In this document: positions 1-64,000 of the stretch, piece by piece
How positions within the stretch are numbered: the stretch's first letter is position 1
How the letters are laid out: each line of letters starts with the position of its first letter
From: Lepidurus packardi
Taxonomy: Eukaryota; Arthropoda; Branchiopoda; Notostraca; Triopsidae
Assembly (NCBI GenBank): GCA_023053545.1
Contig: JAKZAN010000005.1
Span: forward strand, 13,330,001-13,394,000
Direction of reading: 5' to 3'
DNA: 64,000 nt
Program-made: the position numbers and the translations under genes
The notes under the pieces: generated by a model
Databases searched by the model: none
What the model was told of the DNA's origin: nothing
Seen by the model: the letters and a program-made list of their open reading frames with translations, nothing else

Positions 1-1289
1 TCGTGTAATTCGAAACTACCGATCCGGCAGAAAGGGGAGGGGCCTATTCTAAGCCTTTCCATAAAGTTCCACGTTTACCTTTTCGAGGCTATTAACTTAT
101 TGGCGCCAAAGCGATACGTTAACACATTGCCGCTGAGCTATGAGTTAGTCTAACAATCTCTGATTCTTGTGGCTCTCACCAACGATTCCCCTAGAGTTCT
201 CCTTAAAGAAAAAAAAAAGAAAAAAGGCCCAGTCTCCTGGGCTTACTACAATCACCGAAAACGAATATCTACAGACTTTTTTTTTACCTTGATTCATGTT
301 CCCGGCCGATTCATGAGTCAACAGTTCGGTAGCACGGTTTAACCGAGAATCGTGGATTCTAAGCACTGATTCTCACCAATTTTCTGGAAATCCAATGATA
401 AAGCGAAGGCTGCAAAGCGTTTTAAGACGCACTACTCCAACCCAACGTCAATTTAAGCGATGATTCAGATGATTCTGCCGATTCTGGACGATTCTGCAGA
501 GCTCAGGAAGCTTTTCAAAAGTCCAGGAAACACAAATTATTCAGATCGTTCCTTTTTTACAATACTTGTGAAAACGACAACATCAAAAACAAGATCCAGC
601 ATGGAATCCATGATTCTAAGCCTTTCTTAAACACAGATTCTTGATCAAAGTACATGAAATGTACGATTCCAGACGTATACAATGGCCCTGTCACGATTCT
701 ACCAAATTCGATAATGATTTTCACGATGCAAACCAGTTTTCGATAAGGGCTAGCGGGAGATCTCGCGCCCACCGGTGATTCTCTTATTTTATAGTGATTC
801 TAACTTTGATTACACATTACACCTCTCCCAGAACGCAATGGAAACGTAGCTCTAGTTCCAACTCGTGTCCCAGAACAACTGAGAAGCACTTGGAGAACGG
901 TGTCTCTCTTTTAAGTAGGCTAACATGGGTTGGCCAGTCCTGCCGCGCTCCTCCGTTGCTCTTTGTGAGCGCGCGCAAATGCTGCAGCTGGACAAAAAAT
1001 AAAGCCCTGACTGGCGTACCGCCAACAACTTGTTCGAGTTCCTCCGCTCCGTTTCAGCTCCTCCTTGCTTATTTCTGCCCCTTTTTTCGACTTTATACTG
1101 CTTCTTCCAATGGAAAAAAAGGCTACATCCTTTCCTCCCAGCAGCAGCAGCTTTAACAACTTAAGTGGAGGACAAGGACTGGAAGTGGTTCCAAAAAACT
1201 AGAGAAAGGAACCCTGAATTGCTGTGTCAGCATCAACATTTCGGTACTCTCTACTGAAGCAATACCGATCCCAATATCAAGACTTCCTT

Positions 1290-1800
1290 TGGCTGCCAAT
1301 CTATAATTTCGAGTAATAAAGTAAAAGGGACATACCCGGCTTCAGAATCGCTGAAAATCACCTGCTTCACCTCGAAGAAATGAAATTTGTTCCTTAAAAA
1401 ATAAAGCTACTTCCTTCTACATGGTATATAATCTTGAATAATAAAAAGTGAATAATTTTAAGGATGAGATTCAGTCTCAGAATCATTGAATCGAAATGTC
1501 CACCCCAAAGAAATAACATTTTATTCCTGCACAATGTGATCTTCTCTTTCTATATGGTATGTAATCTCGAATCATAAAAAAGGACAAGATCTAAGGAAGG
1601 AACTTTGCATTAGAATCACTTGAATCGTAATACTCACTTCGAAGACATACAATCTATTTCTGCAATAATGGGATCCCCTCTTTCTATATGGTATACAATC
1701 TGGAGTCATAAAAGACAAGAATTCTAGGACGACACTCGGCCAAGGAAATCGCTTGAATCAAAATATTCACCCTAAAGAAATCGGCGCTTTTACTATTTGT
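1290..1800. repeat. Diverged tandem repeat, unit about 134 bp, about four copies
   Basis: The anchor CTAYATGGTATRNAATCT recurs with its ATGGTAT core at 1421, 1554 and 1688, a spacing of 133 and 134 bases. In each unit it is followed by a TAATAAAA or TCATAAAA block, then an AGAATCNNTTGAATCG-like block and a CACYYYRAAGA block. A weaker fourth unit lies at about 1290-1420. The copies differ by many substitutions, so this is an old minisatellite-like array. Confidence 0.7.
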
Positions 1801-2025
1801 AATAGCTATTATTCCAGTGATTCCCTAGGTTCTTAAAAAAAAGAAAATTGCGGTGGAAGACATGGCCGATTTCTGAAGGGGCGAACTCCAAGCCATCGGT
1901 GATAGACAAATAACAAATAACTAAGGTTGTGTGTATGTCTATTTCGTCAGGGCCTAATTATAACCAGCTTAGACGGGGGCTTTTCTTTTCGTTATGCTTG
2001 ACAGAGACGTATCAATAGCAGCTCG

Positions 2026-2037
2026 GAGAGAGAGAGA
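2026..2037. repeat. (GA)6 microsatellite
   Basis: Six uninterrupted GA units in intergenic DNA. Confidence 0.9.
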
Positions 2038-2807
2038 AGACTTTTAGCCCAACGGAGGCGAAGATTCATTAAACAGAGCTTTGGCCATTTACCGGGACAG
2101 GCTCAATTGTTGTGTTGGACAACAAGTCCTTCTTGTGGGACCTATTTCATACATCCGCCAAGTCAGAGTCGAGAAAGGATGAGAAAAAAAGGCTCTTATA
2201 GCAATTAGGGACTCTTACAGCTGCTCCCCCGTACTCCCTTGGCAGTAATATATATAATAGCTTGCTTTTGCGGAGGAAGTTCCCAAAGACCTTTTCCTTC
2301 TTTCGGTGGTCTTGGAATGCTCCATTTGCGGCACCGTAAATTCTAAGGTAAGAGTTAATCGGAAAGTACTCTCGGGACTGTCAACTAGTGATTCACAGAA
2401 ATGATTCGCTAGTACTTTTTACTGCCTGCATTCATGCATACTTAAGCTACGATGGAAGCTTCTTTCGTTTCAATGAGCTTTTTTCGGATAGTAAGACTTA
2501 CAAACTGCAAAGGAACGCACAACGATTAATGTCTGCTAGGCAGTGTGATTCCAGCTGAGATATCTGCCACGGCACTGCAGCGGTATTACTTTGAAAAGGA
2601 GAAGAGCTGGAGAACTAAATCTTTACAGAATCGTTTCTTTACCACATTCGATTTATTTAAGTGCGTACCAGAGACGTTCACCGTGGCGATGTAGTCGAGT
2701 GAATCACAAGTCAGAACGTAATGAATCTATGAAGGTCAAATTTGCCAGATACTGTTAATATTATTGATTTCGTTGCCACAGTTGTACTGGTTCACGCCTC
2801 GATTGGA

Positions 2808-2844
2808 AATACCTTACCCGTAGGTATTCTACGGGTAAGGTATT
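2808..2844. repeat. Perfect inverted repeat, 16-bp arms and 5-nt loop
   Basis: The left arm AATACCTTACCCGTAG (2808-2823) is exactly complementary to the right arm (2829-2844), around the loop GTATT. No coding frame or recognised element surrounds it. Confidence 0.9.
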
Positions 2845-3650
2845 GCGAGCGAAAGAATCGGTAAAAGAACTAGCCCACAGAGCCTATAAAGTTTGATAGA
2901 AATCACCTGCTCGTACTCCGATCCTAGGTTCAAGTGACCCTAACTTGTAAAGTACCGTTGCTGAAGCCTTGCAATTTGACATACCCACTGAAAACGAGTC
3001 CCGCGCGATGGCGCTGTAGTCAAAGTAGTCATAACTCACCCAAGCAACCTGGAATTCCTTCCGGAGAATCGGTACCTACCATCTGATTTATCTAACTAAT
3101 ACCCTGTATCTTCACCATTCGCCGCCAGAGTACCTTCTAAAAGTCCCTAAAAGTGGATCCTATCTTCTACAAATTGGCTTCTGAAACGTCAAATTTCCTG
3201 TCTAAACCTGTCCACCCCCTCAGATATTAGACCCTTCCATCTCTCCCTTATGTAACACATTTAGTGGCTAGCCAGTCTCTCGTACGCCATCCCCACACCG
3301 CTAACTTTCCGCGGGAACCCTTACTGGCGACAAGAACTCGGCAATTATACGCAACAATCTTGAGGAGCTCTAAAAATGATACTTTTTGGGGTCCTCGGCG
3401 ATTGCTGCTCCCGCCAATCGATTCTAATGCCTCAAAGGATCTGTCCCCCAGAAACAATACCAAGCCCACGAGCTGAGCATCTTTTATAGTTTCCCTGTCC
3501 CTTGACTCTCGGCTCTTCCTTACGGTACTGGGCCCCGCGAACTTGTTGGTTCTGTTAATGCAAGCGTCTCTTCATCAGCATTTCAAACGGACGACGCTCC
3601 ATGTTATCTCTCTCTCCTCTCTTGCTTTCCTCCTTTCGCTCCCAGCTTAT

Positions 3651-3664
3651 ACACACACACACAC
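3651..3664. repeat. (AC)7 microsatellite
   Basis: Seven uninterrupted AC units between genes. Confidence 0.9.
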
Positions 3665-5835
3665 GCTTGGGCCAACAGACATTCTGAAGCTGGCATTGCT
3701 CGGTCAATACTCGACATACACTGACCCTTCTGTCTCCGACTCCTTCTCCTTCCTTGCGTCCAGTTATCCTGCATATTTTATGCAACATTCACTTGGAACT
3801 CCAGGAAATAAATCATAAAAAAAGACACCCGTCCCTAATAAGTGTAAACATATTAGGGAGCTCCTCCCCCGCCCTTCAACTCTCCAACAACGTCGCACTA
3901 ATTAGTAGCGACAGAAACGTGGCGCGTTGCAATGGAATGCTGCCCTTACCCTCCCCTGCCCACTGATGTTATGGGCAACACGTGGCTTTCAACACCACTT
4001 GACGTTATCCCCCCAAATCAAGCTAATCATTCTGCACAGCGATTCCGGGCTTAAAGTTGCCTTTTAAAACTGGAATGACCACCGAAACCAAGTTATTCAT
4101 CGCCGTCCTCTTATTTTGATGGGCTATTTTAAAACCTCCATGGGTAAAAACGGATGTGACCGTAGAGTATTTACAGGGGTATTGGCCAGCAGGGGACGTT
4201 TTGTTGTGCCACGGTTTAGTCAAGCGTTGGCTCACTCGAAAGGAGGGGGAGGGGAATTGTAGGTTTCCCCCCTTGCTGGGCAATAATACTGCTCGCGGGA
4301 ATCTACGGGTAATGTATTTCTGTGGCTCGGGACGTTTAAACCAACACAGCAGGCGGGCTAAATTTAAAAAGCGAGACAAAGGACGTTCCGCACTTGACTG
4401 ACGTTTGAGACACCACGGGAATCTTCGGAAACGAACACCGAAACGTTGCTTTACAGATCGCTCCCTCCAAATAGCGGGAGCAACTCAACTGGGGTGTAAA
4501 CTTCAGGAATAACTTCCCATATCATGCGAAAGATCAAAAGAAATGTCAAAAGACAGTTAATAGTCTCTAGTGGGACAGTTCTTCGAAGACTCTTACTTGG
4601 CAATGCTTTTTAGTTTTGATTTTTTGGAAAGGTTCAAGTATGAAGCCAAACAGAAAGCTGACAGAGGCAAAAGTAACGACGAGATTAATTAACAGTCCAT
4701 TTCTGGTAAAGAAATTGCAGAAGTGAATCGTAGCTATTTGGACGGTTCTTTTTATACATCGTTAGTTAGTAGGGATTTTGTAGAGACCTTTCTTTAAATG
4801 GCCAGACACGAAGGAAGCCAGGGACCCAAGCTCCCATTGAGTAAAAACTGAAAATGGCAGAAATCCAGAGTTTGGGCATTTCTGGTGACATTTCTTCCCG
4901 AAACTTATTCGTTAATCTAACTCTCTCGGAGCTCTTAGGCAGAATTAACTCAAGATAGCTCCGTTCCCGGCGGCTTCCCTACCCCCGAAAAGTTTTTGGC
5001 CAAAAAAACTTGAAATTTTTTTTCTTGGGGGGCATGTCTTCTTCCTATTCCCGTCTGGAAACAATGGAACTCCCGTTTCAAAGAAATTAATTAAGAACAA
5101 GCCAAGAAAAAAGTATTCTCTATTTCCTCACCTTAAGCCTTAAAAAACTCCTTTTACAATTCCACCTTAGTCAACTCTGAAAATTGCTGCAATTTTTAAG
5201 CGCCTGTCTAAAGCCCTTGTAACTAAAGCTCGCCAATACACTTCCAAAATCCTTTAAAGGAAACCGGAGTTGGGGCGTTCTGAAAGGAAAATGATGCTTG
5301 TTTACTGTATTACCATGCAGGAATGTGCCTAATAACCCTCCCCTCTCCATTCCTCCTATTGACCTTGTCATAGACAGCTGACCTAGCTCGAATTACTAAG
5401 CGATTTGGCTGGTATATACGTCTTGTCACAGCAGGGAGACTTAGGGGACGAAAGGCTTGCGATAAGGAATGCGTGTAAGCGACAGACGAGGCGGAGTGGG
5501 TCAATCCGTCAAACAACGCACTTCAACTTTAGGTCGATCAATAAACCTTCCCTTCCCCCCACTGCTCTTGGTTAAGATCACGGATGTTGTCCGAGGACAC
5601 CACACAATGTAATTACTAGCCATGCAACGGAAAGCTGACCTCGTGTGACGCTTAACCTTGCACCCTTGACTTGTTTCGACCTTAACCTGGCTGGCTGACT
5701 CGGAAAGAAGGTTTAGTTGGAGTCTGATCCTGAGTGAAGAGAGATCGAATCGCTTTCAGAGGAAGTTTCGTATCCATTCAAGTGCTGTGTTATAATCTAG
5801 CTACAAGTTAAGGGACAGGACGTTTAAATTGGGAA

Positions 5836-8800
5836 ATGTGGTTGTGGTTGATATATGTTTCCATGGCGTACGGTAAGCGACTCATTCTTGACAATCGGAA
5901 TATTTTAGATAAATCGAAGATTTGTCTTGAATTTTTCTTATGAAAATATTTTTAATTTTAATTTCTTCTTTCTAATCTTCTATGAAAATAGTGCGTTAAT
6001 TAATTCCTTGTATAGACAAGCGTTTAGTCAAAATGTATACTAGGAAGTTAGGAATGCGGAGGATTCTCCGGATTTGTTTCACGTCGAACTTTCAGACAGT
6101 TTCTGGAAAGTCTCCAAAAGGCTTAGGAAATCCTTGGAAACGGGCATAATGTTTTTTTTTTCAAAGTTGCAACAATGGAATGGAAAGGCAAGTGATACGT
6201 TGTAATCAATGGATATCTAAAATTTTTGGGAATTTTCTGTCTGTATAATCAAGTGAGTTTTGGAATTTAGACTTGAGCGCCATTGCGGAAGAAATTTACA
6301 ACTCCCCTTATGCAATCTCTCAGAAATCCGCAAGATTTTTCCAGGAATTTTAGGAATTAGTTACAATGTGTCAACTTTGGAATCTTCTGAGTTATCGACA
6401 CTTTGCCGGCAGCGCCAGCGGAAGTAATGTGCAACTCGGTTCAGAACTATACATTTAAACAAATAAACTGCACGGTTTTTTACGCTACAAAATTACGCAA
6501 ACGTATGAGAAATGCTTGGGATAAAGTTAATTTATAATTTCCTACTGTTAAAATATTCCGAGTCGAACGTCAGCGCCATGCCGGCAGTATTACGAGGCTT
6601 TTCTAAAAAAAAACAGGTGACCTAAATTAAAGACATTTGAGGAAAGAGTTCCAACGCGCAATTTGGCCAGGATTTCGCCAACCCCCTTAAACGACCCTCT
6701 AAGCCCCGCCTTTGCAATGCTATCTGAGATGCACGAGAGGGTATATTAGGGTCATCAGGGCTAAACAACTGGAAAGAACCAAAACCTACAAGGGCTGGGA
6801 GCAAAGCGTTTCCCTTTTCTGAAAACGAAAACTCTAAAGAAAACGTATCTAAAATAAAAAATAGAGCTACACCAGCTTGGCAATAACGCTTCCTTCACGG
6901 TTCCCCAAGCTTTACACCCCTTCACCCTTCCCCTTGCCCTTCATAAAAATCTTCATTTACTTCTAAATTTCCTTCTCTAAGAACCCACAAGCTGTAACCC
7001 CAATTAATCCTTTGGCTTCCTTACGAAGTCATTAAATGTTAAATCTACCTTCAAATTTAGAACCACCCCTTTAACGTTCTAAAAAACCATATAGTCTAAA
7101 AAAAATTCCTTCTTAACTTGAGGCTTCAAGTTTTGCTTCTTGCAATCGGACTTCTTTGGATCCCGTTTTCCTATCAAGACATTTAAACCTCTCAAGGCAT
7201 ACGAGATATATTAGCCTCTTAAAATATCCCAATTTTCCTCCACAAAAACTATAAAATATACAACGCGTACAAACATAAATATAACTCATTCCAAGCAGGA
7301 AGTCAAAGTTTTTTCCTCCCAGGCAACATTTCCGCACTAATGACACACATTGTTGACATATCTCCCCGCTTCTTCGTCTTCTCTTTCATTTCCGCTACGA
7401 TCCTTCACATCCAAAGACAACGAGTCGTATAGCAGAACCCGTCGTTATTTTAAGATGGGAGGCACACGAGTACCATCACGTCCTTGAATTACTGCATTTG
7501 ACAAAAGACCCCAAGGGGATTCCCTTGATCATCTCCTCCCTTTATTTCCACCCTCAATTTTTTTTTCTTTTTATCTCACATAAATATCTTTCCAGTCTTT
7601 TTATTTCTAGATCTAGCCCTTCTCATTCATGTTTTTCTTCATTTATTCAGCCCCACAAAGCAAGTGGTTGAGGGATGGCACAGAGCTTCCCCCGAACCCA
7701 AATATAATCTCTTTCCGCGAGCTTCGTTTTTTCCATTTTTTTAAATTATTTTTTTAAAGTAAGAATGATACCGTGAAGAGTTTAAAGATTACAATATGCT
7801 TGTGTGGTGGTGTTTATATTTTCTTTCTGCTTTTTTCGTGCCTCGTTTCACTTTTCTATTGTTGAATTATTACGTTTAGGTGCCTGAGCATGCCAACGTG
7901 GTGGCACACCAAGATGCACCCAACCAACACCTGACGGATACAATATCGCCCAGCGATTTAAATTTTTTTCTTTCCTATCTTCCTTCAGACTATTTTTATT
8001 TCCCTGACTGCTTCGTTAGGGAATATTTTCTTACTCTATTGTCAGACGCCTTTATTTATTCAGGCTTTAAATTCCTAGAAAGAAAACTTGGCATAAAAAA
8101 ATAAGAAAAAAAACAATGGATTTTTTCCCCTTTTAATGTCACATTGTGGAGAGCCCTCATTATTATTGCTTCGCTATGGTTTTTATCCGAGTTTTTCTTT
8201 CCTTTCCACCATTTTGCTGAGGTTTTTAACGGCTGTTGTAGGTTAGGCAAGATCCTGTAACGACTCTCATGATCTCTTTAGCTATGGAGTGCCAAAGAGA
8301 TCACGACAGCACCGCAAAAGAAAATCAAAGAGAAACCAGGCAGAAAGGAATATACAATAACGTTCTTAAAGCGGGTAAAGCAGGCTACGCCAGCGTATTT
8401 TAAAGGCTCCAAAAAACGGAGCGAAAGGAAGAAAAAAAACATGTATAGCGTGCACCGCAGGAAGGCTTCAGCAGTCACAGCAGGCAGCCAGGGCAGGGGC
8501 CTTGTTTTCAGTACTTTTTATTTCTGCCGCTGGCGCTGCAGTCGAACTGACGATAACTCGGAAAGTATTGCAGTTAGAAAATTGAATTTTTTAGGCAAGC
8601 TTGCTATCGTTGTTCTGACGCCAATAACAAGCTTTTGGAAGAGATCTGCAGCAATATCACTGCGCATTTTTTTTATCAGGATCAGAAGAAAAGTCTGTCT
8701 AGTCTCCAAGACTTAAGACTCATGTTAACTTGCCTTTTTTGAGCTTTCATTGTGGGTAGAATTAGAATATAATTTTTTGCTTAATTTATTCTAGTTTCAT

Positions 8801-11800
8801 TTATTTTTATTCATCTAGTTTTATTTATTTATTTATGGCGTTTCAGTCAGTGTCGGTAATGCTTGAATTAAGGAAGCTAGGAGTTTCGTGGATCCAAAGT
8901 AAATTATATAGAAGCGTCTTTGTAAAACAAGCAAGAAAAAATAAACAGGGACCAGCCCGTAATGGAAAAATGGAAATAAATGTCCAAATGGAGAGTTCGA
9001 ATGAGAATTTGATTATTTTAGGAGCGCCAGTGGAACAGATGGCTGAGAGTCGCATGCATCTGAGTCCAGCCAGTAACATCACGGAATTAACCAACATCAT
9101 TTGTGATCTCGAGTCGTGGCCGCGACTACCAGACGCCGCCATCTGTGACAAGTACTACGTCTGCGATGCTCGCTTCGGGTATCTTGCGGCCGAGTACTGT
9201 CCCGAAGGCATGGCTTTCAACATCGGCCAGCAAGAATGCCACTTAAAAGACAGAGTCGACTGCACAACCCGCCCCACATTCCGTAATTTAAAAAGCTTTG
9301 CCGGAATCCTCTTCTTTAAGATAATTGGAATTTCTCTTTCCAGATAACCTACTACCTATTTTTGGGCACGATCACAGTACGATACATTTCCTTTTCTCTT
9401 TCATTTCTAAGCATTTTTTTTCTAACGATTTTGATTAAAACTAGCTGACACACATTTACCAGTCGAAGCACAAAATTTAGTACAGCCCGACTACTCCATT
9501 CTAGGTAAGATCATTGTTATCGAATTTATCAGAGAATTTCTAGCCAATTTTACTTTTGGGGATTACAAAAATTAATTACAATTAAACGGGTAGCTGGAGG
9601 AGTTCCTGGCACAACTACTGGGCAAGGAGGGCAAGCCGCGGGTAACTATATCCTTTTAGAAATTAATTTAAAATCATATCTTCTATTTACGATTAGGTGT
9701 GATTACTGCCGGTACCACAGCTGGTAAAATTTGATTCGTTCTTGTCACCTTAAAAGATCTTAATATCTTATTCTTTGAAGAAAACGTAGTCAGTACTTTG
9801 GCCAATACTTTTACTTTCCCGACCTCGATTCAACTCTCCTTCCCGCAAGCCAGTACCCTTACTATTCCTGCCGGTACCGTCCTATATCTCCCCCAAGGCT
9901 ACACAATTACGGCGGCTGGTAACGTTAGCGGCATTGGATCGCATCACCCTTCTGCTAGTACTACCGGTACTGTTAGTACTTCCGACACTGCTGGTACCAA
10001 CACTGGTGGACTTTTTACTCCCGCCGGTCCAGAAACATTATCGCATCTTACCGCAGAGTTTACAGGCGGATTAATCACCGCTCCCGATACTACTGGAATT
10101 AGTACCGGTACCCATGCAGGCCACGCTGGTCACGCCGGAGCCATTACCTCCATTACTCCCGGTAATTTTACAAGCAAACACATAACAAAGTTTTAGCTTT
10201 ATTAAAACTCGATTTGAAAGGTACGACTGGTACTTCTGCAGGGACTACTGGTACTAATGGAACCCATAATGTGCATCATGACCATCCGGGTGTCATTATC
10301 CCCATTTCTGCGGGTAAGTCTACAGCAATGCATTTGAATACGGGTCAACTAGACACATTAAAAAATAATTTCCCTACAAGCCGATGCTGGTACTCCCGGT
10401 ATTACAACTGGCAGCGATAGTGAGCACCATGCTGGCCATCCAGATTATGCAGGAGCCATAAATTCAATTACTTCCGGTAAGCCGTAACAATTTCTTACCA
10501 TATTATATTTCTGCTTGACAAACAAGCTTTAGGAGGAATAGCTGGTACTTCAGAGGCTGAAGAGAGCCTTTCGAGCGTGCTTGCTGGCACTCCAATTGTT
10601 TCCGTTACCGGCACAGGGTTTCTTGACGGCTCAGGACACCATACGCAACCAGGACACCACGATGTGAATGACTCGACTTGGGCTCACGGGGCAACAAGTG
10701 CCCATCTGTCTCCTCCTCAATCCCTGCCCTCGTCGTCATCAAATCAAGCACCATCCATCACTACCTCCTTGACAAGTCAAAGCCCTGAAGCTACTCAGCA
10801 TGGATCTGGAAGTAATCCCCCCTCCTCCACCACTCGATCTTCCTACGTCTTAGTAATACCATAAAACAAACTTTTCTCTTTTGTCTCTCCTCGCAGGCCT
10901 GGCCAGTCATTCTGCGTCTACAATGACTGATACTTTTTCGGGTGAGCAATGAAAAATTAATTACTTCTTTCCTTATGAAAAGTACACGAATATTGGAATT
11001 CTCTTTCAGGTAGCGGTAATACGGTCGGTACTTCCAACCAGGCGAACGTCTTGCCTGCAAACGCCGGTACTTGGAGCACTACAGGAGGTACAGTTCAATT
11101 TTTAAACTTTAGACCGCAGTAATTAAGCATTTACCGGGTTAATTCTACTTGTATTGCTGTTAAAAAGATGGCAGTAATGCGCCCGGTACTTCCAGTCAGG
11201 CACTACTGGGCCTCTACCTGGTCGAAGGTTTGCTTTCCCAAAGACCCACCAGCTCCTTAGCCAAGGACCAGGGCTTGAAAAACGTGATCCAACTTCTACA
11301 GAAATACAACCCCGGTATAGCTACTTCTCGCAGTCAAGATCCATCCTGGCCCATTCCTAGCCACCGGCTATCAAACCCCAATCACCCAGCTCAGACCAAG
11401 ACTCCCGACCATTCCTGTTCGCCTTTGCAGCAAAATCGCATTCCTGACCGGCTTCAATGCGACAAGTACTATGTCTGCAGTCCTCAGCAAGAATTGCAGC
11501 CTTACTTGTGCCCAGACGGTCTGGTATTTGACCTGCTTCTTGAAGAATGTCACCTTCCTCAAAACGTAGACTGCAGTGACCGCCCCCAACTGCGTAAGAA
11601 AGCACATCTTGATCTTGTTTACTTCTTCAAATTTCTTCCAACGAAATTACTAGACCATCCAGTTTCATAAATTCTTAATTACGACCTACAATTCCCTAAG
11701 ACGGTGTTCAAAGTTCTTCTTAATGTTCTTAAAAACAGAGCCTAGTCAAGGGACTGGCATTTGCCCACGCCTTAACGGGGTTTTTAAGAACCCGGAAGAT

Positions 11801-12499
11801 TGCCAGGAATTTTATATCTGCACGGCGGGAAGTTCTAGAACCGTTAAATGCCCGAGAGGCTTAGCTTTCGATTTCCAGACTGGATCCTGCGTCTCTCCCA
11901 AAATCGCCGGGGTAAGTTACCCTCCCATTTCGAAATAAAATAAAAACTCGTATTTCTGCGTTACAATTGCTTGAAATGTATCGCATTCCAGCTTCCAGGT
12001 TGCGAAAGAGATCCCGATGAAATGCTATGTGAAAGAACAATGAACTTGCCTGTAGGCATGAAGAAACTACAACCAGCTAGCGACGACTGTCGCAGTTATA
12101 TCGAATGCAGCAATGCTGGCCAGTACCAGCGCCGCCAGTGTCCACATGGCCAAGTTTTCAACCCTAAACTAGGATTCTGCGATCTCCCTTCTCGCGTTCC
12201 TAGCTGGTAAAACCTTCTCTTCCAACTTTCTTAATTCTTTGAGCTTTCGAACTTCCTATATCTTCCTATTTCTTATATCTTTTCCTGTCTTTAAAGTCCT
12301 AAAATTTCTTAATTTTCCTTCAACTTCTTCCTATATCCCAAACTTCTTCGAATATCTTTAATTTTCTCCGCACGACTTCGCTCAATGTTCCCTATTTCTT
12401 CCAACTGTATTCTTGCTTTATTTATATTTCTTGGAATTTCTTTCTGGAATTTAATAGTAGTTTTCCTTCTTCTTTTGCAGTGAAAATTACTACTTGTAA
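5836..12499 (+). CDS. Obstructor/CPAP3-like chitin-binding cuticular protein with a Thr/Gly-rich insert
   Basis: Secreted chitin-binding protein with four peritrophin-A (CBM14) domains; likely role is organising cuticle or peritrophic chitin. Exons: 5836-5872, 9022-9282, 9445-9504, 9594-9641, 9697-9723, 9790-10161, 10221-10313, 10381-10476, 10533-10811, 10897-10941, 11010-11087, 11168-11593, 11739-11911, 11992-12206 and 12481-12499. They join in frame to about 742 residues. The first exon encodes a short signal-peptide-like start (MWLWLIYVSMAYG) and is the least certain. CBM14 domain 1 is at 9100-9280; domains 2-4 are at 11420-11585, 11760-11911 plus the next exon, and 12015-12499. The last three domains and the CENYY-like end match the CPAP3/obstructor plan. 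Between domains 1 and 2 lies a Thr/Gly/Ser/His-rich stretch built of small exons that all begin and end in phase 1. The donor at 10811 is a choice among alternatives. Confidence 0.75.
9445..11087 (+). repeat. Array of phase 1-1 Thr/Gly-rich exons inside the chitin-binding gene
   Basis: Nine exons (27, 45, 48, 60, 78, 93, 96, 279 and 372 nt) begin after AG and end before GT in phase 1, so any of them can be skipped or duplicated without a frameshift. They encode related low-complexity motifs such as AGTT, TTGT and AGHAGHAG. The 93- and 96-nt exons share a GT-rich start and a His-rich middle, and the 372-nt exon ends with the same ITSITPG-like tail that closes the 96-nt exon (INSITSG). This looks like internal exon duplication followed by divergence. 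Confidence 0.65.
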
Positions 12500-15400
12500 A
12501 AGGCCAGTTCATGCGGAAATTCCGGAAGCCAGACTTAAAAAAAAGTCTTTAAATACTTCTCCTTTTTAAGAAAAAGAAATGGGATTGATTGAATACATGA
12601 AAAGATGAGACTGTAACTAAGAAGCATAAGGGCTTGTGTAGCTTATTGACGGACGAACGAACGGACCTTATTAGAATTGGTAATTTGGCAGTCGGAATAA
12701 GGTAAGGGAAGCTGAGAAGAACACATTTCACGCTTGTCGCTCCAATAAGTCGCTAAGTCTTCCCCCAACTAGGATTGCTGGAGACAAAAAAGGCAGTAGA
12801 TTCAGTTTCTCCCCCACCTCTTTCCTTTTCTTCTCTCCAACTCGACTTTGACGCGAGAGTACAGAGCGTGAGATTTTTTGTAGTTGCAGAACTTTGAAAC
12901 TTATAACTTTCCCTTCTAGTTCTGATAAAAAGATGTTGCAAGCGTACATCAAAGAATCTCAACTAGTCGTATTCTAACACGACTTGGTTTGCAAATCCAT
13001 GGTCTAAGTGTGCTAAAATACTAACACTGCTCTAGTTAGTTGAGCTAATCTTCGCTCGCGAGGCTTCATTTCAGGAAATGAAGTTAAAACCATGGATTTA
13101 ACACCTGAAAATAGGGTAAGACGTAGACTAGTCTTTTGAGAAGAGCTTTTAACTCCAAATGAGAGTAAATGGAGGCTCAAATCCGGTATTTGAGCTTTGC
13201 AGAAAAAAAGCAAAGAAAACATTCCTTTGCCCATGTGGGAAAACCGTGTCTGCCAATCCATGATTCCTAGTACTCAATGCGTGGGAAACCAAAACTAGGC
13301 AAGAAAGTAAAAAATACGCACCCTAGCAAAAGAAAATAATTACTAGAAATTTTCGCAAAGGTAATATGGACAGTTTACTTGCTATCCAGGATCCCAAAGC
13401 CAGTGGCGGCATCTCAGATTTAGGCTAGGGAGTGCAGACCCAGCACCCCCGGACGGAAATCTTGTCAATTTATCCCGAGTTCGTTTTAGAACGCAACATC
13501 TCAAAATCTGGCTAGCCATAGCCTTCAAATGAAGGTAAACAAGAGAATATCTTTAGTTTTTTCCCTTTAAACCTTATATTTCATAATGTTCTACTTGTTT
13601 TCCGAGATCTTCAGGTAGGGAATCGCTTCTTTGAAACCATATTCTAGGCACTAACTTCCTAAAGCACGATCTTGTGACGAAATTCACTTTGTATAGCCTA
13701 ATTAATCGTTCATTCTTCTTTTTACTCTCTAGATAGTTTTAGTCAATTAAGTGTCTCATTGTTGGTTTCGCTTTAATAGCTTAAAACACAGGTAACTAAC
13801 ACATCCTGTATTTTAAAATAATCAGGGTCAATTTAGACTAATTAAACGCACAGTCACATTTCCAACCAGCTTGCCGTCACTATGAATGCCACTGCAGTAA
13901 CTCCGTCTGCTTGCTTTTTTCCCGCGAAAACCTTACGAGTCTTAGTGCGTTGAAATCGATTACATTTCGTCTAGAGCAACTGCAAGGCAAAAATTTCGCG
14001 CCGAAGGCCTTTCTATCAATATGGTTCTCTATCGATGTTGATCCTCTTAACTAGGGATAATAATCTTGAAGCTCCCGCCAATGGCCTATATCGATTCTTA
14101 ACAACTTCTCGATCACATTCCGCCCGCCCCGGCGCAAAGTAAATAAACAGTGCATACATGTGTTGAACAGTTAACTTTTCATACTTTTAACCATAAGTAA
14201 GCTTCAAAACTATTTAAGTAATCTCCTATGTCTACTAATCCGTCTTTTTTGTAGAGTTTTATTCATCTTACTGGTCTATTTTCCTTAATAAAGACCAAAC
14301 AAGTTTCGTTGGGAGCATTCTGGCGCAAAAACAGAGAAACCTCAATTCCACCTTATAAGAGCCAAGTAAGCTACACATCATCTGTGTTACTCTGAGGTCG
14401 CTGCTGTCTATTTTTTTATATTATATTTACAATATAATACATTTATAATATAATACATACGGTTCACATACGGTTATAATATAATACATACGGTTCACAA
14501 TAGTGCAATTATGCACTATTGTGACTATATATGAATTTATGCACTGCTGCACTAGAACAATTATGTTCTAGTCTCATTATTCGCCCATTTGTGGAGTTAG
14601 AGAGCGTGTTTCGGGGATTTTTTTTTCAGAGAAAGGTACTTGAATCATCGCCCTAAGGAGGCGTGCGTTTGCCAAACCTTTTATGTCTGGACAACTCGTC
14701 GCTCCGTCAAAAAACTTTACAGCCTTGCTCCTGATGTACGTCTTGAAGAGCTCCCAACCGTTGCGTATCACGAATATGCCAACCACATCTTACCGCTCTT
14801 AAATCTTCAACCTCTAAAAAGATGCGAAGAAAGAAACATAAGGCTCCGGGCTAATCGATCCTGTAAACAAGGCCTTTAACGGGGGTACTCCCAAGCTCCT
14901 CGATGTGATTTAGCCCCGTGTCTTGCTATTGGTATTGGCGATCTGCCAAACTTTGGCCAAATGGGAAATGAGAAAACAGTTGGGCAAAGCAATCCCCTCC
15001 TACCGTGAAATATAAAGAAAAAAAAACGTAGAAGAACCTTTGCACAACCCTAACTCTTGAAGGCTAGGCCAACTCTCTAAGCCGGTTTTTCATGAGTTTG
15101 CGTTCAGCCCAGCCCTTGGACAAACAGCGAGGGTAGAGAGAGGTCGCTCGACTGGAGGTCAAGGTTACGTTAAGGTTTTTTTTAACGATCCCTTCGAAAT
15201 CCTCGCTGGCTCGCGACCGTTTTGTTGTGGTGTCTCGCTTCTTTGAAAATTAAGCGTTCTAAGTACTACTAGATATGCTCGTAAAGTTCACAGCGAAACC
15301 CTGTAATTTACTCCCAAGTGGGACCCCAATGATAATGATAGCTTTTCCCAGCTAATTATCAGCTCCTCTGTCAATTATTCATCCGGAGGCAAAAGAGTTG

Positions 15401-15630
15401 GCAAGCTTGTAAAAACCGCTTGGGAATTAAGAAAAAGAAAGAAAGAAAGGGGCAAACCGGTTTTTTTGGACCCTCGTCACTCCGCTCCGTGAACTGACCT
15501 TTAGCAACGATTTGCATACCAGAAAAGGAAGGATTTCCAAGCTTCCTCCAGTTAATTTATGCTCATTCTTTTATTAATTTTTTTGTTACCAACCCCGCTC
15601 TTACAAACAAAGTAAAATGACGACGTACAA
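12500..15630. other. Intergenic region, no gene recognised
   Basis: No coding frame with family similarity was seen on either strand. It contains a cluster of AT-rich direct repeats and palindromes at about 14410-14571 and a GAAA-type simple repeat near 15430. The segment near 13385-13450 (GTGGCGGCATCTCAG and then a C-rich GCACCCCCGG) resembles the kind of decayed transposon text common in arthropod genomes, but I cannot assign a family. Confidence 0.5.
14410..14571. repeat. AT-rich direct repeats with two ATTA-centred palindromes
   Basis: TATAATATAATACAT followed by ACGGTTCAC occurs twice in about 60 bases. Directly after are two perfect inverted repeats: 14496-14523 (12-bp arms, CACAATAGTGCA) and 14552-14571 (8-bp arms, CTAGAACA). 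Both are centred on ATTA. Confidence 0.85.
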
Positions 15631-16419
15631 TCATGACCGATGAGCGAAAACAATGACAGACGTCGGCTTCGAGGTTAGTTTCACATTGGCAGGGACAGGA
15701 ATCTCTTGGATGTCGTCGTCGAAAGAAGTTTGGATCACGGTTGCTCTAATTGGAGCGGCGACCAGCGGTCGGGCTTGGGGTTTTTTGAAGGTGAAATTAT
15801 GATTTTTGACATGAACTTGGAATTGCTGCTTGGAGGGCAAGTTTTCCTTGCAAATGAGGCATTGGTAGAGCTTTTCCTGGAAATGGGTCAGGTGGTGGAG
15901 CTTGAGGAGCTGCCGGTACCCAAAGGCTTTGTCGCAGAGTTCGCAGGAAAAAGGTTTTTCGCCCGTATGCGTCCGTTGGTGGGTTTTCAGCTGTTTGGCG
16001 CAGGAAAACTTCTTGAAACACGTGGTGCAGTCGTACGGTTTCTCGCCTGTATGACTGCGTTCGTGGATGACCAGTTGGCCCTTTTGGATGAATTTCTTCC
16101 CGCAGAAATTGCAGGAATGGGGGCGGTCGCCGGTGTGGATCTTCTCGTGACGGTTCAGTTTGCCCGAGTGGACGAACTTTTGCTCGCAGAATTGACAGGA
16201 ATAAGGCTTTTCTAGTGTGTGGCTCCGCCGGTGGACGGTTAGGTTGGCTTTGGAAGAGAACTTCTTGGGGCAGAGGTCACAGGCGTGTGTTTTGGTGACA
16301 AAGTGGTTCCGCTGATGGCGCGTCAGTCGGTTTTTGGTGGGGAAGCACTTTTGGCAAGTGTCGCACTTGAAGAGGGTGAGTGTCACGGGTTCCCGCGAAT
16401 CAGCTGTGGTGTTCGCCAT
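15631..16419 (-). CDS. C2H2 zinc-finger protein, seven fingers, single exon
   Basis: A 262-residue protein from one uninterrupted frame, probably a nuclear DNA-binding transcription factor. Seven C2H2 fingers run in tandem from about residue 17 to 210, each C-x2-C-x12-H-x3-H. Several are joined by the classical linker (HTGEKPY, HTGEKPF, HTGDRPH), which is typical of sequence-specific DNA binders. The seventh finger (YQCLICKENLPSKQQFQVH) lacks the usual core Phe. The N-terminal 16 residues and the basic/hydrophobic tail after residue 210 match no domain I recognise; no ZAD or BTB domain is present. The ATG is the first in frame. The lack of introns among spliced neighbours may mean a retrogene, but single-exon C2H2 genes are common. 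Confidence 0.9.
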   Translation of the reverse strand: MANTTADSREPVTLTLFKCDTCQKCFPTKNRLTRHQRNHFVTKTHACDLCPKKFSSKANLTVHRRSHTLEKPYSCQFCEQKFVHSGKLNRHEKIHTGDRPHSCNFCGKKFIQKGQLVIHERSHTGEKPYDCTTCFKKFSCAKQLKTHQRTHTGEKPFSCELCDKAFGYRQLLKLHHLTHFQEKLYQCLICKENLPSKQQFQVHVKNHNFTFKKPQARPLVAAPIRATVIQTSFDDDIQEIPVPANVKLTSKPTSVIVFAHRS

Positions 16420-19400
16420 CTTGGTTCAGTCTCGCCCCGGAATTGGGAGTCTTGGGGTATGGCAATGGTGTCAACGGTCAACTTTGCGATTCTCGAAGAT
16501 CAACTTGGCTTCATTGGTTTCCAAACTTTGAAAGACTTGGGTAGAGACTTTAAGGGAAGTTTGGGTATTTTTGCAAGTTATAAGAATGTTGGGCAGGTGG
16601 CACAGTTTCCAAATGACAAGAATGAACTTGATCTTGAAGTCACTGTGAAAGCGCTTGAAACTTTTTGCTTTCTGTTTAACTTTCAAGGCTGATTTCTATT
16701 CTTTAAGTACGGATTGTCAGGCGTTTCGCAGGTGGCTGTCAGTTCAAGACGGATTAAATCTTGACATGTGCAATTGGTCAGCAGGTTCTAGAGCGCTTCT
16801 GGGCTTTTTTGCCAATCTTTTTTGTTCAACTGGTCTGTCGTCAGTTTCGCTGCACTGTGTGGACACTCTTGGAACTTTTGGGGTTTGAATGGCTCTATTT
16901 GATCTGCGGGAAGTCAGGACTTGAAACTGTTGCAAAACATTCGCTTCTTAGTTTTCTCTCATGGTGTAGGCTTCGACTCTTCCTAAAAAGTGTTCAAATC
17001 AGCAAGAAGACATCTGCAAACTCTTCTAATGTCGTCAATGTTTTTCTTTAAATAGTGGATTTTTGGAACAAAACAAAGCAAATGGGCCAATTTTGTAGAA
17101 CCAAAATCAAGGGTTATTTATTCTGGGCGCATATCAAAGAATCAAGAAAGAAAACTTGGGCCGTCGAGTTGCGTGAACTTTACAACGTTTGAACTTTGCG
17201 AAAATTGGAAAAACTTGGGAAAATCAGCTGGGATCGGGTCCCCAGCAAGGGAAACGGAGAGGGTCGAAGGTTCTGATCACGACTGACGGAACCTTAAGCG
17301 CTAGTGGGGAGGTATTCCTTGTATCAGGTCAGGTACACGGGGAAACGTTCCTCGGACAACAAGTTTTTTGTCCGGTTTTTCGGGAGAAGGTGGTTCCGTA
17401 GATCTTTTTTTCTTTTTTCTTTCTTTCTTCTTTGACTCCCGTAGCAGACCCGGTTTCTGCCTCTGCAAGGTTTCGTCGCGAGTTCTTGTACCCAAGGGGG
17501 CGGGGCCACCATGTGTAGAGGTTAACAGGTTAGGGTATTAACCTATCGTAGAAGAGGGGGGGGCAGTGTTTTGCACGTGTGTATTTCGTTTAATTTTTTA
17601 CCCTGTCGTTGGTTGACTGGTTTTGCGGAGATGGTAAGTGACTATTTTTGGAAGTGGTGTCTATACTATCTGGCTAAAGCTGTAAAAAAAACAGCCCTTA
17701 TTGACTTTTCTGTACCATTAGCTTGGACGCTGCCGCTTTTTTTGCCTCTATTTTTAGAAAGCATGGACTTGTTTCGTGGGAAGTTGTCATGTACGTAGAC
17801 TATTATAAGGGGCCCTGCTGCCATACTTGTCTAGAATTCAACCTTGGCTTTGTTGGATGTTTAACTTAGGAAACTAAACTTGTTTGAGTTTGAGATTAGC
17901 ACTCGCTTTGATCGGTTCGGACTGTGGGAAAGAAACGGCCTGGTTTGAATGCTTCGAAAGGGAGAGGTAATTAATGTTCTACACTGTTCCATATCTATCA
18001 ACCAATTCATGTATTTATTGGATATGTTTTACCTTGTTAGTCCTGTATTATTTCAATTTATTTTCTCTGTTGCGTTTGGTTACGTTTACTTAATTAAGTT
18101 TAATTATGTTTATTTTATTACTTAATCGACGAGTCAACCAACGCAAAAAAACACGAATTCATTTGTAATTACATTTCTCTCCTCAGTTTTAAGCCAAATG
18201 TTGTAAAGAATTGAAAGAACTTGGATTCAATTTGATTTCAATTTCTGTTGAATGAATTACTAACCCCTTAGCTTCAGGGCTATGTTTGTGGTCGTTAGTT
18301 GTAGGTTAGATAGAGGCTGGATTTTAATGAGTGGCAAAGCTGTGTTGTGGTATTTCCAGTGTAGTTTGAGGTTCGAGCGTTCTAGCATTTCAGTTTACGG
18401 TGTTGCATGTTGTAGTGTTATAAAATTTGACAAGTCTGGAGCAATTTCGGGATTCGGTCATCATAGTGTGCCGAAGCTTGGATGAAGGAAGGGAAGTTGG
18501 GGTCTGGTTTTGGATTTTGAAAGGATAGGGACCGGAGCGTGTTTTGGGAAAGGACTTTGGACAGCCCAAAATTCGGGGCTGGCTGGGGAAAACGGCAGGA
18601 AACGAGTGGTACAACGAATCCACTCAAAAGGAATCACTCTGGTGCTCTTCGTCAGCAAAACACGACTATATTTCGGTATGCGTGTGTATGCAACAAAGAA
18701 ATTGGGAGAGTTTAGGACGTTAGCGGGTCACTACCCCTGCTTCGCTCTGCCCCGGCTAGATTAGCGAGACGAGAACATTCATATTTGGCAACAGTGAATA
18801 ATAGACCTTCCGTATCTAGTACGGAACAGCATGCATGTTGAACCAGCAACTTTCACTGTAAGAAACTTGTACCACAAACGGATGATGAATTTAAAAAAAA
18901 AATCTGCGCTATAGCCATTGCTTTCGAAGGTACTAGAAACTTACTTCTTGAACCCTGAACATCGCTTTGGTAATGACTAAGCATATACCGTGGGCCAATT
19001 TGACATTTTTGACCGATTTTAACACAGTTTTTGACCGAATTGGACAGATTTCAAAATGGACCAGTCGAGTTTAGAGTTTTTGAATACATTTTAATTACGT
19101 CGTATAAAACGCGACCAGCCATGTCGCACTTGAATGCTTTAAACCCTGTAACTGCCATCTGCAACGGGTTGTAAAACTACAGATAGCCAACTACGGATTC
19201 GGAGGCAGGTTCAATGTTAACCGCGAGTGCGGCATAATCCGGCTAACAAAACACGAAAACTTTATCACTTGAAATAGAGTACTTGTGTTTAATAGTCTCA
19301 AGAAGCAAAAACAATGATAACAGGTTTGCGTGTAATCCTGTTACGTAATGAGGGAAACATTCCCTGTTCTTCTAGCTCAAACTCGTTATTCATCCACGTC

Positions 19401-19553
19401 CAAGCGGCATCACATTCATCATCTTAAACACACGCTGAATGTTTCCTTATACTTATTTTTCGAGTATTTTTCACCTATTTTAGTGTATTTTTCACTGCTT
19501 TTTTATTAAAAAACAGGTTTCGCTCCAAATTCCACCCACCTCCCCTCTCAAAA
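16420..19553. other. Intergenic region, no gene recognised
   Basis: Upstream of the zinc-finger gene the plus strand is rich in T and G. Several frames of 60-135 codons are open but show no family similarity or consistent splice signals. A T-rich low-complexity stretch is near 17400-17440. I see no tRNA or convincing mobile element. Confidence 0.5.
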
Positions 19554-21520
19554 AATGACCAACACAAGACAGCGGAAAGGTCAAAGCTCTTCTAGTCCAA
19601 AACCTCCGATTCCGCTGCAAAGCCCAGTGGGTGCCCTTGACAGCCCTTCCAACAAGTCGGATTTTTGTATTTTCTCAGAAACATCTCTAAAAAAAGAATA
19701 AAAAACTAAAGAATATTATCTTAAACCCAGAATTCCAGTCGGATCTTTTATGTTTAAAAATGTTTGGTGGATGACACCCTTTTTAGGAAACCGGCCGGAG
19801 TTGAACCCGTTTTGGGGCCTCTACCTTCCAAGTCGGAATATCGAGCCTGGACACGCTTTGTCATGATGTGTGCCCTGTCCGCCGTCATTTTCGTGACCTA
19901 TTCGCGGAAAGCCACCCATTCCCTTATTCTCGCCAAACAAAGCGAGCAGGTGAAACTTCGCAGTCAGCAAATACCCTGCGCCCAGGATTACCAGCAAGAA
20001 TTGGCAGCTTTTCCGGGTAAAAAATAAAAGATACCATAACATTTCTTGCGGAAAGGGTCCGTTTCCCTGAAACACAAACACGAAATTATTGGAATAACTA
20101 AGCTCAAAAGAAAATTGTGTTACGAAACAGGTTGCGTACCGCAAAGGTGCGGCAGATTAGTTACGGACGGACTGTTGAACGAACAGGAACTCGACGGATT
20201 GGCCGGTATTGCCCAGAGGGCTTTCGCAATCAGCCGATCCAGTGGCGGAGCCAGTATTTTGGATTTGCATTCTGGCGCTTTATCGCACCAGTCGCAATTC
20301 CTGAATCTATACAAACTCGGTGCAGGACAAGACGCCGCTGCGAGAAACCTGTTTTCGGATCATGACTTGGCTCTTTATTCGTAAGCTGTTCATTTTTAAA
20401 CTTTTGAAGGGGAAATGAAATACCTTGCAAACATTTGGTTAAATATTAGCCGAAAAAATTGACACCCACCCCAAAAAAAAGGAAACCAATGTTGGAAGAT
20501 ATGTCTTGTAACTAAAAAGTGTTAAATGGTCGGAAAAAACAGGTCCGTGAAAGACAAGATACGCGCTTTGATTGCTTCCACCTTTGGAGCGCAGCCGGAC
20601 AAACTCTATTTGACGTCGCCCACGTTTTTTTCCGAAATTACTGACAAGCCAGCTGTCACGGTCCATGACGAGTACTGGCACCCGCACATTGACAAAGTAA
20701 ATATTGGAATTTCCTTAACGCTTTTCCTTTCCTGCCTATTGTTTTGCCTTTTGAAAAAAACTTGTTTGTCGGTCGAACAACTTGTTCAAAGAACCCCCGG
20801 TACGTGCATAATTTTCCTGCCTTCATTCACTTAGATTGGTTTAACATAATTCCCATACAACTTACTCTACATCCTTTTGACAAGAGAAAACCGAAGAGTT
20901 TTAGGCTCAACATGTGAATGAAACCCGCGTTTTCGGTAGTGTAACGGCTAAATAAAAGTGCGGGAGATTTGAATTTGAGTTAGCACCGCCTCTAGAGGGG
21001 TTTTGAGCTACTATGAGGCTGATGTATGACTTGAAAGGGGGATGGATGGCGATGGTTGCAAGGGAAAAAACGGTTGATCTAAACTTACGCTTTGTAAAAC
21101 TTGGATAGGAAACGTATCCGTCGTTCCATTTTACATCGTTGATCTATTTGGCGGACTATGGTGTCGACTTCCAAGGAGGACGGTTCGTTTTCATGGACCC
21201 GGATGGCAAGAACAGGACTGTGGAGCCTCGAAGAGGTAAGACATTAAGCGAGTAAAAAAAAAAGTTCTAGTCGATGACCATAACGAGTGTTTAACAAAAC
21301 TTGTAGCAGAAAGGATTCACCCGTTTGTCTTCTCTTCTCTTTTCTACTTTCTGTCGTGTCAGGCCGCGTGTCTGTATTCACGTCGGGGTCGGAGAATCTG
21401 CATTTCGTTGAACCAGTCACTGCAGGAAGTCGCTACGCCGTTACCGTGTCCTTTACGTGTGACCCCGAATCCGCAATACGGCAACCGTTAGGTTGGCAAC
21501 GCCATAATCTAAAAGTTTGA
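19554..21520 (+). CDS. OGFOD3: 2-oxoglutarate/Fe(II) oxygenase domain protein 3
   Basis: A single-pass membrane Fe(II)/2-oxoglutarate dioxygenase of the prolyl-4-hydroxylase fold; its substrate is not established. Secure exons are 19787-20016, 20131-20380, 20543-20696, 21109-21235 and 21363-21520, joined in phase. The first encodes a hydrophobic segment (FVMMCALSAVIFVTY) fitting the N-terminal anchor. Later exons carry GGASILDLHSGALS, TSPTFFSEI, HDEYWHPHID with the metal-binding H-x-D, the GGRFVFMDPDGK strand, and SGSENLHFVEPV with the distal His followed by SRYAVTVSF holding the 2-oxoglutarate-binding Arg. These match OGFOD3 closely. The start is uncertain: an ATG at 19554 opens a Ser/Pro/Lys-rich frame that would reach exon 19787 only through a weak donor near 19670. 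The gene ends tail-to-tail with the septin. Confidence 0.88.
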
Positions 21521-22019
21521 TTGTGTCCTTTTGCGTAGCGTTATTTAACATGTGGTGTATCCGGTTTTTGATCTCGTATTTCCAGTGCTATTAACTAGCC
21601 CTCGTTCAGTGCAAACGTTCCGAGTCGTGTACTGTCTTAATTAAAAAATCAAGGTTAATCGAATTTAGGTTTCAAAGTTGGCGATCAAATTCGACTTTCC
21701 CGCGCGACGCCCGTCCTGCCACGTGGCCGGATGTGCCTCGACCTGAGGCCGGGCGTCGCCTGCAGGTTGCGCATTTTCGTACGGTTCAAAGGACGATTCG
21801 CAGTGGGCAATACGAGGTACAGGTTGAGAACAACGAATAGCGAACCTTGGCCCGCTACTATCGAGTATTTAATGTGTTAGTATTCCGATCCCATGATGCG
21901 TTTTTTATAGGTGTTAGGTTGGCTGTATTTCATCGTTTCGTGCAAGTCACTGCCAGAGTTACAGCCCATTAAAAAAGTTACATAAAATTGACCAAGGTCA
22001 GGAGGAAGGCATGGGAGAA
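21521..22019. other. Intergenic region between converging genes
   Basis: This holds the 3' ends of OGFOD3 (+) and the septin (-). A GC-rich island at about 21670-21840 keeps an open frame on each strand with splice-like edges but matches no family I know. Confidence 0.4.
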
Positions 22020-25000
22020 TTAAACTCGGCTCTCTCCAGCAGCGAATGGTAAATTCGGCATAACTTTGCCGTGAACTTGACCCGTCAGTTGCTCGCGGCG
22101 GTACTTTTCGTAGAACTTATAGTCCGTCGTATCAATCAAATCATACAAACACGTCCTGCGCATACAAAATGAACGGGAAAAGATGTTAAAAACTTGACAC
22201 TGACCCGTATTTAAAAAGACTAGATTCCAGGATATCAAAAACCCGTCGTGGAAAGATGAAAAGCGTCGATTCAAGGCAGCAGTAAAACTCGTCGAGAATG
22301 GAAATTGGCACAAGTGAAAAAAGAATAGGAAAAGACATGGACCGTTTGACCAGCTTTTCATGGAATAATGACAGAGAGAGCATTCACCTTATTAGAGTGT
22401 CGCGCAGCTGAGAGAACTCGCAGTGTTGCGGGTTCTGAACTTCCACGAGGCCCCAGGGCGTCTTGCGACCTAGGACAGTTCGACTAGTCCCGTCAGGCAA
22501 CTTGATTTCATGGCTAGTCTCGCTGCCTACGACGGCATACGGAATCAGACTCTAAAAAACATAACAAAAGATCCTCCCGCCCCGGGAGTGACCATACACA
22601 TTCTTTCAAAGGGTTTTCTCCACCGCAAAAACATGAAAGAGCAGAAAGGGGCTTCAAGATCCTTACAGTTAGATTAGCCGTCGGAGGACAGCTACGGTCG
22701 GCTTCTTGGTTTTGGCAGTAGTGCCCTATCTTGTTGTCGGCCAAATCTTGACGGATGCATTGTTTGAATTCGACCCGCTCTTCCGGCAGCAGGCTGTCGG
22801 CTTTGGCGATTACAGGGATTATATTGACTAAGGTCTGGAGTTGCGTAAGCACGTGGATGTCCAAGGGCCGTAACCTGTTTGGGGGGAAGACGATTAGGAT
22901 GGAATTTTTTATTAATGCCTTTCCTCTCCTCTAATCTTGTTACGGACAGCGTTATGACACATGACGACACAAAAGTTGGCAGTTCATTCGACAAATAAAT
23001 AACAAAAAATAGGAAGAAAGGGAATATTGTTATACAGCAGTACCCGTAACTGGTCGGTGGGATGAAATATAGGCAGCAATGGATCCGGTTGTCGGGAATG
23101 TGTCTGGGCCGATCGGTCTTCTGTTCTTCGTGGAGGTACAGCTTATTCTGCGTTTGAATGTATTCCACTAATGGGATCCAGCTGTTGGACAAGTACGTTA
23201 GTGGGATGCTAATGACCAAGAAAGGTGTAAAAAGACAGGTAAAATGCTGTTTCTTTGTATGTGCGGCGCACATTTTAAGTTGTTTCGTTTTCGGAGAGAA
23301 AGGATTTCCGGCGTTTTTATGGCTGCTAGAACATTGTGTTTGACACACAACGTAGATCGTGTTTCAGACCTTTCTAATGCCAACATAAAAGCGACATTAT
23401 CATATGTACATATGTACAGTTTATAATACAATCAAGCTTCATATATACAGGGTCGACGGTTCTTTGTAGGCATGGTACGCAATGTATTTACTGTAGACCA
23501 GTTTCCTGGAACTGGGTCGTGACTTGTAGCGCCGTTTTAGGGTATTCTAATTGGTACACATATAACTAAAAGGCATGTTCGGACACGTCCAGTATTTAAT
23601 AATAGATGAATTAATTATAATATTATATTTAGTATGTTATTATCATATTTATTTACGATATTATTTCTTATTCATTATTATTATTTATTAGTAGTATTAT
23701 AGTAAGTTATTGCTCGAACTAAATACAAAGACGGAGAAGAATCATAAATTGTTTCTTAAGATTCAGTATTTTGAACGAAGCTTATTATTATGTAAATTTG
23801 TTAATAATAGTATGTTAATAGTATGTTTAAAAAAAGTGGAGTCGTTTAATTTTCACTTGGGAAGTCTCTAAATTTAGTCCTGGCGTATTTTTCGGTTTCA
23901 TTTTTACGACTCTGAAATTGGTGTTTGGGAGCTTTAGTTAACGAGTTCTCTATTCTGTTAACTAGCCACACTAAAAAAACGCTCCCATTTATGGTTTGTT
24001 TTTTTAACTAGGAAATTAAGGTTTCTTTTAAGCAAGGCTATGCAATGTTTAAAGTCGCTCACCAGTTTGCATTGTTGACGTAATCGCCGTAGCCTTGGGT
24101 GTCGACGACGCTGAGTTTGACGCGAACCCCGTGCTCTTCCAGTACTGCAAAACCATAAATAAAGTAATTTTGGCGTTTTCCTTTTATGTTCTGCCTGTTT
24201 TTTGCGATAGGAGGGTTTCATTCTCCGCGCAAATTACATTGGTTACATGCGTACCGTGACTTGTCTTGCGCAGTCCGACCGTAGGCGGAGTTTGAAAGAA
24301 ATTCAAGTGCTTTTTCTGCACGAACGAGGTTTGGAACAGCGTATTGACCAAAGTTGTTTTTCCGAGTCCGCTCCGACCTGTTCGACAGGTGTAATTAAAT
24401 ACTTTTTTCTTCCCTACGAACGTTTTTAAGGAACGTAAGCTTGCAAAATGCTATATATGAGAGCCAGATTCATTAGTATTCCACGTACAAGCTTCCCGAC
24501 GTTTTGCACTCGCCATGCTTATATGCACTAACGTTCTGCGTATATTGTTCCCAAACGTTTCAAAAGTTCCCCGGTTTGGCAGGCCAGTTATAATTAATTA
24601 TGGTTAGAGCGTAAAACTTTGAAAGATCCGGGTTGCCTCAAGTTGTGGGATCATAAATGAGCCAATATGGTTCTAAAATTACCCACTTTTGCTATCCCAA
24701 GTCCAAGTGTCGAAACGGTATTAAGCTACTTTGCCTATTCAAATGCAACAGTTAAAATGTATTTTAAAACCGCTTGATTTAAACTTTCTAGGCTAAATTT
24801 ATCTCAAACGAAGCTAAGCTATAGATTGTAGACTAATAGACTAAGCTATCAAAACGTAGTTTTTAGTAGTCTTTTAGTAGTTTAGTAGTTTTTTGGTTAG
24901 GTTAGAAACTATCAAAACTCTTTTAGTTCAGCTGTTGAACTTTCCGTACTGTCTATAGAGACCCAAATCACTATAGTTAAACTTCTAGTAGACGTAGTAG

Positions 25001-25926
25001 GGACAGCTGCCATGCCGTAACGGACAGGGCAGCCTATATATGGCCACTTGATCTTGTTCATTGTTGATAAATGGCGCCATTTTCAGAAGAGCGTCTGTCC
25101 CAGACGCCATTTTGGGCTCGCTGGCGTTGATTAAAACCTTGAGTTTGTGTTCTTTTGCAATGCTTTCGGCTTCAAACCACTCGATTTAACTGCTTTGAAA
25201 ATAGTTCCAGCTCAAAGTTTCTCTCGACGGGTTAAAAAGCCGTCTTATCATGTGGTTATCATTCGTGTCCTGTCACTTCATTGAGATTGAACAAGATTGG
25301 ACGGAACAGGAGCGATTTCAAGCATCAGTGGAGGCAGATTAGAAAGGGCTATAAGCTTAGAAAAAAGGCACGACGAGCGTAGAAAAAAGGCACGACGTAA
25401 GAAACCTTGCTTTACCAACGACCATGACATTGAAGGTAAATCCGCGTTTAACGGCATGCAAGCGCAATTGCTCCTGGATTAGGTTGACGCCCACGTAGGT
25501 GCAAGGCTGTAAAACCCGTTCTCCTTCATCGCCGTCGAACACGAGGGGGCTGTGGAGAGGACTAGGACTTGGCAGGCCAGGCAGATTGGAACTGCCTTCT
25601 TGGTCCGTGTCTTGCGATGCCGAGGACTGATTGACCTCTTGGAACAGTTCGAAACCTTCCGATAGTGTATTTAATGATACAGTCAGCTTCCCGGTTGGAA
25701 TGTTTGCTGTCAAGGCGCGGGACGGAGCTGTTATTGATGAAGAAGATTCTGCCATAGGGGGCAGGCAGGCTTCGCTCTTCTGCTTCACCATCACACCCAC
25801 AATCTTTGGCTCCGGATTAGGGTTAGTCACACCTTCTTCACCCGGTAGGGAAGACTTGCGCAACTGCCCAGTAGAGACGCTGGTTCGTTGACCCAGTGAA
25901 GATTTGCGCACGGTCGCCGATTTCAT
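22020..25926 (-). CDS. Septin GTPase, SEPT3/9/12-like (tentative)
   Basis: Septins are GTP-binding proteins that form filaments at membranes and in cytokinesis. Exons in coding order: 25926-25416, 24377-24255, 24144-24063, 23181-23044, 22874-22667, 22551-22388 and 22155-22020, about 453 residues. An N-terminal Ser/Pro-rich extension of about 140 residues precedes the polybasic/alpha-0 region (YVGVNLIQEQLRLHAVKRGF) and the core strand NVMVVG. The P-loop is GRSGLGKTT, switch II is DTQGYGD, and G4 is AKAD. The motifs RHIPDNRIHCCLYFI and LGRKTPWGLVEV are septin hallmarks. The protein stops soon after the GTPase core, with no C-terminal coiled coil; that, with the long N-terminal extension, suggests the SEPT3/9/12 group. 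The ATG at 25926 is the first in an exon whose 5' edge I cannot fix, so an upstream coding exon is possible. Confidence 0.85.
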
Positions 25927-28680
25927 GTCGCTATCGAACTTTGCAAGTTGGGGGTACAATACTTTAACGCGTTGCTTTGGAACATTCAAGTGGCTTCGGG
26001 TTTTTGCAAGAAGAACTCAGTTGGATCTTTTCTAGGACCTCAATTTGATCACAGTTTCCCGTATGGCTGAACAAACCCGAACGAACTAATGATTAAATTG
26101 GTGTATGGGTTTCGGGGTTAAAAGCAATGTTTCAGAATGGACGAATCCCCCACTACGGAGTCGACAAATCCAAGTTGGACTACACAAGGAGGGGCGGTTA
26201 GAGCCCAACTTCTTGTGCCCCAAACACAAGAAGGGAAAAAAGCGGAGATAAGGACTAGACTTTATCGACAAACCACACTTCCTGGACGGAAACGGTTATT
26301 GCAATATTGTGATAAATTAGTGAGCTTCTCAGTTTCGAGTTTCCGAAGGGTGACAAAACCAGAACTCAATAACTTACTCGCGTCTATACGGAATCGTCTC
26401 GACCAAGCGAAAGCTCCAATTGACCATGGAAGTCTATAGGGGTTTGGAAAGATTTGCGCTAGAAAGATAGTGTTATCATTTTTACTCAAAGGTCATTTTT
26501 TCTTGGTTAAGTAAAGTATCCTTGACAGTTCTAAAGTAGCAATTATGGTAATGTAGCTCTCTTCAATCCGGCCAAGTCGTTTTTGCTAAAGGATACTGCC
26601 ACATGTGCTAACCTGTAATCAGCTTGCACAATCAGCTGTAATCAGTTGGAGTCAGCTTACAGTCTTCTCAAACCTGGAGGCAATCCTTCGCTGTCAGGAT
26701 TCGCAGTTACAGTCTGCGTGCGCATGTCCCATTAGTGAAAAGTCTTTTTAAGTTTCTTTTGGCTTGTCATGTATGGTGGGGTGTTTTTTGGTGATTAACG
26801 TAGGAATTCAAGTCAAATTATAAGGCTTCAAAGCAACAGATTGGGGTTTTATTATTCTAGACCTGATCCAAGCCGTTATGTTTAGCCGCTCTTATCGTGT
26901 ATTGATTACGTATTTACAGTCTTATTCAGCAGATGGAAAACAGGGCGTGCCAATTCAAGCAGATGTGTTGGGGACTTGGTTAAAAAATTGAGTTAGATTC
27001 ACGGGCCGGGTTGGTTGGGTATTGGTTTGGGTGGAAACTTTAAGGCGGCGGTGTCCTCATAACTCACTATTTACTTTCTATATATCTATTGCGGGGAAGG
27101 ATGTGAAAGGACGCTCCTTAGGTTTCCTTGCCAGCTGCAATAACCACCAGTTTGATGTATGCTAATGCATGAACCTGTTTTCATGTATTTGACGCTTTTT
27201 GTTGCTTTTTTTACGCTGAAGTTTTTATGGAGTGATGGTGATGAGCTCGCGTGCAGCTGACTGGTCTGTGTTTTAAATAGCACCTGCCAAGGTTTTTTTT
27301 TCCTTGTAGGTTTCTTGTTTTTCTGCTACGAATGAGGAATTTGCGAAACTTACGGTGCTTTTCCCGCGCAAATCCGTACGGGGTTGGCAGCTTCAAGCGA
27401 GTTTAATGTGGTTTTCAATGTTCGTCCTCTGATAGCTAGTAATGTGATTGCCTTTAGAAAGCCATATTTTGGCAAAACCGAAACCCGTTTGGCCAGCGCG
27501 TCACGCTGAGCAGCACCCACAGTGCCCATAACGCATTCTTACGCTTTTTCCTTAGGTGATGACTAGAGAAATTAGTTTGACTCCTGGCTTGGCGGGGGGT
27601 TGATGTAACATTGTTTTAACCTTGTTTTCCTCTTATGATTGCGAACTACTATTTAATATTTACAACCTTTTTATGATCTGTCTTGACAGATAATAAAAGT
27701 ATCGCTTTCAAGCGACCCGAAACCGCCGCAAGCGGGCCAAGGTTTCGTTTCGGCCGCGGCTTACGGCCCTGTGCCGATTTATTTGGTTCCGTTTATTGTT
27801 TTTTTATTATGCTTAGTTAGATGTTAGGCAACACACTTGTAAGATGCTGAGTAGCTGTTTGTCTTTGACGTATACAGTTATGTGTACAACTATATTTCTT
27901 ACTACGTCCGCTAGCGTGATTTCATGTCGTTGCCAGAAGATGGCTGGGGCTTAAACTTTCCTAAAGAGGTGTCCCTAGTCCAGTGCGTTATAATAAGCAA
28001 ACAGGCCGGCGTGTTTCAGAATGCCCCTTGTACCGCATTCGAACTAAAAACGTTCGCTGGCGGTCTTATAACACGCCCGTCACTTATTTGGAATCTCCAC
28101 GTGTTTTATCAAGTGAAATTGTCTTGTTTTCAAGCGTAAAAAGCACGAATTTTTAAGAAACGGATAGTTTTTTCAAGAATCTATTCCAAAACGTAACTAT
28201 ATACTATGTTATAACCTCATATACAAAGTATAAGTACCGTATTAATTGTGTTCTATGTTATTTTTTCAGATTTATTCATTATTTTTTGGCGCCTTTCGGC
28301 AAAGTTTGACAAAACTTTCAAGTTTTCCTTTTGCTTTTGGCTTTCCTTGGGATATTGGACTTTCCTTATAGGACTATCTGCCATCTAGAAGGTACATTAT
28401 CTTGTCATTGTTAACAAAAGGAGGCGGGTTAGCAGATTCGCATGAACAAACTGACCTTGAGCTGTTTTTCTTTAACAGGAGTAAATAAGACTTTTCTAGC
28501 CAAATAACAACGCAAAAGTACGTCTTTTGCCTCTTATGAAGCAATAACTGTACTTGTAACTGTACGGTCAATAACTGTACTTGAATCAGTGTCAGAGAAG
28601 AATATTTGTACCACAAGGACTCGACACGTTTCAGAACAGGACTTTTGAACCTTTTCACAATAAGTTTTCCAAGTTTAAAC
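25927..28680. other. Intergenic region upstream of the septin, with a chain of small hairpins
   Basis: No gene was recognised. It should contain the septin promoter and possibly a 5' exon. Short tandem CAGCTTRCA/AATCAGYTG-type motifs occur near 26615-26665. A GC-rich chain of hairpins lies at 27677-27772. Confidence 0.45.
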
Positions 28681-31600
28681 TCAATCGTATAGTTGAGGTT
28701 CAGCTCTTTTGCTATATTTCCTTTGCAAGGCTCTCACCGACAGATTCTCCAGCATATCTGGGCCTGTTTTGATCTTACTAGCGGCAGCATGACCGACTCC
28801 TAAGCTTGGACTGGCTCCTAGATCCGTCAAAGTCACAATTTCTTTATCGCGGTCTTCGTTTCTGGGCGAAGCTTGAGTTTGAATGGATTTGGCTCTGTTG
28901 GGGGACCTAGCTTCTTGCCCTTGTATACTCCTAAACGAGCTATGGATGGGCCTGGCGCTTCAGAAAAAGAGGGAGAAAACAGAGTATTATTGACAAAATC
29001 CCCTTATTTGTAATCGTTAAGCTAACCTGTATGAAAATAGCTTAAATGATAAGGAAATTTTACCGAGCGGCAAGTCGACGTTGGCTAAACACGTGCAAAG
29101 TCGCACTTCGGCGAAACTGATGCTGAGAGCGAACGGTGGGCGGTGGTACGATCGCAGTAGCTATAATTTGTTCCACTCTGTCCGAGCTGGAACGAGAAGA
29201 GTCATTACCCACAATAGGCGTTCCTCTTCGGGTCATCGAAGTTCGATCATCTCTGGAGGAACCTTCATCATTTGCCCGCCAAAACAAACAGATTATACAG
29301 AATTTTAATTCTAATTCATTGCCCTGGATTTGGTAAAAAGCAAATAGCAGGCAGGTCAAGTAAACAAAAAGGAGAGTTGGGGTAGAACAATAGGGAGAGA
29401 TGTTTTGCAAAAAACATTTACGGCGCAAAACGGAGGTTAAAGTATGTCGAACCGAGCGAGGAAAGCGGCGAAGACGGTTCGAAACCGGGTTCAGGAACGG
29501 TGCAGTTGATATTGTGTAGAGAATCGGGTTAATGGCGGCGTTTAATGGTAGTACAAACACTGCCACCCAAGCGAATACCTTTTGGGAAGAAATGAGCTTA
29601 TTAAATGCAGGATTTCGCCAGTTTTTAGGTCTTCGACATTTTTTATTCGTCTAAAACGGGATGATCTTTTACTTGAGGTGGGACGGTGGCGCCACCTAGT
29701 GAGGCAACTCCCAAGGCGATGATGGGTAGCCAACACGCGGCGTCCGTGACAACAATCAAAGTCATGCGGTGAGCCATGCTTTGGTCTTCGCGGCGGCCAT
29801 GTTGGCTGCTGACTGCCCGTTGGGTGTTTTTGGCGACTAGATACATCCATAAGTAGCAAACCGCTATAACGCACATCGAAAGGAAGTTGAGCACTATGAA
29901 ACCGACATTATAGTATTAGTGTAAGAATTGCCGTATTGGTTTAAGGCTTCCAGTCACGTAGTTTTATGTTTTACCAATAAAGATGAAGACAGAGTATTCC
30001 CAGCCGCTATGTTTCTCTGGGGTTATATGTAAGGGTAAACACACCCCGGAGCGTCCGTAAAAGTTCCTAAAGACGTATTGAAATGAGGGAAAAGGCCAAG
30101 TTTAAGGCTTATCTGTTCAGGATGTAAAGTTTACGTGAAGTAATCGATGTCTAAGAGAGGTAGAGCTGCTAGTAAGGTGACGAAAAGCCACCCAAGCATC
30201 ATGGTCAACCTGGTACGTTTTATGTTAAGGCGAGTGTCCCGGAAAGGGAAGATTATGACCAGGAATCGATCTAAAGTTATAACTGGGAAGAATTTAGCAT
30301 GAAACATTCTTATTATTCATTAATTAAGCATTGTTTTTATTGCGTAGTGAAATTCTGTAAATGAGTGAAAGCTCTCTCTGACTCGTGGAGTCAAAGCCAA
30401 TGCGACTGTCTCATTCTTACGTCGAGCACAAGTATATTAAGTTGTAGTACCTGTGAGAGTATAGACGGATAATTCGGACGAAAAGGTCGACATGAAGCCG
30501 GCTAATTGACAAAGGGAGGACACCCGCCAGGATTGCTCATGGACCGCATAACTTCCGCGGTAATGAACGTCCGCGATGGCGATAACGATGAGATAAATTC
30601 CCATACAGAGATCACCCACGGCTAAATTAATGGTCAGACAAGAATGCGCCCTACAAAGTAATAAATCAAACCTTAACTTAATAAACTCATGCTTTAAAAG
30701 AGAAGTATTTTATCTCAGAAATGATTCATCTCTCTTATCATTAGTTTCGCCTTTCCACTGTATAGTGCGAGCTTAGAAGGTTGAAAAACCCGATTTTTTC
30801 TAATTTGCATGGCAATTTAGCTATACTCCAGGCAGTTATAACTTCTAAGATTTAGTTTTCGTATGCAATTTATTGGTGAATTTCTTTCGACTCCGTTAAG
30901 CTTCGCAAGACACTTTTAGATTCTTAATTTTGTATTCAACAAAGCTAATGACTTCGGAGTCTCTAAAAGTCATCAGTGTGCAAGCCTGTTTGACGTAATC
31001 GCATTAAAAAGGATTAATCGTCAATCTAAAAGCTTCATTATCTGAACTATTTGAGCCCTGTTTTGTTAAAAATCGTAATTGTAGCTTATGTTAAGCCTAG
31101 TAACCCTTTGAAGGTATCCGAAAGTGTCGAAATTTAGCTCCCGTTGAAGCTGGAAAGCTTTCAGAGGTTAACTGAGTTAACCTTGCCAAGAAAGAAAGGA
31201 AAACGGATGCAAAGAGCAGATATTCGTCACATTTTCACGTCGTCCTTATTGATCTCTATTGTCAATTGAAGGGAATTTGGAGTCAATTGAAGGGAATGTT
31301 GTCAATAGAGTCAGTTGAAGTGCAGTTCTTTAGTGGGAATTCTGAATTTTTTAGAAGAAGTTGCCCTGGGAGACCCGGAGCTGCCCGCGAGCGTTTTCAA
31401 TGAATAGTAAAAGTTATACTACTCACCTGTTGCTCATACGATGAGTCATGCGCCAGAATATAACGAGTATGTTCCCTCCCGTAGCTAGCAAACCCAAGAT
31501 CCACACGCAAACACGGAGGACGAGGTTGGACATGAGATCTTCGCAAGAGGAAAATTCATCTTTCGGAGGAGAGCAATGCGACACGTGTCTCGCTAGGCAA

Positions 31601-34600
31601 CAGAAACGGAATTCATCCGTCGACCTGTTTTTTTTTAAGAGGCTGTTAAATTAGCATGTTCCACGGCTGAAATTTGCCAAATCGATAAGCTGAAAAAAAT
31701 TGTCTTTGCTTTGCTTTCAGTTTCTAATTATTCTGGTAAAAATAGTGAATCTGACTTTTAGTAAGTCAATAATATTTCTGCGTTGATTCTATTAATTTTT
31801 TTGGGGGGGAGATTGATGGATTGATACTTGCAGCATTCGAAGTGAAGTCAAACTGCGGAAGATTTGGCTCGGTAAGGTTTGAAAGGCATTGCGCGATAAA
31901 TCCCTTTAATGAAACCAAATAATTGCAAAAAAAAATCATTCAAAATTCATCAAAATCCTCTCATTTTTCAAAGTAGTTTTGATACGCACAGTTTTTGGAG
32001 TTTCAAGCCACTGAAGGTTTGTTCGTCTAAATGGGTTAACTTGTTGGACGAGAGATCCCTAAAGAATATAGCAAATGTACCATATATTCCTAGAAAATTC
32101 AGCATAATTTTTAATTAATTCATACTAATTTATATGTATGTTAATAATAATAATACTTTGTTCATTTCACTTAAGAAAAAGGGCAACTTACAGGTTGCTT
32201 AGTTTGCGTAAACCCACAAAAGCATCGACCGCAACGTATTCTATGGCCTGGCCAGCCAAATTTCTGTTTCAATTAGAGGAAACAAGGTTTGAAACATGAG
32301 TTGGACAGGACGCAATAAAATTAGAGAGGTGGAATGAAAGGTAAATTCCGTTTAGAGGGTTGACTCACAAGCTAGCCAAGGAAGAGAGACCGTAAAACGC
32401 GTAAGATTCCAAGATTTGTATGCCGTTGAAATCCAAATGCCTGTCGCAGAATAGAGTAAAAGACCATGTTAAATAGATCTTTAGCGTAAATGTCTGGTAA
32501 GAAGATCAACTGACTTACAATGCTTGGAGATTCCCTAATCCCAAAAACGTGCCGTTCCCAATGACACGGAGAGAGTTGTGCTCCAAGTGGAGTACTCGGA
32601 GCTTCCACAGGTTGCGGAATAAGCCCACGGGCAGTTGAGTAAAGCTGTTGTTCTTCAAATCCCTGCAAGAAACTTGGTCGGTCTAATTGAGCTCAGTCTT
32701 GAAAAGGGAATTTACAGTAAGACGATGCGCGTCAAATGTTCGAAAGATCTCCCACTTATGGATTCATTGAGACAATTACCAGCCAAGTGACTGTGCGAAT
32801 GGAGTTTAGGAATTATTTTTGACAAGGAAATGGCTATTTTCTTGAATCTTACAAGCGAGAAATGGCGACTTCCACGTGTTGCGGTACGCGCGTCAGACCC
32901 AAGCCGGTACAGTTGATGTTTATGTCCCAACAAGGACATTGAGGCATGTCTTCAGCACAACTAAACGCTTTTATAGTACCAAAAAAAAGAAAAGTGGAGT
33001 GGGTTGTTTTTATTGGATGCTTGGTACTCAGAGGGTGTGGATTTTTTCTTTTTCTTTAAGCTTTCAATATAGAGTGCATTACGGGTTCAGCGATCTGTTT
33101 TTGATTACTTCTTGTGGAGTAAAAAATGCATTCCACACGGCCTACGGTACTATGCAGGTTCTAAGGGGTGCATAGGGCGCTGGGAGCGTTCGTTGGGAAA
33201 TAATTGCTTCCGAAATTGGTTGTGAAAGAAAGGTCGTTGCCTAGGAACCGTACTCGTGTTTATACTAGGCTAACGTTGACTTGCGTGTGTATACCCTTTC
33301 CGACTTACGGATTTCAACATATGGAAGCCACTGAGCTTATGTGCATTCATTTCTAGCAATTGTCCCAATCAAAGAAGTCCTTTGAACTTTTTTTGTAACT
33401 TGCTTAGTTCTCGAGATATTGTGGGTTTAAAAAAGGGTGGGTGTGGTCGCCTAGGGCTATGATGACGTCACGCTGACTTATTTCTTACTTTAAGTCGGAA
33501 AGGATTTGTCATAGAATATTGAGCAGTATATTTTCTGAACCTGTTCATCATCCTGGATCTTCTCCTGACTTCTTTTTTTTCACTTTTCTTTTTATATAGA
33601 ATTTGAAATGGTTTAACTCTTTTTTATGTAACTTACGGCATAGGTCTTCATCCGTCCACGTCCCTTTGCAGTCAATTTGTCCATTGCAAACTAACTGGGC
33701 TTCCAAACAGGGTCCATACAAGCACTTGTACATACCCAGGGGGCACATAAAGTTTTCTGTCAGGAATGTTTAGGACCCCAAATGAGACTTGTCTCTTGAA
33801 AAGATTTTGATTTTTTTTATTTGATTTTTTACTGCATTGACTTAAATGAGATCCGTCGGCACAGCCACGCTGGGACTTGTCTGCGGAAATGAAGCAGACT
33901 TGCGATAAGGGGATGCATTGTCCGTTGAGGCAGCGAAACTCGTCTACTTGACACGTAACATTGCGATCTGAATAAGCCCAAGTAAAAATAGAATTTATTC
34001 TTATTTATTGGGCAGAAAAATGGCCAGCAGAACGTACTGCAAAACCGCTCGTCGGATTGGTCAATGCAGTCCTTATGGTAGTCGCACCATCGTTCTTCTG
34101 GTACACAAACTCCGTTGAGGCAACCCCTGGTTCCTTCAGGGCACGTGGTATCTTTATTATTGAGGTGTTCAAAGTAAAAATAAATGAGAGAGAAATTGGG
34201 ATGATGTGAGACGCTTTGAAGCCAAAATGTCATTAATTTCTGAAAGGTATTGGTGGAATTCTTTACTACAACGCATTTCGTCGCTCTTATCCACGCAGTC
34301 GTACTTCCCATCGCACGTCAAGTTCCCTCTTACGCATTGTTGGTTGTTGCACTCGAATTCCTCAGGATTACATGGCAGGAAATCTATTTTTTGATCCACG
34401 AAAAAGAAATCACGAGAAATCTGGGATTAGCCTTGGTTAATTATTCCGTCAGTGCACTACGTTCTCTTTTCGTTCTTTTTAGTTTTCTACAAGAATTAGT
34501 TTACGTTCGTATTAACGTGGAAGCTTTTAAGGCTCAATTAGATTAGCGCTTCAATCGATCAAAAGCGAAAACATTTTTTTTTTATTTTATTTTTTTACCA

Positions 34601-37600
34601 CAATCTTCTTCGTCTTCGCCGTGAAGGCAGTCGACGTGGAAATCGCACTGTAAACTGGCAGGTAAACAGCGAGGATCGGACGTGCCAGTACAGCAAAACA
34701 ACTCTTCCTGGCTACTGTTGACTTGCGGATGCAGATCTGGGAAAAGAAAGCACAAATGTTCGGGTTATTCAGATTTGACGAGTCTTGAATGTTGAGCATA
34801 GGTCAATTGCTGCAGATTTAAGAAATATTGCAAGTTCTAGAGCCACTTTGGGAATTGGTTCAATGCGTTTTGAACTCATTATGTTTTGCTTTGACAAGAA
34901 AAAGGGGCTCGAATGTTGCTACGAAAGCAACGGCTCAATCGAATTACTGCAGCAATGTGGGCAGTTGTGGGGAAGATTCTAGAGCTTTTATGAAGTTATG
35001 AGTACAGTCTGAGAAGGTATCACCTGATAGTTCGGTCGAAGCGTTTGGGCAGCCGTATTCGTCTGAATAAAGTCCGCCGTTGTAGCAATCATTGTGTCCG
35101 TCGCAGATGTATTCCGAGGAAATGCAGCGGAAGCTTTCAAGTGGCCGGTACGTGTTGTAGCACTGCAAGCTCGCTCCCATGTTACAACGTTTATGACCTA
35201 TTTAAGAAAAGAAAGAACAAGGCTATTCTGTCGTTGTGTGAACGTAAGTTTTCGGGAAAATGGACTTGGATCGGTCTTTTACCTCTGGTGGAAGAGTACA
35301 AGTTTTGGCAATGTGTTTCGTCCTCACAGGTGCCAGCACAATCGCAAAAGGCGTCACAGATTTGAGCAGGACGTAAACAACGGTTATTTTGGCACTTGAA
35401 ACTCCCTTCAGGACAAGTTCCACCTGATATGCATGGATATTTTAGTTTGAAACTTGAAATTAAATTAAAACTCGTTCCAAGCTTACAAAGCGTCTCATCC
35501 GTGTGGTTCCCTTTGCATTCAGGCCAGTCGTCGCACCAAAATTGCCTGTGAACACGAGATCCGTCCTCGCAGATAGCAAAATCATCTATAAAAAAGTGTC
35601 CCGTACTTGGTAAATGCTCTCTAGAAACGCTCCCAATCCATTCAAGTTAGCTTTTCTTTTTTTTCATTTTTACGGGGTCTGCTTATTTTTTTTACTATTT
35701 TTTGCATAGCTAGTTTGGCTTCTGGCAGTAATATGCCGCCGGGTTGAGCCATCGGTTTAAAGCCGTTGCTGTGCTGATTTGAGAGTGCAATATTCTGCAT
35801 TTCGTAACTTGCATAGTATTTGACGAGCTTTTATAGGCAATTAACATGGTGCCATTGTGTTTTTTTGCCATTATAATTCTGCAGCTGTATTATATTTCTG
35901 CAGCCTTGTTTTCAAACCCAAGTTTGAAAGCCAAATATTTGCTGAAGAAGCTTTTTTCCGTTCGGAATGGGGGGAGGGAAGGCTGAAACTTGAGAGGTGT
36001 TTGGGAAACTTGTTGGATCCTTTCTTAAATTAGCCGATCGAAAAGCCAGTTGAAAAGGATTTCCCTTTCGCGTAGCTAGGTGGGTGGAAGTAAATCACTG
36101 TACTACTGTACGTGGGAGACAGAAGGATGGATACAATTGGCATTGTTATGGCTCGGGGTGGATGGTTTAAATGATGAGCGAGGAAAAGCGCGGGAATGTG
36201 GGAAAAGCGTCATAGATGTCATAGGTTTTATCTCCACGTACGTGCTGGGAAATAGCCGAGACAAAAAAGGGAAGGTTAATTATGGCAGAGTTGTGTTTCC
36301 TCCGGTATCCAGAATGATTATAGCTACTGCGTTTTTTTATGTATAGTTATGCATCCGGCCCAAAAAACCCCCGAAATTGCTCAGCGAGAGAGAGAGAAGT
36401 GGGAGACTATGCGAGTTTTACATAGTTGGGCGAAACAGATGCTGGGATTCTCACGTGAGTAGGAAGCAGAGTCGGTAGGACCTTAATTGCGTTATATTAC
36501 GACGGGGAAAAAAATCGTAAAGAATTATCCTTTCCGTCCTTGCATAAGGAAAAAATATGGGAAATGAGTGTCTTTTTTTAGGTGAAACGTAAAATAATTC
36601 ATGGAAATTATTCTCTGGGGTGGTAAATAGGAGCGTCAGTGTTGATGAGTGGGAGGAAATTCCTTTTGCTTTGGAAAATTTCCTACACTTTAATTGGTTA
36701 CCAAATTACAAGTGAGACAGGGTGCGTGTGAACCAATAGATGGTGCGGTTAGCTAGGAGTTAATAGTGCCGATAGTGGCGGTTGTTAAGTCAAATTGCTT
36801 GGCGTATCTTGTTGGGGTAAGAGAGTTTGGGGGGAAGGTTTACCGATCCGTGGTCGATAAGGCAGTTTTTTTTTTTTTTTTTTTGGTACCTGTTGAGCAG
36901 TGCTGTTCATCGGAGCCGTCTATGCAATGCTTATGCCCGTCGCACACCAATCCGGGCCGAGTACATTGCCCGTTCAAGCAGCGAAACTCGCCGTACCAGC
37001 ATCGACGTCGTTCTGACGCGTGGAAGAAAAAGTCAAAAGAAAGCGTGCTTTTAGTGTCTTCATTCTTGAAATTTGAACCAAAGTTCCTTATTTGAGTTAC
37101 CAAGTCTACCGTTTCTTAACAGGAAAAGGACGAAAGGATTCGAAAGGATTGAAACAGGCAGATGAGCGTAAGGGGACTCGATGACGATGGCAAACAATTT
37201 GTATCATAAACGGCAGCACTTTTCCTGGTGATAGTACTTCTAAACCAGTTTCGCTTCAAACCTTTAATTCAGTTCCTCGAACCTTCTTATTGAGACGCTG
37301 ATTGATGTCCGTTCTTTTGGCCGCCCTTTCATTAGGGGATTCTTGCAGAGATTTCGAAATGGCGTTGAAAGGGACGGAATTACAGCTGTTTTGGGGGGCA
37401 TGGAAGAAAAAGAAGACCGAAGGAAAATTCGACTTACGACAAGACTTTTCGTCCGAGTTGTCACCGCAATCATCCACGAAATTACAGAAGGCTTCTTCAG
37501 GGATGCAGTAATGATTGTCACACTTGGAATGTGTCGAGGGACAGGTGTACAGTTCTATAGGAAATCAGACAAGTTTTCCGTCTTTTCATTTCCCGCACTT

Positions 37601-39174
37601 TCTTTAATTATGTATTTGTAGTTATTTATTATATTTCTACCGCAATCTTGCTCGTCGCTACCATCCCGGCAATGCCAAATGCGGTCGCAGCGGTGGACGG
37701 CATTGATGCAAGTGTCTTCGCAACGAAATTCGTTGGGCAGGCAACCTGAAAGTAGAAATGCCCGGTTGGAAACAATACCGCAGCAATCGATTTGAATCTT
37801 TTCTGTCACATTTCCTAAAACTAGCTCAAGATAAAGAGTGCTTGCTTAAGACCCAGCGAAGAGCTTTTGCAAGAATTTAATAGATGTTGTTGTCACTTGA
37901 AACTTTTTTTTTGGTGGTATTGCTAGACAGAAATATTCAGATATTTATTAAAGAAATTGCTTTACAGATTTATACGTTAAAAATTAGCATGTAAAGCGTA
38001 AAGTCTTTCAGGCGCTGAAGCGTTCAAGCCCTTTTGGGGATTTAAAAGTTGTAAAAAAATATCTGAAGAAATCGGGAGTCATATTGCTTCGCAGAAATTT
38101 TGCAGCCCCTTCCTTTTGTATTTTAAAAAATTGGTATTGCCGGTTGTAAGCCATTGCAATTAAGACATCCAATTGCTTGAAATGAATTGGCAGAAATCCG
38201 CTAAGGAATAAGCTGAAAGAAATTACTTCTTCAAGTTATTTTTTCAGCAATTCAATTGATAAGCATTGCTCGCTGATCCATGGAATTGCTTTCTTAAAAA
38301 ATACAAAATCGAGCAGAAAGCAATCCGCAGAAATCCATCCGAAATAGTCAGAAATATTGCTTTTATCTAATTTTCTTACGTTTTAAAGATGAATTCGAGA
38401 TAGACTGGCATTGATGCTTTTGCAAAGAAGGACTCCCTTTCATTAAAAAGAGATGGTGGGATACAATGAGAAGGGATAGACAGATATGGGCAGAAATTGG
38501 ACAGAAATACACCGAATACGGCTCGAATTTAGTTTCTCACTCTCTGAAGGCCTTTCATGAATGGCATCTATTTCAAGAAAGGCGAAAAATGTATCCGCAT
38601 CCATCTCAAGAATTCCGGAAAATATGACAGGTATTGTCATACATTGGACAGAAATGCGGCTAGAACTTACGTTTGTTCTCAAGCTACCGAAAATTAATTA
38701 TGTACCATAAATCGCTTGAAATTATAAACACTTGCGAATGAAGGAGAAACAAAAGTGCGAAGCAATAAGCAGAAACTTGGATACATCTTCAGTAGTACTG
38801 GCTTTTGCTCTTAGTTTCTTAGGAATGAATAATGATTCGTTTAGCGTAATACAGTGAGATGAAAAACGCTTTAAAAAGGTAGACATTTTGAAAAAGAAAT
38901 GAGCAGAAATGGTCTCACCACATTGCTGCACGCTCTCATCCAACTCGTTACTACAGTCAGGTGTCCCGTCACACATCAAAAGCTGGGGAATAACTTCCTG
39001 GTCGCTGCAGCAGAAATAGTCCGTGGTGTTATCCTTAATGGCTGGGCCAGGCTTCGCAGCAATGGAAGAGCAAAGGGGCTTTTCCGTCGCCTTAGGGGAC
39101 CATTTCTTCTCTAATCCTTCGCTTACACTTACAAAGTAGACGCATAAGAGCGATACCCAATTAGATGTTCCCAT
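28681..39174 (-). CDS. GRL101-type G-protein-coupled receptor (12 LDLa modules, LRRs, 7TM)
   Basis: A plasma-membrane receptor with the architecture of Lymnaea GRL101 and relaxin-receptor relatives; ligand unknown. Coding order: signal peptide plus LDLa 1 (39174-38919); LDLa 2-12 at 37745-37641, 37554-37438, 37012-36890, 35585-35487, 35423-35283, 35197-35024, 34736-34599, 34383-34267, 34151-34038, 33967-33833 and 33756-33637; LRR N-cap (32967-32853); LRR exons 32662-32519, 32440-32369, 32263-32192 and 31903-31832; hinge and TM1 (31642-31427); then 30650-30451, 30282-30135, 30066-29975, 29893-29673, 29578-29422, 29262-29064 and 28957-28681. Total about 1,207 residues. TM landmarks are NLAVGD (TM2), DRF in place of DRY (TM3), CWLP (TM6) and NPILY (TM7). 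Each LDLa is its own phase 1-1 exon, and the LRR exons are phase 2-2, mostly 72 nt. The intron after the last LRR uses a GC donor. The cytoplasmic tail is Ser/Arg-rich. Confidence 0.9.
36866..36884. repeat. T19 homopolymer
   Basis: Nineteen T on the plus strand (A19 in the receptor transcript) start a few bases after the 5' splice site of LDLa exon 4. The length is likely to be variable or mis-sequenced. Confidence 0.85.
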
Positions 39175-39686
39175 TTCTTTGTCTTCTTCTAAACTAAGTA
39201 TTTCTTCGCAGTATTTCTAAACTCCCAGAGATAAGGTCCTTAATTTTCAAGTTAATTCTTGACACGTGTCGACGTTGACATGGAATTTGATACAAAATAA
39301 GGTTGGACAGTACCCAATTGACTGAGAAACAAGTGTAAAGGGCCGGAACTGTAACTGAAGCACGAAAGATCTTCGTCCAAGGGCTTTTATGAGGCGGAGG
39401 TCGTGGGGGTTTACCACTGCGCCTGCGCTGAGGTGGGAACGTATAAAAAGGAGCTCAGAATTGGGCAGAAAATCAAGTTAACACTCGCGTTTAGTGAGGA
39501 AGAGAGAAATTGAAGGTCTTACTCGGAACCAATCTATTAATTAATTGATCTAACTTGTTTCCTCGCGCTATTAACGGTTAATTTCTCAGTTTTTAATGGC
39601 AAAATTCTGGAACATTTTTCTCATTTTATTATTTCATTCAGGGGTATTCTTTGTTTAGCACGTGGAATTCTGGAGGCAAAGGAACG
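39175..39686. promoter_or_regulatory. Divergent promoter region with a TATA box facing EXOSC1
   Basis: The receptor (-) and EXOSC1 (+) start codons face away from each other across 512 bases. TATAAAAAG at 39442-39450 is oriented toward EXOSC1, with a likely start site about 30 bases downstream. The ATG of EXOSC1 lies about 240 bases after the TATA box. A CAG at 39640, after a pyrimidine-rich run, suggests an intron in the 5' leader. Confidence 0.5.
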
Positions 39687-41123
39687 ATGGCGACCACAGA
39701 GCCTATGTATACTATCCCAGGTAAGCTTTCTAACAATTCGTGTGTTTATTAGGTATTTTGGAAATCGTTGAATTAAAAGGTGATTTTTTCTTTAATTTTT
39801 TTTTATTCAAGGACAAAGGATTTGTGCGTTGGATGAAGAGCACGTGGCAGGAGAAGGAACCTATGCTCGACAAGGATATATTATTTCGACATTATTGGGC
39901 CTAGTGCGGTTGAAAAACATTTCCGAGAATCCGAAGGTATCAAAACTCGCATCGTTTTCTTTCTTATAGAGGTATTAACCTACAGAAGCGAAGACACTCG
40001 GTCGTTAACCGTTTTCGGGTTTTCTTATCTCATACTACCACTTTTTCAAGAATTAACGAGTTCGTTAATTAACACAACAGCTGTTTCTAGATCGTTAAAG
40101 CTTTGAATTCCTGAACTTTCCTTTAAAATTCGTCTCCAGATCTCCATTTACAAGGGTATTAAGCGCTCTAATTAAGAGCGCTAGAAAATTGTTGAGCGTT
40201 AGGCAATCTTCGGGAAGAGTGGGAATAAGAGTGGGGCGTGGGTTACAGAGCGGTCTGACCAGTTTGAGTGTCCTGGGGAGTCCACCGTGTTGCAACAATA
40301 GGAGAAATGAGATCAGGCGATTCGAGAGTGTGTTTGATCTTTTGATTCGATGACTCGGGCTAGAGGAAAATGTTGACCATGCTTTACATTGATTGTTGAC
40401 CTTTTTAGTAACTGCATTGACTTAACTCTTCAGACTTGTTTGAATGCGGGAAAAGGTTTCGAGCGAGATTTTCAAGCGGTTTCTTGATTCCTTGCATTTT
40501 TCTGGCTAGAGAGTACTGGTTCAAGTTCATCCGCTGAAAAAACCGGCAGTGGTTCCAGCCGCGGGCGACGTGGTTACAGCGAAAGTCATGTCGGTGAATC
40601 CACGCTTCGTCAAAGTGTCCATCTTGTGCGTCAAGGAGTACAACTTGGCGGAGCCCTTTCACGGGCTAATTCGTAAAGAAGACGTTCGAGCCACGGAGAA
40701 AGATAAAGTGGAACTGGGGAAAAGTTTCCGACCTGGCGACGTCATTCTAGCGCGGGTGGTAAGGAGAAAGAAACGAGAAGGGATCCAAAATTAAACCGTT
40801 AAGTTTTATGATTGTAGTTGTCATTGGGAGACGCTTCGGCATATCTACTGACAACGGCTGAAAACGAGCTGGGCGTTGTCATGGCTAGCAGCGAATCCGG
40901 TAACTAAGAGTTTTCATGTCCATTAGCTGCAAAATCAAATGTTTCCTTATTTTTGTCCTGCGCTTTTACTTTGATAGGAGTATTGATGGTGCCGGTTGGC
41001 TGGGAGGAAATGCAGTGTCCTGTAACTTTCCTAAAGCAGTACCGGAAAGTGGCCAAGGTAATAAGCTTAGACGAGAAGCAGCTTACCGGGGAAGGTCCGC
41101 TGTCTTCCGAAAGAAAAGTATAA
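39687..41123 (+). CDS. EXOSC1: RNA exosome cap subunit CSL4
   Basis: CSL4 is one of three S1/KH cap proteins of the nuclear and cytoplasmic RNA exosome, which degrades and trims RNA 3' ends. Exons: 39687-39720, 39812-39936, 40510-40758, 40818-40899 and 40978-41123, joined in frame to 211 residues, near the usual CSL4 length. The N-terminal domain begins MYTIPGQRICALDEEHVAGEGTY-like, with the conserved G-Y and LLG segment. The S1 domain covers about residues 60-155, including PAAGDVVTAKVMSVNPRFV, GLIRKEDVRATEKD and FRPGDVILARVLSLGD. The C-terminal zinc-ribbon-like part (MVPVGWEEMQCPVT) follows; only one Cys is visible there, so the metal site appears lost, as in other animal CSL4 proteins. Confidence 0.93.
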
Positions 41124-41656
41124 GACTAGATGTGTAAAGAGTGTTCTGTGTTGCGTTTATAAATATCTTTCCAAGAAAAATAGCCGTTATTTTCAGTTGA
41201 GGAAATGGATGTCAGCCATTTTTAACAGATCAGAAATGGTTTAAAACGAGGTTTTGGTGCAATTTTGAAAGGTCTTTCCAGTGGTTTTTCTTCGAACTTG
41301 AATTTGGCGCTCTCAATAATTCTAGTTCAGCCATCTGTAAAAATCTAGTTCCTATTCATGGGAAGAAATTTAACCCTTCGATTGTGTCCCTACATTCTTT
41401 AGTGAAATTATATACATTTTTAGTCCAGTTCCTCCTAGAAACAATGCAACGGATTCTTTCCACATTTGAATTTAGCGTCTAAAAGTGTGAATTGATTCTT
41501 CTTACCGGGAACGCCATCTATGGAGCTAAGCTGTCACCACGTATTGAGCCTAATACACTGCAATGGCGAACGTTTTGTTGTGGCTGCAGTGACTTTTCCG
41601 ACGTTTCACAACTTTTGGTGCAAATTAGCTAACTAAGGGACCTTTTTAGCGTATAA
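41124..41656. other. Intergenic region between EXOSC1 and TCERG1
   Basis: This holds the EXOSC1 3' end and the TCERG1 upstream region, on the same strand. I see no further gene. Confidence 0.6.
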
Positions 41657-44600
41657 ATGTATGACTCTGAAGATAATAACGACTTCGAAGAAGGTAATGT
41701 TCTTTACAATCTCTTATTTTCATCGTAATCTCTTAAAAATATGAGCCTTATTAATTCCATTTCCAAGCAACGTATTTCTCCACTCTTGTTGGAAACATTT
41801 CAATCAATAGACAACACCTAAAGCTATCTGCTTTTTGTTAAATTAAATTCCATGTTAATATCACGTGTGAGTTATCTTTTAGGACCATAATATAGCATTT
41901 TTTCTTAAGTTTTCTCTGAATGCACTGAATTTATTTGCATTTGTATGGCGTTTTTAGATGACCGTGGGAACATGCCAAATGAAAACCCAGAACCTCCACC
42001 AGTAGGCCGGAACTTTCATCCGCCAACCCGACCTGGTTGGACTCCAAGACCAGGTTTTCAACCCAGAATGGGTTTCAGACCTCGTTTTCCTCCTCGAGGT
42101 CCCCCCTACATGGATGGTAACATTGCGACAACTCAAAATTAGAGTTCCCAACGCACATTAACTCACTTGGTGTGTCTTTCTAAAGGTCCTCCTCCACCGA
42201 TGGGTGGCCCTTATGGCGGTCCACGTGGTCCAGGAGGTCCTGGTCCCCGGTTTGGCCCTCCTGGACCCAACTTTGATTATGGAGACGGTTGGGGACCTGG
42301 TCCTAATGCTCCTCTCCGTGGTCCACCCCCTATGGTAGTTTCATTGTGCTCTTTTCCACTATTTTATTCCGTTTTTTTAGACTATTTCAGTCAAATCTTT
42401 CAAGTTTCTGATCTATTTTAGTGTATATAAACTCACCTTCATCGTTTTTATGTTTACAAATGTTCACATTGGTCTATTTTTCAGGGTGGTCCGCCTCGTA
42501 TGGGCATGCCGAACCTCTCAGCCCCGCCCCCTAACTCCGGCCCCCCTTTTTACCCTCCTCCAACGGGTTCCAACGCTCCTTCCAGCTTTCCCAGCACGCC
42601 AGGCGCTCCAGGGACTTTACCGCCCGATTTGCAAGGCGAAGTTTGGGTGGAAACCAAAGCTGGCGAAGGGAAGTCGTATTTTTACCACGTGAAGACCCGG
42701 GAGACAACCTGGGCCAAGCCAGAGGGGCCCAACGTCAAGATCTTGACTCAGCCCCAGCTCGAAGCCATGGTCCAAGCGGCTGGCATGCCTAATCAACAAC
42801 AAAACTTGCCTGGGACCCAACAATACCCCGGAATGGGTCAAGATCCGCCCAAATCCGATGTTCCTATGTTCAACCCGGCGTTTCCTCCACCGAACATGCA
42901 GAATATGCATCCTCCGATGAATCTGGGGGGTCCTCCACCTAATATCTCGGCTTTGGCGCAACAAGCAGGGGCCTGGGCGGCTGGAGTGGGCTACGGAGCC
43001 CCGCCTGCCATGTCTCAGCACGTGCCGACACCCACCGCGGTCGCAGAATGGACTGAGCACATCTCTCCTGATGGGAAACCGTACTATTACAATGCTAAAA
43101 CGGGCGAATCGGTTTGGGAAAAGCCGGCAGCCATGAAAAGTGGGCTTGGAGCGATGAATGGAACGGTTCTACAACCCGTACCTGCTCCTACGATGCAAAT
43201 GACCTTATCCCAGCCTGGAAGGTACAGCGTGAATGAGATTTTACTGTTTTTAAATGGTATTTTTTAAGTTCTTTTGTTTTTCTTTCTTCCTAGTGGAATT
43301 GTGGCAGAAGCTAAGCCCATGGCCAAGGAAACGAAACTGGATGATAACAGCAAAGGAGATAAGTCGAGGCCAATCATGTCTACGCCAGTTCCTGGCACTC
43401 CATGGTAATGAGTTCATTCATTGAGGTTCATTAAGGGTTAATTCCAGAACAGTGCGTTTTTTTCATGAATGGGTTGATTATTCCTGAAAAAAGGATTGAC
43501 TACGCTGGAAAAGCTTTCTAAGACAGCAAAATTGGCTTTGATCGAGAGTAATCGATTTTTTAAGGAAATGTTTAAGAAGAAATTTAATTTTCCTTATTTA
43601 AAAAAATGTATTTTAATTTTTTTTTTTATTTAGGTGTGTGGTGTGGACAGGCGATCTACGTGTCTTTTTTTACAATCCTTCTACTCGGACGTCCATCTGG
43701 GAGCGTCCGCCTGATCTCGTGGGGCGTGTGGACGTGGATAAGCTGGTAGCCACGCCTCCTGGTGGGGCTCCCGCTCCGTTAGCGCCTGTCGCAGCCCCTA
43801 ATGCCATTGCAACTGTAACTGTTGCCCCCCTGGCGACATTAGTTGCTCCTAGCCAGTTAACTGTCATTGATCCGGGAGCAGCTGTCCCTGGCACGCAAGA
43901 AGTGGTGAAACTCGACGATGATTCCGAAGAGGAAGAGTCAGGCGAACCGAGCGCCAAACGCGTCAAGTTGGATGTGAGCGAAGACAGCCAAGAAGCGCCC
44001 GGAATGGCGGCGGAACTTCCCACAGAAGTGGTGGAGATTGACGCGCCGGAAGTGAAAGACGCGGCGGTGGAAGCGGAGGCTAAAGCAGCAAAGCAAAGAG
44101 CGTTGATTCCGCTGGATACACGAATGGCGCAGTTTCGAGAAATGTTGGTGGAGAAAGAAGTATCGGCCTTTTCTACATGGGAGAAGGAATTGCATAAGAT
44201 CGTTTTTGATGCGAGATATTTGCTCTTGACGTCGAAGGAAAGAAAGCAAGTCTTCGAGAAGTATGTGAAAGAGCGAGCCGAGGAGGAGAAGAAGGAGAAG
44301 AAGAGCAAGTTGAAGGAGCGACGCGACGAGTACCGGCAATTGTTGGAAGAAGCCAAACTGGTGGGCAAGTGAGTAGTTTTTCTTTATTCTTAAGTCTTTT
44401 TTTAGCCCTTTTCGGGATATTCCTTGAGAACTGGTAGATTTACCGGTTTTGACAAATATAACAAAGTTGCTCGACGAATGCACTGAGTGCTGAACTGGTT
44501 CGACACTGGTTCAGCACTGGGGCGCACCGAGTCCTGCACTGAGTGCAGTCGTCCGGTGCTATTTTCCGGAAATTGTTTTAAAAATAGGTCAACTGAGCTT

Positions 44601-47600
44601 GGAACGGTAGTTACTTCAGGAAATAATATAAGGCTTTGTCATTTCAAGGTCTACTTTTTCGGATTTTCAACACAAGTATGGGAAAGACGAGAGATTCCGG
44701 AATATCGAAAAATTGCGCGAACGCGAGTCATTGTTCAATGAGTACATCGTGGAAATCCGGCGCAAAGAGCAAGAAGATAAGCAGAAACGACGCGAACGCG
44801 TAAGTTCCCTTTTTTCCTCTTTTCTTCCACATTTTTAGTTCAGTTTAACTTTCCAATGAAAAGCTTACTCGTTTCGATTTTTTTTGGAGCGAATCGAATA
44901 TCGTTCTTGGAAGCTAGTCTCAGCAGTGCGTTAATTTTCTGTTACGAAAGTCTGTTTGAGAATTTTCTCCGTTTTTAATATTATAAGCTGAAATTTTAAC
45001 TATTTAATTTTGCTATTCTCAGCTGATCATTTCAAAAGCGAATTTAGTGTAAGAAAACTTGTAGGTTTAAACGTAATTCAGGTGATTTTTTAAGGATTAT
45101 AAACTTGAAATAGTTTCGTTGAATTTGAATATTGATTAAGGAATGTTCATTGATCGTTTCTTGAGGATTTCTTTATTCAGTTACAAATTGGGTGTAAAAT
45201 AAATATAAAGACACAGAAAATTAACGCTGAAAAAAGTGCGTATGGATCACAATAGCAAGGGTTAACAAGGTTTGTCGTATGTAATATGTGTAATGCTTAT
45301 CGTTGCGCATAGTCCCGCGCAGGCTGATACTGCGTTTTTTGGCCACGCCGCCTTCGTGTACGACCGCGGTTTCCTGCTCTTCACCTGCGCAAACCTATGG
45401 GAGTTAACTTGCACCGTGTTCGTGGCCCTTAAAAGACCGGCGGAGTCTGCGTCTTGCGCGCCGAGTTGAGTGCGCAAGCGCCTCCGAGCGCGGTCGCCAA
45501 TCGCCCAATCACACACAGGTCTTGCTCAACCCACTCAAAAAAAGACTTCAGCTAATCCATTTTCTAGCTCCCGCAGAAATTCTGGGCCCCTCTAAACTGA
45601 TCTTTGAAACAATTCAAACAATGGAAAAATCGATTTGAAATTTCAGTAACTTATTATTTTTAAATAATCCATTTTGCTTTAGTCCTTCTGAATTACTCGT
45701 TGATCTGTCTTAATCTCATTTAGGTGTCAATTGTAGGGAATTATTAATTTAGGATTATTTCTGCGTCGAAAGTTGTATGATTTAGGACAGAAATTGTGAT
45801 GCGCAATAAGCTTTGTTGTTGATTCATTGCCAAGTTCAATGTCTAGATGGCGCCACTAGGACCGGAAATGTCTCATATTTTTTAATAATGGATTATTTTT
45901 TATTGTTAATATGAAGATTTTTGAAAGAAATTAGGTGGAATTTGTGCTAATTACTTGATTTTCTTATTTTTTGGCGCGCGGATGGGTTTTGACGCGGTTG
46001 TAGGCACGGAAGGAGTTCATGGAGATGTTGAAGGAAGTGCTGGGCCACGACATGGAACGCTACGGGCGGTGGGCGGAGGCTCGGCGTAAGTTGCAGAGCG
46101 ACGATCGTTACGATTCCGTGGAATCGAGTTCTTTGCGTGAAGAATACTTCCAGGATTACTGGGTGAAAGTGAAGGAGAAGGTCAAAGAACGCGTGAGTAA
46201 GCGTTCGCGCACTCGATCGCGCGACCGCGAACGGGACAAAGAACGCGAACGCGAGAAAGAACGTGAGAAGGAGAAGAAACGGGACAGAGAACGCAAGCTG
46301 CGCAAAGAGGAAGAGAAGCACCGCAAGAAGGAAAAGCGCGAGAAGCGCAAGAAGGAGAAGAAGAAGCGCAAAGAGGAGGATTTGAGTGAAGTGGAGGACG
46401 GCGAACCCGACGACAGTGAAAATGAAGTGGAGGAGGAACAGCGAGAAGAGGGCGAGATTGACGAAGACGAGAAAAAAGAGGAAGAGGAGTCCTTCGACCT
46501 GTCGTCCTTGGAGGACGAGGTGGTGGACGAACGCGAACCGCGTCGGAAGCACAAAAAGCGCAAACGCAGTCGCGAGAAGGATGAAAGTGGGGAAGAAGAA
46601 CACGACCCAGAGGAGGAAAACTATGAACGGGAAAACCGCGAACGCGAGCGGAAGGACAAGGAACGGAAGATACGCGCCGAGCAGAGCTTGCGCGAACGCG
46701 AACGCGAAGTTCAGCGCACCATGGCGGGCGTTATGCGCGACCGTGACAAGGAAAGGCTGTTGCACCAGTACGAAGAAGCCGTGCAGACGTTTCAGACGTT
46801 GTTGGTCGACTCCGTGCGCCACCCGGACGTGGGCTGGAAGGACGCCAAGCGCGCTATGCGCAGAGATGCGCGGTGGGACGCCACGGGTTCCTTGGACAAG
46901 GAAGAACGGGAGAAGTTGTTTTCGCAGCATTTGGAGCAGTTGGCCAAGAAACGGCAGATGAGATTCCGGGAGTGTCTCGCGGAAGTGCAAGGGTTGACTT
47001 TGGTGTCGTCTTGGCGCGAAGTGCGCAAAGTCATCAAGGAAGACCCCCGTTTGCTCAAGTTCTCCACGTCTGACCGCGTAATTTCATGTTTTGATGCGCG
47101 CTCTTTCATATTGACTGATTTTTTTCTTGTTTTTTACGCAGAAATGCGAAAAAGAATTCCGCGAATTTATGAAGGACAGAATTGTAGCAGCCAAGGCAGA
47201 TTTCCGCGAATTATTGCGCGTAAGTATGTTATTAAGTGAATTTAAATTCTTTAAACGAAGCAGTGTTCCGGAACTTTCAAAAAAGTTCCCTTCAATTGAG
47301 CTGAACTGATCTGAACGGCGTTGCAGGAATCGGATCGTTTTTTCGTACGGAACTTTATTTTTAAAAATTGGTTTTCATAAAATTGTCGGATTTTTGATCG
47401 GAACTGAGCTTTCATAATCTTGCGATCCGGAACTAGTTCTCTTGAAAATGTTGCAGAATTCGAACTGAACGACAGAAGTTGAATGACCGTATAATGATCG
47501 AAGATCCGAAAAAAAAGAAGTTCCGGAACGAGGATTACAAATGCAACTTACTTTAACATTTTCTCAATTGATTTCTGAAAATTCCAGGAAAATAAGTTCA

Positions 47601-47809
47601 TCAGCCACAAGACGTTGAAAGCCGTCGATGACAATCCGCAAGTGCTCCAAGACTTGGAAGAGCGTTTGACCAACGATAAGCGCTACTTGGTACTGGAACC
47701 GCTGGCATCCGATCGCAAGTCCTTGTTGATGGCTTACTTGGAAGATTTGGATCGTCGAGGCCCTCCCCCTCCGCCCACCGCCACTGAACCCAATCGGCGA
47801 GGAAAGTAA
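41657..47809 (+). CDS. TCERG1: Transcription elongation regulator 1 (CA150)
   Basis: A nuclear protein that couples RNA polymerase II elongation to splicing: WW domains bind proline-rich splicing factors and FF domains bind the phosphorylated polymerase tail. Exons: 41657-41693, 41958-42116, 42186-42334, 42485-43221, 43294-43404, 43634-44368, 44649-44799, 46004-47077, 47142-47219 and 47588-47809, about 1,150 residues. A Pro/Gly-rich N-terminus precedes WW1 ([20 protein letters not shown]), WW2 ([20 protein letters not shown]) and WW3 ([18 protein letters not shown]). FF1 begins at [10 protein letters not shown]2 at the [15 protein letters not shown] exon, FF3 at [12 protein letters not shown]4-FF6 follow, ending in [19 protein letters not shown], the family signature. 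Between FF3 and FF4 is a Lys/Arg/Glu-rich insertion of about 170 residues, far longer than in vertebrate TCERG1. The Gln/Ala repeat of vertebrates is absent. Confidence 0.95.
45230..45540. other. GC-rich island inside a TCERG1 intron
   Basis: In an otherwise AT-rich 1.2-kb intron (44800-46003), this block is rich in GC and CpG, carries two CCAAT motifs near 45497-45508, and keeps open frames of 65 codons (+, 45272-45469) and 84 codons (-, 45262-45516). Neither frame resembles a family I know. It could be a cryptic promoter, an alternative exon or an inserted element. Confidence 0.4.
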
Positions 47810-48073
47810 GAATCGAGCGAGCGTGAGTAAACACAAAAAAGGAAGGGTTTTTTTAACTACTTTTTTGCCATTTGATGAAGAATCTTGGGGGCGCGAACGG
47901 GGGATTCATGTTTTGTATTTCATTCGGAAGATGTCTCGCATTTTTTTTAATCCATTACACCTCCCTTACCCCCAACCGTAATTAATACAAACTTAGGTTC
48001 ATTCGTGGTGAAAAAGGGTTTCAAACTATGGCTGGTATTTCTTTTTACAATTCAGTGCATTCTTTTGATGTTT
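47810..48073. other. Short intergenic gap between converging genes
   Basis: TCERG1 (+) and the F-box gene (-) end 264 bases apart, so their 3' untranslated regions probably abut or overlap. No other feature seen. Confidence 0.6.
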
Positions 48074-51000
48074 TTAATTGAAGAGCAGATCTTTGTAAAA
48101 GGATAATAGGTAGCAGTTGGTGACGCGGCAGTTGTTGGTAGTGCGCACGACGGTGCTGCGATCTGCGCGCTCGAAGTTGGCTTTCACGGTTTCGTAGTAC
48201 TTGCCGTCGCTCAAGTTCAAGCAGCGCAGACGTAAGCAGCGCATGCGCAGGGTGTCGATTGCCTTCTGGGACTTGTCGGAGTAACGCAGTGTATCCGGGT
48301 CCCAACGCACTTCCAGGCGCTCCAGGTTGGGACAATGCTGCGCAATGCAGTCAACCAGCTGGTCGACGAGGACCTTTTGGTGGATCTTCTGGCAACAGCC
48401 TTCGGGCATGCCCATGACTAGGATGCGCGCTTGACGCAACGCGGGTAAGATACTAGTCCAGAGACTGTCTGTTACGTGCGGAATCCCGGACAGGATCAGT
48501 CCGCGCAGTTGCTGACCGTAACGGGACAGAAATTTGTACAGGCATTCCTCGGAAATGTTGTCCGTGCGGTCCAGGTCCAACGCAATCAGGTTCCGTGGAT
48601 TGCCGTGCTCCATGTATGCGCGCAATACCTTAATGGGTAGAAATAATTGATCAAAAATGTGTATAAAAGCCACCGCAAACTGTGGTGACAAGTTGTACTT
48701 TTCAGAAGCAAAAGCTATCTATGTATGGCAATTAGCTATCTATTTTTTTTCTTTCTTACGCGACGCTTTCGCCCAGCAATAACAAACATCAGCGCCATCT
48801 ATGATTGTTTCTATCAATAAGCCAAAGTATACAACTGCTGAAAGATTACTTTTTCGAAGTTGTACTTTTCAGAAGCAAACGCTATCTATTTGTGGCAATT
48901 AGCTATCTATGTTTTTTTTTTTATGCGACGCTTTCGCCCAGCAATAACAAACATCAGCGCCATCTATGATTGTTTCTATCAATAAGCCAATGTATACAAC
49001 TGCTGAAAGATTACTGTTTCGAAAAATAGTAATGCAATTACTTCGACAAACTATTACTTCGTCATTTTGCAACTTGCGCTTCGCCATTCTCTAATCCGCT
49101 GCGAAGTATTCTTTTGCGTATTTACTGTGAAGCTGGGCAATTACTTCTTGCTTTCCTATACTGTTTCAGATTGGACAACTACCGCAAAGAATTGCGCAAT
49201 TACCTTCGATTCTACGCCGTCCCGGGGAACTTGACATACGAAATAAGTAACTTACTGCGTCGGTGAAGCAATCCTGTTGACCAGCCGACAAGTAACGCAG
49301 TCCTTGCAAGCGCGTGAGTAGGTCTGATAGGCATTCCGTGCTTAAATCCGTTCCAGTAATGTCTAGTTCTTGCAACTGCGTCTTTTCCCACTCTACACTC
49401 ATGACATGATCGCTCTGCAGCCCTTTTTAGATTTATTTAAAAAATTGTAGTGTTCAATGTTAAAACTTGTCTTTTGATGGAATTTGTTACCAGTTTGTTG
49501 CATCAACAAGCAGCGAAGCTTTCGACAACGTTGGAACAGAATCTTCAGCGAGGATCCGTTAAACTTGGCGCAATAAGTAACTGCCAAGCACTCCAACTGC
49601 AAGTAAGAACAAAAATTGTACTTACGGTGTCACTAAATTGTGCTTACAAAGTTACTAAACGTTATTTATATTTATAATATGAATAAAAATAAGTTACTTG
49701 GATGCAATTGGAACTAAAAGCGTCCACATGACTGTCGTCTAAAAAGTTGATGCCGTACAAGTTAATGACGCGTAAATTCGGCGTGGCAGACTTCAACTTA
49801 TGGATGTTGATAACTTCATAAATTTCTTCCTCTTCCTCCTCGATTTTCTCATACGTTCCTTGACGGTAGATTCAAAAGTCCAATTGAAATGGCTACCTAA
49901 ATGAAGGTTTTAGGGCTATTACCGATCAAGTGCAGCACTTCCAGTCCGTTGATGAAATTGTAGATTTTGCGCATAAACCCTTCCATGAAGATGACTTCCG
50001 ACAGGCAGACGCAAAGGAAGCGCAGGCGCGTGGGAAAAGCTTGCATTTCATTGAAATCGTGCAGTTGCATCGCAGTGGAAAAGTCGAGCAACATGTGCGT
50101 TAAATTCGGACATTTGCCCGCCAATTCGTGCAGCACGGTGTGCGTAATTAGCTCGATGGGTAGTTCGATGTACCGCAGAGAAGGTCCAAACCGAATACTT
50201 AAGAAACAAAAATGAAAATTGTAGAGAAAGGAACATATTTAGATTGCCAAGAAAAGATTGAAATGATAAAAAAGAGCGAATGAAATGTTTTAGTGATTTA
50301 AATCCATTTAGTAAAAAATTAATTACCAAAAGGAAGTAAGGAATTGTTTACCTAATCAAGGCTAAAAGGGATTCGAGACTGGACACGTGTAAACCAGACC
50401 ATTCAGGACGTAAAGACACGATTTGCCATAAGCGACTGTCGTAGGCAACCATTCGCCATTTGCGGCACGTCCGAGCTAATTTGCAGATTTCTTTGTGCGT
50501 TAAATAGGAGAATATTTGAAGGAGAACTTTATCAGGTAGCTTGTCGATAGTCTACGTACAAAATAAAGCGCAAGTAAAATGAAAGTTCCCCATAAGAACC
50601 TGTTTTCGCTAATTTAGTAAAGCACTCGTTAAGCTTTTAGTGGACCACACTTTAATGAGTTATTAATTAAGAGCTTTGGGGAGAGTCAAGTTAAAAAAAA
50701 AGGGGGGGGGGGGGGGGGTTCTGAAGGGTCACCGTTTTGAATTTGACAGCCTCGTCCAAAGTTCGGAGAGCAGCATCGTTCTTTAACTGACCCCAAACCT
50801 AGTTTGAAATATTTGGATAAGTTGGGTAATTTGTAATTAAATTTCTTTCCAAACTTACATCAGCGGAGAAATCCATGACTCTTTTGGAGCGTGCAGAACA
50901 CACACGAAATGGGGAGGTTCCTGGTGTTGTTTCTAAGATACTAGAGTCGCAGAGATGCTGGGTGAGCTATTTTGGGAAGTTGGGGAGAAAAGTTTGGCAC

Positions 51001-51362
51001 GCATAGAAACTAAGCGTCCAATCAGACATAGCATGTGTCCTCAACCTGGGCTTTGTACAGAGAATAGGGTGTAAAGACGTATACATCTAGATAATAAGCT
51101 GTAGAACGGACAAGAAACGAGCGGTTTTCTGTTTCTCTGCCATGTGTTTTTCACCCACCCAATGAGAGAAATGGATAGGTTTGAAAAGCGCGGGTTTTTC
51201 TAACGGTCCTTTTGTTTCCTTTCGCGCGCTTTCTTAGCTTGGGTCTTTTTCAGTTATTTTTCTTTTTACCGTGTTTGAGAAGCGTCGAGAGTCGTTAAAG
51301 TTGGAGTTGAGGAGCAAGGAAGGGTCGGCCAAAGTATTCCAAGTGGACATACGGCGATCCAT
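48074..51362 (-). CDS. F-box and leucine-rich-repeat-like protein
   Basis: Likely substrate adaptor of an SCF (Skp1-Cullin1-F-box) ubiquitin ligase. Exons in coding order: 51362-51270, 50957-50859, 50798-50733, 50551-50352, 50197-49923, 49858-49698, 49596-49491, 49422-49256 and 48628-48074, joined in frame to 573 residues. The F-box spans about residues 87-130 (TIDKLPDKVLLQIFSYLTHK, then ICKLARTCRKWRMVAYDSRL), followed by WQIVSLRPEWSGLHV. The rest is a solenoid of degenerate leucine-rich repeats (LRYIELPIEL, LTHMLLDF, LRVINLYGINF, LQELDITGTDL, LIALDLDRTD, LRGLILSGIPHV, LERLEVRWD). The C-terminal RSTVVRTTNNCRV block is, from memory, strongly conserved in an uncharacterised insect/crustacean F-box family; I give no symbol. 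Intron 8 contains a 167-bp tandem duplication and intron 3 a long G run. Confidence 0.87.
48690..49022. repeat. Tandem duplication of about 167 bp in an intron of the F-box gene
   Basis: The block starting AAGTTGTACTTTTCAGAAGC at 48690 recurs at 48857, and the two copies align almost end to end. Shared landmarks include GCTATCTAT, CGACGCTTTCGCCCAGCAAT, CAGCGCCATCTATGATTG and ACTGCTGAAAGATTACT. The copies differ by a few substitutions and the length of a T run, so the duplication is recent. Confidence 0.92.
50702..50718. repeat. G17 homopolymer beside a splice donor
   Basis: Seventeen G on the plus strand, preceded by an A run, within 15 bases of the 5' splice site of F-box exon 3 (minus strand reads C17 then T run). 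Confidence 0.85.
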
Positions 51363-52725
51363 GGTTTGGAAATTAGCGAATTGCTTCAAACGAAATTTGA
51401 AAAAAGGCAAAACCGTTGGGACGCCACTGAATATGATGTGCGACTGGGGGGTTTCAAGAGCACAAGATTTTAGAAACGATGAGGCAAAGGACAGGAGAAA
51501 AGAACTGTAACTAGGCAACGTAACCTAATCTGGGAGGTACGTTTCAAAAAAAGTTATTTTGGGTACCGGAAAATTGCATGGGAACCTGCCGTAGGTGATT
51601 GAGTATGCCGATCAGGTGCCAGACCCCTTCTCTTCATTTTTTTCGGGGCTATAATCTTCCGGAGAGTCCCAATTTCGTCTCTTGTATATCTATCACTAAT
51701 GATCTATTACCCGGAAAAAAATGTGGCTAATTTAAATCCATTCTTTTTTCAGTTAAAAGTAACTTGAGTGGAATTGTAATTATCGTACTTTACTCGCGGG
51801 GAACACTTAAAAAGTATCTTCAAATTTGCGCATAACACGTCTTTTTTCTTGTTATTATTCTTTTCTTTTAAATTCATACGTTCTAGATCAATCTAGCTAA
51901 GAACTCATGGGGAAACCTCCAAATAAACGTGTCATGAATTTTAAAATAATTTCCTGAACTTCTCCAACGCACTTCAAACTACTATATTTGTTTCATTCCT
52001 CCTTTAAAAACAAGTCTGGCTCGTTTAAACATCATGCAGATTAATGGCGACATTTTATTAAATAGCATAAAACCTTTCATACGCGCCTTATCGAAATAAA
52101 TATCGAAATGGATGAAAATTAATATCGAAATAAATGCGCAAGACGTGTAGTGTCCCGTTAGGGCGCTAGCGCCGCCTTTTCATGACCGCTAGCCGCGCCT
52201 CCCTCACCGCTTTGCTTCGGCCAGCACAGCAAGCACGTAGACGTAAACAATGCTGTCGTGGACTAGTTATTCTGTCCCAGTTTTCGTTAGTTTTCTATTT
52301 AAAAGTTGATTCTGTCCAGTGCAGTAGTGGTGCCAATGGTTTGCAAAGTTCCTGTTCATGCCAAACGTTCAATTTTAATAATAATGTTTCATTAATATCA
52401 ATTATCATTCTTAACAAACCAGGTAGATTCGAGCAAATTCCTCTTTTTAGCTCAAAACATCTCATAATTCCTTTTAAATTGCAGTTTTCAAATTGTTCTG
52501 GGCATGTTTTGCAGGTTTATGGAGATTGTCAAGTGCCCAATACCAGCTCGGAAGCCAATCATCACATCAGTTTCGCAGATTGGAGCGACTTGGCCAAAGT
52601 TGAACTCTGACTGAAAATCACTTCCAACATCAAAGCAAAGGAGATAAGAAATCAGAAGTCGCTTTGGTGGCTATGCTCTACTGCCTACGAACTCGTCATT
52701 ACTCCAGTGAGGACTCGCACAGGCC
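51363..52725. other. Divergent upstream region of the F-box gene and SLC39A13
   Basis: No separate gene recognised. A Cys/Ser-rich open frame at 52182-52610 (+) has no family similarity. A TTTTGCAG acceptor-like site near 52514 followed by short non-coding-looking sequence suggests 5' leader exons of SLC39A13. Confidence 0.5.
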
Positions 52726-55523
52726 ATGCGGTACCACAATTCCCTACCGTTATGCCTCAAAGGCTCGTGGTGGAGGTTTTCCCTCTTTTGGATCGCTGCC
52801 AGCTTCCTAGTTCATTCCTCCAGCGCCCACGACGGCCTCTCCCCAGTCACCCAAGAGAAACTAAGCTGCCCTAGCCCTGCCGCTGATGGAAATCCAGATG
52901 AAAATTGTGCAGATCCCAATTTCCGACCATGGATTTGGTCCACCATAGGAGCTATTGTGGTGGGCTTGAGTGGAATTTTCCCTCTTTTGGTCATCCCGGA
53001 CCCTAAAGATTGTCCCCCGGACTCTCCACGTGCCACAGGTATACTTCCCTGTTTTTCTCTTGATTTATTGGCTATTTTTCTTCATTTAAACTTCGGATTT
53101 TTAGAAGATTTCAAAAATTCAAATAGACTTTGTTTTGTATGGGGGGTATTTGTGTGAATGACACTGATTTCTAGAGAAGCAGGGCTGAAAGTCAAGCCAG
53201 CGCTTGACTGTATTGAATAAGACTTGAAAGCTCGATAAGAACCTGCTGGGGATTAAGGCTAAGAGACTGGTACTTTTGAGCCAAGGTATTTGGTGATAAA
53301 GGAACCCTATGCGTGCCGAAAAACATGGGTACCGTATTGGGATAGCCCCCCTTTTAACCTGGCGAGACGCTTATCTGTTGAGGTGGGATTAAATCTGTAG
53401 TACAAAGTGTAACGCAGGAAAGAAGAACATAGCAACGACAAGACGACAAGATCACTGATCTTGTCTTTGACAGATTTTTTTAAACAACATTTTAATCGAA
53501 CCCATCCGTAGATATCTTGCGGTGCCAAGTCTATTTTTTTTTCTTCATCTCGAGGTTTAGTTCATTTTTTTGCTAGACTAGAAATTTGGTCTGCAATATG
53601 AAGCTTTTGAAATGTTTTAAGGGATTTAATTATTAATCTTAATTATTAATTAAAATTATTCATTCATAAAAAAAGATTAATTTAATCCAAGATTGAAATG
53701 ATTCCCTTGGGAATTGGAAAGCACGTAATTTGATACAAGTTCGAAAATAAATTGTGTTGGTATGAATTGATGAAATTGTTGACTTAACTTTCCATTTTGA
53801 GTTAAAATGTGAGTTAAATTTTTTATTTTCTGCTTTTTGGTAAAGTATTAGTTATACGTTCTTTCGATAAACGTGTTCAATTATTGCCAACTCCTAATTT
53901 GTTCAGTTTTATAGCATAGGTAAATCGTCTTGAAGGAAGGGGCTGGAGCACAAGGATTTCTAGTATTAAAGCATAGGACTTTCACACCTACATAGAGTTT
54001 CATGTTATTAAAGTCTATTTTCCTCCATTTAGACGTAGAAACTCGCCCTTATTGCTATCTGGTGTTTATAAGGCCCAGTTTCCCTCGCTTTAGCACAGGA
54101 AAATGGCCCCTGTGGTATTTTGGATGTTCCTTAAGGACCGTTTTCTCTAGTTATAGCATAGGAAAATCGTCTTTAAGGCATTTGAATTCCGTAAAGGATT
54201 ATTTCTGCGAATCTTTTACGTGACACTTTTACGTGGCACAGTCTTTTACGGACAGGAATTAATTCTTAGAAAGTTGTCAATACAAATGTATTATATATTT
54301 TATATTCATTTTGAATTAAGGATTATTACTATTTTGCAGTGGCCGCAGCACGATTACAACTGTTGTTGAGCTTTGCAGTAGGAGGATTATTGGGTGATGT
54401 GTTTCTGCACTTACTGCCTGAAGCGTGGCAGCGATTACGATCAAGTAAAATAATAATAAAATCAATGCTCAGAAATGAATTGGAATCTAATTTTTGTCAA
54501 AAGTAGTACTAATACGTTAACGTTTGTTGTTGACAGCCGGACAGGATCAACATTCTGGTCATACGCAATTGGGTTTGTTGGTACTCGCCGGAATCTTTAG
54601 TTTCGCGATTCTCGAGAAAATTATCGCGTACGGTGGCCGAGAAGAAGATAACGAAGACAGTACGACCAGTTGTTGCAATGGATCTCTCAAGCACGTGAAC
54701 AACAACTGCCCGTCTGATGGAAAATCTCCTGAGAAATCCCAGAAAAAAGTAATTTGGAACAGTCTAAACTTGAAATTTTGAAAAATGTAGGAATTTTTGC
54801 TTTCAAGTTTGTGTAAATTTCACGTTATTTTTGTGAATTGCATTGCTGTTCCTTGCTTGCATTTTCCTGAGTATTTAGTTCATTTATTGTAAGTCATTCT
54901 ATTGTTTAGTTTATTGGGATTTTTATTTGGTTTTAGATTCATGCTACGGGGTACTTGAATTTATTGGCGAATGGGATCGATAATTTTACGCACGGTTTAG
55001 CAGTTGCGGGCAGCTTCCTCGTCTCTTTGAGGATGGGAGTCTTGACTACATTAGCTATTTTAATTCACGAAGTTCCTCATGAGGTAGCGGATTTTGCGAT
55101 TCTTATGCGATCCGGCTTTACGCGATGGGACGCCGCGAAAGCGCAAATATGGACTGCCAGTGTTGGACTGAGTGGCGCTTTAACCGCGTTAAGCGTTCAT
55201 TCAGTGTCTGATTGGGGTAAAGGCACTTCATTCTCAGACATTTCAAGCAAGATTTTTGTTTTTCATGCTTTGTGCTTTTCAAAAGGATCTTTGGAGGAGT
55301 TGAGGCAGAATAAGAATGATGGATTAAAGTTTTCTTTCCATTTGCAGGAGAGTATACGTGGTGGATCTTGCCGTTTACGTCAGGTGGCTTCTTACACATT
55401 GCGTTGGTCACGGTTTTGCCTGAATTGTTGGAAGAACAAAGACCTCGACCCCTGCTTAGTCAATTCTTGTGTATAATGTTAGGGATTGGGATCATGTACG
55501 CCGTTTCTTTGCTAGCCATTTAA
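52726..55523 (+). CDS. SLC39A13: Zinc transporter ZIP13
   Basis: A multipass transporter of the LIV-1 ZIP subfamily that moves zinc (and, in flies, reportedly iron) across Golgi/ER or vesicle membranes. Exons: 52726-53038, 54340-54444, 54537-54748, 54937-55216 and 55348-55523, joined in frame to 361 residues, close to the usual ZIP13 length. An N-terminal hydrophobic signal segment (FSLFWIAASFLVHSSSA) is followed by TM1 (PWIWSTIGAIVVGLSGIFPL), TM2 (LLLSFAVGGLLGDVFLHLLP) and TM3. TM4 carries the metal site DNFTHGLAVAGSF and TM5 the motif HEVPHEVADFAIL (HExPHE). TM6 to TM8 include WWILPFTSGGFLHIALVTVLPELL. The TM3-TM4 loop is Cys/Ser-rich rather than the long His-rich loop of other ZIPs, as expected for ZIP13. 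Confidence 0.92.
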
Positions 55524-55746
55524 GAGCTCGCTTTACCAAGAACAGAAGTGCGATTTGTGGAACGTTATGCAACACATTAGGTTATCGAATATTGGAAGTA
55601 AAAAAACAAACAAAAAAGATTGTTACTTTTTCTTACACGCTTACAGAATTATACCATTTATACCCTCCGTGGTCTTGGATTCGTTTATTTGGATACTATG
55701 AGAAAGATTTACAGGAAAAAGCACTAAAGTTCAACTTCCAGACATT

Positions 55747-56134
55747 CTAATAGTTGGCTGGAACTGGAACTCCGGACTCCTTGGCTAGGTAAATCATTTC
55801 CTCTGGAAAAAAAAGTACAACACATGGTAAGGATATAATGGAAGAGAATATAACCAGAGTATTTATTTACCGCGGGTTAGTTTAGCTTTTTCAGCCGCTT
55901 TGACAGCGTCTCGCACGACTTTTTGCTTTTCTTCGATTTCTCTCAGTCGCGCTTCTTCTCTGGTGTGCACATTATAACGATGGGAGCCCCAGGCAAATCC
56001 CAACAATAAGGCAGACCAACGCCCGAACTAAAGTAATTAATTTAATAATAAATTAATCCATCTAACACGGTTATATCTGAGTATTTTACCTTGATTAAAG
56101 GGGAAACAGAGACGGGAGAAGGAAGCGCTGCCAT
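55747..56134 (-). CDS. ATP5ME: ATP synthase subunit e, mitochondrial
   Basis: A small inner-membrane subunit of the F1Fo ATP synthase that supports dimer formation and cristae shape. Exons in coding order: 56134-56090, 56027-55871 and 55802-55747, joined in frame to 85 residues. The start MAALPSPVSVSPLIKFGRWS matches subunit e. A single membrane helix (ALLLGFAWGSHRY) contains the glycine-containing dimer interface region. The amphipathic, charged tail (EEARLREIEEKQKVVRDAVK) follows as in insects. The stop lies 224 bases beyond the converging SLC39A13 stop; the 5' end is head-to-head with GOLGA7. Confidence 0.93.
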
Positions 56135-56898
56135 TTTTGCGATTCGGGGACTGAGATGTCAAACACCGTATAGCGAACTGGTTTACTTTGAGCGGTCCGA
56201 TTTCGGGTGTGGGTGAAATGCGAAAGGCGAAACGACACATCGTCAAATGCAAGCGAAAAGTACGAATTGAATTGCAGTGCAGCTTTGGAGTTCGACTTTG
56301 TGTCTTATCATAGAATTTTTAAATACTGACCACTGAGTAGAATTATAACAATCGTTTCCACATAGCCTTCAATGACCTTTCGAATGAAGATTCTTAACTT
56401 AAATGTCAGTAAAGTTGAGGATTGTTTTCGAAGACATTTTTTATAGGTCTTGTGCAAATCAAATCAGGCTTCAAACTAATGTATCGTGGATTATTTAAGG
56501 AATTTGTAAAATGTATTTAAACATGCTGTACAATTATTTCCCTTTACAAATAAAATTGGTAACACTTCTTTCTTAGGCTCACTTAAATAAACTCCCAGTA
56601 ATAATTAATTCGAGGAATAAAACGTCTATGGTTAACATTGTCAAGGTAAAGAAGCTCATAATAGCCTTTTCACACTTCCTAATAAAATGCGAAACGGCAA
56701 AATGCGAAATGACATTTTAGTCGCCTTCCGAAATTTATCCTCACCCTTCGATTCCCTTCACTATGGAATCCCCCTGGTTTGCGGTTCGACGTTTCCCATA
56801 AAACTATAAAGCGCACGCCCCCCGCTGCCATAATTTGTTTCTTAGCGCTGCCTTTATGTTGTGTCTCGAAGGTGTTTTGGACGACTTTTCAGTTCATT
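56135..56898. promoter_or_regulatory. Divergent promoter region of ATP synthase e and GOLGA7
   Basis: 764 bases separate two outward-facing start codons. The region is AT-rich in the middle, with a GC-richer block near 56805-56890 just before the GOLGA7 ATG. I see no confident TATA box. Confidence 0.45.
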
Positions 56899-57681
56899 AT
56901 GGCATCTAATAAGGTAAATAAAAATGACTTAAAATTAAGATAATAAGCAATAACAACTCTTATATGCTTACAGTCGAAAAAGACGGGAAAAGACGCTGGA
57001 GTTGATGACAGAATGGCCAGAAATGGTGTGGGCGACCGCTCCTGTCTCAAAGTTTTCATCCAGCGCGATTACAGCGAAGGAACTTCTGTCCGATTCCAGT
57101 GCAAATACCCCGCCGAGCTGGAAGGGAAGGTAAACTTCTTCTTTTTTTTTAGTTTATTAGCTTAGAATGATTTTATATGAATTTATCTATCCTGTTCATT
57201 AGTTAGAAAAGGACAAATTCGAGTACACGGTCAACACGTTAAACGAAATTTACCATGAAGCTGAATCCTTGAGTTGCAGCACGTATTGCGAAGGCTGCTG
57301 TGCTTGTCTAACTGGTTACCTGCTTTACTGCTGTACAGACACTCACTATGAAAAAGTAATGTGCGTTAAATATAGAAATCATTTCTATTCTTTTTTGTTT
57401 ATTCAGTGTTTGAAAAAAGCTGCCAAGTTCATTATTGAACAGAACGAACGAGTCTGGGTGCCCCGGGGCTTGTTGCTAATAGATCCCGTTGAAAGAGGCC
57501 TGCGAGTCGTATCCTTTTACAGAGGAATTTACACTCATTTATTTATTACTTAAAATATTTACATTACTATTCAAAATAGTGAATTGAAAGCTTGGTTCGA
57601 AAGTAAGAACATTATTTTCCTTAATTGGAAATTCAGATCGAGATTTGCATCATCACGGAAATGCCTACGTCGCGATCCTGA
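56899..57681 (+). CDS. GOLGA7: Golgin A7, palmitoyltransferase cofactor
   Basis: GOLGA7 (ERF4 family) partners with DHHC9-type palmitoyltransferases on the Golgi to modify Ras and other substrates. Exons: 56899-56913, 56974-57129, 57203-57355, 57407-57508 and 57637-57681, all phase 0, giving 156 residues. Diagnostic blocks are [40 protein letters not shown], the Cys-rich [17 protein letters not shown] stretch (probably palmitoylated or membrane-associated), [14 protein letters not shown], and [19 protein letters not shown]. The N-terminal 25-30 residues before the core are longer than in human GOLGA7 and rich in Lys and Gly. Confidence 0.94.
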
Positions 57682-58604
57682 TCCTCCCTGGATACCCAAG
57701 AGGAGTTCTTTTTCTAACGACCCTTCCATTTTGGGTAAAACAGTTTTCCAGCTAATTTATATTCCCCTACCGAGACACGTATGGTATCCAATCAATCAGT
57801 TTAATGTTGAGCATTATTGATTTTAAATGAGCGTTTGACAAATTGAAAAGAATCCTTAGCTCCAAAAGCGCAAATTCGATGTGGGAACAACAGTGTGTAC
57901 ATTCTTGATTCTGTATGTAACGTAATCTTATTTCGTTGCCTTGTACAGTTAATGAATATATAAGATGCAATTGTAGTTGCTTTGAATTTCTCAATTTTAA
58001 TCATTTCAAAATGATATTTAAAGCCGTTTTCTAATTACTTTCAAAATTATTGCCGGGTGGCCCTTTTGGATCTGTTTCACTGCTTTTAAATCTAAAGATT
58101 TTGGATAGTATAGAGTGTAGAAAACGAATAGTTCGAGAAATGAGGGGGAAAACAAAGAATGAATTACGCCGCACGGCTACATCCGATGAATAGATTCGAA
58201 CCAAGTCCCGGACCAAGATACCATGGTCTTAAACCCCCACATAACGGGAATTCACAACACAAGGCACTGCTCATGGAGAGAACGTCTTAAATGACTAGAT
58301 CTACTTTAAAGATTTAAAAATATATTCGAAAACAAGTCAATCTATAACTACACAACCTCGCGCAAGTTATATACAAGTTACAATGGCCTGTTTGAATCAG
58401 TTTGAGTCTGCCTTGTTCTTTTACCTTCCTTTTCCTCCATTTGAATGCTGATGTTACGTTTTGAAGCTTCAGCGAATGAAAATAAATACCAAAAAAACAC
58501 TACTCACCGCAAACGTCCAGCGTGGGGGAAAAATAGCCAAACTCTTTCTCAAAAGTAAATAACACCGGCCTTACAAAAATAATAATAATATAAAAAAAAA
58601 ACTC
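57682..58604. other. Intergenic region between converging genes
   Basis: This holds the 3' regions of GOLGA7 (+) and the peroxidase gene (-), both AT-rich. A sequence near 58180-58200 resembles a tRNA B box on the minus strand but no tRNA folds around it. Confidence 0.5.
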
Positions 58605-61600
58605 CTAACTAAAACCTAATGCGTTGGCATCACTTTGAGTACCAACTTGCGGGAAGGCACGGAAGGCAAAGGCACACTGGACTTTACAAACATGATCCTG
58701 CAAAATCTTCTCGGGCGAAAACGCCTGGGCGAGTTGGAAACAGTTGGAAATCTTGAGCGACTGGCAAATGGGCCCCTCTTTGGTGCAAGTACACATGACA
58801 CAGGGCGAAATGAGCTCGGCTTTCCCAATATCGATATGGGTGTTGCCCACCGTGCAGGAAATGCGCTCTTTCCACAGCTCCAAGTCCATGGCAGGTAACG
58901 CTGAGCAGGGCACTCTCGGATTCCTTCAAGACAATAACGGCCCATTTCCATTTTTAGCAAAGATTTGTAAATGAGGAGAAGTAAACTTACAAAAACGGTT
59001 CGGGTTGATCGAAAGCCGAGCGTTGGAGGGTAAGCATATCATCGCTGTTGTCACACAAGACTTTGGCCACAGTCGCCTTCCGGATTTCGCTCAACTGCTG
59101 CTCCGTGAAGCGGATCAACGGATCGCCGTTTTCATACCAGAAGCGGTCGCATTTCCGCAACTGCCTAAACTGCATTGCGATAATGCAGGCGAAGGTGGGT
59201 CCCACCAAGCCGCCATGCAAGGAAGTTTCGGACAAACCGCCAGGGAAGAGGTCAATATCGTCCACGCTTTCATAAGTCGTCCTCAAACGCGCAATGACGT
59301 CAGGACGCATTTCTCGGGACAAATCATCCCACGTATGGGCTCGCTTCAAGTTACACAACGCTCTGTACTCGTTGTAAGGCGGGATTCCATGATCGCGAGC
59401 TGCAAAAAAAAAAAAAAATTAAAAAAATTCTACTTGAGAAACGGAGACAATTACCTCGTTGGATGTTTAAAGAGGCTAAATCCATGCCGGAGAACGGTCT
59501 TTGCTTGTCTTCAAAGAGATGGTTGGTCACTTCATGGGTAATGAACTGGTCCAAAGTTTCCATGGAAGTGCCCAGCAGCCCTCGTAGGATTTCATCGATC
59601 ATGCCTTGTTCGTAGAGCATATCCGGGTTCATAAACACATCCCTCAGTTGGACGCCCAAGCCGCGGTCTTCGTAATTCCGTCCCATGCGTTTCAGGTTGC
59701 TTTTCAGCAAACTATGGCCGAATCGGAAAGCAGCCGCTCCAAACTCGTTGAAAACGGTAGGATTGCACGTGGGATCGTAGCCGTTGTAGTAACCCTCCGT
59801 CTGGACCTTCAAGTCGTACAAAGTAATGGCGTTCCAGCCCAAAACGCGTGGCAAGAACTCGTTGTAAGTCATGTGCTGGAACGCTGCCCCCATAATCCGA
59901 CGTCCGTGTTGGTACAACGTCTCGTCAGACCATTGGGGATTAATAACAGCTAACTGGTCCACAATCCTGTTGTGTTCTCGCATAAAAACGGTATGGAATG
60001 CCGCCAAACCAGCTTGCTCCGACGCTCGTGTGTCACCTAATCAAGAAAAACTCCGACACTTAGTTCCTCTTGCTTTAAAAATTCAGTGTTTTTGTTAAGG
60101 TATGTTAGGTATTAAGGTAGGTTAAAAGACTCGTCAAGGAATTCGACCTACCTCCTTGGAAGCAAACGCCTGAAGGTGATTTACATTCTTTATGCTCCGA
60201 AGTTTGGGGTAGTAAATCTTTGCCACGGGATGGATGACGCGTAGAGTTGAGTTTCCCGCCCAGGAACGCCCTCAAGGTTCTGCCTTCGCAAACATCCGAT
60301 CCGTACGTATGTGAACCGTCCAAGAAGGCAGTGACTTGGTTCAGCTGCTCTCGGTAGCCCAAGGTGAGCTGGCCAGGCAAAGAGCGGGTAAACGCAATAC
60401 ATTTGGGTTTGCCCGTCTCGCGGTCGATTTGCGGGTACCACGGATCATTGGGGGGGACGGCAATAGGCGCGCATTCGGGGTGCACCGTTCTCGGAGCGTC
60501 ACAAGCTCCGCAGGCTAAAATGGAGCCGCCAAAGCCTCGATTGACCGGCGTGAAGGTTAGGTCGTGGTCTAACATCTGCCCAAACTGCATGAGCACCAAA
60601 GAATAACGCACATGGGGGGCGCTGATGTCGCTATGGATGCTGGAAGAGACTAAACGGGCTGTCGGTAAGGGTCTGCCTGATTTGGCCGTCTGCCGCATGA
60701 CCATCAATCCTATGTGAAAGAATCCAACCTGTGAGAACATCTACTTCAAAGGCAGAGATGAACTATCTTCACCCTTCACATCTTATTGGGCCTTTTTTAC
60801 GAATACAATATTCAAGAAATTTACCATCTTCATAGCGAGGAGGTAAGAGTCGCACAAAAGCCCTGAACGATTTCCCCAATTCAGGTTGTTGAAGGTTATT
60901 ACACCAGCCGGTCATGGTCCTGAAAAATGCAGTATGATCGCAGGGCAAAGTTTGTTCATCGCATTGGAAAATCTTGGGAATGTCCACTACTTCGCTGACG
61001 TCGATATTAGGCAGAACATTCACAATATCTTGCAAACTATGCGGCTGTCTTCCTCCGCTTTCACTGTCCTTTTGTCTATACAATCAAAATGTCAAAAAAA
61101 AGGTTCTTAAACGTAAGATAACAGAAAAGTAATGTTGAAGAAGTGGAAGCTTCTTACCCGCCCAAAAACGAGTTGACGAATCGTTTGGATGCAAACTGAA
61201 GAACGCGCGAAATATTCGCAATCAGAGTTGCTTGACGCTTGGGTCGGCTGAAGCTAAAAGAAGTCCCTACAGGTGATTTGGGATCCGCGAAACGCCCTGG
61301 AGTCAAAAGAAACATAATTGGTAAAAAAAAGAAACGGCTCGAGAAACCCAAAGGAAAACGTAAGGGAAAACCGCCCGAAAAACTACGAAGAAGATGGTAA
61401 CACCAAAAGCCACACCCCCAGTTCGTGTCTCTTCGTCCTGTAAAGAATTGTCGTTGAAGGGGAAAGAAACTGGCTGCAAATTAAGACTATAACCGTTGTT
61501 TGAAAGTGAGAGTAGCACGAAAAAGCTTCCGATCTATACACTCTTAGGTAAGTTCTATAACTAAACCCTACGCGCCCTTTGGAACAGATTCTATTCGCGT

Positions 61601-64000
61601 ATTAAAATATTATCTGTGGTACAAGTGCGCACCAACCAAAGACAACGTCGTGTTAACTTTTCATTGTTGATGACGTCAAAATATGCCCTTCAAACCTTTT
61701 ACTATCTCATCGGCAATGAAAAGTGGGGAATGTTCCCGCTATGTGTCTTAAAAGGCGCTTTTTCACTTGTTTCATGATACCCTCACCTTCAAGAAATCCC
61801 ACCGCATCCGTAAAAAGAAAGCAATTATGGAGTCGGAAAAGAAGGTCTGTGTGTGTGTGTGAAAGCTTACGTTGCGACACCAAGTCGACTTCAAAGTCAT
61901 GGAGTAAGTCAGCGGCTTCGTGGCCTCGCACAAACGAGTCTTCCAGCCAATCCCGGCCTAAGCGCGAAGCTGGGAGCGTGGCTTGGTCGTTTACGTCATC
62001 GTACGCTACTTCATCGTCCTCGTCGAGTCCCAAGAGCTGCTCTATTTCCGTCGCCAGGTCGGAGGCCGTAGCTTGCGCCGGCAGGACGGGGTAAGGGGAA
62101 GGTTGGCGCTTGACTTTGGGGGCCGAGTCGCGAGTGACGTCAGCGTCGCTCGCTTGACTCGGGAAGAGTAAAGGTCGCAGGAAAGGCAGCCAGTGAGGGT
62201 GGGCCGCCATTAAAGACAGCAAATGGGAGGAGCGAGAGGTGGAGCGAACCAGAGGCGGTAAAATAGGAACCTCGTTCTCTGGGCGTGTCAAAGGTCAGTC
62301 AGTTACATTTTTTTTCAGGTCAAGAAACCAACAGGTTTGAGAAAGTTGGGCACACAGTGAGCTCCTTTTTCTTTGATTTTTAATTTACCTTCCGTGAATA
62401 AATCCTCTTCTTGCATGAGCACAGCCGCCGCTTCTCTCCGTGCACGCGTGATGGAGTCTTCCAGTAAATGAGGAGGAATCACGAAATTGGGCGACGCAGT
62501 TTTCCACGGTTTGAGATTCAAGCGTCCTAGAACTTCATCGTTGCATGAAACTTCCGCGTTCCTGTCAAGAAGAAAACGACACACTTTCCATTACATTTCT
62601 GCTTGATGGACTGCTAAAACACATCATCGCGTCAAAGGCGTGAGAGGAAGCGTCGTGAAATGAACAAGCGAAAGGGGAACACAGCAAACTTACAAGAACG
62701 GATCGGTTTTGAGAAACACTTTCGGTTGGAGGAAACCCATCCCATCGCTATTGTCACACACCAATCTGGCTAGCGTCACTTTCCTCAAATTGTGGAGTTG
62801 TTCTACAAACGTGAGTAGCTTTTTAGTGACTTTTAGTTCCAAGTCAACTTGGTAAGGCTTACCTTTAGTAAAGGACGAAGGGGGCAATTCGTTTTCATAC
62901 CAATAACGATCACCTCGTCGCAAGTAATGGAATTGGCGGGCCAACAGGCAACCCAAGGTGGGTCCCACGACTGCGCCATCCACTGGCTTTTCCGCCAAAC
63001 CGCCAGTGAACAAGTCAATGTCATCTACGGTCCTACGAATGTAAACAAAAGATTGTAAACTTTGTCTCTTGGCCATGAGTGAAATCACAATTAAGTTCAG
63101 GCCTTGTTTCAAATAGGAAGTGCTTGAAAGCATACCTATAAACGCCCTGGAGGGTTGCAATAGTGGGCGTGGTCATGACGTCAGAGAGCCCGGCAAAGGC
63201 AGTCACTTTCGGTAAGCCACAGAAAGTTCGCCATTGGCTATAACCGGGCACTCCGTGATCTCTTCCGTGTTGGATAACATGCGCCGCCATATCAAAGACG
63301 CCTGAAAGCAGAGAAACCCAAGACTGAAGGAAAAACCTTGGGAAATAATGAACCAAACAAGCATGCTTTACCTTTCACAGTCGGACTTCCATCAATCAAG
63401 TTGTTCATAAAAGGATCTTCTTGCTGGGCTTGCGTGCGCAAAAGTCCTTCGAGGATTTGGTCGAAAGCGCCTGGCGTGTAAAGCGCGAATGGCGCGTAAA
63501 AGGACGACTTTGGCACGTTTTTGGTGCCAGATGCCAACTGCGCCGGCATGAGCGACGTCACGAAGCGTAACGCAGCCGCAGCCACGCTATTGGCTACTCC
63601 CGAATTGATGTTTATATCGTAGCCTGTGAAGTAGCCCGAAGCCTCTGGTTCCAACCCATACTTATCCACCAGTTCCTTCATAAAACAGGAGAAATTTACA
63701 AATGAATGAAAAATTCCCAACACGCATTAAGAATGAAGAGTAATTCGCAAGATAAGAAACCGAATCTCAGGTAAGAATGCCCGAAGAAAAAAAATCCTAC
63801 ATGAATTCCGAAACAAAAAGAGACATGAAAGAAAATGTCTTAGCAATGAATGAGTGAATTTACCTTGCCCAGGATGACAGGTAAGAATTCGTTGTACGTA
63901 ACGTGCTGGATTTCAGCTGCGAGGATGCGTCTCGCTTCCTGGAAGAGCATCTCGTCCGCCCAATGGAGGTTCAAAGCCGCCAATTCCGTGGCCAAACGAT
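58605..64000 (-). CDS. Animal haem peroxidase with two peroxidase domains (5' part beyond the window)
   Basis: Secreted haem peroxidase family; the two-domain plan recalls Drosophila CG10211. Exons in coding order: 64000(partial)-63864, 63675-63372, 63301-63136, 63032-62863, 62802-62694, 62561-62389, 62278-61871, 61296-61158, 61075-60825, 60709-60152, 60036-59454, 59399-58991 and 58923-58605, about 1,241 residues in view. Domain 1 enters at [15 protein letters not shown], has HGRDHG and ends FLNAEVSC; where family members have RFGHS it reads RFVTS, so the proximal haem-ligand His is missing. An acidic linker (61871-62278) contains KVKR and is followed by RPKR. Domain 2 is complete: distal His in QMLDHD, REHNR, RFGHS with the proximal His, RARDHG, FLNPRVPC, then a Cys-rich tail ([13 protein letters not shown]). 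The frame remains open across the linker, so one gene is likelier than two. Confidence 0.88.

Follow-up and report, generated by a model that had tools for sequence, protein, structure and literature searches.

The 64,000-nucleotide window of the Lepidurus packardi genome analysed here (the whole stretch of DNA, on whose numbering all positions below are given) contains what appears to be a CPAP3/obstructor-like gene for a predicted secreted cuticle chitin-binding protein, in which an array of ten small exons, all of phase 1-1, encodes a low-complexity linker. We give an even chance to the reading that one CPAP3/obstructor-type gene would yield a four-domain product here, consisting of a chitin-binding head encoded by exon E1, a spacer linker of 466 residues and a triplet of chitin-binding domains encoded by E11-E14. 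The assembly to which the window belongs comprises 108.6 Mb in 344 contigs. It contains at least 118 matches to CBM_14 (150 of 158 candidates scored) and at least 150 to Chitin_bind_4 (150 of 266 scored), which mark it as that of an arthropod. The gene is modelled from the following features, in which splice-site scores are given where they bear on the model and a slash marks an exon border.

5836..5872, + strand: E0, candidate first coding exon (MWLWLIYVSMAYG), with an ATG and a hydrophobic stretch, ending in phase 1 at donor ACG/GTAAGC (5.53)
9022..9282, + strand: E1, additional CBD1-type chitin-binding domain, phase 1-1 (Pfam CBM_14, E 3.9e-07; start acceptor 5.31)
9344..9376, + strand: array exon, 33 nt, HNLLPIFGHDH, phase 1-1 (gene finder; acceptor 4.65, donor 2.87)
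9445..9504, + strand: E2, array exon, 60 nt, phase 1-1 (gene finder; weak acceptor, 1.23)
9594..9641, + strand: E3, array exon, 48 nt, phase 1-1 (gene finder; weak acceptor, 0.5)
9697..9723, + strand: E4, array exon, 27 nt, phase 1-1 (gene finder)
9790..10161, + strand: E5, array exon, 372 nt, phase 1-1 (a second in-frame acceptor would start the exon at 9781; end related to E6 and E7)
10221..10313, + strand: E6, array exon, 93 nt, phase 1-1 (gene finder)
10381..10476, + strand: E7, array exon, 96 nt, phase 1-1 (gene finder; weak acceptor, -0.61)
10533..10811, + strand: E8, array exon, 279 nt, phase 1-1 (gene finder)
10897..10941, + strand: E9, array exon, 45 nt, phase 1-1 (gene finder)
11010..11087, + strand: E10, array exon, 78 nt, phase 1-1 (36-nt repeat in common with the start of E11)
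11168..11593, + strand: E11, linker end and first triplet domain, phase 1-1 (weak acceptor, -1.14; CBM_14; tree)
11739..11911, + strand: E12, second triplet domain, phase 1 in and phase 0 out (CBM_14; tree; finder)
11992..12206, + strand: E13, third triplet domain, to the phase-2 donor CTG/GTAAAA (finder; tree)
12481..12499, + strand: E14, last coding exon, 19 nt, CENYYL-stop (the finder's two wider runs; acceptor 7.16, donor 6.19)

At the 5' end, E0, a candidate signal-peptide exon, and the start of E1 at 9022 are inferred by us from the sequence, beyond the gene finder's parse. The wider finder runs use the E0 donor from a later ATG (5863), place other exons between E0 and E1, and start the E1 exon at 8949 or 8847 with the identical donor at 9282; that the finder neither joins E0 to E1 nor gives the start at 9022 counts against the four-domain form. 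The first intron of the gene as modelled is 3.1 kb long. At the 3' end, a first model that closed the gene at 12210 (VPSW-stop) was replaced by one using E14, on which the finder and several paralogues agree. With E14, the third domain of the canonical triplet has six Cys, the sixth being supplied by this exon, and CENYY, CETYY or CEDYY stands at the same C-terminal place in several paralogue models.

The training set of the finder consisted of 46 introns (median 65.5 nt) predicted in seven unrelated PF00118 chaperonin-subunit (CCT) genes of the same genome, whose structures had been modelled with generic splice profiles. The finder carries no phase preference, and 8900-12300 as well as every locus overlapping it were held out from training. 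An unsupervised training on 184 kb was discarded, as the splice profiles drifted to meaningless ones. The first-pass annotation had described nine consecutive exons of 27-372 nt with AG/GT borders, all of phase 1-1 (E2-E10), and these are present in the sequence: the finder recovered all nine in the held-out target, eight with identical borders and E5 with its acceptor at 9781 instead of 9790, 9 nt upstream. It also added a tenth phase 1-1 exon (9344-9376) missed in that annotation. Phase 0 accounts for 28 of the 46 training introns, and 2 of the 39 internal exons of these genes are 1-1. Uninterrupted 1-1 internal exons number 11 in the target (E11 included) and at most 5 in any of 93 gene models from the other fetched loci. 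Five of the 11 acceptors of the array and E11 (E2, E3, E5 at 9790, E7 and E11) score lower than every one of the 46 training acceptors, which were scored with a profile built from those same acceptors; the same is true of 4 of 19 acceptors in predicted paralogue genes, and the alternative E5 acceptor, at 9781, is a strong one (4.65). The individual exons have low codon log-odds, from -0.06 (9344 exon) to 0.30. Both the weak acceptors and the low log-odds speak against the four-domain long form.

The coding parse was scored as the gain over skipping the region, with the E1 donor and the E11 acceptor fixed. The array gains 187.0, a value reached by none of 200 dinucleotide shuffles (mean 33.6, sd 12.4, maximum 83.1), and the first intron of the gene itself, sampled in 14 segments (seven positions on each of the two strands), gains 7.9-33.6. 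Among 380 overlapping segments of the window, 27 reach 187, 26 of which overlap a predicted gene model on the same strand, and none has eight or more exons that are all 1-1. The longest open frame of the array is 153 codons; one of the 234 segments that are no more open reaches 187 (at 191.5), as do none of the 178 segments with an open frame of up to 124 codons. As the long exon E5 might have produced this result by itself, the sequences on its two sides were also scored separately; the gains, 24.0 before E5 and 101.8 after it, were reached by none of 500 shuffles in either case. For the part after E5, a single shuffle of the 500 equalled or exceeded the real sequence in exon number with every exon in phase 1-1. 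Furthermore, all 16 GGTA copies lying wholly within exons begin at codon position 1, over seven exons (E11 to 11390 included), and a further seven, which cross exon ends, are necessarily in phase (23/23 when they are counted). The length of 10 of the 11 introns is not a multiple of three, and 367 counted codons pass without a stop in the chosen frame, compared with 9 and 16 stops in the other two frames of the same exons.

The array exons are thus coding-like, as had been proposed, with a gain above all shuffles, a single codon offset of the internal GGTA copies and no stops. That the stretch is instead a non-coding intron, with exons arising by chance, would fit the low codon log-odds of single exons and the antisense strand, which gains 114.1, above the shuffle maximum, with 2 of 9 exons of phase 1-1, and which also weighs against the long form; given the shuffle results for the array and for each of its halves, the GGTA offset and the stop counts, we regard this explanation as extremely improbable.

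CBM_14 (Pfam) matches E1 at 3.9e-07 and three stretches in E11-E13 at 3.8e-32, and no Pfam family matches the array insert above cut-off. A search of the insert against its own genome at E up to 1 returned six matches only, all at the array locus, and E10-E14 had no relative in a scan of viral contigs. In trees with the domains of paralogues, E12 falls with CBD2 rows, E1 and E11 fall with six CBD1 rows and E13 with seven CBD3 rows, with support of 95/88 and 85/96, respectively, in the first tree and 94/89 and 93/96 in the second, where the CBD forks carry no star, the bootstrap was still unsettled and long branches lead to E1, E11 and E13. The domain tree keeps all 25 typed rows and omits CBD1 of the minus-strand L050 and L051 genes (models incomplete there), CBD3 of L054 (broken up) and the whole plus-strand L052 gene. 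As judged from these matches and trees, E1 is an extra CBD1-type domain and E11-E14 are the usual CBD1-CBD2-CBD3 triplet. The linker between the domains of E11 and E12 has 14 residues, that between E1 and E11 has 466. The insert had been placed between two chitin-binding domains, which is correct for E1 and E11, but according to the tree it precedes an intact CPAP3 triplet and does not lie within one.

The sister relation of E1 and E11 is neither rejected nor established (p-AU 0.37 and 0.33), and the first tree groups E1 with the CBD1 of another locus, L053_1 (89/82), short of full support, rather than with E11. This grouping would agree with two genes or a decaying fusion, in which E0-E1 are the remnant of an upstream gene and the array with E11-E14 forms an independent gene that has a start of its own. 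We consider such an arrangement quite unlikely, as the finder runs on from E1 into the array across an intron of usual size (61 nt, from E1 to the 9344 exon).

E1 adds a fourth CBM_14 domain if it is joined to E11 in one transcript, and does not if E1 and E11 are alternatives. The two exons are of the same CBD1 type, both 1-1 and thus phase-compatible. As splice alternatives, E0-E1-E12-E13-E14 would encode an ordinary three-domain CPAP3, and the other transcript, skipping E1, would carry the array and E11 as a long N-terminal extension. The former combination reads as a complete canonical CPAP3 of 234 residues in which the split Gln codon C/AG is restored. Alternative obstructor exons are moreover known, in the available text of the two reports, from Drosophila, where obst-E has two splice variants (a/b) and similar exons 2 and 3 (PMC5226733), and from Tribolium, where TcCPAP3-C has alternative exons 5a and 5b (PMC3504105). 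Against this stands the position of the array, which lies between both exons and not ahead of both, and the C kept at the E1 donor is equally expected from common descent. We treat mutually exclusive use of E1 and E11 as the strongest rival, with a probability clearly below that of the four-domain form.

The four-domain reading, like the alternative one, builds on exons with phase-1 borders, for which the paralogues offer a partial explanation. The intron after CBD1 is of phase 1 in all six paralogue models that have one there, in four of which it splits a Gln codon as C/AG or C/AA; the two L050 genes lack this intron, and the plus-strand L052 gene was left out of the count. Both E1 and E11 retain the C of the split Gln codon at their donors. 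As CBD1 exons are flanked by phase-1 introns, duplication of CBD1 carries phase-1 borders along, and all exons of the array may be 1-1 partly because the CBD1 exons of CPAP3 genes have phase-1 introns on either side. The L050 locus (G000:C6:298501-308000) contains two divergent, adjoining CPAP3-like genes near C6:302536-304611, with the triplet match in one open frame, and inter-domain introns therefore seem absent in both.

A second contribution to the common phase may come from the repeats themselves. Repeat family D2 contains both exonic copies of ATTACTGCCGGTACC and the donors of E5 and E7 (ATTACTCCCG/GTAAT and ATTACTTCCG/GTAAG). Taking as donor-grade every GT that scores no lower than the weakest training donor, 15 of 15 such sites lying wholly within array exons are compatible with phase 1, versus 19 of 55 in CCT exons; a count of 18/18 includes three sites at exon starts that are in phase by construction. 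The internal sites are phase-1 compatible because Gly-Thr (GGT-AC) reads as a phase-1 donor too, and we propose that copies of the repeat thereby bring, or can become, donors that leave the frame intact. Synonymous recodings (500 for each codon usage) contain 6.5 +/- 2.3 in-phase donor-grade sites with CCT usage (1/500 reach the observed 15), 5.1 +/- 2.0 with the usage of the other window genes (0/500) and 9.6 +/- 2.6 with the array's own usage (17/500). Out-of-phase donor-grade sites are rare in the recodings as well, with none in 121, 174 and 238 of 500; their absence from the array is thus mostly set by the amino acids. Codon choice contributes an excess of in-phase donor-grade sites, the repeat copies being non-independent, and this excess may be a by-product of repeat duplication.

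We hypothesize, as a proposal that we hold to be improbable though worth stating, that the repeat is locked to the splice phase: expansion of GGT-AC would itself make frame-safe exons and donors and give many linker lengths, with codon choice keeping the donors. The linker lengths between the chitin-binding heads would then vary through the skipping of exons and through splicing at internal in-phase donors.

Duplication as the origin of the array is supported by sequence for five exons (E5, E6, E7, E10 and E11). In a first pass over 55 exon pairs, the observed similarity was matched in 0 of 1000 shuffles for E5/E7 and E3/E7, 4 for E6/E7, 6 for the 9344 exon and E10, 13 for E5/E6 and 22 for E10/E11. 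A later shuffle test used stretches picked after this first pass, in which 41 of the 55 pairs had scored high enough to be shuffled, and returned 0 of 20000 shuffles for the end of E5 and E7, 18 for E6/E7, 77 for the end of E5 and E6, and a suggestive 147 for E3/E7; E7/E8 and the end of E5 with E8 are within chance (4862 and 19240 of 20000). The counts of this later test are uncorrected for the choice of stretches. The start of E11 matches E10 at 26 of 34 nt (0/2000 shuffles), and the common repeat begins at the acceptor AG. The end of E5, together with E6 and E7, has the appearance of a single unit, ending at the donor, that was copied. The repeated exon duplication suggested in the first-pass annotation is accordingly supported for the end of E5, E6 and E7 and for E10 and the start of E11, weakly for E3, and not for the 9344 exon, E2, E4, E8 and E9, as the remaining exons appear to have mainly composition in common.

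The linker exons had also been described as freely skippable, which is borne out as regards frame: all 1024 subsets of the ten array exons keep the frame without a stop. The array could be a true isoform generator, in which stage- or tissue-regulated skipping tunes the length of the linker, and this would be compatible with either the four-domain or the alternative arrangement. Consistent with such a role, in addition to the 1024 in-frame subsets, are the five of 11 acceptors weaker than any training acceptor, which would fit variable inclusion, the four of ten exons under 50 nt and the 15 in-phase internal donor-grade sites. However, the keeping of frame follows from phase 1 and requires no regulation, the predicted LDL-receptor class A gene in the window also has a run of eight phase 1-1 exons, as is ordinary in modular extracellular genes, and the weak acceptors may only mean that the profile fits this family less well, given the 4 of 19 in predicted paralogues. 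We regard a regulated isoform generator as doubtful, though somewhat less so than the phase-locked repeat.

In the four-domain form, the linker extends over 466 residues without Cys from the last Cys of E1 to the first Cys of E11, about 377 of which are encoded by the ten small exons, and the modelled full-length product has 753 residues. The linker is rich in T (15.7 percent), G (12.9), S (12.7), A (9.7), P (7.5) and H (6.0; 28 His), is most likely disordered, and is perhaps O-glycosylated on Thr/Ser. It could act as a spacer, with the E1 head binding one chitin fibril and the triplet another, and the 28 His would possibly add metal-, pH- or quinone-linked cross-linking. Crayfish CPAP3A has been suggested, in the part of the report available, to link several chitin strands (PMC5799365), and a tethered fourth head would lengthen the reach of such linking. 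If the long form is made, it would represent a chitin cross-linker with a reach settable by splicing, in a family that shapes the arthropod cuticle. The locus would then also be a concrete test case for the birth of symmetric exon rows: as the repeat motif itself holds an in-phase splice donor, the growth of repeats and the birth of exons may be a single process.

In its three CBM_14 domains of CBD1-CBD2-CBD3 order, short spacing within this triplet, C-E-N-Y-Y ending as in the paralogues, and phase-1 introns around CBD1, the predicted gene resembles CPAP3/obstructor (gasp) genes, whose proteins are described in the available text as having three ChtBD2 domains and small linkers (PMC3504105). 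It differs from these in the fourth CBD1-type domain in front and in the Cys-free linker that an exon array encodes. Larger linkers are shared by CPAP3J of crayfish and Drosophila, and in crayfish J1/J2 also a low-complexity region predicted to be disordered, but CPAP3J is described, in the accessible portion of the report, with three domains and with neither an exon array nor an extra CBD1, and the word exon is absent from that text (PMC5799365). The first-pass annotation knew of no CPAP3/obstructor protein with such an insert; no exon array turned up in the open-access papers searched, which agrees with that statement, whereas larger linkers and low-complexity regions predicted to be disordered are on record for CPAP3J, again from the available text (PMC5799365). 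The possible alternative exons are shared with obst-E and TcCPAP3-C, and the similar exon pair of obst-E recalls E1/E11, while a mini-exon array between the alternative exons is not described in the parts of these reports at hand (PMC5226733, PMC3504105).

Schistosome micro-exon genes, as characterized in the available text (PMC8293314), likewise have rows of symmetric exons, mainly of up to 36 nt, that can be dropped without change of frame. By this limit, the label 'micro-exon' given to the array in the first-pass annotation suits two of its ten exons (27 and 33 nt) and not the others, in contrast to symmetry, which is common to 10/10. Among established ideas are proto-splice sites, intronization and a preference of mobile domains for phase 1 (PMC3488318), and the array resembles extracellular modules with phase-1 introns as treated in that paper; here the symmetric exons encode a low-complexity linker. 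A search of the open-access literature for the exon array, the four-domain form or micro-exons together with chitin binding found none among the papers listed. What appears new at this locus is the phase-1 compatibility of all 15 internal donor-grade GTs, from which the hypothesis of the phase-locked repeat is drawn.

Several other genes are predicted in the window. A single-exon gene encoding a C2H2 zinc-finger protein lies at 15631-16419 (- strand). At 28681-35752 (- strand), the LDL-receptor class A gene with its eight phase 1-1 exons is followed downstream by a model with leucine-rich repeats and a rhodopsin-type 7TM domain, and the two are possibly one LDLa-LRR-GPCR gene split by the finder. 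The model at 39389-48106 (+ strand) is one that we take to resemble the elongation regulator TCERG1, an F-box protein model (Pfam) is located at 48074-50876 (- strand), and 56854-63950 (- strand) presumably encodes two tandem heme-peroxidase-like proteins, predicted as one gene. Elsewhere in the assembly, contigs C1, C2, C4, C5, C6, C21 and C38 contain many COX1 matches with internal TGA codons, which have the look of mitochondrial DNA copied into the nucleus. Stop-free COX1 matches occur in contigs C43, C52 and C214, which suggests the presence of bacterial contigs within the assembly.
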